DNA of 64,000 nt, from NCBI GenBank assembly GCA_002682825.1, contig NOKP01000006.1, positions 1-64,000 on the forward strand, in the 5' to 3' direction. This DNA is from Neonectria sp. B-13. Lineage: Eukaryota; Ascomycota; Sordariomycetes; Hypocreales; Nectriaceae. Every line of letters starts with the position of its first letter. Positions within the stretch are counted from its first letter, which is position 1. Position numbers and translations under genes: made by a program. Shown here piece after piece: positions 1-64,000 of this stretch. A model generated the notes under the pieces. That model ran no database searches. It saw only the letters and a program-made list of their open reading frames with translations, and was not told the origin of the DNA.

Positions 1-59
1 CCATAATATTAAAAGTTCATTTACTCTATGGGAGTGTGTTCATTACGCTTGTCTCTATC

Positions 60-210
60 GATTGATGTCTATTTTACCTTATGCATCAGTGTTGTCGTAT
101 TTCTGTGCATTTTTCTCTCTGTTTTCGCTGCCCGCTTGGAATTGCACTAAGTCCCACGACACACAGTCCTGACCCTGACCCTAGAACCACCTCCGATGAC
201 CGTGACTCCG
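60..210. repeat. Direct repeat, copy 1 (partner at 5578-5730)
   Basis: This stretch aligns by eye with 5578-5730: both run from an 'attgat' start through 'accttatgca', 'tttctctctgttttt/c', 'gaattgcactaagtcc' and a degenerate ccctgaccctaa-like tract. Differences are mainly C/T and G/A. It marks the left border of the helicase relic that follows here. In the second copy a different relic follows. It may be a transposon end or a subtelomeric repeat border; I cannot define its class. Confidence 0.6.
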
Positions 211-3200
211 CCGGGGCAGCTAGCGGCTGGCAGCATAAAGCAGAGGCTCTTGCCGGTGCCGGTCCCCATCACCACCACAATCGGGCTCTTGTTCATCATG
301 ATCGACTCGACCGCCTCCCGCTGTTGGCCCCGGAAGCGCGTCTGGTCCCCGTATAGGCAGCATAGTTCGCGATTGATATTGATCTACCGTAGGACCTTCT
401 ACCACTGGAGCTGAAGTTCCTGCATTACTTCGTGGTATAGTAATGGGTTCTTCCGCTTGCGCCCTAGCGTAAGAACTTCCCCAAAGCTAGTAACAGCGGA
501 TAGAAACCCAAGAAGCTTATGCTACTCCTGGCTGATGAACCGGAAGTTAATGCACTGTTCGTTCATCTTAAAGCAGCCCTCTATAATAAGCCGCTTATAG
601 ACCAAGCCTACGACTAAGGACCCATGCCCAGCTTGGATATCCCATGGGCTATCTTTATTGCCTTTATTGTTACTATTACTTCTATAGCTCTTGTCTACCT
701 CTCTAATGAGGGCTGTGTATGCTATAGTTGTGTTCTAGAAATACTAATGTATAAATGCAATTGAGAGATGCCTCCAACTGCTAATAGTAACCCCCTTCTT
801 ACAGCTAGGTTGGCTTATCTATTGTAGAATGTAGGTTATTTGGGGTAATGTTCAGTGCTACCTAGGGCCAACCTTATGCAGTCCTTGCCTAAGCTCTTAC
901 TATAGCCCTCTCTTGCTTTTGGCTTTACCTATGTCTGACTTATACCTGCCATTGTTATTGCTCGCATTATTGTCCAATGTCTCCTCAGTGGCCTAGAGGT
1001 TGGCGCTAAACTGGTCGACCTCTTAAACGTTAGCTTGCACATCCTCCCAGTACAGTAACACAAGCCAGAGATAATAGACCAGAAGAACACTAATCTCCTA
1101 GGGTATAAACCAATGAATAATCTTAAGTCGCTCTATCTTTGAGAACCCTTTGTAGTAGCTAGCAACAAGCATAACAAGTCCACAGTCCACCAAGATATTC
1201 CATACCCCACTGTTCATAGTGTTATAATGCCATAGGGTAAGGAGCTCAAGTGATTGCACTAGTTGCCTACCACTAAGATAGATAAGAAATAAGAGAACCT
1301 CAAGAAACTCCTCCAGATCCATCCTATAGTACAATACAGCCTTTTCATAGAGTACAAACCCAGTCTCTAGGTCAGACTAGACCCAGCCCCTTTAGAGCTT
1401 GTCATCCTTCTACATCTTTTGAAAGAGCCAGCCCTTACTCACAGGGTCCAGCTAGAAGAGGCTCTCTATGAATGAGTGGCCAATGGTAGTATCAGCAGTG
1501 TTATCAATGAGATTATCCCATGGGATCTTAGGTAGCCCAAGCTCAGCTGGTAATTAATCCTTAAAATCCCAGCAGAAAAGCAACTTTGTATAGAGCAGTA
1601 ATTCAGCCTATCATAGGGCAGACTAGAGCATCAACTGAACACTAAGGATATTGATCTAAAGGCCCTTATAGATAGCATTGTCCTAGTCCTAGCTGATAGA
1701 ACCATTCATAGCCTTATTGCTATCCGCTGCTATACTATAATTGCAAAGTTGTATAATGAACTGTATTAGTATAGTATCCTAGCCTTAACTGCCCTCAACC
1801 ATAAATCAGCATATTATCTTAGAGATAAGTTTGAAATAGCTTGGACTGTTCTCCTCTGCATCCTTTTTGCTCTAGCCTTATTGTCTCTTTTATTGGATAG
1901 ATTGGACTCTTTTATTAATAGTATACTTAATGAGCAGAAGACATAAGATAGCTATAATAGCAAAGAGCTTGGGCATAAAGTTGCTATAGGTCTCTTATAT
2001 ATTATCCTTACAAAGGCTAAGCACTATTAAGAAGCTAATAAGAACACTCTAGTACTCTATAGTCTTTGTAAAATGATTAAGAATAGAGATATAGAGCTCT
2101 AATACAGCCTCCTCCAGTAGGGTATACAGCTCGGCTACCCATAGTGCCTTCAGGTTGCTACCATGCTCTTCTAGCACATTAGTTAGGTCATCTGCATACT
2201 GCATTATAGCCCTATATACAGTAGACTGCCACTTACTGAGCTTGAATGGTGGTTGGTCGGCTGGATCCTTAAAAGCTATAGCATAAACAATATACACCAA
2301 AAGCTATAGGCATACTATAATATACCTCTTCTAAGTCACCCACTTAAACCTAAAGTAGAATAGTATACTCTACTCCTTATTGAACTCCTTCTAGTTGACC
2401 TTAAATAGTACATTCCATAAGATAATACTTGGCTTTATAGTAGCTATTGTATAGTGGATAAGATGCTTGACTGTAGAGTATATATATTAGAGTTAGTTGT
2501 TATTGCTACTGCCCTCTAGGTTATCTAGGTTAATAGTATATTAAAGTAAAATCAGACCCTATAGGAACTCCTTCTTCCTACTGAATTCCTTTAAGTAGGT
2601 AGCTGCTCTAAGCTAGTAGAGCTATACAGCCAGGGAAGCGAAATCACTCTATTCCTTGATATCTTCAGCCTCTTGCTTTCAGACATGTATTGCCTTTGAC
2701 TAGAATGCCTCTAGGGCCTACTGGATATTTGCCTCTACTCTCTATGCCTTAGCTCTCAAAGCATAAAGATCTTAGCCTCTTATAACCTCAAAGTATTCAC
2801 TATAGGGACCCTTAGCAAAGAACTATTAATATAAGACCCTACTTCTCTATAGTGCAATTGCCTACTCTTCCTCAGCCTAAGCAATTGATCAGTAGCCCCC
2901 TTTGAGCTTTTGATCCCATTAGTAAGCGCCTCTTAGATGCTCTTGGATTCTCTTCAACCTAGAGCCTATAAAACAGCAGTTAAGCATGAATGTACATTGA
3001 AACCCTCTGGTCTTAGGCCTTCTAAGTACTTTAATCAGTATACTATTATCTAGTGGAACTAGTATTCTAAGGATACTATCCTATTCTTAAATGATATTGA
3101 GCTTGGCTGCTTATGCTTATGCCTTCTTGATCTATACCCTGCCTAACTTATAGGGTAGTGTATAAAGATGTGGTTCAATCTGGCACCTAATGATAATAGT

Positions 3201-3350
3201 CTTATAAGTGCAACAACTAAGAACATAGAGTTCTTATAAATAAGAAAAGTACTCTATTCTATTACTTTTAAAGAGAAAGTAAAATGAAATAGAGTAGAAA
3301 ATTCCTTTCTACTTATTGCTACTCTATACTCCTTTTTCTCTTCTCTAAAA
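205..3350 (-). pseudogene. RecQ/telomere-linked-helicase-like relic, copy A
   Basis: On the minus strand, 205-350 reads as a well-preserved helicase motif I segment: RGQQREAVESI, then a Walker A MGTGTGKS, then CFMLPA. This is the pattern of fungal subtelomeric RecQ-like (telomere-linked) helicases. Toward higher coordinates, the N-terminal side, short open pieces survive at 2049-2300 and 1098-1334 but are separated by many stops. The helicase part beyond motif I is missing, cut at the repeat border near 205. A colinear, more strongly mutated copy lies at 14.7-17.9 kb. The GC-rich patch around motif I is much less mutated than the rest. It is a dead gene. The family call rests on the motif I block and memory of the family, so it is moderately sure. 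Confidence 0.6.
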
Positions 3351-4690
3351 TATAGTTTACTTTTCTTTAATTAATTATTAGTACTATAGCTATAGTAGCT
3401 ACTGCATCCTAATGGGAGTAGATAGTATTCTGATTTGTTGATCTATATATACTACCCCTGTCAGCTAAGGAACATTAAAAACCACATTGAGAAGAAGATG
3501 TAATACAGCATTATGAAGAGTATAGATAAATAGGAAATAAGACTATGATTTGAATTGTACAATTGAGGGTAATACTTAATCCAACTTTTAGACTTACTCT
3601 ATATCTTATGGTTAAGAAACTACTAATTGCCAGCTACCCAGATTCCAATTGCCGCCTGCCTTATGGCGTGCTAGTGTGTTTCGATTTCATACCTAAAGTT
3701 AATTGCCATCTGCCAAACGGCGCAACCTATAGTCTCAGGGTTATTAGCTTTGAAAATTAATTTAAGTACTAAATAATATTATATTCTCTATTGCTCTTTA
3801 ATATCCCTTTTGATTAAGTTATCTTTAAGCTATTAGCTCTTTCTATTATAAGATTATTAGTATCTTAGCTATCTTTTAACCTACTCTTATAAAGGCATAA
3901 GGTATAGGGTAGGTCTAATACATTATGGAATAGAAGGTCTTTTAGGGGTCTATAAGATAGATAGATTAAAAGATAGGATAAGATTGAGAAAATAAGGTAA
4001 TAGACTCAGCTAGCTATAAGGGGAACAATCCCTTATGTATATAGTAATAGTATTCTCTTTCTTTCTATTCTTTTCTATAAATACATTAATATAGTTATTA
4101 TAATACTAAATGCTTAGCTTATAAGATATCTATTATTATAATTAGTATATGAAATCTTTAGTAGGTGCTTTTAATAGATATTATTAACTAGAAGATCATT
4201 TAAAAGTCTATAATAGTATAGCTATTAAAATATTATATGCTTCCTTACTAAATAATTAGTATTATAACTATAGTAATCTAGGATAGATTAAACTCTATAG
4301 TATTACTCTAAGGGTAGGTCTAGGATATATTCTATTAGCTTAGTAAAGATACATAGGGTATTCTTTATTTATAATAGATTGGATTGGTTAGGAAAAACGT
4401 CTTAATAGAGTATATTTATTTATAATTCCTTATATTAGTCTATTCTCTTAGCTATTAGACCAGGCTGTAATAAGCAACCTTATGACTTACAGTCTAACTA
4501 GCTATACACTTTAGTGTATAATATCTAAGTTAGAAGAGCTTGGCCTAAAGGTAAGAATAGATAGTTCTATATCTTTAAAAGTTAATATAATTTCATTGAA
4601 TATTAGTTAAATTAGCTTTTATGTTTAATAAGATATTAAATAATATTTATCTATTTATTAGATATTTACTCTAAAATAAGAAACCATTTA
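3351..4690. other. TA-rich, RIP-like noncoding stretch
   Basis: No credible gene is visible. The sequence is rich in TA, TAG and CTA with stops in every frame, as expected of RIP-mutated repeat. A short less-mutated island at about 3640-3725 holds two similar 25-bp pieces beginning aattgcc. The segment 4345-4510 is a direct repeat of 5325-5490, listed separately. Confidence 0.5.
4345..4510. repeat. Direct repeat, partner at 5325-5490
   Basis: Both copies share agggtatt/c, a tttataat(a/g)gatt(g/a)gatt(g/a)gtta block, cttataattccttatattagtc-like text and the ending aagc(a/c)ac followed by tta. They lie about 975 bp apart in the same orientation and flank the 47-bp minisatellite. They could be terminal repeats of a small degraded element or two insertions of the same repeat. 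Confidence 0.5.
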
Positions 4691-4697
4691 TGTATAA

Positions 4698-4990
4698 GCT
4701 AGTATCCTCCTAATAGCCTTTACTAGAAAGAGATTATATATAAGCTAGTATCTACCCTTAATAGCCTCTACTAGAAAGAGATTATATATAGGCTAGCTTT
4801 TACCCTTAATAGCCTCTACTAGAAAGAGATTATATATAAGCTAGCATTCCCCTTAGTAGCCTCTATTAGAAAGAGATTATATATAAGCTAGCATTCCCCT
4901 TAGTAGCCTCTACTAAAAAGAGATTATATACAAGCTAGTATCCCTCCTAATAGCTTCTACTAGAAAGAGATTATATATAAGCTAGTATAT
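4698..4990. repeat. Minisatellite, about 47-bp unit, six copies
   Basis: Six consecutive units of about 47-51 bp can be read. Each contains ctactagaaagagattatat followed by aagctagtat/cattcc and ccttaatag or ccttagtag. Units differ by single substitutions, mostly transitions. No coding role is apparent. The array sits inside TA-rich repeat between two direct repeats. Confidence 0.75.
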
Positions 4991-5324
4991 TAGTAAGAGT
5001 AACTTAAGATAGCTAGTAAGAATAAAGACACTTAACTAGCTTTACTATAATTACTATAAAAGAAGAAATATAGTCTATTTACTAGCTTTAATACAATAGA
5101 AAAGAATAATTAGAATAGAGATTAAATAAGCAGTAGGAAAGGGTTTAATAATAGGAAGTTATAATACTACTATAGCCTACTATATAGTCTAAAGAGATTA
5201 AGTGCATTAATAGAGCTACCTAAGGATAAGGACTCTTACTTACTTTATAATCTAAGGAATTAAGCTATATATACTAATAGGGATACCTTCTACCTTAAGA
5301 CTGTATTATATTAGCTTATAGAAG

Positions 5325-5490
5325 CCTAATAGGGTATCTTTTGTTTATAATGGATTAGATTAGTTAAAAAAAACACCTTAATAGAATAGATTTCATTTAT
5401 AATTCCTTATATTAGTCAATCTCTTTAGCTATCTAATAAGGCTATAATAAGCCACTTTATAACCTATAGCCTTACTAGCTGTATTACATA
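5325..5490. repeat. Direct repeat, second copy of 4345-4510
   Basis: Same orientation and same order of shared blocks as 4345-4510, with scattered transitions. It lies just upstream of the second copy of the 60-210 repeat, so several repeat families are nested here. Confidence 0.5.
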
Positions 5491-5577
5491 CCAATTTGCT
5501 TTTTATATTAGGAATAAAATGTATATATAAAGATTAAAAATAATATAGTCTTTAGTTATATGTTTATTACAAATTTC

Positions 5578-5730
5578 TTTATTGATTCATATCTATATTA
5601 CCTTATGCATTAATATAGTAGTATTTCTATAGAATTTTCTCTCTGTTTTTACCGCCTGCTTAGAATTGCACTAAGTCCTTAGAACACGGCCCCGACCCTA
5701 ACCCTAAGTGTACCTCTGATGAGGAGCTGG
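5578..5730. repeat. Direct repeat, copy 2 of 60-210
   Basis: Matches 60-210 through the cttatgca, ctctctgtttt and gaattgcactaagtcc blocks. It includes ccctaaccctaa at about 5696-5707, two telomere-type hexamers, which is too short to be a telomere. It precedes a different helicase relic from the first copy. Confidence 0.6.
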
Positions 5731-8700
5731 CTGCCCCTGCCCTGGCCTGCAGGGCCGGCTGTGTGGTAGCTGATTTGCCTCTGGAAGCTAATGCAGCCCT
5801 TAAAGGAATAGAGGTGAAAGAGGCTGCCCTTGCCCGACCTGGCCTCAGCTGCTGCTGCTGCTGCCGCTGCCGCCGCCTGCCTGACCCTAGGGCAGCTGTA
5901 CTACAGATGGCAAGCTTCCTTGGTCCCATGGAACATTCAGTAGGGCCAGTAGCCTATCTTCCCTAGGCCCCTGATTTCCTCCAAGGCAGCTTCCATAGCC
6001 TATAGCTTCTAGCTACTAGCCTGGCCTTGGTCTTAGAGAAGGTAGGGCCCTAGGCCGGCTGGCTTGCCCTACTGCTGGCAGTTGTTACAGAGGAGGGTAG
6101 CCTGGCTGATGGCTTGACAGCTATAGTAATCCCTATCTAGGTACTGGCCTAGGATATAGCGCCAATACCCCTAGGTCTAGACTAGACTGCTGACTTCCTG
6201 CCTTTCTACATCGAGATGGGCATTTTCACTAGGGTTCCCTAGAGGCCAGTTTCTATCTTTAACTATAACCTTAGCCTATACTGGCTCCCTTGTACACCCA
6301 GCTTGCCCTACCTCCTAACTATAGTCAATAATAGAATAAAGGATATCTAGGTAGATTATATAAACAATAGCAGTAACATTAAGCCTAGTGCTTAGGGCTA
6401 TAGTAGCCACTATATACTGGCTTTCCCCCTCCTTCCATTGGATATAGCCAAGCTCCCATTAAGCCAGAAAGTTAGCATTAAGGTCCTCTAGGCTTCTATA
6501 ATAATAATAGCAGCCTAACTGAAGGGCTAGGGCCTTACAGATAGCACAGCTAGTACAGTAGATAATGCCCTTTTCCCCTACCCTTAGGCAGCCAGCTTAA
6601 GCCTATATCTACTACTTAACCTCCCTAATCCCCTAGCCATTATAGACCCAGTAGACCTAGAAGCTAAAGTTAAAGCAGTGACTAAAGGCTTAAATATAAA
6701 TAGGGGTCTATAGCAGTATAGCAGCCTTAAAGTCTTACTACCTATACAGCAGTAGCATTCTAGTGAGGAAGACCAAGGGGCAGTCAAGGCCCTACAGCCA
6801 GCTTAGCTTCTTTAGCCTTTGCCTATAAGCTAGAGCTATTGTAAAGGTCAGGTAGCATTCATTTAGAACAACCCAGTCCAGCCAGCTGCTCAAGCTTAGG
6901 CTCGCTGCCTACTGCAAGAAGCTGTTAGTAATAGCAGCCTTAGTAGAGATAATAGTTACTATAGGCTAAGCCTCCTAGGCTTCTAGCCAGCTATAGTAGT
7001 TCAGGCCGGCTTTCTAGCAGCAGCTGACCAGCTAGTCCTTTAGTGCCCTATAAGGGGCTATTATAATAGTCATCCCAGCCCTAGCCAGCAAGGCTAAGAC
7101 AATAAAGACAAGGCTCTTGCCAGCGCTAGTAGGGAGGACTGCTACTAAGGGCATTCGCCTAGCTATAGCTAGCTGTATAGCCTCTTTCTGCTATACTGAC
7201 TAGAACTAGGCTATATTGTCCTAGAGGGCCTTCTGTAAGGTCCATAGTAAAAGCAGCTCATCCAGGGCCATAATATCCCCTTCCCTCCCTACTACTACTA
7301 TAGCAGCTAGTTCAGCAGCCTTTAGTAGGCCTAGAGGGGGCAGCCTCTTCTTGATCTGCCCCCTCTCCCACTGACAGCTGCCTTCTCCCTCTTCCTCTTC
7401 CTCTGCCTCTACCCCTGCCTCTTCTCTTTCCTTCCTCTTCCCCTTTCCCTTAGGGTTCTCATTCCCTTCCCCTCTCTTTCCCTTGCCTTCTGGTTCTAGC
7501 TGGGGCCCTACTATAAGCCCCTCATTATCCCTATAGCTAAGGAAGCAGTACTACCAGCAGCTAGCCTAGCCAAAGACTTCTAAGGACTCAGATATCAGCT
7601 GCTTTAGGACATCAATAGTAACCCCATAGCTAGCAGCAGTACAGCCTATATAGGCAGCAGCTAAGTCCTCTATATCCTCATAGTATTCAGCCGCTTCCTC
7701 ATCCCCCCCCTTAGCCTCATCAAAATCAGCCCAGCTAGCCCCCTTAGCTCAAGTATACCTTCTACTAATAGTAACAACTATATACCACTATTACTATAGG
7801 GTAACCCTCTAGCCACTATAGTACTAGCTCTATTTCATAAGGGCCTAAGATATCTAACTACTATCCTAGGGGCTACTAAAGCTCTCTTTATAGTACTAAA
7901 TAAAGTCATTAGGTAGGTAGACCTTATTAAAGGAGGCTTAGTAGCTAGTCTAAAGATAGTCTATAAAGGGCTAGATATAAATTATATATAGTACTATAAG
8001 CTACTTAACCTAGTATAGTAGGATCCTTAGGATAACCTTAGGGCTATTAAAGTAAGCAAGAGACTTATAGTACTAGCTAATAAGGATAACTTTACTATTA
8101 ATAATAAAGAGGCTATAGTCCCTATTAATACTATTAACTAAGCATAGCCCTATAATCTCTATGCCCTTAAGCGGATAGTTAGTTAGATGCACTAGGAGCA
8201 GTAGTAGCTCCTAGAACTACTTAACCTACTGAAGGTACTACTGCACCTAGGGCCATTTCCACTCCTCTTGGCTATTAAGGAATTCCTTCTTTAAAGGCCT
8301 AGCTATAAGGTTCTATAGCACCTCCTTTTCCCTGCTAACTAGGCTATTAGTATGGACAAAGGACTGGCTGCATTAGGTCTAGGTAAGGTTGTCCTAGATG
8401 GCAGTAAGGGGGATAAGAAAGCAGCGTGCTAGCCTAGTGGCTAGCTCAACTACCCTAGGCTAGAACATAAGCCCATCCTAAAGGAGGTCTTCTATATCCA
8501 TTATTATCTGCCTTATTATATAATAGATTATCTCTATAGTAAAAGGCTGGCCCTAGAAATAGAGTAGGCTTCCTTTCTTATTCTAGGTAATTATCAGCTG
8601 GCTGCCAGTCTTAGAGGCAATCTTCTTTCTATAGAGCAGAAGGCTTAGGATATAGCCCATAGGTGCATAGCTTAAGCTGTACAGCTAGCTTTCCCTTGCT

Positions 8701-9990
8701 ATAGCAAGCTGCTAGGGCAGGTCAGTAGCAGCAGCCCAGCCCTAGCGAGGGAGAACAGCCTTAGCCAGTAGGGCCCAGTTAGTATAGACAAGGCCAGCAA
8801 GAATGTAGGTAAAGTAGTAGGCCAGCTACAGCTGCCCTATCTTGCTATCAATGCCTAAGACTATAATGAAATGCTATAGTAGGCTAGCGAAGGGGTCCTA
8901 GGGCAGCGGCTGCATCCAGAAGCCAGCTAGGGCCTGTAAAACCCCCTCTTCTAGGGCTGCATTTGCTTCCTTGCTAGGACCTATACTGGCTATAGTAGCA
9001 GCTATCTCTTGCAGCTGGTCCTAGAGCTATACTAAGTCCTCCTATTGCACAGAGGTAAAGAAAACACTATACTAACCAACTAGGTTAGCAGCAGCCAGGG
9101 GGAGGACTCTTATACAATAGCAAAGAAACCACTTACTATAGCCCAAATAGCAGTCCATACTGGTCTTTTCCTAGAAAGGGCTAAAGGGCCAGCTGTATAG
9201 GCTCTATGCATAAGGGCTAGCTAGGAACAGCCAGCTGATCAGGGGCATCTCTTAGAGGCCTAGGATGCAGTAGCTAAAGAAGAGCCAGTCTAGAGCCTTA
9301 ACTATAAGCTTAAGAGCAGTATTATCCTCTAGCCTAGGCATTTAGCTGGCTAGGTAGATTGGGCTAAGGTCCTTACTGCTAAAGTAGTCAGTTTAGTCTA
9401 TTCACTTAAGCCAGTTAATAACCTTATGCTTACTTATACTATTCTCTACTATCTAGAGCTATAGCTCTTACTACTAGTCTCACTCATAGTCCCATTACTG
9501 CTAGATGCTAGCAGCTAGCTAGGCCTCCTACTGCTTCTTAGTCTCTGTCTTTATCCCTATCCCTATCCCTATCTCTATAGCTAGGGCTGGGGCTAGGGCT
9601 AGGGTTAGAATAGCTAAGGTTAGTATAGCTATATCTATAGGAAAGAAACATTGCCTAAATAGCTATAGAAAGAAGGTCTAGACCTAGACTAAGCATTAGA
9701 GCCCTAAGTAGGCCTGCTTATCCTTTGCCTAATGGGCCTAGCTATAGTATATCTTGCATAACTTCCAGTTAATAGTAATAAAGTTAGAGCATCTTTAGCA
9801 GTGGAAGCTATAGTGGATAGGCAGCCTAGTAATAAGGGCTATAGTCTTACTTTATAGCTACTATTAGCTAGGGCTACTAAAGCTTTATTAGCTATAGTAC
9901 TTAATAAGGTCTTAGTAGGTTAGCTAGTTTAGATTAGTATACTACTTTAGTAAATAGTTAGTTAGATTAGTAATAGTATAGTTATATATA
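5731..9990 (-). pseudogene. Helicase-like relic of a second family, RIP-inactivated
   Basis: On the minus strand a helicase motif I block is readable at about 7040-7150: MPLVAVLP, then the Walker A core TSAGKS, then LVFIVLALL and later IIIAPYRALKD followed by a stop. Downstream, at about 6840-6930, the expected DExH motif II appears as NECY in the context VVLNECYLTFT. Asp to Asn and His to Tyr are both what G-to-A or C-to-T changes would give from DECH. Many TAG/TAA stops interrupt all frames. Acidic/basic low-complexity coding text lies at 7380-7500. The walker region differs from copy A, so this is a different member of the helicase group. It is dead. Its full boundaries are approximate. 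Confidence 0.55.
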
Positions 9991-10082
9991 ATATAGATAA
10001 GGGCTTTATAGTTAGAGTAGTAGAGAAGCTAGGGGCAGCTACTATTAGTAGAGACTATAGTAATAGCTTAGGCTAGTCTTAT

Positions 10083-10300
10083 TGCTTTACTCTAGATGTT
10101 ATAGAGAGAAAGAGAGAAGGGAGAGAGAAAGAGAGAGAGGAAGCTTTTTTTCTCTCTTCTTTTCCTCCCTCCCTCTCCTTTCCTTTCCTTTCCTTTCCTT
10201 TTCTTCTCTTCTACTCTTCTCTCTTTCTCTATTATTCTTATCCCTTTTCCTTCCTTTCTTTTTCCTAGACCAATCTCCCCTTTTCTTTTCCTATTAACCC
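10083..10300. repeat. Long purine tract followed by pyrimidine tract
   Basis: About 60 bp of almost pure A/G (gagagaaagagaga type) at 10100-10142 is followed by about 140 bp of almost pure C/T with repeated tttcc and ctctt. The two halves are roughly inverted and could fold into a hairpin or form triplex/H-DNA. The apparent open frame across it is only low-complexity Ser/Leu/Phe text and is not a gene. Confidence 0.7.
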
Positions 10301-10304
10301 TAAT

Positions 10305-10500
10305 TGGCTATAGAGCGGTCATCAAGTGCGTTCTAGTCATCAAGTGCGTTAGGCTCCACCGGTGGGCCTGTGCACAGCGGCTGCAGCCAATGGCGCCGCT
10401 GGAAACAGTCATTAAGTGCGTCAGCAATGCACTCAATGACCGCGGCCTAGCGGTTAAGGACACAATGCTACCGCTCTAGCGGTTAGCGGTTCTGCTCTTT
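10305..10500. repeat. GC-rich island with inverted and direct repeats, possible transposon terminus
   Basis: Two direct copies of gtcatcaagtgcgtt lie at about 10318-10350, a third variant gtcattaagtgcgt at about 10408, and its inverted form gcactcaatgac at about 10429-10440. The last two face each other across about 10 bp. The patch is clearly richer in GC and CpG than its surroundings, and is followed by repeats of agcggttagcggtt. The arrangement resembles terminal repeats of DNA transposons, but I see no transposase next to it. Confidence 0.45.
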
Positions 10501-10789
10501 CGCCCTCTAACAGTAAGTCATATATTAGCTTTTGTTTACTAGTATACTCCATAGGATATAATGCTTCTGCTCTATCAGTTAGCAGTTAGTAGTTCTACTC
10601 TTCTATCCTCTAGCTATAAATTATATATTAGCTATTATTAACTAGTATGCTCTATAGGATATAATACTGTTACTTTAGCGGTTAGTAGTTATACTTTTAT
10701 GCTTTACTCTATTAACCTTAACTTTATGCATTACTATATACTTAACCCTACTAAGTGCTGCTTACTATAGGTCCTATTATTTTATATAT

Positions 10790-11010
10790 ATTTATCCCTC
10801 CCTCTAACTGTTATACTTATCCCTTCCCTTAACTATTATACCTATCCTCCCTCTAACTATTATACCTATCTTCCTCTTAACTATTATACCTATCCTTTAT
10901 CCTCTCCTCTAACCATTATACCTATCCTCCCCCCTAACTATTATACCTATTCTTCCCCCTAACTATTATACCTATCCTTCCCCCTAACTATTATACTTAT
11001 CTATCCCCCT
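10790..11010. repeat. Tandem repeat, about 23-bp unit
   Basis: About nine units of the type ccctaactattatacctatcct follow each other with small length and base differences. The unit includes the telomere-like ccctaa, but spacing and variation show a minisatellite rather than a telomere. Confidence 0.7.
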
Positions 11011-14000
11011 AACTATTAATATATAACCCTTAATCCTACCTATATCCTAGTATAGACTTAACTCTACTAAGTGCTAAAAATATAGCTTTAGGGGCTAATA
11101 GTACTTTATTACTTTTAATAGCCTTCTAGCTATTATATCTTTCTTCTCTTTTATATTTATTCTATTATTTCTCTAACCTTAAGATCCTTCTCTTTACTCT
11201 ATTTAACTTTACTTTAACTAACTTTTATATTATATCCTTAACTATTGTTTTTTTTTTTAGCTCCCTTACCTTCCCTTTAAATCTATTAACCCTAACCCCC
11301 TTCTCTAGTTATTACCTTATCTATATAGCTTTATCTTGCCCACTTTACATAATATAATACTACTGCTCTATTAGTTAATAGTTATACCTTTATACTTTAC
11401 TCTATTAACCCTAACCTTATGCACTAGTGTAAACTTAATCTTATTAAGTACTAACTATTATAAGTTCTACTACCCTATATATATCTATTAAACTCTTTTC
11501 TTCTTATATCTTTATTCTTTCTATTATATATAGTATATCTTATAATAGTATAATCTTATTTCTTTTAACCCTATAGCTATTAGTAAATATATTGAATTAT
11601 AATAGTTATTACTCTTACTTACTCTTTCCTCTACTTCTACCTCTAATAGCTATCTATATATTAGTAATTACCTAGTTATTACTCTCTCCTTAATCTTTAC
11701 TTTTAGTAATAAACTATATATTAACTATTAGTATTCTATCTTATCCTACTAATATTCCCCTTTAATTAAGTGCCTCTCCTCTATTTAATATACTCTTTAA
11801 GTATATTATATTAACCCTTCCTATCCTATAATATATATATAGCTTTATCTAGTATCCCTAGCCTAAACCACATCCCTAGCCCTAACTATATCCCTAGCCT
11901 AGTCCTATTATTAGTCTCCCTACCCTAATAGATACCTACTATTCTACAATATTATCTTAAAACTCTCCTACTCTAACCTTCTATACTACTATAGTACTAC
12001 TTAGTCATAAGATATTAATACTACTCAAAAAGCAGGTCCAGCCTACCATATACTATAGTACAGGCCTACTACTACTAACACTAACCTCCTTACTAGCCCT
12101 GCCCTATACTTATACCCTAATTATACACTCTAATTATATGCCCTAATTGTACACTCTAATTATAAGCCTTAATCTATACTCCTTAGAATATTAATACATT
12201 AAACTTAACTATATTTAATACCTATAACTCTAACTTTTATAATATATTTACTTTTACTTTCTTTATCTATTGTTTATTATTTATTATTATCTTTCTTAAC
12301 TATATATTCTTATTTTTACCTAGAGTAAATTCCTTTAAATTACTAAAAAATTAAGCTAGCTTCTATATATATAAGTATACCTACTCTTATCTTATATTTA
12401 TTCTTTAATTGTAAATCAATAATTATCTTTTTATTATATAGTATATAACTTTTATTCTATATATACTCTATATAGATTAGTCTAACTTTAATAGGTAGTA
12501 CTTTCTTCTTTTACTTTATATATAATCTTCTCTATTCTTCTTTTTATTTACTTTATATCTTTATTCTAAATGTATTATATACTTAATATCTCTTCTCTAA
12601 TCTATATACTCTAGCTTATCTCTTTACTTCTACTTATAGTTCTTTATTCAATTTTTAATCTATATATACTATATACTAACTATAGTTCTTTTAAATCCTT
12701 TATCTACTTTTATTTAGTATATACTTCTATTATTACTATTTTAACTCTAAGGTTTATATATATAATCTTTATAACCTTTATTTACCTTAGATAAGATAAG
12801 CTTTTAAATTCTATTCTTCTTTTCCTTCTACTTATTAATAATACTTTATACTTAATATATACTTATTATAATTTTTACTATATATTTACCCTTTTTATAA
12901 AGTTAACTATTAACTCTATAAGCTAACTTCCTTTACTATATAGTTAATACTATTTTCTCTTTAAATATACTATAATATTTTTATTTACCCTAACTATAAC
13001 TCTCTACTCTATATAATCTAGTCCTTTATTATATCTATAAATACCCTATACATATTTACTATATTAACCCCACTCTATACTACTCTCTTTCCTATCTACC
13101 TTCATTTTATCTCTTTTACTCTCTTCCTTAAAAGACCTTTTTATCCTTTTCCTATAAACCCTAAGTTCCTATATAAATCTTCTAGTCTTTCTAATAGCCC
13201 TATCTCAATATAAGTAATAGTTAATACTATTATACCCTTATATTAATAATCCCCTTCTAATCTCTTCTATTAGCTACCCTATACTATATCTTCTTTCTAA
13301 GTATTATAAAGCTCTTATAGTACAAAATACATAAAGTAGTACCTAAATCTCTCTATTACTCTATCCTACTATATAAATTACTCTATTCTAAGCCTTAAAT
13401 AGAAAGCCTCTATATAAACCCTACTGATTATTAAAGCTAATTAGTACTCTAGAGCAATATGCTTAATCTTATCTAAACCTTAAATTAAATAGAATAGATA
13501 TTCTATTAATACTTATTCCTTTAGTTTCTACTTAAATACTTTAAATACTTCTTATTCCTTTACTACCTAAGCTTATACTTAACTCTATATAAGTTATATA
13601 TTTATCTCTTAATCCTATAAGTCTATTTTATCCTTATCTTTAGATATTTCTAACTTATCTAACTTAATAATCTTATTCTAAGCTTAATAGAGATTATAAA
13701 ACTCTTTACCTTCTTTATATCTATTATAGCTCTCTTGCCTATCTATAATAGAGTTTAATACTATTTATTAGTATACTTTCCTACTAATATAGTTATCTAT
13801 TAATAACTCCTTTAGCCTTAGCTTTACTTACCTTAGCTTTTATTTACCTATTTCTACTTAGATTATAATTATCTCACTCTAATTACCATCTTACCCTATA
13901 TATCCACTCTATTATATATAGTCTACTATCTTAAATAGTATCTTAAGGTATATAACTACTTAGATATTAGGTATATTAATACTAAGTCTAAATATATTAA

Positions 14001-14690
14001 TAGCTATAATAACTCTACCCCCACTATATTACTCTCTCTCTAACCCACTTATCTAAGCCTAAAGTCTCTTAGCCTTACTATCTTAATTATTAATCTCTTA
14101 AAAATAAGCATTATAGTTTAACTCTACTACTAGAGCCTCTATTATCTCTACTATTCAATAGTATACAATTATCTTTACTAGCCATAAGTATTCCTTTAGC
14201 TTTTGATTAAGTACTTCTTATACTTTTAATACAATAGCTATACTAATAGCCTTTATACTTATAATTACTACTAATTAAATAGAATATACTATATTTTAAT
14301 AGGTTATACTTATTCATATTATAGTAATATCTTCTAGCTAAGAGTTAATTAGCTTAAAGAACTTACCCTTTTATACTAAAGAGAGTATTACTATAAGATA
14401 GATTATCTATATATTAATAAGTATAAAATAATTAAACTTTCTTAGCTATAGCTAGAAGTCTAGCTTATTCTTAAGTATAGTATAAGCTTTATCTAATATA
14501 AGTTAATTAAGCTATACTATAACCTATTATCCCTTAAGATAGTTCTAAAACTACTTAATTATTATTAACTTAGGTATTATAAAAACAATTAAAATATTAC
14601 CTAATAGCTAATTACTTCTCTATTTAGTATATAATATCTTTAGTTTTTAATATTAATCTATTATATTACCCTATAGAGATACAAATAGTA
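11011..14690. other. TA-rich, stop-dense stretch without recognisable gene
   Basis: The sequence is dominated by cta/tag/tat words, with stops in all six frames. A few short direct repeats occur, for example ctctaattata near 12130-12180. Nothing can be assigned. It is most simply read as old repeats degraded by RIP. Confidence 0.5.
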
Positions 14691-14699
14691 TAATAACTA

Positions 14700-17600
14700 C
14701 TATTACTTCTCTTAGGCAGCTTATAGCTAGTAATATAAAGTATAAGCTCTTACTACTATTAGTCCTTATAATAACTACAATAGGACTCTTATTCATTATA
14801 ATAGCCTCTATTACTAGCCTTTATATACCTTAGAACCTAGCTTACTCTCTATATAGCTAGATAAGCTCTTAGTCTAAGTTGATCTAATATAGTATCTTCT
14901 AATATATTAGTTAGAACTCCTAAAGTATCTTATAATGTATAAATAGGTTTCTTTACTTATAGTTAAGCATAAGAATCTTACTATAACCTTCTACAATAGA
15001 TAGAAACCTTAGAAGTTAATACCACTCTTTACTAATATACTAAAAGTTTATATATCTTTTATTAGTTTTAAAAGCTCTATCTATAATAAGCTGCCTATAG
15101 ATCAAGCTAGTAACCTTAGATCTATAACCTATCTAAAGATCCTATAAGCTATTCTTATTATTATTACTATTACTATTACTATTATTTAGGTAAACTTCTT
15201 AAAGAAGACTATTATAAGTAGTAAATATATTCTAGAAGTACTATCAGCCAATTATAATCAAGATATACCTCTAGCTACTAATGTTAAGTCTCTAACCATA
15301 GCTAGTAACACTTAACTACTGAATAATCCTAGCAAATCATATAGATATCTAGTAATCTTTAGGGCTAAGCTTCTATAGATTGAATTTATAGTCTTTAGGT
15401 TATTCTTAGCTACTACCAGTTCCAATATAACATCTAATAACCTCTTAGCTCTTACCCCCCCTCCCTTAGGCCTAATCTTCTAGTTAAGCCTCCTTCTCTT
15501 CTACCTCTTTAGTTACTTAAATTATAGTAATAAAGCTAGTCTTATTCTATACATTTACTTATACCTCTTCCTAGAATAGTAATATTAGCTAAAGGTAATA
15601 TATAAGTAGAATAGTAACCTCTTATAGAAGAAACCAATAAATAACCTTAAGCTACTTTAATGCTAAAAAGCCCTTATAAGCATTCATAATTACTATAACC
15701 TTCCTACTATTCATTAAAACATTCTAAATACCTCTATTAAGTATATTCTTATATCTTATAGTAAGAAGCTTATAAGTATATACTAAGAAACCATTAGAAA
15801 GATATATAATAAATAAAAGTAGTTCTAGAATCTTCTTAATATTAAGTCTATATATATATACCTATTTTGCATTAAGTTCTATATTTAAGCTAATAGTTAA
15901 CTTAATCTATAACTCTCTTAGCAATTTATCTTATAAGATCTTTTAGATAACCTAGCCTTTTATTACTTTACTATTAAGCTAATATAAGATATTAATAAAT
16001 GAATAATTAACTATTATATCTATTGTATTATCCATTATATTATTCTATAGGATCTTTAGTAATCCTAACTTAGCTAGAGTTTACTCTATATAGTCCTTAT
16101 ATAAGAGTAAGTTCTTATATAATATATCCTTTACTTAGTATATTATTGCTTAAATTATAGACTAAATACTAAATATATTTAGTTAAATATACTTAAATAT
16201 AATATTCTCTTTATTCTAGCTTATTAAGCCTTATGCAATAGTATTATTATTTATAGCTATTCTATAGGTTTAAAGTTATATAATAAACTGTATAGGAATT
16301 ATCTACTAGCCTACTTCTTCTCTAACTATAAACTAGTATATTATTCCCAATATTAGATTAAAATGACTAGGACTGTTTTCCTTAGCTTCTTCTTAAGTTT
16401 AACTATACTAGATCTTAGCCTTAATTAATTTAGCCTATTGATCTATAGTATATTTAATAATAAGAAGTTAAACAATAGTAATAATTCCTAATAGCTTTAG
16501 TATAAAGTTACTATACTTTTCCTAAGTATTATCTTCTCTAATACTAAGAATAGTTAAGAAGTTAATAAGAATACTATTATATTTAGTATTCTTAGTAAAG
16601 TGATTAAATATGAAGATAAGTAGCTTTAGAATGTTATTCTTAAGCATTAAAAATAGCTTTTTAACTACTAAAGCAATAGGGTTACTACTATTAGTATTCT
16701 ATATAGTAAATATATCATTAGTATAACCTATTAGAATATTATAAGCATTAGTCTATTGCTTACTAAGCTTAAATAGTAAATAATCTTCTTTTTTTATACT
16801 TATTGCTTAGATAATATATATAAGTAACTACTTAGCTATTAGTATATACCTTTTCTATATTTTAGCCTTAAACTTAAAATAGAATAGTTTATTTCTCTTC
16901 TTATTTATATCCTTTTAGTTGATCTTAAAAAGTATATTCTAAGATATAATACTTAGTATAATAACTACCTTTACCTTATTAATCAATTAATTAAATGTAA
17001 TATAGATATAGTAAAGCTTAGTATCTTCTATACTATCTAGTTCTTATAGATTAATTTTATATTCTATTAAGATTAATCCTTTTAAATAGTCCTTTCTTTT
17101 ACTAAAGTTAGCTAGATAGAAGACTAAGCTAAGCTAGTAGAACTATAGATTTAGTAAAGTAAAGTTATTCTACTCCTTAATTAATTCTACTTCCTATTAG
17201 TAAATGTTTTTAGCCTTACACTAAAATACATTAATTACTTTCTATATTCTAGCCTTTATGATTTACTCTATAATATATAGAGCCTAAAGATTATAGCTTT
17301 TCCTAATCTAAAAGTATTTACTATAAGGACTAAATATAAAGAAATATTAATAGAAAATTCTACTTTCCTATAGAATACTATATAGCTCCTCCTTAGTATA
17401 AGCAGTAGATTAATACCCTACTTTAAGCTTCTAGTCCTAGTTATATTATTATTTAAGATAGGTCTATATTCTCCTTAGGCTAATATCTATAGATTTACAG
17501 CTTAGTATAAATATATAGTAATAACTATCTATCTTAGCCTTACTTAATCCTTTGATTAAAAGAGTAATATTAAGTAGTAGTAGAATGTTATAAATCTTAG

Positions 17601-17860
17601 AGCTTTTATAAACAAGGTTAAGATTTAATATCTATTCTTATATACATTCAATATATTCATTTTTAAGTTTATATAATATATCCTTAAGATACTATTTAAT
17701 CTGGCTACTAATAATACTAGTACTATAAGAGTAGTAGATAAGAATTTAGTATTTAGAAAGATAAATAAAGTACTCTATTACTAGGAACTAATTAAAAGAT
17801 AATAGTATATATAAAGAGTAAAAATACTTTCTATAGACTCTTTTTCTATCTTTCCTTAAG
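14700..17860 (-). pseudogene. RecQ/telomere-linked-helicase-like relic, copy B
   Basis: This block is colinear with copy A at an offset of about 14,500 bp. Anchors are 249 with 14,749 (motif I region), about 570 with 15,071 (ctataataag block), and 3244 with 17,766 (aagtactctatt block). Nearly all differences are C to T or G to A. The GC-rich motif I region of copy A is here fully converted to TA-rich text. No frame is open. It is the same gene family in the same orientation, carrying a much heavier RIP load. Confidence 0.65.
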
Positions 17861-19390
17861 TATACTATTATTCTATATTATATATTTACTTCTTTAAAGT
17901 CTAGCTAGTATAAGTAGTAATTACTAGACTGACCTATAGAGAGCTTAGAAAACCTAGTCTCTTTTCTATTAATTAAATTCAAATGGTTAGTGTATTATAC
18001 TCATATTATCTTATAAACATCAAAAGATAACCTTATAGAGCAAATACTTATTTTATACTAGAGTTTATACTTTTTAATAAGATCAGTTTATATTTTTTAT
18101 ATCTAAAAGTTAGTATATACATACTTACTAATATTTAGAATGTATAAGTATCTACTCATTGAGATCTTATTAATCATCACCAGCATCTCAATTTAATCAT
18201 TACTAGCCCTATATCCTACTAGCGTTGGAATTTCCACTATAGTAATTTAATCATTACTAGGGCTAGTAATGAGACCCATAGATGTTAGGAGTCTTACTAT
18301 AGTAAAGAGGTTATAAATAAAGGAAGAATTAATGAGCTAGAGATAAAACCTACTACTAGTAGTATAGACTGGTAATAATAACTTTAATAAACTTTTAACC
18401 TTTTATATTAATATGCTATATTTAGTATTTAATAACCTTTTTATCTTTTTCTATTGATCTAGCTGCTAGGAAAATAGGACTGAAGGCTGTAATATAGATA
18501 GGCTGGTTGCTATTTAAGTAGCTACCTATAGTTCTAGGATTATTAAAGATATACTAATGAATAATAACCTCTAATATATATAAATCTATATTATTATAAA
18601 TATCTTTAATATGCTTTATATTTATATAATTAGTCTATGATTATCATAAGGTAGCTAGTAGTCTATTATAGAACACTAAGCCAAGCTCTGCCTATTGGAA
18701 CTGTAAGAACTCTAGAAGAGTTGGGAAGTCTATAACTGAATCCTTTAGTTATTCTTCTAATACATTAATAGGTTAACTATAGTTTATCTTTAGATTTAAA
18801 ATAATACTAGGGCTATAGGGAATGATAGAAGCCAAAGGGAGACTATATTACAGTAAATGACTAGCCTAGGGCCTCTGCCTATAGATATAGTAAGGTTTAA
18901 GATAGATAATATAAAGATAATACTTATATTAAATATACTATAGTTATAATCTATATAAGAGGCAAATTACTTTCTATTTATATAAATTAAGAATGATTTT
19001 ATATTTAGAGAAGGTAGAGCTATTAATTAAACCTTAGAGGAAGCCCCTAAGATGCTATTGCATATAAGTAACTTTAGCTTTAGTATAATAGAAATATAAA
19101 GGAGTAAACTTAGTCTTATATTACTATGGATTATATAATAATAACTAAACTTAGAGGGAACATATGATTGTATGTAATTCAATGCTCTATTATTCATTGT
19201 TGAGTAGTATGCTTCTATAGTAGTATAAGAAATAATAGCAAAATGGCCCTAAGTCCTATAATATGCCTCTAGTATAATGCCTTTAAGAATTACATAGGTG
19301 GGCTAAAAGAACCATAAGTGGAACAGTAGGCTGTATTAAAAACTAATTGCTTTATTGTACTATTCTATCTACTAGCTCTAACTTCATTAA
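17861..19390. other. TA-rich stretch with a short palindrome
   Basis: No gene is visible. Two direct copies of aatttaatcattactag lie at about 18190-18260, and the second forms a palindrome at 18252-18271 (9-bp arms cattactag and ctagtaatg around gg). It is otherwise RIP-like noncoding text. Confidence 0.45.
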
Positions 19391-19394
19391 TAGT

Positions 19395-19737
19395 TAGAAT
19401 ACCCGACTTAGTAATAAGATACTCATTCACTACTACATCTTTTCCAGACCCCTTGATCCCACTAAATGGAGACTTAGCAGCCAATTTGTTCCCTATGTAT
19501 GATCAATTAGCAGTGGTCTAGCGTCGTTTAGAGGGAAAAGCCATACCTATGTTCATTCCAATCATTCCTGCCTCCAGGTCCTCTAACAACCTCCAAGTGC
19601 AGTTAGCATCCTTAGTGAAGAAATATAATGCAAGTCCCATACTTATCTCATTTGCCAATCTAGCTATCTCTTTTTCTAATTCAAATCAGAAAAGCACATA
19701 TAGAGGGCCAAACGTCTCTTCGCTAGCAACAAGCATA
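19395..19737 (-). pseudogene. C-terminal relic of a succinate-semialdehyde-dehydrogenase-like ALDH
   Basis: Minus-strand translation gives EETFGPLYVLF, a stop where an Arg codon (CGA to TGA) would fit, then FELEKEIARLANE, GLALYFFTKDA, EAGMIGMNIG and, after what looks like a former intron, SPFSGIKGSGK and YLITK. This is the conserved C-terminal part of NAD(P)-dependent aldehyde dehydrogenases. It is closest in pattern to the succinate-semialdehyde type present intact at 49.9-51.7 kb, but divergent from that copy. The catalytic cysteine region is absent. It abuts a truncated DUF3176 coding piece on the same strand. Confidence 0.6.
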
Positions 19738-20070
19738 TTTGAGTAGGGCCTTGAGGCTACCCAAAGGGCCACGACTCGCGTCGGCGAGATACTGAAAGTC
19801 AAGGAGGCGACGAGGTCGACTTGAGAATAGCAGCCAATTCCATTGGCTGACGGCACTTGCAAGAATAGCCAAGAGGCACACCCTGCTTGCGGTTGACAAT
19901 GTTGAGATGATGGTGTTGAGGGTGAGGACAGGGCCGTCGAATATGGGCTCGCGATCGAACCTGAGCAGAACCACCACCATGGCAGCTACCGCACCTATCG
20001 CCGTCGTGATAGAAGCAATTTCGTATAAACATTGCCCCAATAATGAGTTGCTGGTGTGAGTTGGTTTCAT
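19738..20070 (-). pseudogene. DUF3176-family membrane protein, 3'-truncated
   Basis: An ATG at 20070 (minus) opens about 110 codons. These include a hydrophobic segment (AAMVVVLL), the family-typical DGPVLTLNTIISTLST, a second hydrophobic stretch (VCLLAILASAVSQ), WNWLLFSSRPRRL and ASRGPLGSLKALL. This is the N-terminal signature of fungal DUF3176 proteins, which normally run to 500-700 residues. Here the frame breaks off where the ALDH relic begins, at about 19738, so the gene is a fragment. The function of the family is unknown. The base composition is normal up to the junction, so the break looks like a rearrangement or insertion rather than gradual decay. Confidence 0.6.
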
Positions 20071-21142
20071 AACGGACTGATTGAAAAGAGTGTGACGAAG
20101 AACACATTTCCACCCATCTTCCCGAACCTGGGGGGTTATATACTCACAATCTTACCCCAGCCATTTCAGCTCAGCCCTATTTGCCTCGGCATGTTTTATT
20201 CCAGCCAACCAGATCAGATTTCCTGCATCAGCCACCACCAACAAGCCAGAACTTTTGCATCCAGTCGGCGCGTAGGCGCAGGTAACTAGCTGATATGAGC
20301 CATATCTTGTTAAACGGAAACACATCTTCCTTGTTAAGCTCTATAAGCTCTAATATGTTTGATTTATTATCTATTGTTGGATCCGTTACGGTTAAATTGA
20401 TCAAATGGATAGTGTTCAAAGCAGTGATGATGATGTTGATTATTGCTTGTGCCGGTCATCCGGACCGGCCAGAAGAGAGGTTATCAGACCCCCTTCTGAC
20501 TAAGGTCAGGATATCAGTCTATCAGAGGTTTCGTAATACAGGGTCATCTTCCAACATCTATCTAAGGCAAATAGCTAAAAGCCTGGTCTACCTTAATTGT
20601 GAGCATTCTAATCGAGGTTTTAACCCTCGACTTCGTAGCCGAGAGTTTCCACCTGTTGCTAAGCATGGTAACACAGCTGCTGGTCTCTAATCAGGCTCTG
20701 GGAACAAGTTCTGCCCCATCATCCCATTCTATAAATATCTTGCATAAAAGTGCACTTGGCAATGGCAGTACGTTCTATTCGCGGTGCTTACCCTTTGGGG
20801 CACCGCAATCTGTACTACACTTGCGCTGCTTACGGGACTTGGCCGTGGTAGGGGTTTCAAAGCGGCTATATTCATTCTTGGGCTGCTGGCTACTCGTGCA
20901 AGACTCTGTTTTATATGGCTAGAGCTAGGTTCAGTACAGCTAGGGCTTCGGGATTGCAAGGCTTGGAGTTACTGCAGGTCTTCAGTCGGCGATATCAACC
21001 TTCGTCAGTCTCCATCGGCGCATTCGCCTTGCTACTTGTCAGAACCGTTTGGTCGCCTAAGGCCTTTGACAAAAAGAAAGATAAAAATATGGAACAGAGA
21101 CCTCCAACAAAATAATAATTGCATCATTCTGTCCTGGCCAGA
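20071..21142. other. Intergenic, no gene supported
   Basis: Mixed-composition DNA between the DUF3176 fragment and the 3' end of the linalool-isomerase-like gene. Open frames exist on the plus strand around 20599-21149 but show no domain, no sensible start context and no splice logic. One CGGACCG site lies at 20461-20467. Confidence 0.4.
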
Positions 21143-23356
21143 TTACTGAGACTTGATAAGCAACTCAGTACGACCATCAATGTATACCACAGCAGTCGCT
21201 TTGCCGTTAGCATCAGAGGTCATCGTTTCTCGTCCAACAGAGTATGTCTGTCCAGGCTCCAATCTCTCAAAGTCGAGGCTAAAGTTCCCAGCCTTCTTGC
21301 CAGGGTAAAGGACGAGGTCCAACTTCTTGCCATCCTCGCTCCACGCCTTGGCAACGAGCACATCGGGGAATGGGGCGTTGGCGAGGAGCGGTCCAGACAT
21401 GGTGACGGGATCCGGGCCCTTGACCGTTGTGTTGGCCAGGTCCAGGTATCGTGACAGCCGTGCAATCAGAAGCACTGCCTGGGAGCTGGCAGAGAGACCC
21501 TCGTTCACCAGAGCACCAGTGCTGGTGGTTTTGGCGGGGAAGAACTCATTGTCAACCTGATCAATGGCGCTCTGGCGGATTGCCTCATCGCCGAACTCAG
21601 CGGCTGCTGCTGCGACGTAGACGTAGATGGGACCCTCGCTGAACTTGTAGTTGCAAGGATCCATCTTGTCCGCGCCCTTCAGATCCTTGACGAAGAGCTT
21701 GCCGGATTCGTCAAAGCCCAGGTATTCCTTACGCATCATAGCCCAGGTCCTGTGGGCAATATGGGGCAGGTAGCAGGTCATGTTGATGGCATTGATGCAG
21801 TCGGGCAAGAGAGCGGCAAAGTTCGGGATCGTGAATCCGGTGGTTTCGTTGCGGATAGCGAGTATCCGTCCATCACGCCCGGTAAACTCTTCTTCCAGGG
21901 CACGTTCGAAGCGAGGCTTGAGTTTGTCGCTCACGTTTTTGTCGGTGATTCGATCACCTACAACAAGACCCGACATGCCGATGAGGCTGCAAACACGTTG
22001 TCAGTGGGGGTGGGAGAGATAAAGGTACCATGTTCACTCACTTGCAAAGAGTATAAGTCCACTTCGGCTCGCATGGATAGAGACAATAGGGATTCTCGCG
22101 CCAGTTGTTCTCCAAGGCCTGCAGAAGTCCGGGATAGTCTGTCTTGTAGTGCTTTCCGTCATCGATGACGAACTCGAGGCAATCCTTTTCGAGGTAGCGC
22201 CGGTCTCCCGAGGAACTCTGATACAAGCCCATGGCAACAGCGAGGTAACCGGTGACCATGATGTTGTCCTTCTTGATTGGGTCCCAGTCACTCAGCTTGA
22301 ATTCGCCCAGCATCGACTCCCATTTCCAGTAGTTCATGACCTTCTTGGTCAGACTCTTCTCCATCGAGTTACGGCAGGCTTCAGAGACATATCCGTGGAA
22401 GTTGGGAGCGTAATTGGTCTGGAAAATGGCGAGAGCGTCCACAAGGCCATAGAGCTGGTAGCGGATTGCGGATTCGCGGAACTGATCGATGACGTCGAAA
22501 TAGCTGTAGTCGTCTGACAGGCCGCGCTCGATAATGTGCTGCATGAATCGGAGCGTCTTTAGGTCCAGTTCCCGGGATCCTGGAGCCGGAGCAGGAGTGG
22601 CGTTCTCGACGTTATCCCGGACAGCTTGCACAACGTACTTGTTGCGTTGGGACCTTTTGGTGAACCCGATGGCATTGTTCTTGGCTGCGACTGAGCTTGT
22701 CCAGTAAATCACCAGAGGCGTAAAGACGGCCCAGATGATACCCACCCGATCGACGATGGGAGCATCACCCACCATGTAAGCAGCACCAAGAGTCGAGCCA
22801 AAGTAGACAAGCACGGGGAAAAGGGCGAAGCCAATGCCGAACCAGATCACGAGGGAGACAGGTACCATGACCACTGACAGAAGAAAGGCCAGAGCTGCGG
22901 GCCATGTGCCGATGGCAGTGAAGCCTGCTCCAGGAAAGATCAGGCCAAGTCCAAAGACTCTCAGAGCCGGTGATTGAAGATAGTAGAAGGCGAATAGCCC
23001 AGCCGCATAGAGAGCAAAGTATCGTGTAAGTGTCTGCTCTTGATAATGCTTCTTCACGATACCCAGGCCGACAGACTCTGGGATCAAGCAGTCTATACCT
23101 CCTAGTCAGTGACGGCGGTTGAGAAAAAGATTATACATACCTGTAACGTCGAACGGGACGGGATGCTTCTCTGGCGCCAACGACTGGCGTGCATTTTGTG
23201 AGGCGGGAACTGATTTAATCGCAGTGGATCCATTCTCCCTCGGTTTGACCTTGGTAGCAGCCGAGAGTGAAGGAGCAGCTTGCGTCTGGGTCTTGGAAGT
23301 TGTTAGCTACTGTAAGAGTACCCTTGAGCCAATCTGGGACTTACCAAGGTAGCCAT
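21143..23356 (-). CDS. Membrane-anchored linalool dehydratase/isomerase-like protein
   Basis: Four exons (23356-23345, 23291-23141, 23092-22042, 21986-21143) join in frame to 685 residues. The short first exon ends MATL before GTAAG. The other junctions are GT-AG. After a Pro/Ser-rich N-terminus come about four hydrophobic segments (residues about 75-200). The soluble part follows, with FHGYVSEACRN, DNIMVTGYLAVA and the cysteine-rich NPYCLYPCEP...TLC. The second and third of these cysteines are nine residues apart, the spacing of the Cys171/Cys180 pair reported for Castellaniella Ldi. The layout, membrane domain plus Ldi domain, is that of the Thauera linalool isomerase. The family interconverts linalool and geraniol (and myrcene in Ldi). 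The substrate here is inferred. Two CGGTCCG sites lie 150-190 bp upstream. No damage is seen. Confidence 0.72.
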
Positions 23357-23505
23357 GATGAAGTCAAAGCACTGAGCTTCGAATTGCTGGCCTAATTAAT
23401 GAGCAGCAAGGAACTTAGAACTCGAGACTTTACGTGTCACAAGATGCTCTCTGATATACCAACCCTACGGCAAGTATCTGGCTCCTTTTCAAACTGCTTG
23501 TCATA

Positions 23506-23548
23506 CGGTCCGCTTGCCGTAGTCTACTCCCCGAGCTTCAACGGTCCG
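23506..23548. promoter_or_regulatory. Two CGGTCCG sites upstream of the Ldi-like gene
   Basis: CGGTCCG occurs at 23506-23512 and 23542-23548, about 150 and 186 bp upstream of the ATG at 23356. It is a CGG-N-CCG inverted repeat, the half-site type bound by Zn2Cys6 dimers. The same palindrome stands in front of the other cluster genes. Confidence 0.5.
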
Positions 23549-23701
23549 GTCTCCCGTCGCCCTCAAGATGTGTCCGACCTAGTACTCAGGACTGAGGGCT
23601 GAGAACGTGGTCTCGGCCGTCTCGGTTAGCGGCTAGTAAACTCTAACCTGTGGATCCGAGGATATACTAGGGCGAGAAACTCCTCTGGTTGGCGGGGGGT
23701 A

Positions 23702-23746
23702 TGTCACTTCCAGTATATAGGCTATCACGTAGTCGGCAATGCGACA
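23702..23746 (-). mobile_element. Short MITE-like element, copy 1 (internally deleted)
   Basis: It begins TGTCACTTCC, continues with agtatataggctatca, then jumps to cgtagtcggcaatgcgaca. Compared with the 82-bp copies it lacks the middle hairpin part. The ends are inverted (TGTCAC / GCGACA). No clear target duplication is seen. Confidence 0.5.
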
Positions 23747-24100
23747 GCCACTGGGCTGCCGTGACAGATCCAAGGGACATGTACTCCGTACCGGCGGTGG
23801 GAATAGCACTGTGCGTAGGACGTGGCAAGCAGTGTGGCCTGCTCCTGTCCTCACGAGGTAAGGAAGTTGCGAACGCCTGCATCCCCGGGACACTTGGCTG
23901 GTTAGGTACCAGAGTTACGGGTGCCGATGTCGTTGCGTCATGGAGGAAGAGAGGCCTATAGGCATTGATCGCAATCACAGCAATTAAAAACACGGTAGGC
24001 CCATAGAGCCTTGACTACACACGGGGGATGACCGCTACGTAAATGGTTGCCTCCATGCTTACCTACTTATTCCGAGCCATTGAGGGTCGGCCGCCCACCC

Positions 24101-24150
24101 CACACTCCACACTCCACACTCCACACTCCACACTCCACACTCCACACTCC
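24101..24150. repeat. Microsatellite, seven copies of CACACTC
   Basis: Seven perfect 7-bp units (cacactc) in a row. No coding context. Confidence 0.9.
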
Positions 24151-24329
24151 AACGGCCGGCAAATGCCGTGTGGGGACCGTGCGCCGTGAGTCCCGAACGG
24201 AGGCCCCCCCAGATTGGCGAGGATAGAGGTGATCTGTAGCTGCTGTAACTCTGCTGTATGGCGCTCGTTTCTACTGAGGCTCTATAGCTCTGTTTATGCT
24301 AGCGTACTAATGCCATATGGCTGATTGTA

Positions 24330-24425
24330 TACCCGATTTTGGTGGGATTCGAACTCATGACCGACCTCTCTGGTTGTCGTAGGGGCAGCCTGTTCCAGCT
24401 GCGACAGCAATTTTCAGTGGAAGTT
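24330..24425 (-). other. tRNA-like / SINE-like sequence
   Basis: The minus strand contains GAGTTCGAATCCC, a near-perfect pol III B box / T-arm, at about 24342-24354. About 50 bp upstream is a weaker A-box-like GCAGCTGGAACAGG. The T-stem has mismatches and I cannot build a matching acceptor stem, so it is not a functional tRNA. It could be a tRNA pseudogene or the head of a degraded SINE. Confidence 0.3.
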
Positions 24426-24454
24426 GCAGGACATTGTCCTCCCGGGCTCATAAC

Positions 24455-24522
24455 TGTCGCATTGCCGACTACGGCAAAAGGGAATATGTAGTGCAATGAT
24501 AGCCTATATACTGGATGTGACA
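24455..24522 (+). mobile_element. Short MITE-like element, copy 2
   Basis: It runs from TGTCGCATTGCCGACTACGG through aaaagggaat and gtagtgcaatgatagcctat to GGATGTGACA. It is 68 bp and lacks the gcgcactccgctaatgc hairpin of copy 3. Terminal inverted repeats are TGTC(G/A)CAT. No convincing target duplication is seen. Confidence 0.6.
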
Positions 24523-26085
24523 GTGGCTGACCCCCTCCATATCTAAAAACCACAACAGAACTTACCACTATTTTCGGATATTTTTGTTCCAATCACAAAA
24601 ACATGTTCTCGTTCTAGAACTTCTTTTTCTGCTTCGCCAAACACGCGCCCCATCAGGCCATCTCTCACCTGGGAATTGCAACATTACAGGTTATATGCAC
24701 GGGTACAAGGGAAGTCAAGTAACGAGTGACAAATGTAGAAGGTTGCGACACGTCGAGTAATGTACAAATAATATCCCCGGTTGATGACAAGCAAAAGTGA
24801 AAGAGAATAAAGTCCCTACGCGATACCAGAGTCATCGGCTGGGAGATTGAGGTACGTCTCCCACTGCTCCACATCACCAGCCAGTACAGCATGTTGCAGC
24901 TCCTCATCCTAAGCATCATGGGCAGGCCATGATGTCCAACGTGGCTAACGCGAGGTCCAGGACCACAGCCAACACCACGACCGGACCGACAGCGACATCC
25001 TCGATGGCGGCGCCGGAGAACATGCTGTATCGCTACCTCTTTGACAGGGGACAGTCATTACCCCAAGGCCGCTTGGCCGTTAGTCTGCCCGCCCCGACAG
25101 TCGGCAGCATAATTGCTGCGACCGACAGCTACCTCGGAAATCTGGACCAGGCGATGGGACGAAGATCGGCAGCTCCCGGACACGATGTCCGACACGACAA
25201 GATGTTCCAGGACCTAAACGGCATGACGGGGGGCAATTGGGTATCGTCTCTCGCGCTTGCGAGTGCTTGGAAGCTCTGGAGGCATCGTCGAGGGATGGAC
25301 GCGGTCGGTCGGTCGGGAGCGAAGGGGTACAGTATAGTATACCTCGGGTGTTCGGCGTGATTTTGGGATAGCAAGCGGAGACTCGGCTCGAAACGATTTC
25401 GGGGGGAAGCCGCGAAGGAGAAGGGCTTTTTGGGCGAGATGGAAAGGCGACGGAGTCAAAATTGGACGTGGTCGAGAGGGACGGGACATAGAATGTTTAT
25501 CATGCAATGCAATAGAATGGAATGAAGTCGAGGCAAGGTTTCTATTTGCCCGGCCATGAAATCCTCTGCCCGAAAGTCAGATCGCAGATGCGTTGATCGC
25601 AATTGCGACGAGGGACCCTCTCTCAGCTCTTTGTTTGAGGCAACTGCTCAACAACTGTGGCTGTCTCTTCCTTCTGCCACGATCACTCTTCCAAACGCGA
25701 CGCGTCGGAGATTCCCTTTCGTGGCGGTGCTTCTGCCTTAGGGTCTCAGGCATCCTTATACGCCTTGAGCCTGAACTTCCGCCTAGATATCACAGTACTG
25801 AGTGCTAAGATTGCGTGTTCAAGAGCAGGGGATAATGATGGAATGCCAGCCAGGTGGAGGAGCCACTTGCAATGGTTGGCAAGGTGGGCTTGTGTAAAGG
25901 CAGTTAACGGATACTAGTCATCGATGAAGAGGGCTAGAAATTGATCCCTAGAGATATTGCGAAGGGATACAGAGGCAGGCATGTATGACTGTGAAATGAC
26001 TTGTCGAGGTTGGTCCCTTACATCCTCACCCGCGTGATGTAAGTTGTCTAGTTCGCAACGGCTGACTTGTGTGCTGATATTCCAG

Positions 26086-26600
26086 CTTGAAATCGAGTAA
26101 CGACAAGAACCACCGCGCTCATATCCTTCTTAAACTCATACAAATTGCATTCTTCGCTGCAATCATTCTTCTGATCGCTGGCGGAGGTCTGGGCGGCTCT
26201 AAAATATATGTCACAGCGGCAAGATCTCTCTCTAAAGCTAGATATGTAACGCTTGCTGTTGTGCTCGTCCTGGTGATGATAGAGTTGATCTATCTCTATA
26301 CCTAGAGTCATCGCATCGATGCTGAAAAGTTCATTGTAAGTAAAAATTTCTTCCACCAAGATTGTCTCATCTAAACTGTACTGGCAGTTTGTCAGACTCA
26401 CTCTTGCGGCCATCCCAGCACTCATCCTGCGTACTGTCTATGGGCTACTTTGTGCATTCACGGTGGATGATCCGTCTACTATCTGGAATTCGCTTTTTGG
26501 GTCAGCGGTGGCTTTCACTCTGATGTGTTTGCTGCCTGAATACTTGACGGCTCTCATCTTTTTGTTTCTTGGACTTCGCTATTTGGCAGCATCTTCATGA
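26086..26600 (+). pseudogene. DUF7702-type membrane protein, 5'-truncated with an in-frame stop
   Basis: After a plausible acceptor (ttccag, ending at 26085) the frame reads HILLKLIQIAFF, IILLIAGGG, a loop, and VTLAVVLVLVMIELIYLYT. It then hits TAG at about 26303-26305 and continues SHRIDAEKFI to a GTAAGT donor. After the acceptor tggcag the next exon gives LAAIPALILRTVYGLL, DPSTIWNSLFGSAVAFTLM and a final helix LTALIFLFLGLRYL before TGA at 26598. These match the C-terminal helices of fungal DUF7702 proteins. The N-terminal half is not found upstream. The TAG is one C-to-T change from CAG. The function of the family is unknown. It is likely a pseudogene lying between the Ldi-like gene and the alcohol dehydrogenase. 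Confidence 0.55.
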
Positions 26601-26710
26601 AGAAGGGCTGAAGGGTCTTAACATTGTGTCGTGCGCTGCTTAGCATTGCCATGGTCAAGATGGTACTGTCTTCTGCTGATACAGCTCTCTGGAGTCTGGT
26701 TGACCTCAAG

Positions 26711-26964
26711 CGGTCCGGTTCCCGCCTGCTAAACGACTTGGAGCATCACGCAAACGCCGGGGCTTCGGGGAAACGCCAGATTGCGGGGAAACGGGGAGGC
26801 ATGGAATGGAAGGACTCTAGCGAAAGTAAAAGACATCCGGTATGCACCGTCGCATGCTCTGTTTGGCTAACGGTTAGAACAACGGGGAGAACGGAAAGGC
26901 GGGGACGGTCTTGACAGGACCGCGACGCGAGTTTGAGCCAATTCACGGCGAACGGACCGGTCCG
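26711..26964. promoter_or_regulatory. CGGTCCG and a double CGGACCGGTCCG palindrome before ADH
   Basis: CGGTCCGG lies at 26711-26718. A perfect 12-bp palindrome CGGACCGGTCCG, two overlapping CGG-N-CCG sites, lies at 26953-26964, 129 bp upstream of the alcohol dehydrogenase ATG at 27093. It is the strongest instance of the motif shared across the cluster. Confidence 0.55.
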
Positions 26965-27092
26965 CCACCGAGCTGAATAGAGCCTAAAAATTCATGAAAG
27001 TTACAGTCTTATTGCCTCTAGAACCTTGATGGTAGTCAGTCTGCTGTTCCACTCCATCACCAACAATTCATTTATTCACCCTTTGTAACCTG

Positions 27093-28602
27093 ATGCATCA
27101 TCAACTAGCCATGAGGCCCTCGATCCAGACCACCCAGGCGATTGTCTCCCACGCCCCCGAGGCTGGCAAGAGACGTTGGATCTTGGAAGAAGTCCAGGTT
27201 GGACAGCCTGGAGAATATGAGGCCATCGTGGAAATGGTGGCCTCCGGGGTCTGTCATACTGATCTCGGTTGTGGGACTGATCCAGATGGCACTCCAGGGT
27301 TTCCCGTCCCTCCGTACCCACGCGTGCTGGGCCATGAAGGTAGATCTTTCCAATCCTCACCTGTTCCATTTGCTGATTAGGCCAGGTGCTGGCTATGTCC
27401 AGTCTGTCGGTTCCAAAATCACCAAAGTCAAGCCTGGAGATGCAGTCCTGCTCTCCTTCGCCTTTTGCACCCAGTGTCACAACTGCCAGTTCGGCGCCCC
27501 TGGCTACTGTCACAAGTTCTCCGAACTCAACTTTACCGGGATCAAGAACGCTTTCCAGTTCCCGAAGGACGCCTCTCAAGAGATTGGCGGATCTTTCTTC
27601 GGGCAGTCAAGCTTTTCAAAGCTTGCACGGGTTCAAGAGACTGCTCTTGTCAACGTCAGCAAGTTTGTGAGGAGCAAAGACGACCTCAAGCTGCTGGCAC
27701 CCCTAGGCTGCGGTATTCAGGTACGTCCAACACCTTGAAGATAGCTCTACTTGTGAAAGGATGTGTTCAGGCGCTGATATTGCGGCATTAGACTGGTGCA
27801 GGTACCGTGACCGAGCTCGCTGCGGCAAAGCCTGATGATAAGGTCGCCATCATTGGCCTGGGTGGTGTTGGGCTTGCAGCCATCATGGCAAGTGCCCAGA
27901 CTCGCGCACGACGAACTGACGCTAAGATAAGCTCCAGGCCGCGAAACTTCGAGGCTGTCGAATCATCATCGGCATTGATCGAGTTCCTGCACGAATCGAA
28001 ATGGCAAAGAGACTTGGAGCAACGCACGGAATTGATACTTCGTCCATCACAAGCCTAACTGACGAAGTCCGCAAGATTACTGGAGGATCAGGCAGTACTA
28101 TTACCGTCGACGCAACCGGAGTGTTGCCATTGATTCAGCAGGGCTTGGAGTTCACGGCGAATCAAGGCAAGATGATCCTGCTTGGCGTTGCGCCAATGGA
28201 CGCAGGATTGGAGATTGCCGTTGTTCCTTACATGGTGGTACGTTTTGGATCCGTCTGAACCTGATTACTGGTCTCAATCAACTAACTCTGTGCCAGACGG
28301 GCAAGCAAATCATGGGCAGCATGGAGGGCGGCGTCTATCCTGAAGAGGTCCGTATAAGATGTCCATGCCTTAACGCAGGCATTTGCTAATGTCTACCCAG
28401 TATATCCCTCGCATGATTCGCTGGTTCCAGAACGGGCAATTCCCAGTTGAGCAGCTGGTCAAGTTCTACCCCGTGAGTTCTTCTCTCATCATTGCGACGG
28501 GGGCTGTTGACTGACTGTTTCTAATCTCAGGTACGGGACTTCCAAAAGGCCATCAGGGATATGGAAGATGGGTCGACGATCAAGCCTGTGTTGATTTGGT
28601 GA
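27093..28602 (+). CDS. Zinc-dependent alcohol dehydrogenase (aryl/terpenyl alcohol type)
   Basis: Seven exons (27093-27339, 27386-27720, 27792-27887, 27938-28237, 28297-28347, 28401-28472, 28531-28602) give 390 residues, usual for this MDR group. Catalytic zinc ligands sit in GVCHTDL and GHEGAG. The structural zinc loop is CTQCHNCQFGAPGYC. The NAD-binding loop is GLGGVGLAAI, followed by IIIGID with an Asp that favours NAD. The FFGQSSFSKLA segment is typical of the benzyl/geraniol alcohol dehydrogenase branch. The third intron needs a GC donor (ATG|GCAAGT), a known minority type; the fifth has a weak GTCCGT donor. Predicted reaction: primary allylic or aryl alcohol to aldehyde. It is convergent with the aldehyde dehydrogenase at 29.2-31.0 kb, its likely partner. 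Substrate unproven. Confidence 0.85.
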
Positions 28603-28769
28603 TCGATAGCTCGTAGACTAGCTCGAAACATGCAAGATGCCTGCAAGCCTAGCACGTGGTTGAATCTCTCTTTTTCCCAGTCCCACTCTTCAGACCGTCG
28701 TTCGCCTTGAAAAGCCGCGTGATGACTGTCTAGAGGCTAGTCGGCAATCCTGTGATTGGGTCTTGACCG

Positions 28770-28851
28770 TGTCGCATTGCCGACTACGGCAAAAGGGAAT
28801 GCGCACTCCGCTAATGCGTAGTGCAATGATAGCCTATATACTGATGTGACA
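28770..28851 (+). mobile_element. Short MITE-like element, copy 3 (full, 82 bp)
   Basis: Ends are TGTCGCAT and ATGTGACA. The interior has a small hairpin around gcgcactccgctaatgcg. It is flanked on both sides by GACCG (28765-28769 and 28852-28856), a candidate 5-bp target duplication. An inverted partial copy (ctagtcggcaat) lies just upstream at about 28737. Confidence 0.65.
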
Positions 28852-29099
28852 GACCGCGAGGCTCGGGGTTCGGACCGTGTATTGCAACATACCCCGCAAC
28901 TTGGCGCGTCCTGGTTAAGCTATTCAAAATACGGGCTAGGCTTAAACATGTGTGAGAGGCTTCCGAGGCAAGAAGAGAACGTTCTTTCTGCCTGGTGCAG
29001 TGGATTACCTTGACAGTTGCCCGTAGGTTCGGAGGAGGTGGAATGCGGTAGGGTAAGAGCACATGCAGATACAGCCTTGGAAACTTCTAGATTCCTTCA

Positions 29100-29182
29100 T
29101 GTCACATTCAGTATACAAGTTATTACTATACTACGCATTAGCGGAGTGCGCATTCCCTTTTACTGTAGCTGGCAATGCAACA
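29100..29182 (-). mobile_element. Short MITE-like element, copy 4 (full, 83 bp)
   Basis: Opposite orientation to copy 3: TGTCACATTCAGTATA ... ctacgcattagcggagtgcg cattcccttt ... ggcaatgcaaca. It is flanked by CTTCA (29095-29099) and CTTCG (29183-29187), an almost perfect 5-bp duplication. It diverges from copy 3 by scattered substitutions. Confidence 0.6.
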
Positions 29183-29243
29183 CTTCGTAATTTGTTGCCA
29201 TTGAGAACTGTGTAGAATACTATTGCGCCAACCTCTAGACCAT

Positions 29244-30996
29244 CTAGCTAACAATATGCTTGTTAAGGAACAGAGTCTGAACATTGCAGAATCCCTTGAG
29301 ACCGTTGACACCCCACTCATTTCCAATTCCACTTTCCTTGTGTCCACCGAAGGGTGCCATCGGTGACAGATCGAAGTGAGTGTTGACCCAAACAGTGCCT
29401 GCTTCGAGCTCCCTGGCAACACGCTGCGCCTTCTTGACGTCTTTGCACCACACTGAGGCGCCGAGACCTAGCAATGTGTCGTTGGCACGCTCGAGCACTT
29501 CCTCCTCCGTCTTCCAGGACAGGAGGGGGACAATAGGGCCTATATAAATTGTCAGCGAAAAGCCATTCGGAGTTGGTATTTAATGAGGGCTTGCTTACCG
29601 AAAGGCTCCTCGACAACAATCCTCGAGTTCTCGGGAGGGCGGTCGATGATGGTGGGTGTGACAAAATAACCTCCCGACGGCGTCGACTCCATCTTACCAC
29701 CTGCAGCCACCTTCCAGCCCTGCTTCTCGATGTCGTCAAAGAAGGTCTTGACTCTGTCATACTGCATCGAGTTCTGGAGGGGTCCGTGGCTGATTCCTTC
29801 TTGGGAGCCGTCACCGAGGGTGTAGGCCTTGACGTGCTTGACCATAGCATCTCGGAACTGATCGTAGATGGACTCGTGGACGTAGATCCGCTTCAGGTTC
29901 AAGCAAATCTGATTCTGAGTCAGCATCCTGTACATTCCTTTTGTAGGTAGACACATACCTGACCGGAGTTGAGGAAGGCAAACAGGGCAACCTTTTCAGC
30001 AACCTTGTCGACGTCCACGTCAGGGAAAACAATGGCAGGGTCGTTTCCACCGCTGGCCATACGTCAGTCTTGGGGGCTCCAGGATGACATGGCTAACTCA
30101 TTGTGTGCTTACAGCTCAAGTGTCACTCTCTTGAGAGTCTTGCTCGCGCTCTGGAGAACCAACTTTCCGGTTGTGGTTGAACCTGTGAAGCTAATCTTGT
30201 TGATGCCGGGGTGACTGGTGATCCAGGGACCGAGGCGGTCGTCACCGCTGAGAGACTGGACGACGCCAGGGGGGAAGAAGTTTTGGGCCAGCTCGACGAG
30301 CTTCAGTCCGCAGTAGGGAGTGAATGGTCTTCGTTCAGGTTAGCGATGAACAGATTTCCACCATCGGGGTATCGGGCGACCACTTACGAGGGCTTGACGA
30401 TAATGACATTACCAGTCAGGAGCGCAGGGGCAATCTTGCCTGTGGCAAGCAAGAGAGGGAAGTTCCACGGGACAATGGCAGCAACAACACCGATTGGGGT
30501 ATACCGACTCACCACGGTTCTGTTCTCGTTGTCTTCAATGACATCCTCGGGGAGGTCAATGTTGGCCATCCCTTGGATCCACCCAATAGCAGCTGCCGTC
30601 TCGCCATCTGCTTGAGGGATCTGGTAACATGAGATTAGCATGAGCTCGTGCCAACGGGGAACGTCGAGGTCGTACAGGCTTGCCCTGCTCAGAAATGAGA
30701 AGGTCCCTGAATTCAGTCTTGTAGGCCTCAACTGCATCAGCATATGCAAGGACGGCCTTGCGTCGCTCCTCGTAGGGAACCTTTGACCAGGTCTTGAAGG
30801 CTTTCTTCGCAGCCTCGACAGCGGCATCAAGGCTCTCTTGAGTGGCGACGGGGACCTCGGCCTTGGGCTTCAGGTTTGCTGGGTTGATGCCATGACGAGT
30901 CGAGCCGGTCGGGGCGCTTTTGCCATTGATGATCTGGACAAAGCCCTCGTTAAAGTCCAACGCGGGAGCAGCCTTCTTGGCACCGTTAACAGCCAT
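29244..30996 (-). CDS. NAD(P)-dependent aldehyde dehydrogenase
   Basis: Six exons (30996-30676, 30620-30388, 30328-30113, 30052-29959, 29908-29599, 29539-29244) join to 489 residues, normal for the family, starting MAVNGAKK. Family landmarks in order: PWNFPLLLA with GKIAPAL, the cofactor loop [10 protein letters not shown], the general base Glu in TLELGGNDP, the catalytic Cys in NSGQICLN, EEPFGPIVPLL, and [11 protein letters not shown] near the C-terminus. No targeting peptide is seen, so it is probably cytosolic. It lies tail to tail with the alcohol dehydrogenase and could oxidise that enzyme's aldehyde to an acid (geranial to geranic acid if the cluster handles linalool/geraniol). A CGGTCCG site is 194 bp upstream. 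Substrate is inferred from context only. Confidence 0.88.
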
Positions 30997-32258
30997 GATG
31001 AGAGAACTTTGGTGGAACAGAAAACAAGTGAGACAAGAGTGGATTGGGTTCAAATCTCAGAGCCTTTGACGATCCCCCAATCTCTTAAATGGATCTTGAT
31101 CTCTGTTCGTCATCCTTCTCCCCCGCATTTTGGCCCGACGCCACTAACACTTGGGCGAATCAAGGTCATTGCGGAGAGCGATCGAGACGCGGTCCGATGC
31201 CGAAACGCTTCGTGGAGATGAGCCCGAACGGGTTTAATGACCATCTCCTGACTACATGATTGGTCCAATTTCTGAGACAAACTCTCAACAACTGCGCCTC
31301 GGCTCGGGAGCGTCGGGTTCCGATGCCGGGCGGGCTTCGGCACGTAGGCTTCTGCTCTCAGTTGATAATTGATGCTACGTTTTGTGGCTTTAAGATGCGG
31401 AATTCTGATGGCCCACCAATTGCTTGAATTTATACCTTCATGAGGTAACTCTGCCAATGCATTACAGCCCATGGGATTTGCTAAGAAATATGACCAGTCT
31501 GATGTTGAAGGGCATCTAGCAGATACTGTGGTATAGTGCGACTTCTGCCTGACTTCTCCCTTGCGATCAGATTAAGCCGCTGACAGCTGGATCAAGATGC
31601 TTGCATGGCACTGCTGTCGGTGCAAAGGAACGGACGATCATAGCCTACGTTGGGAATGGCATGATGAGTGTAAAGGAGGTGCGAGTTTCCAAGTGCCGCC
31701 CTACTACGCCATGGGATATTAAATACCCGGCCACCCTACTGCACCGGGCCGAGCAACAACAGCACCCCGATATTCAGCACTGAAGAGCCGTAATTGGCGT
31801 ATGATATAGTTTTTGTCGGCAGAAGTTCTTCAGGAAGAGCCCATTCCCGATTTTGCAATGATGGCCCAGTCCGACCGTTCCGACGCCTGATTGCTCCGTT
31901 CCCGACAAACGATATCATAGGCTTTAGGCCGCGACTACTACCAACAAGTCGACGGAGTTGTGGATGTGAACTGATGGACATGAAGCAATACCTATTTACG
32001 ATTGGTCTATTTGCCAAAGATTGCGCTTGATGTCATCGTCCGTGAACGGTCCGAGGAAGCCCTTAGAGGCGACGCCGACCACCCCAGGTCCTGCGTGCCC
32101 CATGTTGAAGTGCCGGCAGTTCACTGCGACGAGTCAGTGAATTCCATTCGAGTCTCTATATAAGGTAGTTTTGAACAGCCCAGATGCCGTTGTCAAGTCT
32201 CCAACATCTCCTCAACACTTTGACATATCCACACACTTATCCTACTGTTAACACCATA
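30997..32258. promoter_or_regulatory. Divergent promoter region, ALDH / GPR1-type gene
   Basis: A 1.26-kb stretch between two divergent starts. CGGTCCG lies at 31190-31196 (194 bp from the ALDH start) and at 32047-32053 (206 bp from the transporter-type gene start). Pyrimidine-rich text and ctccaacatctcctcaac precede the ATG at 32259. No gene is seen inside; the small open frames lack any domain. Confidence 0.5.
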
Positions 32259-33314
32259 ATGACTACCCCGGGTCCCAAGTCTCAGAATGGCAGCACTGAT
32301 GTCGAGATGGGCTAAGTTGATGCCATAGAGACGGTCCGCTCTGCCGCCAGCATCTCCATGAGTTCGGAGCTATTCGAGAAGCTCTACCTTTCCCCACCCA
32401 ACGCAGTAAAGGGTGATCTGAGGAAGACCTTCGGCAACCCAACTCCCTGGTTCGTCTTCCTCTACAGTCGTTTAAAATTTTCCGATGCACTAATGCTCAT
32501 CTGTAGAGGCCTTGTGGGATTCGTGTTGTCCTTGATGCCGCTTTCCTGCGCCCTCATGGGCTGGCGAGGAGCCGGCACCTTCGGCGCGGCAGCCATGTAT
32601 GTCTCTGCCATTTCCACACTCGAGCCAGCTACTCACGCGCGCGCAGTGCTGTGTATTTCTTCCTGGGCGGCCTCCTCATGCTCATCAGCGGCATTATGGA
32701 ATGGGTCCTCGGCAACAGCTTTCCCTCCATCGTTTTCTGCAGCTTTGGCGGCTTCTGGCTGTCCTTCGCCGGAACCCTCAACCCGTCGTTTGCCGCCTTC
32801 GCCTCATACGCGCCGGCAGACGCACAATCTCCTGCAGAGGGGATGGCTACACGGGGGTTCAATGCTAGCCTAGGTATACAGCTTCAGCTCCTGTTGTTGT
32901 TGGAGTGAGGTGCTAACATTATTCGACAGGCTTTTGGCTGATTGCCGTCGGCATGCTAGCCATCGTGTATCTCATCTGCTCGTTGCGCACCAATGTCGTG
33001 TTCGTCACCATATTCACCAGCCTGGTCCCTGCGCTTTTTCTTATGGCTGGGGCGTTCTGGGTTCTGGCAGATGACTACGCAGGAAACGCTCGGCTTGCGA
33101 ACCGCCTATTCGTGGTGGGTTTCCTCTCCATGTTGCTTTATTCTGTCTAACATGCAAATAGGCTGCCGGTGGGTGCGCTTTCGTTACTTGTCTGGCGGGG
33201 TGGTATATCCTCCTTGCTATTTTGCTTGCTATTGTCGACTTTCCAGTCCAGATCCCGGTCGGAGATCTATCGAGCGTCATCAAGGGGAGAAGCGAGAGGC
33301 AGAGTGGTCATTGA
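32259..33314 (+). pseudogene. GPR1/FUN34/YaaH (acetate/ammonium transporter) family gene, probably damaged
   Basis: Family signatures are clear: EKLYLSPPNAVKGDLRKTFGNPTP, PLSCALMGWRGAG, YFFLGGLLMLISGIMEWVLGN, FGGFWLSFAGTLNP, GFWLIAV, and a last exon GGCAFVTCLAGWY ... VDFPVQIPVGDLSSVIKG. Later exons (32647-32873, 32930-33114, 33162-33314) splice cleanly. Two defects appear. From the first ATG (32259) codon 19 is TAA (32313), one C-to-T from CAA. Removing the first 57-nt intron (32450-32506) creates TGA at the junction, one G-to-A from TGG; leaving it in keeps the frame. An internal ATG at 32358 would bypass the first stop. A functional protein of about 250-267 residues is therefore possible but doubtful. 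Such carriers import acetate in other fungi. Confidence 0.6.
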
Positions 33315-33572
33315 TGGGATGGTATGAGTAGAGTTCTACGACTCTGCCCACACTCTTGAGTCATCTCAAGTCGCCAAGGGTCTTGTTTCTCGCCAACATT
33401 GGTCAAATGCCTTACAACCAAAGCCATGTGAGGCCTCGTCAGTCAAGGAAGCAGGACGATGCAGAGTTAAAAGTAGTTCTGTGATAATTAAATGTCCATT
33501 CAGAACGGGTTTTCCGCTATAACATAGAAATGAATCGTCCGTATATACACAGCCCAGAAGTGAGATCGAGGT

Positions 33573-35975
33573 TCATCCACAATCCACTCCCAAAGTATCC
33601 ATGCTGTTTTGCGTGCCTGAAAGTCCTTCAGTACCAGATAAATCAAAGTTGGCTGCTGTGTAGTCCACGTCGAAATTGAGCCACAACGGCGTGGGCATGT
33701 TCACCGGGCCGCCGCTCGATTCCCTTGAACTGTCACACATGGCGCCGTAGTCGACGATTGACCAGAGACTCGCTTCCACCTCCGGGTCGATGTCGAAAGA
33801 TGCATGCGGGTCGATCATGTTCTCGAAAGCCAGTGCATGAGCATCAAATGCGACGAGCTGATTGTGCTGTGCCTCGGATTAGCTCCTGTCGTGGTGACAG
33901 GTGACAACTTTACCATTTTTGCAGCATGGTCCCAAAAGGCACTCATGTCTTTCAGAGTCTGGAAGCATTGTTGACAGGCTTCAAGCAGTTGCGAGGACGC
34001 AGCCTGTCCCTTGCTCTGCCCACCGTGGATGAATAGCGAAAGCACGCTGCCGGCAAGACAGGTAGAATAGGCGTAAAACGACGCCTCGACGTGGCAGCCT
34101 GCGCTCCGAGCTTCATTTAACCATGCCGGTAGTTTCGAGGCGTGGTCTCGACAAGTGTCGAAGGCTCTCGCTAGGAAGCTGGGCGGTGCTTTGGATTTTA
34201 GTTTCCGCAGCCGCAGAGTCAGGAGGAATGGATGGTTCAGGAGGCAGTGGCACAGGTGGAAGACCACTCGGGCGAAGATGGCATGTCCCACGGTCTGGTG
34301 ATCCAGTGATCCATCGGCTAGTCTGTTATTGTCGATGATTTCGTTGGCCGTTAGATCGTCCACTTGCAAATGCTGCTCGATCAGCAGCAAAAACGAGTTG
34401 ATTGCCGCAAACTCGGATCTCGAATCCCACGGCAGCGAGTCGTCCGTGTCGCGCTCATGAAGCACGTAACGGGCGCAACGGCCCAAAGCCGACGCAACGA
34501 GAATTGCGAGAGAGAAGTGTCCTCGGATCTCGCCGAGGTCGGTGTCCCAGTTCAGAAGCTGATGAAGCGTTGCGGTTCGCTTCCAGATTCCTGCCCGGAA
34601 CACTTCCTCTTCGGCTGGCATCTGAACGTTGCAGTCGTCGTCGGCGATGGCTGGAGGACGGGCTTTGCCACAGGACACAAGCTTGTCCAGGAGGTAGACC
34701 GACCAGAATACTCGTCTTTGCTCCTCTTGCTCGACGACTGGGAGGAGGGGACTTGGCTCTTTCATTAATTGCAGATCCTGTGCAATTCTCACTGCCAGGC
34801 CAATCTTTAACCATCCAGAACTTGTCCGGCCGGCTGTGAAGTCAATAATGGCCAGGAGGTTGGTCGTTTGCGCAACATGGAGGTTTGGACAGTTTTCCAC
34901 CGTCAGGTGATCAGTAAGAACGCACAACCAGGCCTGCCGTGCGTATACTTCCATAGCCTCGTGTGTTTGTTCCTGGAAGAATTTGTGGTTGGAGAATCTA
35001 ACCGAGGACGCAAGAACCGCGAAGATCAGGCACTTTGGGAGGAGCATAAAGCTGAGCAGCTGTCGGAAATGCTCCTCTTGGAAGTATGCGTAAGGCTGGT
35101 TGTGGACGTGGAGGAAGTATGTGTCGACGAGATGCTGGACGACCGGATCAGGTGGCAGGGTGCTGAAAGGACTGGATCGCTGTAAGCTGCGAGAGTCAGA
35201 AACAGACATGTTCACTGGCACTCACGATGTATCCGACTCAGCCAGGTTTGGGGGCGAAGGCATGTGTGGTTGGGCTTTAGGGCTCGAGCTGTACTCTGGA
35301 GCTGCGGTTTGCTGCTCTTGAGAAGCAGCAGCATCGTCGTCGGGCAGCTGTTGATGCATCTGATCACTCTTTCTTCGCGCAACAAGGTCAGCACCTCGAC
35401 AGCAAAAGCCGTCTTCAGCTTCATGGCAACCTACTTTGGTTCTTGGGCTCCTTGCTCACTCAACCAAGCTAGTTGAGCTTCAACTGTGCTGAGTCGCCGG
35501 AACAGGTCCGTCTATTTTACACATGTCAGTTCTCGCATCGTAGATGGACAGCATGTCTGTCTGGTTCGAGGGAGGCAATGGAGGTCGTACATCTCCAAAC
35601 CCGGGCGGGAATGCGGCGAGCGGGTGGGCGGCCATGATCGTCGAGTAAGCTTCATAGTGACACGAGCGGTTGACGCGCCGGCAGTTGATGCATTTTGGAC
35701 GGTGTCCAGAGCATTTCGTCTTTCGTTGTCTACAGAAGGGTAGTCGCGTCAGTGTCATTCATGTTGGGAGTGCTTAGTGCGAGAGGCGATGCAAAGGACG
35801 TTGTCGCGAGAATTGGAACAGGTAGCATATGCGACGGATGGATCGAGATAATACCATATCAGCGATGAACTTACCGACAGCTGGTGCAGGCTTGTCGAAT
35901 GCGCCGGATGCCTCCCGAAACCGTCGGCGCATGCGCCCTGGTTCGCGGACTCGACTCGGTCGATATAGAAGTCAT
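33573..35975 (-). CDS. Zn2Cys6 transcription factor with fungal-specific regulatory domain
   Basis: Exon 1 (35975-35875, MTSISTE...) and exon 2 (35729-35591) join to form the binuclear cluster CTSCRQRKTKC SGHRPKC INC...C (C-x2-C-x6-C-x6-C-x2-C-x6-C). After a 79-nt intron, exon 3 (35511-35435) gives a coiled-coil linker DLFRRLSTVEAQLAWLSEQ. One or more linker exons rich in Gln/Ala follow (not resolved, about 35370-35227). The large exon ending near 33896 carries the fungal_trans domain (VDTYFLHVHNQPY, GRTSSGWLKIGLAVRIAQDL, EEQRRVFWSVYLLDKLVSCG). The last exon ends at 33573 with an acidic, aromatic tail, a possible activation region. Lying within the cluster, it is the obvious candidate to bind the CGG-N-CCG sites upstream of its neighbours. 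It has no such site that I can see in its own promoter. Confidence 0.82.
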
Positions 35976-36673
35976 GGCTTCAGCGCGCACGAGTCGCACC
36001 TCCTTATTTTCGACGCGACAAGGTAATTGACTGGCGGCAGGCGAATCTGCAATCACTGAAGGAGCGTCGTCGCAGAGTGAGGAGAAGGTTTTTAGCTTGG
36101 AACCCGACGGCACTGGAGAGCAAGGTGGGCAACGTCCGATGGCCACGAGCGGGGTCGGCTCCTTTCGTCCTGGTCTGGGCCCTTGACGTTGCGGGGGTGG
36201 AAACCTGGGGCAATGCGGAGGCGGGGATGGCCACCTTTGTCTCTTCAGGAATAGTCAGTTTGCGTGTGTGGTATCTGGCTTCGAGGACTGTGGTCCGGCC
36301 GTTTCTCGATAAAAAGGCCATGGCCGGCTTGTTGGAGGAGGCATACCAACAACGAGTCCAAGTCCTGGCTCGGAGAAAGGGAATGTTTGTCACTCTCATC
36401 CCACAGGCTATTTCACAGCAGTCAACCTCGATCCGTTCCTTTCCGTACCTCTGGTCCTGTACATGTGAGACTCATGCTTCTTGGCATCGACGCAAATGAC
36501 TCGACACGGCGGACTCTCCCCCTCCCAGCATTTGATCGACATCAACAATTGGTTACTTGAGAATTTCCAACAAAGGGTCCAACGATGAGCACTTCTCTTT
36601 CTATTGCCGAGGCATCCACAAATGCCTCGAGCTCTAGCATACAATTGAGTCAGGAGAAAGACAATACTCCGCC
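35976..36673. other. Intergenic between regulator start and acyl-CoA synthetase end
   Basis: About 700 bp. Open frames on both strands (36004-36399 minus, 36077-36499 plus) have no domain or start context. The minus one could be an upstream exon of the regulator, but I see no evidence for it. It probably holds the regulator's promoter. Confidence 0.35.
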
Positions 36674-38662
36674 TCAAAGCTTTGGTCTGACTCTCTTGAG
36701 GAGATCGTTCCCAAGCGCACGAATCAAATGTTTCTGGTACTTCCCGCTCCCCGTCTTTGGAAGCTCGTTTCCAACCTCCTCGTCGCCCAGCCAGAAGATA
36801 TGCTGAGGTGACTTGACCCGGCCAAGATGCTCGCTCACCCAGCCGCGCACATCGTCATCAGACGGCCGTCTCGCATTGTCGCTGGAGGCTTTTAGAAAAC
36901 AGGAAACAACCTCTCCGTACTTGTAATCTGCAAGGCCGACAACGCATGCCTCGGTGATGCTGGGGTGTGAAAGCAAGCGGTTCTCGATGTCGGTCGGTGT
37001 GATATTTTCGCCTCCTTTATCAAAGTTGTCAGTAATGGCTATGTGTCATGAGCACCTGGCATGCATACCGCGGATGATGATGTCCTTGATACGGCCCGTG
37101 ATGCGACAATATCCTTCCGAGTCAATGAACCCTTCGTCTCCCGTATGCATCCAGAGCACCCCGTTTTCGTCTCGCTTCATCACTTCCTGCGTCTTGGCCT
37201 GGTCATTCCAGTAGCCCTTTTGCAAGGCAAATCCACTTGTACAGAGCTCGCCGCGCGTACCGATAGGAACAATGTCTCCATTGACATCAATGATCTTGGC
37301 AGCTGTATGAGGGAAGACCTGCCCGATGGAGTTGTGCATCTTCTCTTCCGTGTCGTCCAGCGAGGTGATAAAGGTCACCGGACTAGTCTCAGTCATTCCG
37401 TAGGCAATCAGCATCCCTCTAATATTCATCCGCTTTCGAAGGCTCTCCATGAGGACTTTGGGCACTGGAGAACTAGCCGCCAGGCCAGTCCTCAACGTGT
37501 CGATCCTCACGGGTGCCTTTTCCAGAACGTCTAGTTCGGATATGAACATGGTGGGCACTCCGAGCAGCGCAGTTGCTTTCTCGCAAACCACGGCATCGAT
37601 GGTTTTCTGCGCGTCGAAGTTATCGGATGGGAATACGACGGTGCTTCCGTAGCAGAATGATGCCAAGAAATCCATTACGAGTCCAAAGCAGTGGAAGAGC
37701 GGTGGTGGGCAGCATACCACGTCTTCTTTAGTCAGTCGCATGGCATGTCCTACGAATCTTGCATTATTGACCAGGTTTCTGAACAGGCTCTTCGTTAGCT
37801 AGCTGCTCATCTGGGGGCTGAATGCGCGTGCATGTGTGTGAGAGAGGCGGCTTTTGGTAATCCCGTCGTTCCTGAAAAATCCATGAGACGCTGTTATTCA
37901 ACTTGCCAGCATGTCGAGCTTCTTACCTGAGGTGAATTGCAAGTTGAGCACATCCGATGGAACGACCCGACACTCAGCCTGTCTCAGCGCAGCGTCATTC
38001 ATGAATATCGAATGTGAATTTCCAACGAACGCGTTATACGACTGAACTTCTACACCCGTTCTGGGCTTGGCAAGTGTGTCTCCGATAATAACAAGCCGTT
38101 TGAGATGTGACTTATCAGTGGCCATGTGCAATAGCTTTTCGATGTGTCCTTCGAGAGACCGTGTTCCGATCGTAGAAGCTACAAAGACCAGCTTGCAATC
38201 TAACATGTGTCGGTATTTCTAGCCCAGGTGAACTGAGCTGTGATACTTACTAACGTGGGCCACTGCCGCCTGGAGCTCATCAGGGGAAAATGTATTGTTG
38301 ATCACAACAACGGGACAGCCGATGCGCGATCCACCGAGGAAGACGTCAATATACTGGGCGCAGTTCCCGGCCATGATCCCTACGCATTCTCCATGGCGCG
38401 TGCCCATCTCAAGCATGGCCTTTGCCATCAGCTTGCTGCGATCGGCAAGATCTTGGTAGGACAGACGAGTTGACTGCCATGGTGCGGAAACAGCGCATCG
38501 ACTTCCAAACGCCCTGGCTTGCTCTTCGATGAGTGACCCTAAAGTCCTGGTGAAGAGGGCCGGCTCAATCGGGCCGGAGACCAGTGACAGCTGCTTGTTG
38601 GCTTCATCGACAGAGTTCGTGGGCTGAGAAGCGCCAGCATCAGACGGGGCTGCGGATGTCAT
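36674..38662 (-). CDS. Acyl-CoA synthetase (AMP-binding, ANL superfamily)
   Basis: Five exons (38662-38251, 38199-37927, 37871-37832, 37778-37069, 37014-36674) give 591 residues. Core motifs: P-loop SGTTGLPKAA split by introns, YGMTETSP (A5), MHTGDEG (A7), GRIKDIIIRGGENI (A8) and the catalytic Lys in LPKTGSGKYQK (A10). It activates a carboxylic acid via an acyl-adenylate to its CoA thioester. Within this cluster geranic acid is an inferred substrate; medium-chain or aryl acids are alternatives. The short third exon is followed by an intron with no GT donor; a GC-AG intron (37831-37779, 53 nt) restores the frame and keeps THINLVNNARFVG. The C-terminus is -PKL, a non-canonical peroxisomal signal at best. 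CGGWCCG sites lie about 145-225 bp upstream. Confidence 0.85.
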
Positions 38663-38805
38663 GGTCGAAGAAAAGAGGTCGAAATGTTGTGTCAGTCACT
38701 CCTGGACGATTCAGCACAGAAGGTCTAAGCATATTAATCTCCATCTTCCCATTCGCTCCCGACACGGTGCCCCGGAATAAGCTCTTCAGGTACCGTCCGG
38801 TTGAT

Positions 38806-38888
38806 CGGACCGGGCGTCTCCACCAAGTCCGAGAGCCGCCCAACCGCCCCAAACAGCCCCATGGAGTACCATCGGCAAGGCCGGTCCG
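38806..38888. promoter_or_regulatory. Two CGGWCCG sites in the divergent ACS / P1B-ATPase promoter
   Basis: CGGACCG lies at 38806-38812 and CGGTCCG at 38882-38888, inside the 348-bp region shared by the acyl-CoA synthetase (minus) and the copper-type ATPase (plus). A near match ccgtccgg precedes the first. The sites could serve either gene. Confidence 0.5.
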
Positions 38889-39010
38889 GCTGGGGAGCGG
38901 GGGATCCAACCCACGTGCAACCCTGCTGTACTCCTCAGCTGTCTCCGTACTAGGACCCTCGTGATGCCCCATCGCCAACTGATGCGCAACTCATTTCATA
39001 CACGCCCAGA

Positions 39011-41777
39011 ATGGCCTGCTGCTACATCGCTGCGTTCTGTATCAGCCAGTTGGTCAAGGCCTGCCAATTCCTCGATCTCGACAACACGATCCGGTACAAC
39101 GAGGGCGGCTCGACGGATGTACAATATGACAAAGGGCAACCGGAAGCGTCTACCTCCGACGGTGCGCAGGCATACCTAGTCCTCTCCCTGTCGGGGCTCA
39201 CCTGCTCTGCATGCTCAAGCTCCGTCGAGTCGGCGTTGGAGAAGCACCCAGACGTGGACAGCGCACGAGTATCCCTGCAGCTACAGCAAGCGACAGTGAT
39301 TGGAAAGACCTCCAGCCTCGACAGAGAGTCCGTTAGGAGAGCCGTGCTTGATCTGGGGTACGGGGCAGACCTTGGGCCTCGCTCGCCAAAGGAAATCATT
39401 GATGTCCTCAGGTCGAAAGAAGACATCGCGCGGCTCAAGTCCAGTTTATCTTCGCTCACCCAATGCGCCAGCATCATCCAGGCATCGGGCCTCCTGCTAT
39501 CCAAGAGTGGCAAAAGCTGGCTACCTTCAGGTGTGCTATTCCTGGTTCACGTCTTCTGCGCATCGCTCGCCTTGTTCGCTCAGTATCGCTACATTGCGTG
39601 GATCCACGTCGATGGCTGGAAATGGCTCCGCGGAGGACAGCCAAACATGAACACGTTGATATCCTTATCCATCTCGCTAGGTTCGGTCGTCTCGATAGTT
39701 GACTTGTTGGCTCGAGGCCCTCTCAAGTCAACTCCATACTACAGCACAGTTATTGGTCTTGCTCTGGTCGTTGTCTCTGGAAGGTATCTCGAGACAATGT
39801 CGCGACGAGCTGCCTCGGAGGACTTGATCAGAGTGTACAAGCCACTCCTCGAGACCAAATACACGAAACTCCACTTCACAGGAAAGGTATGGTGTGGGTT
39901 TGCTGAACCTTCTGGTGACCAACGCGGCTAATCATCATCAGCTTGTTCCACAGAGCTTCTTGAGACCCTCGGACGAAATCATCATCGAGCCATACTCGAC
40001 CATTCCATGCGACTGCTATGTTACGCTCGGGTCGTCTTTGGTCAATCAAGCTATCGTGACAGGCGAGTCCATGCCGGTCAAGAAAACCGTTGGCGATTTC
40101 CTTCTCGGTGGTACCCTCAACCTGGGTCATGAACTCGTTTGTGTCGTCCACAAGGAACAAGGAAACTCGTTCTACTCGCAACTCGTTCAGAGCGCTGCCG
40201 AAGCCTCAGGATCCAAGATTGATGAGTACCAGTATCTGGATGTAATCATGAAGTATTTCGTCCTGTGCGTAGTTCTCTTAGCCGCTGTGGTTCCATGGAG
40301 GAATGCATACTGGTCTCTCAGCTCTTTGGATACTTACGACGTCTTCCGTCTCGCTATTACTCGGTCCATGACAATTCTGACCTGCGCATGTCCTTGTGCT
40401 TTGGGTTTAGCGGTACCTTCTGCAGTCGTTGCAGCTACCAGTAAGCAATGCCAATATCATTCAGGTTAGAATCCTGGACAAGCTAATACTCCCTTTAGAT
40501 GTTGCTAGCCAGAAAGGCATACTCATCACCAAGGGCTTCTCAACCATCCAAAAGCTTTGCGATACTCGAACCATCATTTTCGACAAGACCGGGACCCTGA
40601 CGCGAGCAACACTAGATGTCTCTAGCTTCGAGACATCAGGTATGTGGACGGCAAACGTCCAAGAGTTCTGGACCTGTGTCTGCGCGGTGGAGGAGCACAG
40701 TGTCACGGCCCATCCGATCAGCAGAGCCATTTTCTCAGCTGGGGCCATGCACCTACAAAGCCAATGGCTGGAGCGGAAGGCACTTGTTCAAACACAAGGT
40801 GTGATTAGCGAGCCCGGCAAGGGAATCTCAGGGGATGTCTCTATAGAGCATCGACCTTGGCGACATGTTACCATTGGGAGTCGAAGGTACTTACGAGCTT
40901 CTGGAGTATCTGGTCTTCCCATGACACCTCAACAAGATGACCATGGAGGCATAGTCATCTATGTTGCTATCGACAGTCAGTTTGCCGGGACTCTCTTGAT
41001 CACGGTAAATCTTTCAGGAGCTACCATGGATATTGGCTAACATCAGGTAGGATGCCATAAGAGAAGACGCAAAGATCACCATTCAACAGCTCACAGCAAT
41101 GGGATATAAAAACAGCTTGGTGCGCAAACTCCATTACAGACGCAAAAACAGTACCGCTAACAGTTACATAGCTCACTGGAGATGTTGCGTCCTCGGCCCA
41201 CCGAGTATCTCGGCTGATCAACATTCCCGTACTTGGATCCGAAGCTACGCCTCAGGATAAACTCGGCTTCGTCACAAGGCTGCAAAAGGATGGCCAAGTT
41301 GTCACCATGGTAAGTATCACGCGGAGAAATCTCACCTGAAAGGCCATACTAACAGCACCTGGAGGTCGGCGATGGTCTAAACGATGCCCCAAGCCTGTCC
41401 GCAGCTGATGTTGGCATCGCTCTTTACCACGAAGCAGCGACTCCAACCGTCGGAGCATCGGTGATCATCCTTAACTCAGGCCTGGACTCAATACCGATAC
41501 TGCTCAAAATCGCCAAGCATACCGTACGCCAAGTTCGGTTCAATCTAGCGTGGGTTTTTGGATACAACTGCCTGGCGCTTGGCATGGCTACTGGCTTCAC
41601 TCACCCTTTTGGTATTGTCTTGACTCCGTAAGAAACAAACATCCCCTAAAATATGAGGCAATATTGATCTAATTTGCGCATAGGCCGCTTGCAGCCGCAC
41701 TCATGTCGGTGTCTTCGATCTTGATCACTGTGAATGGCCTCAGGTTACGGAGTACACTGGCTGCTTTGGAAAGCTAG
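39011..41777 (+). CDS. Copper-type P1B ATPase (heavy-metal exporter)
   Basis: Seven exons (39011-39886, 39942-40440, 40499-41004, 41051-41119, 41172-41309, 41356-41627, 41684-41777) join in frame to 817 residues. One N-terminal metal-binding domain has GLTCSAC instead of the usual GMTCxxC. The catalytic core is complete: VTGESMPVKK, the metal-channel CPC in CACPCALGLAVPSA, the phosphorylation motif DKTGTLT, the His-Pro motif AHPISRAI and the hinge GDGLNDAPS. Seven hydrophobic helices are obvious; eight is usual, so the first pair deserves a topology check. Monovalent copper is the expected ion because of CPC. It is shorter than multi-domain fungal exporters. It shares its promoter with the acyl-CoA synthetase, but its chemistry does not obviously belong to that pathway. 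Confidence 0.88.
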
Positions 41778-42640
41778 GAAGCATACTGTAGACAGTCTTG
41801 TTTGACAGTGATGAGACATTGCCATGGCAAGCAGATCCAAGCCCGCGTTGATTCAGGAGTCCTCCAAGTTCCACGCTACAGGGAGATACTGAATATTAAA
41901 TTGACTACAATTCATTTCCCTCCCGGTTTAACTGTTCACCCTGCATAGAGCCCTGCATTTGGCAGTTCTTGTTTGAATTAGCCGCCTATATGGTGTGAGA
42001 GCCCATTGATCAGGACTTGACTCATGAAAAGGACTCGTCAAGGAAAGTTTTAGGATATACACGCGGTCTTAGTTTACTGCAAGTCCTTCAAGTTTCCCTT
42101 CACGCCTCTATTCATCTAAGAGATCTATATATATATTAATACTCAATAGATAACTTATTTAATTAGATAATATCTATAATATTAATGAGACTAGCTTTAT
42201 AATGAGCATGATTATAAGTAGAATAGTTGTTATAAGCATAGTGTGTTAGTGGATTTGCACATCTGGTGTTTAATGCTAGCAGGGGTAGTCCCAATTAGCT
42301 GCGCCTACTTAAGGGACTGTAACAGCTACTTATTAGCCAAAATCATCCCTTCCTCTTTTATAAATTTTATCACTTGCTTAAGCTGTCTTTATACTATCTT
42401 ATTTTCTATTATAATATGCGCTACTACTACTATCGATTTTAACATTCTTAACTATCTTTAACTACTGCTAGATTCTCCTTCCTTTAATCGTCCTTAAAGT
42501 CTTGAAATTATCCTCCTACCTTCTCTTAGGCCTCTGCAATTGCTGTTTCTTCCCTCTCAATCTGACTCTGCTAAGATAGCATTTTCCTAGGTGGTGTCTT
42601 TACACTGAAGTGCGCATCCCACCAACAAAATAGATAGGCA
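41778..42640. other. Transition into TA-rich repeat
   Basis: After about 150 bp of normal 3' flank the composition becomes TA-rich. The part at 42290-42470 is homologous to 58725-58900 (see repeat entry). There is no gene; the 72-codon open frame at 42243-42461 is part of the repeat. Confidence 0.45.
42290..42470. repeat. Dispersed repeat, RIP-mutated copy (partner at 58725-58900)
   Basis: Shares gctgcgcct, ccacttattggcc / ctacttattagcc, a block of catc followed by cttcctctt and aattttatcacttg, then agctgtc/ggctgtc, in the same order as 58725-58900. The copy here has many C-to-T changes; the other keeps the Cs. It lies just upstream of the transposase relic and may be part of that element. 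Confidence 0.5.
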
Positions 42641-43700
42641 TAGAAAGCTAAAATTAGTGCAGCCTGGAAACCGGGAATGGATTACAGTCATTCAGGCGAT
42701 TAATACAGATAGCCAAGCGATCTAGCTATTCATCATTAATGCAGACTAATATCACCTCACTAACTAGTATTAAGAAAGCAACCTCCTGGGCGATTAGGCT
42801 ATTATAATAACCTAAAATAGCTGGACTGATAATAAGACTAGTCTCGAGTGGCTAAAGCATTTTGACCAGTATACAGCCAAGTGATTAAATAGTTACTATT
42901 ATCTTCTGATCTTTAATAGCTATGAAAGTTACTACTCAATTAACTTTAAGAGATATTATAAGGAAAATAAGATTATTAGGCTTTATATACTGCCTTATTT
43001 ATCTTATCTACTTTAGCCCCTTGATATTAGGTGCTTTAGCGTGCTTAAGAACGCTTACAGTTAAGAAATAGAGCATCAAATTAGATGCTCTATAACTTAC
43101 ATTTTAAAGACTAAGTTCTTTCTAGCCTTCCATACTACATTTCAGGCCACTATAATAGAAATAAATATCAAGTCAGCCTTCAGAGGAGCTAGGCTTATTC
43201 CTCTTGACCTAGAAAGTGTAGTCTCAAAGCTTAATGTGCAGCTATGGACTCCAACGCCGGCTGAGGGAGTGGCTGAACCCTCGACCCCTTAGGTCTTAAA
43301 GACCCTAAAGACTATGCTTGAGGCTGGGTCTTAGTCTGAATACCTAAAAATACAGATAAGAAGGCATTATAGTAGCTCTCTAGAGTTAATTATAGAAGCT
43401 ATGAAGTCTCTTGAGAAGGGAACTAAGGCAAATATATATAAGCTTGCCTTACTAAAGGCTAGAGTTAAAGACCTTGAACAGGCGAATAAGATACTAAGCC
43501 GGCGCCGAAGGGCAAAAAAGACTAGATTATAGAAAAGAGGGGTACTAACAGTAGAGGAAGGAAGGCAAACAATTAATTAGATGGATATTGATGTGCAGGT
43601 AGTGGCTAAATCATCAAGAAGTAGTGGTCAAGGAAGGTCAGCATGACTAGGGGTTTAGTATTATAGTATCTATAGTAAGGCTAGTTATAATATAAGAACT
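42640..43700 (+). mobile_element. RIP-degraded pogo/Fot-like DDE transposase relic
   Basis: Read on the plus strand with stops ignored, pieces correspond to the DDE domain of fungal pogo-type (Tc1/mariner superfamily) transposases: WITVIQAIN, a FII-AD-YHLTN segment, ESNLLGD, then GLIIRLVSSG. The C-terminal text RGARLIPLDLESVVSKLNVQL, with TPTPAEGVAEPST after it, and a charged coiled-coil-like tail follow. Numerous TAG/TAA stops sit where CAG/CAA/TGG would be expected, so the copy is dead. Its insertion or its surroundings cut off the Zn2Cys6 gene that starts at 44042. Terminal repeats could not be fixed. Confidence 0.55.
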
Positions 43701-43757
43701 TGTTAAGTAGTGATTGAGATGTCTGGGGAAGAGTAGTTATATTAAGTTTATAAGTAT

Positions 43758-44042
43758 TTAAGATATTATTATATATTTATTTAATAGAGAGTCTATAAAG
43801 ATGTATATAGTCCCACCGCTAACCAGTTCAGGCGATAGTTGTTCAGTTAGCTGGCTGAGATCTGTTAACGCCGATCCTCTAGATGGTCGCGGATGCTTCC
43901 CACGTCTCGATTGCCGTACTGCGCAATGAATGTCGGCCGTTGCGCAGTTGGTGCACGGGATAGGCTCGGTTACATCACATTTGACGCTCCTGGCATTGCA
44001 GGAAAGACAGGCTTGTCGAGCCCGTTTGCGTTGATGCACCAT
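43758..44042 (-). pseudogene. Zn2Cys6 transcription factor, truncated after the DNA-binding domain
   Basis: From ATG 44042 (minus, MVHQRKRARQ) the frame encodes ACLSCNARSVKCDV, PIPCTNCATADIHC, a complete six-cysteine binuclear cluster, and a basic RRGKHPRPSRG tail. It then runs into TA-rich repeat at about 43810 and stops at 43758. The regulatory domain is missing. The pattern resembles fungal regulators of nitrogen/carbon catabolism, but the fragment is too short to place. The gene was probably intact before the TA-rich insertion at its 3' side. A short DNA-binding protein without activation domain could in theory still be made. Confidence 0.6.
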
Positions 44043-44479
44043 AGCCGTGCGTGAGACGTGGCACAATGCAGGCCCGCATCGGCAATCCCGTGTATTTGGA
44101 CACAAAACCGCCAGGTGTTCTTGATCAGCAATTGAGCCCAAGCCAACAATATGTGGTGGTTAAGGGAGAAATGGATCATCGTACCCACACGGTCATAAGT
44201 AGCCGATATTGTGGCAAGGGATACGTAAGACGCTTTTGTATAGCCGAACTGACTTGTTGTCGCCGAAGCGGGGAAGTGGAGCGAGCGTACAGGACTGTAG
44301 AGTCCCGACAGACCAATTATAACCCATGGCCAACTCGCGATAGCCGACCTAGTTTGCTTTGCTTTTGTAACCGTAGGTAGCCATGAAAGGCGACGAGTAG
44401 GGTACTCACTATAACAATGCCATTGGTAAACAAAGTTGATCGAAACCCCTTCATTTCGAAAGTCCTCAGAGCAAAGGAC

Positions 44480-45784
44480 AAGCTCGCCTCAGTCTCTAAT
44501 TCTTTCGCCGCCATTAACGTACGCGATACCTCCCCCCAAGCTTCCAAGACTCACCTGGCGGCACCTTCACACCCGAACTGCAACAAAGAGATTTGGTCAC
44601 TCCGCTTCCCGGCATAGTTCGTATGAAAATGAGACGATACCCAACCTGAGGATAGACAAGAATACAAGGGTGATTTACCAAGGTATGCACCTCGCTTTTG
44701 CTTGAACCAGATCTCAGAGACTGATCAACTTGTCATCAGGATTCACCGGGAAAGCTGTATGTTGAATTTGAATAACCGCCCATCCGCTTCAGAGAAAACC
44801 CGCTAACTCAGTCAAGGCGACAATAAATGCCCGCGATACGATGGCGTACGGTACAAACATTGTCGGGGGTGTTTCCCCTGGGAAAGGAGGCCGGGAGCAT
44901 CTTGGCTTGCCAGTCTTTGACACTGTAAAACAGATAGGATTCCAGTCGTGTTTCCGTTGCCATCCGATATCAAGTCACAGACTCGGGCTGATCCTCGTCA
45001 TATAATTTTAGGCCATGGAACAAGTGAAACCACATGCGAGCTCCGTATTTGTCCCCGCCCAGTTTGCCGCAGCTGCAATCATCGAAGCTATCGAAGCTGA
45101 AGTGCCCCTGGTAGTGTTAGTAGCAGAGCATATCCCAATCCATGACATGGTTCGGGTCCAGGAGGTGCTGAGAACGCAGACTAAAACTCATCTAGTTGGA
45201 CCTAATTGCCCCGGGATCATTACCCCTGAGTAGTATTGAATTGGGATCATGCTATATATGCAGTATTCTAAGGGTATAGTAGGTATTGTTTCTAAAAGTG
45301 GAATACTTAGCTATGAGGCTGTTAGGTTAACTATGTAAGCTAGATTGGGGCAAAGCCTTATTGTGGGAATGGGCGGGGATATGATGCTAGGTTTATCCCT
45401 CTATTACTAAAGCACTCTAGCATTACTAACTCATTATAAATTTTCATAGGCATTACGCTTCTTGACGGCTTAAAACTATTTTTCAACCATGAAGATACTA
45501 AGGGGATTATTGTCATTAGTGAGATTGGTGGTGAGGCTGAGCTATATGCAGCTGCAGCGATCAAGGAATATAGGAGGAAAACGGCTAACCCAAAGCCCAT
45601 CGTGGCAATGGTCACTAGTAGGACAGCGCCACAAGGGAAAACCATGGGTCACGCTGGTGCTTTGTTGTCTCCGAGAGGTGTTTCAGCGGACATAAAGGCC
45701 AAGGCGTTGAGGGATAGCGGTGCCGTGGTGGTTCCGCATCCAGGTGTCATGGGCAGTGTTATGAAGGAACTGCTAGGCTTATAG
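44480..45784 (+). pseudogene. Succinate-CoA ligase alpha subunit, interrupted by a RIP-like patch
   Basis: Exons splice to HSSYENETIPNLRIDKNTRVIYQGFTGKA, ATINARDTMAYGTNIVGG, SPGKGGREHLGLPVFDTVKQ, then (from 45015) [22 protein letters not shown] and [13 protein letters not shown]. At 45232 a TAG begins a stretch with TAG, TGA (45238) and TAA (about 45337), yet the family text persists (GIVGIVSKSG, LSYEAV, LGQSLIVGMGGD). From about 45450 the frame is clean again: DTKGIIVISEIGGEAE and the phosphohistidine loop MGHAGALLS, ending ELLGL. The start codon is unresolved; a basic Arg/Thr/Ser-rich leader suggests a mitochondrial presequence. All three stops are one C-to-T change from CAG, CGA and CAA. 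It is convergent with the beta subunit gene. Confidence 0.68.
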
Positions 45785-46251
45785 CATCTATAAAACAATG
45801 AGCTAAACCCTTCATACATATTTTCTGAGATTATTCTGCATCCGGTCCTGTCCTGCTCCACTCATCCCACTCCTCGCATCACATCGGGGAGCTGCATGGG
45901 CTTGGAAGTCGGGTATTTCATCACTCAGATAGTGTGACGGTAGGCTTGATGAAGCTCAGCCTCCTAAGAGTAAAATAAAGACTTTGGTGACAATTTCCGT
46001 CTTGGTGCAGGAGAAAGTGGTAAGGTTTCAACAGATGCAAGTCGAGAGTGGAGTGTTCCAGAGGTAACAGGGCTCCAACAGACCATGCATTGGACTGCAG
46101 AATGACATAATGTCGCATGGATTGCGTCCTTGAAGACTTGTGGCCGGACAGTACCACACATTATAGCTCACACTAAAATGCAGGCCAACATAATTATAAA
46201 TGAAGGGTTTATTCTTCTCTACCAAACTCTAAGCTCTCCTCTATAGGAATG

Positions 46252-47700
46252 TCAAGTCCTTGCAAGCTCGACTGCCTTTACAGCGGCCTTCCCAAAATCA
46301 GATTCCACGTGGACGCCAAGATTCGCGTCTTCAAGCTACATGCCCATATTAGTACATGAAACGAGACCATAAGAGCAAACTGCCAAGGCAAACATACCAG
46401 CTTGAGTCCCTCTGCTGAATTGGTCCCTTGTAGTCGGACAACGAGAGGTACTCGTAATGGACCTAATGCTGTAGCGGCACCGATGATTGACTCTGCAATC
46501 ATATCACACCTAATGATTCCTGCAATAGTGTCAGTGAATCAGTTAACATATAAATCTAAGTTTGCTCACCTCCGTAGATGTTGACCAGAATTGTCTTCAC
46601 CCGCTCATCCCTCAGGATGATTTCGAATGCTTTCTGCATTGTCTCCTTGGTTGCCTGACCACCGGCGTCAAGGAAGTTAGCACTCGCACCTCCATGATGA
46701 GCGATTGCGTCATTTGTGGCCATCGCAAGCCCAGCGCCATTCACAATGTTGCCAATGTTGCCATCCATCTTGATGTAAACGAGACCATACTTCTCAGCCT
46801 CGAGCTCCTCCTTCACTTCGCTCTTAGAGTCGCGTAGCGCAAAAAGATCCTTTTGCCGTTTCTCAGCCGCGTTGTCAAATGTGAACTTTGCGTCCAAACA
46901 TGTCAAGGTTCCGTCTGAGGATCGAGCCAGCGGATTAATCTCAAGAAGAGTAGCATCCTTGCTGATAAAAAGCTTGTATAAGCGAGTCAGAATCTTGCCC
47001 AGGTTTTCTACCTCCTTCAGAGATAACTTGAGACAGTCAGAAATCTCAGAGACAAGCTTAGCTGTTATGCCTTTCGTCAAGCTAAACCTGAAGGTGTGGA
47101 GTTCCTTTGGGTAATCTTTTGCTGTTGTCTCGATATCAACGCCACCCTTTTTGGAGATGATGATGACGGGAGTGTAGTTTTCACGATCAAAAGTAAGGGC
47201 CAGATACCATTCGTCATCGTATTCGATCGTCTCGGCAACGTAGAGTTGGTTGACTTTGATACCGTCGCCCAAAGTCTGCTTAGTCTTCAACCGGTGCCCG
47301 AGCATTCTCGCTGCCACCTCCTCTCCTGCAGCTGCTGTGTCGACAATTTGAATCCCGCCTTTCAAACCGTTGTCGAAGATGCCTTTGCCACGGCCGCCTT
47401 TTGATATTTGAGCTTTGATGACGCATTTCTTGTCTTTCAAATTGTAAGCAGTATCCATTGAATTATCACAGCATTGAGAGTAGTTACCAAGTCCTTTTAT
47501 GATTTGTCCAACTTCGGTAGGCGATTGCGCAACCTTTCCGTAGGGAACGGGAACACCGAACTGCCTCGATACGTCAGGTGGTGGTTCTGGCTGACATTGT
47601 TTTACGTACCTCTTTCAGCAGTCGCTGGGATTGATACTCCTGCAAGCTGAGCTGCCGCGAGTGCTGCCTTGAGACCAGCTGTAACCAGATTGTGAGTAGA
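46252..47700 (-). CDS. Succinate-CoA ligase beta subunit
   Basis: The main exon begins inside [18 protein letters not shown] (ATP-grasp) and continues through [14 protein letters not shown] (metal/ATP binding), [21 protein letters not shown] and [15 protein letters not shown] to LVNIYGG. Two further exons give [23 protein letters not shown] and LEDANLGV, ending ELART before the stop at 46252. An upstream exon supplies [25 protein letters not shown]. The true start and mitochondrial leader, somewhere in 47600-47890, are not resolved. The heterodimer interconverts succinate, CoA, NTP and succinyl-CoA in the TCA cycle. As this copy sits with a damaged alpha partner in an accessory-looking locus, it is probably a paralog of the housekeeping gene, possibly with another dicarboxylate as substrate. 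Confidence 0.8.
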
Positions 47701-48530
47701 CAGAAGGGTTATGGATGTGCGGCGCTGATCAATTCTGGACTCACCTTCGCCTGATGTCGCCAAAGCCTGCACGTGAAGTTCCAAGACGCCATTGTCAAGT
47801 GTTGAAGCTCCTAGTAACAAATAAGTGGTAGCCGGATCTGAACAATCGCGTCTTAAACTGACAAAATCGAAGTCATTAAGGGCAGGCAACAGTCATCTGC
47901 CGTAGTGGTTTTCACACATCCCTAAATAAGACTAAATTACCGGAAGGAATTTGTTAACGGCTATGAAGGCTTGCAGCCGCTGACAGTTCTTCCTTGTCGG
48001 CCACATAAACTAGTGGCAGGCTGCAATGCGTTGATGTCGGCTGAATAAACTCTATAGCCGGTGTCGGGTATACACGCAGAAAGGCTACTCTACCTACCCT
48101 AGAGCTAGGTGAGACGGGCCGATCCCGCAAGACATTCGTGAATAAAATCGAACAAACCCGAACAAATTATCCTTCTTTAACAAGCGATTGATATCGTGAC
48201 AAAACAACACGTATCGTATTTATCTAATTGGACGATTTTGCTTAAGATGAGACTATAAAACCGGGTTAGAAGAGTGAATTCTCAAGAGAGGGCATAACAA
48301 GGCATTATTTAGAGTATTTTTTAGCCTTAGTCGATATCATCTGATAACAAGGTATTATATAATAAAATATCTATACCACAATACACCTTTCGTTACTATA
48401 CAGTAGGAAGTTGCCTTACTTGCTTATCATATACGTTGATATATTATACGAGATGTCAAGCTAAAGTAGAAGAGTAAGATATGGTAAATAGTCTGTTTAT
48501 GATGCGTCTTTGGATAGTTGTCGAGATTGA
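47701..48530. other. Intergenic, 5' of the beta subunit and 3' of the SDR
   Basis: Contains the unresolved 5' exons of the beta subunit (to about 47890) and then about 640 bp that becomes TA-rich toward 48250-48530. No gene or motif could be assigned. Confidence 0.4.
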
Positions 48531-49514
48531 TTAGATAGCCCGTCCACCGTCAACCTCCAAGTTGATTCCCGTAATAAACTGGCTTTCATCGGAAGCCAAG
48601 AACAAGCATGCATTGGCTACGTCTTCCGGTTCGCAGAGACGCTGTAGAGGGACGTTTGAAGTGAATTTTGCTCTGTTTTCTGGCGTGTCTGGGTCACCCG
48701 AAAATGCTTCGAAACTACTTCAAAGTTAGAGTTGACATCTGGTTGAAGATGGCAGAACCACTCACAGTCCCGTTCCACCCAGCAAAGGGCACACAGAATT
48801 AATCCGAATCTGGTGAGGCCCGTACTCGGCTGCGAGTCCCTTGGTTGCCTAAAACGGCCAAGTTAGAACGGGTTTCGCCACGAGCAATCTGCTGCTTACA
48901 TTGCAAACAGCACCCTTGGATGCATTATACCAGACGAGCCCGGGCCGCGGACGTGTTGCCCCAACCGAGGCGATGTTGACTATGGAGCCTCCCTGGCCTT
49001 GTTTGATCAATTCAGGTATAAAAGCACTGGTACCATAGTAGACACTTTTGACGTTTACATTAAAGCATTTGTCAAAGTCCCTCTCCGTGACGTCCAAAGT
49101 TGGCTAAGTTGTCCACATATTAGCGCTCTGGTTCTGTTTTGCGATATGCCAGACTCATGTACCTTGTTGCTGTACGTTGTGCCTGCATTGTTCACCAGAC
49201 AGTCCAAACGGCCATAGCGTGATTTGGCCGCTTCAATTAGCTTGCGCCAATCTCCTTCAACAGCAACGTCTGCCCTGATGAATGAAATCGAGTTGGGCAT
49301 GTGTTGCGCCACCACTTTGGCGCCTCGCTCATTGATATCCGCGATGAGGACCTTGGCGCCTTGCTGGGCAAATCTCCTTGCGATGCCCTCCCCATATCCA
49401 GAGCCACCACCTCCATTTCGTTAGTCTTCGGGTTGTATGACTTCACAAAGCTGACTAACCGGTGACAATGGCAACCTTGCCAGCTAATCTTGAGCTTGTC
49501 TTTAGAACAGTCAT
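48531..49514 (-). CDS. Short-chain dehydrogenase/reductase
   Basis: Five exons (49514-49460, 49410-49163, 49103-48900, 48848-48766, 48714-48531) give 257 residues, the classical SDR length. The NAD(P) loop VTGGGSGYGEGIA is split by the first intron. Then follow the DV segment (RADVAVEGDW), LVNNAGTTYSN, the catalytic Ser in GSIVNIASVGA, the YNASKGA catalytic Tyr/Lys pair, and the C-terminal FLASDESQFITGINLEVDGGRAI. An acidic residue after the second strand (LIADINE) favours NAD over NADP. The substrate is unknown; 3-hydroxyacyl or secondary alcohol oxidation are typical. It is divergent from the succinate-semialdehyde dehydrogenase with a 394-bp shared promoter, so co-expression is likely. Confidence 0.88.
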
Positions 49515-49907
49515 GTTTTGAGTCGGTGACCAGATTTGCGAGGTTTGGTAGGTGTAGTGTTGTTAGGTGTTGAAAGTTACGTCCTAACGCTGAACAATGG
49601 GTTAAATACAGCACACTTGGGGATACCACCTGATACCCGCTCGGCTCTTCGGGTCGGGCTCATGGGAGGATCTGAACGGTGGCTCCAATTATCAATATCT
49701 GTCCAGTCGTACCTCCACACAGGCAAAGATGGGACATGCGGGGAAACCTAGGCCTAGTACGGATGCTACGAAAAAAGGTAGCCGGCCGGCTATATGCCCC
49801 AGCGGGTATTAAGGTAAAAACATAGAGTAAGAGAAACCACATTTTGGATCAACCTCCCTGTATATCAAATCCTTGCAAAGAGTATTGTTCGTTCACAGTC
49901 TTGCATC
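49515..49907. promoter_or_regulatory. Divergent promoter, SDR / succinate-semialdehyde dehydrogenase
   Basis: A 393-bp shared upstream region. It holds tcttcgggtcggg and a ggccggccggc-like palindrome (tagccggccggcta at about 49778-49791). The CGGWCCG palindrome of the first cluster is not present. Confidence 0.4.
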
Positions 49908-51749
49908 ATGAGCATTATTCGTTCAATTCAATACAGGTCCTCGCATCTGGGAGCCTGGAACAAAGTGCTACAAAGTGGGAATTGTTGGAGACGAGCAATG
50001 GCAACCGAGGCCGCTCACTCGGTACGCCCTTGTTTCTGCGACACTACAGGGCATTCGATGCCTCTCAAATATATCTCTGACCATACTAGGTGAAATCTCG
50101 CCTGCGAGATCCAACGTTGTTTCGCGAGCAGGCTTTTATCGGAGGAAAGTGGACAGATGGAGGAGCAAAGACGCGGTTTTCGGTCTTGAATCCCTACTCG
50201 GCCGACCAAATAGGGACTTGCCCAGAAATGTGAGCCGACGAACCAAATCCCGATACGAATCTGCCAAGATACAGAAGTCTTACCTGTAGTCTAGGGGCCC
50301 CGAAGGAACATCGCGAGCGGTCGAGGTTGCCCAGAAGGCTTTCGATTCGTTCCAGCACACGATGCCGCGCCAGCGCATGCTGATTTTGAAGAAATGGTTC
50401 GAGCTCATGCAAGAGCACGAGGAGGACCTTGCCACCATTTTGAGCTTTGAGAATGGACGGCCAATCGAAGCGGCCCGCGCAGAGATAAAATACGCTGCAA
50501 GTTTCTTTGAGTGGTTTCAGGGAGAGTCCGTTCGGTCATATGGGGAAACGATTCGCGCCAGTACACCAGGCTCTCGCGTTCTTACTTTGAAGCAGCCCAT
50601 TGGCGTTGTGGGAATCATTACGCCGTGGAACTTCCCCTCTGCAATGATCACGAGAAAGGTCGGGGCGTCAGTTGCGGCTGGTTGCACTGTCATCGTCAAG
50701 CCCGCAGCAGAGACTCCCTATTCCGCCTTGGCGTTGGCTGAGTTGGGTGAGAGAGCAGGGCTTCCTGCGGGAGTTTTCAATGTCGTCACTACCGACAAGA
50801 ACATTGCTGAAGTTGGGAAAGTTTTGTGCGAACATCCCATTGTGAAGAAGGTGTCTTTTACAGGCTCAACTGGTGTGGGGAAAATCCTCATGCAGCAGTC
50901 CAGTTCTTCGCTGAAAAAGCTGTCCATGGAACTGGGTGGGAACGCACCCTTCATTGGTGAGTTGTCCTGGAAGGCGATGTGTAACTTTTGGGATCTGACT
51001 AGAGCTAGTATTCGATGATGCCGATATTGACACCGCTATTGAGGGCTTGATGGCAGCTAAGTTTCGCGCATCTGGACAAACATGTGTCTGCGCAAACCGC
51101 GTCTATGTCCAAGGAGGCATCTATGACACGTTTGTTCACCGGCTAGCCAACGTTGTCAAAGAAAGACTGATTCCCGGCGATCCAATGTCTTCGCAAACCA
51201 CTATTGGTCCTCTTATCAATAAGAAGGCGGTGCAAAAGGTCGAGCGTCTCGTCGACAACGCCTGCAAACTTGGTGCAGAAGTTGTAACCGGTGGGTCGCG
51301 TTCCGACAGCGACCCCGAAACATTCTATCCGGCCACTATCCTCAGGAACATGAACCCTTCTATGCAAGCCAGCAGAGAGGAGCTTTTTGGACCAGTGGTT
51401 GCTCTCTACAGCTTCAAGACTGAGCAGGACCTGCTAAAGATGGCCAATGACTCCGAAGTAGGATTGGCGTCGTACGTGTATACGAAAGAGCTTTCCAAAG
51501 CTTGGAGAGCTGCTGAGCTTCTGCAGACAGGCATGATTGGAGTCAACACCGGAGTGGTCTCAGATCCCGTGGCTCCGTTCGGGGGCATTAAGCACTCCGG
51601 GTTTGGGCGAGAAGGGGGGCGACTTGGCATCGAAGAGTTTCAAATACTAAAGGTGAGTTCACATCGGGAAGTTTAGCAGCCTGACTAACATATCTCAGAC
51701 AGTGACAATCGGGGGCCTTGGCCTTCCAGAGCAATTGCCGAAAATTTGA
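49908..51749 (+). CDS. Succinate-semialdehyde dehydrogenase, mitochondrial-type
   Basis: Five exons (49908-50021, 50090-50229, 50295-50956, 51009-51652, 51699-51749) give 536 residues. The first 38 residues are Arg/Ser/Trp-rich without acids, a likely mitochondrial presequence. Core: AFIGGKWTDG, GVVGIITPWNFPSAMITRK (typical of the SSADH branch), VSFTGSTGVGK, the general base Glu in SMELGGNAP, the catalytic Cys in RASGQTCVCANR (the neighbouring redox-switch Cys is also typical of SSADH), EELFGPVVALY and APFGGIKHSGFGREGG. It oxidises succinate semialdehyde to succinate, as in the GABA shunt. With succinate-CoA ligase genes close by, the locus could channel C4 units to succinyl-CoA. A relic of a related gene lies at 19.4 kb. 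Confidence 0.9.
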
Positions 51750-52225
51750 GTAGATGGATGGTGTAGGGGAAAATGTTTTCTGTAGCTCAGACTAATATTC
51801 TACTGCTCGTGTAATTTTCTGAAGCTGGGACGTTGTATTGCGAATAAAATACTATATTTCCAATGAATCAATGCTTGTCACACAATCCATCGGAAAGACC
51901 ATGACCTGGCAGAGGGGGTCTACACAAGACACGAACAAGTTCTTAGTAGTTAGTGTCTTGCCAATCTTACAGTAACATTAGCTGGGTCATCTTTCATGCG
52001 AGCTTGGCTGAGACATAGGGTTAGTGTGCCCCACTTAGTAGACAGTCTTACAACGGGCCACGATGTAGCCGCAGGCACATAACCGAATGCCGTCACATAC
52101 CCGACCAAAGCTCCACTGTTTGATTGATTAACTAGTCAAGACATCTCCCCTCTTATAGTCAGACAGAGTGTTCTGTCCGAACCGACGAGAACTTTTGTTG
52201 CCCAACATCAACCCAACTCGATAAT
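51750..52225. other. Intergenic / promoter of the mitochondrial ALDH
   Basis: About 475 bp of ordinary composition. The last 100 bp are pyrimidine-rich with ccaacatcaacccaac before the ATG at 52226. No shared motif recognised. Confidence 0.4.
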
Positions 52226-53994
52226 ATGGTCTATTCAAAGAGCTGGATCCGCTTCACACCAGCGGCCATCAGGCCAGCAACTCGGCTAGTTGGCAACCTG
52301 AACCATGTGCGCTTTGCCAGCACAGCACCTTCTAAGGTGATCAAAATCGCTGGCCGGGAGGTCTCCGTTCCAACGGGCATCTTCATCAACAACGAGTTCA
52401 GAAAGTCCATTGGGGGAAATGCATTCGCCGTCGAAAACCCGGGCACGGGCAAAGAGATTCTCCAGATTGAAGAGGGCCGGGAAGAAGACGTCGAAGCAGC
52501 GGTACAGGCAGCACGGAAAGCGTTCCAAAGTGAGGAATGGTCGACCTTGGATCCCGTGCATCGAGGCGAGTTGCTGACCAAGCTTGCGACACTCATGGAA
52601 CGCGACAAGGAAGACATCATTGCGCTTGAGATGCTCGACACTGGAAAGACGTACCGCCAGGCTTCAAACCTCGACTTTCCGGGATCGGTGAGCACATTGA
52701 AGTATTACGCAGGCTGGGCAGACAAGGTCACGGGCATGACTTCGTTCAACATCCCCAAAACCTTTGCATACACCAGACGCGAGCCCATTGGTGTCTGTGG
52801 TCAAATCATTCCGTGGAAGTCAGTCATCTTTCTTTTTCCTGCTCAAGATAATTCCAAGCATGGCTGACGGGTTCTAGCTTCCCATTGATGATGTTTATAT
52901 GGAAAATTGCCCCTGCTCTTGTCACAGGGAACACGGTGGTGATCAAATCGGCCGAGGCCACTCCCCTCGCTGCGCTCAAGATTTGTGAACTGATCAAGGA
53001 GGCTGGTTTCCCGGCAGGAGTGATCAATCACGTCTCCGGATATGGAAAAACTGTCGGAAATGCCATTGCCTCACACAATGGGGTTGACAAGGTCGCGTTC
53101 ACTGGATCCACAGCAACCGGAAGGGCAGTATTGAAGGCATCGGCGTCCTCCAACCTGAAGAAGGTTACTTTAGAATTGGGGGGCAAAAGTCCGGTAGGGT
53201 TCCAGCGTCTTTCCTAGGCCAAGTCACAGCGGTTTGCTGACCTACAGCCAAGAATATCGTCTTCCCCGATGCCGACATTGACAACGCCGTGGACTGGTCT
53301 GCCTGGGGTATCAACATGAATTTTGGGCAGACATGCCATGCAGGAACGCGTATCTACGTGCATGAAGACGTCTACGATGTCTTTGTCCAGAAGTTTACGG
53401 AGCGGATGTCAAAGGTCAAGGTCGGCGATAACTTTGATGCGACCACAGACCAAGGCCCACAGAATAGCAAGATGCAGTACGACAAGATTCTGGGCTATAT
53501 CGAAAGCGGAAAGCAAGAAGGGGCGACCATACAGCTGGGCGGAAAGGCATCACAGGCCGGATTAGACGGTGGTTACTACATTGAACCGACCATCTTCACA
53601 AACGTGAAGCCAAACATGAAGGTATGTCGTCTCATGTCCCCACCCCACAACAAATCTTGACACCTTTCAGATTATGAAGGAGGAGATTTTTGGACCAGTC
53701 GTGACTATTTCCAAGTTTTCCTCCGAGTCTGAAGTCTTGGAGCTGGCCAACGATACCACGTACGGCTTAGCGGCTGCTGTTCACACTAAGGACTATGAGC
53801 GTGCGGTTCGCGTGACGAATGCCCTTCAGGCGGGCACTACGTGGGTAAACATGTACAATTTCGTCCATTGGTCTATTCCATTTGGCGGATACAAGGAAAG
53901 CGGGCTGGGCCGAGAGTGTGGTGAGGCGGTGCTGGAGAACTACACCGAGACCAAGGCAGTCTACCTGAACATGGGTCTTTCGGCTCCCCAGTAG
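52226..53994 (+). CDS. Mitochondrial-type aldehyde dehydrogenase
   Basis: Four exons (52226-52818, 52878-53193, 53253-53621, 53671-53994) give 533 residues. The first about 35 residues ([20 protein letters not shown]..., ending near VRFAST) form a basic amphipathic leader, a mitochondrial presequence. Landmarks: [38 protein letters not shown], the catalytic Cys in [22 protein letters not shown] and [16 protein letters not shown]. This is the ALDH1/2-like acetaldehyde or medium-chain aldehyde branch. It is tandem with SSADH upstream and the zinc alcohol dehydrogenase downstream, which would be a natural alcohol-to-acid pair. The exact substrate cannot be read from the sequence. Confidence 0.9.
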
Positions 53995-54584
53995 TAGCTC
54001 TGCATTATTCTCTTCGCCCCAATGTATATTACATTTCATGGTCCATTTCCGTTCCTTACTATAGGCTAAGCTTCGTTTCGTCATCGACCGGCGCTTTACT
54101 CTCCCGTCCATTTGGCCACGTGCCAACAGCTTCATGGACATAAACGATTGCCGGGAAGCCGACACAACTAGTTCGCCGATGAGATTGCTGCACGGACTAG
54201 CAACTCTAATCGGTTCGGTTATGAGCCTGGTTATGTGGCTATGTCGGACCAAGTTGAACCCAAACGCCTCCTGCTCGTGACCCAGAGTTCTCCACTTCCC
54301 CGCACCTGGAGTAACCGCAATTCTGGGGTTGGCAAGTTAGCGAAGCCGGGGCAATGCATCTTGTTTGTGCTCTTTAGCACTCCAGCTCGCATGAACTGTC
54401 GAAACCGACCCTGGCCTGGATTGATGATAAAAGCCCTTCATCTCTCGGCTTCTGTGGAAAGTCAGCGACATTGTCTTCTCGTCAGTCTACCACTATCATA
54501 CCACACCTTGACAACTGAGGACGCTTACATTTTCTACTTATTTCATCATCACGGCTGTCGGCCAGTATTTCGACGTTTGGCAAA
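53995..54584. other. Intergenic / promoter of the second alcohol dehydrogenase
   Basis: About 590 bp. Open frames on both strands lack domains. No CGGWCCG site is seen. Confidence 0.4.
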
Positions 54585-55981
54585 ATGTCAACGACACATC
54601 AGAACCTTGTCCATGCGCTTCCTCTGACCGAGTCTCTCATTGTAGAGGCGGGAAAACCAGCAGCCCAGCATCTGGAATTTTCCAGACCTCTTCCTCCAAC
54701 ACGAGAGCCCGCCCCTGACTCTTTTGAAAACATCGAAACCGTGGCCTTTGTCGTCCGCGAAGCAAAGGCAGACTTTGAACTTGTTCCTATTATTCTAGAT
54801 GAAGTTCGGCCCGATGAAGTGCTTATTGAGATGAAGTACAGTGGGATATGTGAGTCTGAGTCTTCTTGAGCAGACATCCACAATGAAACCGGCCTAATTT
54901 GCTTTCAGGTCATACCGATATTGTGTTTCAGCAAGGCCTACTGCCCACGGTCGAATTCCCCGCAATTTTCGGACACGAGGGCGCCGGCCTTGTGCGTGCA
55001 ATCGGCAAGGAGGTGAAGAACGACAGCCTCAAAGTGGGCGACGCAGTAACCCTTTCTTTCAACATGTGTGGGGAATGCAAGCCTTGCACTACGGGCCATC
55101 CGGCCTTCTGCTACACTCATCCTCAAGTCAATCATAACGCTGTGCGACTCGGCGATAGAAGCACTCCTGCTAGGCTCAAAACTGGCCACTCCGTGAGAAG
55201 TCAGTACTTTGGACAATCGTCGTTTGCAAAGATGTCAGTTGTCAACGAGAAATGCGTCGTCAAGTGCTCCAACCCTGAGTCAATGGACTTGTATGCTCCT
55301 CTCGGATGCGGGTTTCAAACGGGAGCGGGTACCGTTATGAATATCCTTAAGCCAACTGAGGAGGACACGCTGGTGATCTTTGGTCTCGGTAGCGTAGGAT
55401 TTACTGCTCTTATGGCCGCAAAGTACCTAAAGACCGGTCGGATCATCGCTGTTGACATTGTTCAGTCCCGACTGGATCTGGCAAAGGAACTCGGAGCGAC
55501 GGACACGATAAACTCACTTGAGGAACCGGACGTCGTGAAAGCAATCAAGGAACTAACCAATGGTGGCGCATCATTTGCTATCGACTGTACAGGAATCCCC
55601 AAGGTCATTGAGAGCGTCATCGAGGCTATTGGTCCGCTTGGCACTGCTGTTTTAGTTGGAGTCCCGCCAGTAGGCGCTCAGATCAAACTCAATCCGCTCG
55701 CATTTCTTCTCGAAAACAAGAAGTTTATCGGAGTTATTGAAGGAGACTCCAACCCTGCCGATCTCATTCCTCAGCTAGTTTCTATGCATCAAGCAGGGCA
55801 TTTCCCAATTGATAGGCTTTGCAAGGTCTATCCCTTCTCTGAGCTTCAGCAGGCAATTGATGATATGCATTCAGGTAAGGTAAGTATCTCTGAAACGATA
55901 GCCCATGCTAAAACTACCTTAATTATAAAGAAACTAACATATCACTTTAAGGTTATTAAGCCGATTATTCAGTGGAGCTGA
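54585..55981 (+). CDS. Zinc-dependent alcohol dehydrogenase, second copy
   Basis: Three exons (54585-54849, 54909-55879, 55952-55981) give 421 residues. About 45 extra residues at the N-terminus (MSTTHQNL...) precede the catalytic domain; the first intron splits GIC|HTDI. Zinc ligands sit in CHTD and GHEGAG, the structural zinc loop is CGECKPCTTGHPAFC, and the NAD loop is GLGSVGFTAL with IIAVDI. YFGQSSFAKMS places it in the same aryl/terpenyl-type branch as the copy at 27.1 kb, but the two are clearly diverged paralogs. The 3' end (from about 55880) lies in TA-rich DNA; the tiny last exon VIKPIIQWS is still in frame. Probably functional, with some spread of TA-rich mutation into its end. Confidence 0.85.
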
Positions 55982-57400
55982 ATTTCTATTTAGACTAGAT
56001 AACTATATAATATCTGTATTAATAGGTACTTTATTTAGTAATGTCTTTATTAACAGTGTTAAATAGACTTGTTAAAGATGCTAGTGAAACCAGCTTAAAA
56101 ATAAATTATTATATCTACATTTATAATATAATTTATAAGCGAGTTGCGCATATAAGCGAGTTACACACACTTAACTATTGTAACGGTCGGGTCTATCCTA
56201 TGGGTATAGGGTAGGCCAAGGTGTATGGTTTGATAATCGAGTAGATCAGGATGTTATAGTAAGCAATGTAGGTCACGTTAGTAATGTGCAATGGTAAGTT
56301 ATTGTATAACTAACGTACATGATAAGCAAGTGCACTAAACAAGTGAGTGCACCACTTTTCTCAACCCTTAAGATAAGAACCAGGATAAAAACACAATAAA
56401 GCATCTGATCAATTGAAACTAATTCTGGTATTACTGATCGGCAGACTTGTAGAATTGTGAGAATATACTAAGTTGAACTTGCAAAAGAACTCAAATGCTT
56501 GTATAATACTGTCTGATTCTGTGCTAAGCTATATTATGGTTATAACTGCTGCTGAATAAACCTTGCTTATAAGGTAAACCTAGGAAGTACGCTTAACTGT
56601 ATCATTCTGGTTAATATATAATGTATTTGCCTAGATTAAGCATTAGTATTATTAGGATCTAATATTGACTAAGGCATTATATAGACTTAGGCTAATTTTG
56701 ACTGTATGCCTAGAGCAGATGATTCTCTTTTGTAGAAAGGGATTGCCCTAAGTGTATAAGAGAGTAGAAAATTTAGCAATAGTAGTAGTTTCTAGTAGTA
56801 ATGTTCTTAGTTCTATAATAAGTTTATTATTACTAGATCCAGTATAGAGGTAAAGTAGCTTAATATTGTGGGAAGGTAGTAGAGAATATTAGTATACTTC
56901 TATCCCTATTAATTATAAAGTAATAATTACTTACTTTATAATAATAAATAGAAGGTATTATTAATAACTAGAGGCTTAATACTATTAGAGTCTAGTTATT
57001 AGAAACTATAATAATAGGAATTATTCCTAGGTATCTTAGGCTAGAGTTTAATCTAGTACTAACTATTTTAGAAGAAGGTATAAGCAGTTAGCCTGGTTAT
57101 ACAGTCATTAGGCTGTACTATTTGTATGCAGTTGGGTATAGTAAGCCTTACTACTCATAAGGTAATGATTTAGGAAATTATTCTGCCCTATCTAAATAAC
57201 ATTTTGCCTTTAACTATAGAGAGCTAATTCTATGGCTCCTGGCTGAGGTAGCTTGCTATAGGCTAGGCAAGGTTGGACTAGCTTATGCTAGCTTATGCAG
57301 GGGTAGATGGTAGTTCCTTAGAAATACAGAGAAATATCTTGATGTTGTGTTTGATGCCGTATCTGGGCTGTGATTGTAGATCTAATTATGATTTGGTTTG
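55982..57400. repeat. TA-rich repeat with LTR-like features
   Basis: Mutated repeat DNA. At about 56178 a segment starts tgtaacggtcgggtctatcc, as many fungal Gypsy LTRs do, and contains potential terminal-repeat-like gcaagtgcac / gtgagtgcac words near 56320-56350. I cannot find its other end or a matching second LTR. No coding potential. Confidence 0.3.
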
Positions 57401-57913
57401 TTGATGCTAGTCGAACAGACCGAAGAATAGAGGCAACAACCCCAAAGAATAAGCCAGAGGGGGAAAGAATGGATCTGCATAATTGTCATTCAGTGGAGCT
57501 CCATTAGAACCGTTCTTTGGGAGTAGTACTTCTGTGGTGTCGAATGACTGCTTGATCATTCGGAGTGGAGGAGTGGAGGATGGGGACCGCCGCCGAACGA
57601 ACCCCACCGAAGGCCGGGGAGGTAGACTGAAGGCAGGGTAACATGAATCAGTACATTAATGCAACACAAAAGAGGAGAAGTAAATAGAGCAACTTAAACG
57701 CTTTATTCAACGGATCTCCCCCTAGCTTGCCAGGGTCCCAGAATGACTCAAGGGCAGTGCCCGGCTTGAGAAGCTTCATTCGCGGGGTCAGCCCGGAGAG
57801 GGACCAAGCAAGGACCTATGTTTCATTTACGCGCCGTGGCTGGCGCCAAGGACCCAATTTAAATCACTAAAGTTAGGGCTTTCATAATTGACATTGAGCT
57901 GTATGCAGTGATT
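57401..57913. other. GC-richer patch without recognised gene
   Basis: About 500 bp with normal GC and little RIP signature inside a TA-rich zone. A 66-codon frame at 57407-57607 (minus) has no domain. Origin unknown; it may be the border of a younger insertion. Confidence 0.3.
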
Positions 57914-58402
57914 TTAAAGCAGGCTTGATAAATATTCCAGTGAAACGCTCGCCCGATTGTAAAGCAAATGGGTCAACCCCTTCATAAATCTACTTTCTGT
58001 GCCCTTTCTACATAAAATTCCATTATGGTGTTTACTACTATGTGCCTCCTTATTATTGAGTACGCCGGCCGCTGTCTCCTTCTCCTGGTCGAGATTGCCA
58101 TGCTCCTCGCCATTTTCTTTGGCGTACCAGGCGCGATAGGGTACTTTGCTTGGTTCACGCATCAGCTCCTCTAGCTGCAGATGAGCGACGACTCGCAGCC
58201 GATGCACCAAGTGTTTGCATTCCTCGTCTTCTACACCATCTTTCTCACCAGGGTCATCTGGGGAACAGTCCCTTGGTACAGCATCAGAAAGACTTTCTTG
58301 TAGCAGACACGCCTTTGCGTTTTCGCTACGTTTTGGCTGATCTCTATTGCCCACACTGCCTCCTCCTTTTGGACGGCTCATCTTGCGTGGGGATGGTAGC
58401 AC
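57914..58402 (-). CDS. Hypothetical protein, highly charged
   Basis: An open frame of 162 codons, rich in Glu, Lys, Arg and His, with ECKHLVHRLRVVAHLQLEEL in the middle (possible amphipathic helix) and no membrane segment or known motif. It is the longest open frame in the 56-64 kb region and lies in the less-mutated GC patch. A mobile-element accessory protein or a chance frame are both possible. I do not recognise it. Confidence 0.3.
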   Translation of the reverse strand: MLPSPRKMSRPKGGGSVGNRDQPKRSENAKACLLQESLSDAVPRDCSPDDPGEKDGVEDEECKHLVHRLRVVAHLQLEELMREPSKVPYRAWYAKENGEEHGNLDQEKETAAGVLNNKEAHSSKHHNGILCRKGTESRFMKGLTHLLYNRASVSLEYLSSLL

Positions 58403-58724
58403 GAACTCGGCTCAGTGGATCTCGCCCACCACTGCTAGGCCATAGCCATCTTTCATATTACGTTGCTATCTTATGAACTAGCACTATTCATTCTCTATCT
58501 ACTGTTTCTGGTCAGGCTTATCCGTATTTCTGAAAGCACCAAACGAACCATCAACCAGATTTTTATCAATGCAGAAAACACCACTTGGCTATTCTGGTAC
58601 ATGATCACACCACATAGGGTGCCGAGGGCCAACGAGAAGGATCCAGTGTAGGGTCGACAGAGGTAGCGGCTTGATGCTGGGATCGAGCAGGCCTCAGTCC
58701 TGCTTTGACTGTGGCTTGAGGAGC

Positions 58725-58900
58725 TGCGCCTGTGGCCGCAGGCTGGTCATGCATGTCTGCCTGAGATCTGGTGAAGCCACTTATTGGCCGGCATCCTTTT
58801 TCCTCTTCATCAATTTTATCACTTGTTTTTAGGCTGTCATTTTTCTTGTCTTGTGTCTTGCAATTGAGACCGCTGTCGCAGCAGCCATTTTTCACTTTCA
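58725..58900. repeat. Dispersed repeat, less-mutated copy (partner at 42290-42470)
   Basis: Same ordered blocks as the partner, including aattttatcacttg and ggctgtc, with Cs retained where the partner shows T. It suggests that the 57.4-59.1 kb patch is a younger or protected insertion of the same element. Confidence 0.5.
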
Positions 58901-61900
58901 TGAGTAACTTTTATTATCACTTATTCTTCCCGGCTTGATCAACTTATGATCGTTGGCAGAAGGCCGCTTCCTCCTCCGAGGCTCGCACAATCGCCGTTTC
59001 CCTCCTTGCAGCATGGGCGTACCAATAGCACAGGCATGCTGTTTGCCTTAGCTCTTGATTTTCTGGACGAAGAGAGTACAGCGCATTCTGCGGAACCTGC
59101 CTTGCCACTAAGAATTAACAAGCGCCTAGGGTCTTAACTGAATCTGTACGGGAAGTAATAGGAAAGGAGATAAGGTATACAGTGGTATAGACTGCTTGTT
59201 CACCTAGGTCTATGCCTATTGGCATTAGGAATGGGCAGCTGTTACTAGTATTGAAGTAGTCTAGGGTGTTTAAACTTGGATATATATCTATCCTATTGAG
59301 ACTAGGGTATTGTAATAGTTAGGTTTAGATGCTAGAAGTCCTTAATGCTGATTTGGCTTGAATATAGATATGGGAAGTGGGTACTATAACTATAGCTGGG
59401 AGTGATGATATAGTAATGTGGTAAGTGATATAGGATAAAGCTAGTGGCTGTAGAAGAGCTGATTGGGGGAGGAGCTCTAAGAGTCATAAGGCTGTTGGGT
59501 ATAAGGAGGTGCTTTAGCTGTAATACTATTTATGTATTTATAGATATTTGCTTTAGAGAAAATAGCCTAAGAATAATAAAAATAAAATTAATAAGAATAT
59601 AGCTATAATAAGGGTATTAAGAGCCAGGTTGTAATATAGCTAGGTCTGGGCTGAATGGTAAGCTAAAGTAGAATGGAGGCGCTGGCTGTTAGATTGGTGA
59701 GTCTAGGAGCCTTAGTAACCTTAGTAGCTTAGGCTAGCCTAGAATTAACATTATAAGATAAGGCAATATTATATGCTACTTTAGTAGTGGGCAAAGGATT
59801 GGATGCCTTATTATACTAGACATTAGCTATATAGAGGGATTTGATAAGGCAGCTAGGGATTGGGCTGCTCTTTGGGTGTTTCTAGCGCATAGTACCAATA
59901 TATAGGTAGGCACTTGTTTTAAGGGTAGATGAGATGTATGACTGATTGGCCATACTATGGATATAGTGTTAACAAAGGATGAACATATCGGGAACTGGTG
60001 CCGGCCAGGATTGAGGCATGGAGTTTGGCGTAGATGAGGAAGAGTGAGTGGACTTATTATCTGGGTAGTTTTTGGGTGGTCTTTAGGACTTCCCTATTGT
60101 GCTGGTCGCTCCAAGTAGAATCCAGATTTAGGACGAGTCATGAGTAGAGGTAAGAATAGCTTGTGTTAGATTCTTATGGTTTAACGTTGCAAGTTGCTAT
60201 GTCAGCTTTGGTAGGTACTTTGGGCTTTATTTTTGGTGGAGGAACATGAGAAGGACCAACTGCAGTATAGATGCAGGCTTGCAGTGTTCCTCAGACACTA
60301 GTGCATTTTTGGGATTGGTCCAATGACGAATGGAAGCGGCTGCAGAGGTGGAGCCGGCCGTTGCGTTCTAGCGGGTTTCAGGATGTCTGCCCTGAGCGCA
60401 TCATTCCCTGACCCCTGGCCAGAGGGCTGAAAGGGGATAGGACGGATTTATAAAGACTGGGATCCGCACCATGAGCTTATTTGGCATCCCGCAGAAGATT
60501 CGAGGACAATGCAATGAACAAGAGGACAAGGGTCAAGGGGGAGGACGGAGGATTAGGTGGTAGCAGCACTGGGCGAGGTACTAAGTACAGTGCAGGGCAG
60601 TGCATACATTGGCATCCATGCTGACCCCTGCACTGGCAGGTCTAGGCGAGATCTACGAAAGGCACTAGAGCCTTAGAGTTGAGAAACTGGCTCTGTAATC
60701 TCTATGATCTACATTGGTTGGTAGTAGGGCTTTTTGTTCTATCTATCTGTGTATTTATCTGTATAAGATAATACTATACAATAGGAGTAGGCTGCCTTTT
60801 ATCCTTCAATATTATTACCTACTAAGTTATAGGCTAGCAATCTATAATAATCCTCTGGATAGGATTTAGGGTATTCAGATGATTCATTTATCTATCTATT
60901 AGAGCATAAGCTAAAGGTCATAAGCATCTAGAAGTATACTATATAATGGGCTTTCTCTATTACTACTATTATCTATTATATTATATATATATATTAGTAT
61001 ATATTAAGTATTAGTTATACTAAAAGCTAATACATTACTACTAAGCACAAACTTTAGTAAGTTATTAGGCCTATTAAGTCTCTACTTTCTCACTATTATA
61101 TACCCCTATTAAAGTAAGGCCTTTTAATATCCATAATCTATTATTCTATCTCTATCTTCTATTATACTCTAAGCCAATAGATATACAGTCTAATCTACTA
61201 TAATAATATAAGACTTAAATGTAAGTATAGTCTATAGAATAAGTAAGTATTATAAAAGAAACCCTATAAGGCATCTTAGACTTGGACTATCTAGAACTAT
61301 CTATAGTATTATACTTTATCTTTAATAACAGCTAGAGAGAGGGGTATACATATAGCATAAGGATTGTAATATAAGCTTAGGTATAGTATGAGTAGAAGCC
61401 CTTTATACTATCCTATATTATAGTAGTTATAGACTTATAGTAGTCCTGATTGGGATAGTAGTTACTAGGTTAGGATCCTATGCTGAGTATAAAGATAGGA
61501 GAGTTAAAGCTGTAAGCAATAGATTGGGCCCCTTGTCCCTGCCCTAGCGATCCTTAAGGTATATCTTAGGCCTCTTTGCTTAGCATTTCTATCTATTGCT
61601 TAGCTTACTATAATAGCTAAAGGGCTAAAGGGGGCTAAGAAATACTACTATAAGTGTATGTATACATAAGGTAATAATGGATCTATGGCTTTGACTATGC
61701 TAGGGACTACTAAGCCTCTAGGGTTTATAAGGACATTCCTAGAGAGGCTAGTAGGCAGCCTAGTGCTAATAACTTAAAGAGCCTAGGTGGTGCCTTTAGG
61801 ACCCCTCCACTGGGCTTACTAGGACCTTATAGGCTAACTATAGGTATTTATACCTTTCTACTCTAATCTGAATCTTAGTTAGTAGGGGAGAGAGACTATG

Positions 61901-64000
61901 ATAAGAAAGGATCTTAGGTTGCTTATCTATCTCCTTATTCATAAGACCTATATCTTTATCCAACCTAGCCCTCCTCTTATTATTCTTCTTTCTTTTACCT
62001 TTTTTTTCTCCTTTATATACTATAGAACCTACTAAATATGTTCTCTCTTTTTATTTTCTCTTTTCTTTATATTAGGCCTTATACCTATTTATCCTTTTCT
62101 TTATCTCTCTTTATTAACCTTATCTTATTAACTTTAGGTCTAATTTATACTTATTATAATAGAGTTAATTGTAATATATTCATTCTTCTCTTAGGTACTT
62201 TAGTATTATCTATAGATTCTCTTCCTTTATATTTGTTCCTTTTCCCTAAGTGAAGAGTAGTCTGACTTTATTCTTTGTTATTATAGTCTAAGAGACTATC
62301 TCTAATATCTGTATCTTTTGTACTCCTTTTCCTTTTAAAATACTAATATTTCTTTATTAGATTCAAAAACCTTCTTATCTTAGTTATAAACCTTAAATAT
62401 TAATATTATAAAGTTTACTATTATTGCCTTTATTATAGTACTAGTTGGTACTACTATAGCTAAGAAGGATAGAATCTTTATAGTCTTATGCTTTATTTAT
62501 AAAAAGCTAATTAAGAGCTATATAAATCCTATTATTGCCCTTAGTAAGGTCTTTTCTTATATTTATAGTATTATAGATAGTAATAGCTTTAGCTTTAGTA
62601 CTATTAATAAGGATATACTGGACTCTAAGTATAGTAATACTCTTATTAAGGGTAATAATAGTGTCTATTAGTTCTTTTTATTATATTTTTATAACCTTAA
62701 GACTAGTGATTTTAAATCTATTAAGCTTTATTACTTTAATGCTTATTACTTATAAGTTCTTACCCCTTTTGGGCTGTTCTTATGCTATTATAACCTATAA
62801 AGCTCTTCTTTTTAAAAGCTAATTACTAATATAAGATTCAGCTTTAAGGCTACTAATAATAATATTAAGGCTTTCTCTATTAGCCTAAATATAGTAGTAA
62901 GCAATGCTATAACTTTGTAAGAGGATAGACCTATACAGCCAACCTCAGAGTAAAGCTACTACAGCTACTATAGCTAGGGGCCTAGCCCTATAAGGACTAT
63001 ATAGAGTCCTTAGCAAGCAATCTCTAACTGCTCACTAAGTTAAAGTCTTATAATATATTAATACCTATCCTTCAAGCCTAATATCTTACCTTAGTCAAAC
63101 TAACCTTTATAATTCTTTAACTTCTATACCTACTTAGGTAATCAGCATAAATATTATAGCAATAAAGAATCTATAACTAACTCTAGTATAAATAATACAA
63201 CTACTAACTACTCTTCAACCAGTAGAAAATCCCTTATAAAAGGAACTAACAATTAAGAAAGCAATATAAGCTATAATCCTAAAGGAGCTAGGATAAGATA
63301 CCCTCCAATCAGTAGAATAACTAATCATAGAAGAAATAGTGAATGACTAGAAAGCACTATCCTTAGCTGTATTAGTAGAAGCTATAGAAACCTACCCCTT
63401 TTTAAGAAGTCCTATATTACTAGAAGCTATAGGTTACTATCTATCTAGAAGTAAGACCCTTAATATCTATAATAATAGCTTTTAATATTAGAATTAGTCC
63501 CTAATATACAATAAGTATTAAGGCTATTTGAATGTTCTATAATTATATAAAGAACACTTAGAATCTTAATAACTATACTAAGAGGTATTATAAGGGTTAA
63601 ATGATTATAGTTAATAGTAATTATACAGAGAATATTTAGAATCCTATTTATAATAAAGCTAAGACTAAAAGGAATCTAAGCTATAAGTAGTTATTAGGAT
63701 GTTTATATAGTAAATAGCCTAATAGATAGAATTCATAAGATAACTTATTAAACAACTAGTAATTATTATACCTAAAAGGGACTAAAATAAACCCTCTATA
63801 TATAACTATTAATTCCTATAGAATAATACTATAGGAGTTTAGATTAATAACTAAATCTATATAATTAAAGTAGAGAATAGCCTTTAAGTAGACTACTTAA
63901 ATGCTTAAAAGATTAAATAGTCTATAATAAAGTTCAGCTATTTACTATAAATATAATAGTATAACTATATAAGGAACCTTATAGAACCCTCTTAAAACAA
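58901..64000. other. TA-rich RIP-like block to the end of the window
   Basis: To 59160 the less-mutated patch continues without a gene I can support (a 63-codon frame at 58946-59137 has no domain). After that the sequence is stop-dense and TA-rich. A moderately GC-rich pocket at about 59990-60700 has no open frame of note. The 71-codon frame at 62038-62253 is low-complexity Leu/Phe/Tyr text and not a gene. No transposon protein could be identified with confidence. Confidence 0.45.

What the first reader, a model, noticed from the sequence alone, without database searches (positions are those of the whole stretch)
21143..38662. Candidate fungal gene cluster for acyclic monoterpene alcohol (linalool/geraniol) breakdown
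One 17.5-kb stretch encodes a linalool isomerase/dehydratase-like enzyme, a zinc alcohol dehydrogenase of the branch that includes geraniol dehydrogenase, an aldehyde dehydrogenase, an acyl-CoA synthetase, an acetate-carrier-family gene and a Zn2Cys6 regulator. In order of chemistry this is linalool -> geraniol -> geranial -> geranic acid -> geranyl-CoA, the route known from Castellaniella and Thauera. I know of no described fungal cluster of this kind. The gene identities are seen in the sequence; the pathway is an inference. Later steps (geranyl-CoA carboxylase and beyond) are not in the window.
Basis: partly seen in the sequence, partly recalled or inferred. Interest (0 to 1): 0.92.

Follow-up and report, generated by a model that had tools for sequence, protein, structure and literature searches.

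The report
Fungal linalool-breakdown gene cluster
A fungus related to Fusarium decemcellulare carries a conserved gene cluster that looks built to turn the plant scent alcohol linalool into an activated acid; likely enzymes for later steps, and a shared control switch, are found elsewhere in the same genome, which would make this the fungal version of a route known from bacteria.

Summary

New here: (1) the genome holds a second Ldi-ADH-ALDH-regulator cluster. (2) It holds two Atu-like clusters with geranyl-CoA-carboxylase-type genes and, between them, AtuA, enoyl-CoA hydratase, acyl-CoA dehydrogenase and HMG-CoA lyase. (3) Each Atu-like cluster carries a regulator and an ACS related to the window's, and CGGWCCG sites lie in promoters of all four clusters. 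(4) A few bacterial loci join Ldi, ADH, ACS and ALDH to such a carboxylase.

Best reading: a dispersed fungal regulon for breakdown of linalool/geraniol-type alcohols. Activity and substrate are inferred.

The parts
21143..23356 (-). Ldi-domain protein, 685 aa, 4 exons (23356-23345, 23291-23141, 23092-22042, 21986-21143); hydrophobic N-terminal part plus Ldi domain; proposed linalool isomerase
   Evidence: PF18566; gene model; tree, active-site alignment, hydropathy
27111..28602 (+). Zinc alcohol dehydrogenase, 386 aa, 7 exons (one GC-AG intron); proposed geraniol dehydrogenase
   Evidence: PF08240; model; solved relatives at E <= 1e-60: 5tnx and benzyl alcohol dehydrogenase 1f8f
29246..30996 (-). 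Aldehyde dehydrogenase, 489 aa, 6 exons; proposed geranial dehydrogenase
   Evidence: PF00171; model
32260..33331 (+). GPR1/FUN34/YaaH carrier gene, probably a pseudogene
   Evidence: PF01184 59.4 bits; in-frame TAA near the N-terminus and no in-frame intron-1 junction, by eye against P0188
33815..35975 (-). Zn2Cys6 regulator (start read by eye); related regulators at C39:5.88 Mb (about 70%), C39:0.43 Mb (61-62%), C50 (37%) and C69 (33%)
   Evidence: PF04082; sequence; tblastn
36674..38662 (-). Acyl-CoA synthetase, 596 aa, 5 exons (one GC-donor intron); proposed geranyl-CoA synthetase
   Evidence: PF00501; model; paralogues beside related regulators
23506..23548 (.). two CGGWCCG sites in the Ldi promoter
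26711..26964 (.). three CGGWCCG sites in the ADH promoter (26711, 26953, 26958; the last two overlap)
31190..31196 (.). CGGWCCG site in the ALDH promoter
32047..32053 (.). CGGWCCG site upstream of the carrier gene
38806..38888 (.). two CGGWCCG sites in the ACS promoter

Best explanation
The cluster is the upper arm of a fungal pathway for acyclic terpene alcohols, most likely linalool and geraniol. The membrane-anchored Ldi isomerises the tertiary alcohol linalool to geraniol by cysteine acid/base chemistry. The ADH and ALDH oxidise geraniol through geranial to geranic acid. The ACS makes geranyl-CoA. Geranyl-CoA then enters an Atu-like lower arm encoded at C39:0.43 Mb and/or C69: geranyl-CoA carboxylase, isohexenylglutaconyl-CoA hydratase and HMG-CoA-lyase-type cleavage, then beta-oxidation and leucine-type catabolism. 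Related Zn2Cys6 regulators acting on CGGWCCG sites switch the arms together. Shown: gene identities, intact frames, catalytic cysteines, fold of an orthologue, GCC-type carboxylase features, related regulator and ACS genes, shared promoter sites. Inferred: substrate, direction, order of steps, and that these regulators bind these sites.
Against: LDI residue His128 is Tyr337 here (Trp in Thauera LIS). Of 80 bacterial Ldi loci, many cut by contig ends, only 5 show the ADH, 16 the ALDH, 13 the ACS and 4 a GCC beta, one of them weak; hydratase and HMG-CoA lyase gave no hit at E 1e-20. So the family may have several substrates. The window Ldi lineage, shared only with F. decemcellulare, is not the orthologue of the Ldi in other Fusarium clusters (AU p 2e-5), and FDECE_803 is not beside the listed F. 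decemcellulare ALDH or regulator. Aspergilli show ACS-regulator neighbours where no Ldi is listed. C69 GCC has Ala, not Gly. The motif was chosen by eye from these promoters; the regulator's own promoter lacks it, and its reversed form is commoner genome-wide (11097 against 4815). No activity or expression data.
Confidence: 0.7

Rival explanations
1. Same catabolic logic but another substrate: the Ldi acts on a different tertiary allylic alcohol or alkene (nerolidol, geranyllinalool, 2-methyl-3-buten-2-ol, myrcene), and the cluster breaks down that isoprenoid.
For: LDI takes a range of alpha-methyl allyl alcohols (PMC12455561, passages). The window Ldi is a divergent lineage; the genome has a second, very different Ldi (24% identity) beside a similar ADH and ALDH, which fits two substrates. 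C69 GCC has Ala rather than Gly.
Against: The nearer of the two characterised enzymes is linalool isomerase, and the GCC-type carboxylase features go with a pocket for a C10 acyl chain.
Confidence: 0.2
2. The module detoxifies or scavenges primary alcohols and aldehydes generally; Ldi is an accessory acquired by some members.
For: ADH, ALDH, ACS and regulator homologues occur as neighbours or on the same contig in Aspergilli where no Ldi hit is listed. The ALDH scores best against broad aldehyde dehydrogenase models, all under their cut-offs among the 25 of 43 rows shown.
Against: Ldi is beside such partners in several distant ascomycetes and in a few bacteria; related regulator and ACS genes and the promoter sites are shared with the GCC/HMG-CoA lyase cluster.
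Confidence: 0.07
3. Biosynthetic direction: the enzyme makes linalool from geraniol as a volatile signal.
For: For Thauera LIS the geraniol-to-linalool direction is called thermodynamically favoured (PMC4791888, passages).
Against: None of the named cluster genes is a terpene synthase (not searched for genome-wide); oxidising and CoA-activating genes and the GCC arm point to breakdown.
Confidence: 0.03

Closest known systems
Linalool isomerase (LIS, EC 5.4.4.4) and Atu pathway of Thauera linaloolentis 47Lol
   Same: Hydrophobic N-terminal part plus Ldi domain, 34% identity over 609 aa, sister clade; the LIS contig also holds GCC beta and alpha and an ACS-like gene; geraniol, geranial and geranic acid formed from linalool, Atu and Liu enzymes detected (PMC4847356, abstract)
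   Different: Eukaryote; introns; genes dispersed over several clusters with Zn2Cys6 regulators; Tyr instead of Trp in the LDI His128 column; activity untested
Linalool dehydratase/isomerase (LDI) of Castellaniella defragrans
   Same: (alpha/alpha)6 fold, two catalytic cysteines and the CEP motif
   Different: LDI is a periplasmic 43-kDa protein (PMC4791888, passages) without the membrane part; 22.8% identity over 259 aa; outside the fungal plus LIS clade
Geranyl-CoA carboxylase / acyclic terpene utilisation (Atu) of Pseudomonas
   Same: GCC-type beta subunits, biotin carboxylase, AtuA, hydratase and acyl-CoA dehydrogenase in the genome
   Different: Split between C39 and C69 in a fungus; C69 beta has Ala for the diagnostic Gly; lower arm not in the window

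Membership tests
Ldi protein family (PF18566) | Ldi domain above the curated cut-off | tested here: met
   147.1 and 95.6 bits for the two exon pieces, cut-off 26.1
Ldi protein family (PF18566) | catalytic cysteines C170 and C179 of LDI | tested here: met
   C395 and C404 in the window protein; both invariant in the 41 homologues of alignment A2; LDI residue list from PMC12455561 passages
Ldi protein family (PF18566) | active-site His128 of LDI | tested here: not met
   Tyr337 in the window, Trp in Thauera LIS, so not required in the LIS branch
Ldi protein family (PF18566) | active-site D38 and Y44 of LDI | tested here: inconclusive
   the LDI fragment available (5hlr 102-350) does not cover them
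Ldi protein family (PF18566) | LDI-type (alpha/alpha)6 barrel | tested here: met
Linalool isomerase (EC 5.4.4.4) | N-terminal transmembrane helices before the Ldi domain | tested here: met
   hydropathy script: 3 segments in the window protein, 4 in P0001, 3 in Thauera LIS, but only 1 over the threshold in F. verticillioides P0006; the paper predicts 4 in LIS
Linalool isomerase (EC 5.4.4.4) | linalool-geraniol isomerase activity | not testable with these tools
   needs an enzyme assay
Geranyl-CoA carboxylase (C39:0.43 Mb beta subunit) | Gly instead of the MCC Phe191 and no 3-residue insertion | tested here: met
   both features in the alignment; that the Phe right after the insertion is Phe191 is my inference from the paper's wording
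Geranyl-CoA carboxylase (C69 beta subunit) | Gly instead of the MCC Phe191 and no 3-residue insertion | tested here: inconclusive
   insertion absent, Phe absent, but Ala in place of Gly
Geraniol dehydrogenase (GeoA type) | aryl/allyl alcohol branch of zinc ADHs and geraniol activity | tested here: inconclusive
   solved relatives at E <= 1e-60 include benzyl alcohol dehydrogenase 1f8f; no GeoA sequence was compared; activity not testable
GPR1/FUN34 acetate carrier | intact reading frame | tested here: not met
   in-frame TAA and no in-frame first splice junction found by eye

The most novel reading that the evidence does not exclude
A complete eukaryotic route from linalool to acetyl-CoA built on cofactor-free hydroxyl isomerisation, run as one regulon spread over at least four gene clusters and read by a family of related Zn2Cys6 regulators through CGGWCCG sites, with two non-orthologous Ldi enzymes (one LIS-like, one fused to a SCO1 domain) feeding the same lower arm with different terpene alcohols.
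Probability: 0.4. Interest if true: 0.85.

Novelty: new variant of a known kind. Interest (0 to 1): 0.77.

Why it matters
[quoted passage not shown] An Ldi/Atu route whose first steps need no oxygenase, in plant-associated genera such as Fusarium, Colletotrichum and Clonostachys, would change how fungal use of plant volatiles is read from genomes. The named genes, locus tags and promoter motif make the question directly testable.

Tried and rejected
Castellaniella LDI as nearest type: not favoured, the tree puts it outside (long branches, only 38% of columns filled). Orthology of the window Ldi to other Fusarium cluster Ldi: rejected by the AU test (quick tree, and the group was named after one search had been seen). 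Extra carboxyltransferases as plain MCC: rejected for C39, unlikely for C69. A described fungal cluster: paper searches (open-licence PMC only; 13 and 81 empty) listed no title or abstract start that describes one; the one passage I read in PMC5595782 only lists 'acyclic terpene utilization' among enriched protein families of a black yeast. Motif-pair locus C39:2.81 Mb fetched: no related genes. PMC6600392 searched for LDI residue names: none found. PDB search of the ACS at E 1e-60 found nothing. NCBIfam gave no hit for Ldi, and no hit above cut-off for ADH (23 rows), ALDH (25 of 43 shown) or ACS (25 of 107 shown).
Full report
What is there. Pfam recognises all six reported genes. Spliced models give Ldi (685 aa), ADH (386), ALDH (489) and acyl-CoA synthetase (ACS, 596) with no internal stop. 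The Zn2Cys6 regulator lies at about 33815-35975. The GPR1/FUN34 carrier carries an in-frame TAA in its N-terminal tail, and by eye its first intron has no in-frame junction. The genome is fungal, 60.9 Mb; the window is the first 64 kb of contig C83, which is 2.1 Mb long. The closest Ldi is from Fusarium decemcellulare at 86%.

Conservation of the cluster. From the listed names, read by eye, 6 of the 70 Ldi hits have a partner within four locus-tag numbers: Fusarium sp. AF-6 (CEP53_003024 Ldi, _003023 ADH), F. verticillioides (FVEG_10965/10966 ADH), F. falciforme (FALCPG4_007736/_007735 ADH), F. duplospermum (CEP54_010521/_010520 ADH), Neoarthrinium moseri (JN550_003649 Ldi, _003647 ALDH, _003645 regulator) and Clonostachys chloroleuca (V2G26_005834 Ldi, _005830 regulator). 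Four more share only the contig length with a partner: another F. falciforme (ADH), Thelonectria olida (ALDH, regulator), C. rosea (ALDH, ACS) and Colletotrichum fructicola (ACS). These are lower bounds: only 120 of 1741 and 120 of 235 partner hits were listed. F. decemcellulare FDECE_803 is not beside the listed FDECE_6236 (ALDH) or FDECE_13831 (regulator). In Aspergilli and Rasamsonia, ACS and regulator homologues are neighbours or share a contig where no Ldi hit was listed.

The rest of the genome. PF18566 has one other locus, C39:5.866 Mb. This Ldi2 is a 699-aa ORF with an N-terminal SCO1/SenC domain, 24% identical to the window Ldi. Close by are an ADH (69% and 54% in two pieces), an ALDH (53-81% in pieces) and a related regulator (about 70%). 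PF01039 finds, besides ACC (C1, my reading) and MCC (C13), carboxyltransferases at C39:0.426 Mb and on C69 (in two inverted copies). Around them: on C39 an HMG-CoA lyase, enoyl-CoA hydratase, acyl-CoA dehydrogenase, a third related regulator (61-62%) and an ACS (45-75% in its larger pieces); on C69 AtuA (350 bits), carboxylase alpha, hydratase, acyl-CoA dehydrogenase, an ACS and a more distant regulator (33%). Two F. fujikuroi-complex regulator hits named 'HMG-CoA lyase' (P0199, P0217) fit this neighbourhood, but that is inference.

GCC or MCC. Jurado et al. (PMC4673880; passages and its section on substrate preference) separate GCC from MCC by Gly in place of Phe191 and absence of a 3-residue insertion just before it. 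I take the Phe right after the insertion in our alignment as Phe191. There C39 beta has Gly and no insertion; C69 beta has Ala and no insertion; the carboxylase on the LIS contig of Thauera (L111) has Gly and no insertion; the fungal C13 enzyme and Thauera L110 have Phe and the insertion. L010 also has the Gly.

Shared control. CGGWCCG occurs 4815 times in the genome, once per 12.7 kb; the reversed word 11097 times. All 13 window sites lie between 20461 and 38882. Nine lie within 500 bp upstream of 5 of 6 cluster genes, expected 0.24, Poisson P 5e-12 (1.3e-9 with a GC-adjusted rate). Of the genes I recognised in the other clusters, by my count, 4 of 5 (C39:5.87 Mb), 4 of 6 (C39:0.43 Mb) and 4 of 8 (C69; one carboxylase-alpha start is uncertain) have one. 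Site pairs 29-59 or 60-90 bp apart occur 20 and 32 times genome-wide (reversed control 90 and 84), 37 distinct loci after I collapsed inverted copies; 7 fall in these four clusters, which are about 0.1% of the genome. Two loci outside were then fetched: one (C50) holds another ACS and regulator pair (45-52% and 37%), the other (C39:2.81 Mb) nothing related. Caveat: the motif was picked by eye from the window and C69 promoters, so C50 is the only blind success, 1 of 2.

Bacteria. Of 80 bacterial Ldi loci (best 80 of 104 confirmed; many cut by contig ends), tblastn at E 1e-15 finds the ADH in 5, ALDH in 16 and ACS in 13. At E 1e-20, GCC beta is found in 4 (one, L027, only 26% identical), carboxylase alpha in 6, acyl-CoA dehydrogenase in 3, AtuA in 1, hydratase and HMG-CoA lyase in none. 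L010 (Steroidobacter MAG) has GCC beta, GCC alpha, AtuA, ADH, Ldi, ACS and ALDH within about 15 kb; L048 has ADH, Ldi, ACS and ALDH in a row; Thauera (L031) has ACS, GCC beta, GCC alpha and LIS. Over half of the loci show none of these, so the family as a whole may serve several substrates.

Reading. Gene identities, GCC features, related regulators and shared sites together make an acyclic terpene alcohol pathway the best account. Linalool isomerase and the Atu/Liu pathways are linked in Thauera (PMC4847356 abstract; PMC4791888 passages). That GeoA belongs near benzyl alcohol dehydrogenase is recalled; the PDB hit to 1f8f is consistent. Substrate, direction and flux are not shown.

Noticed in passing
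C39:5865519-5867618 (L001:802-2901): Second Ldi of the genome is fused to an N-terminal SCO1/SenC domain (141 bits) and is about 24% identical to the window Ldi; it keeps both catalytic cysteines.
   Followed up: partly
window 28769-29183: Palindromic element with 76-nt inverted arms (84% complementary) between ADH and ALDH; by eye, similar motifs near 23.7 and 24.5 kb look like the same MITE family.
   Followed up: partly
C69:24-46 kb and C69:181-203 kb: The Atu-like cluster is present as two inverted copies on one 227-kb contig; several other contigs (C1, C36, C38, C50, C64, C72, C114) also show mirror-image hits, so assembly artefact or real inverted duplication is open.
   Followed up: no
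G000, PF07287 search: The AtuA family is expanded: nine strong places besides C69 once mirror copies are collapsed, plus two weak ones.
   Followed up: no
C50:216028-221367 (L125): A further acyl-CoA synthetase plus Zn2Cys6 regulator pair below a triple CGGWCCG site; its pathway is unknown.
   Followed up: partly
window 10000-18000: Very AT-rich stretch (22-33% GC) with strong GC skew (down to -0.60), and tandem repeats at 4688-4988 and 10793-11018.
   Followed up: no
window 38954-41040: Heavy-metal-associated (HMA) domain gene that reads by eye like a copper-type P-ATPase next to the cluster; probably its right border.
   Followed up: no
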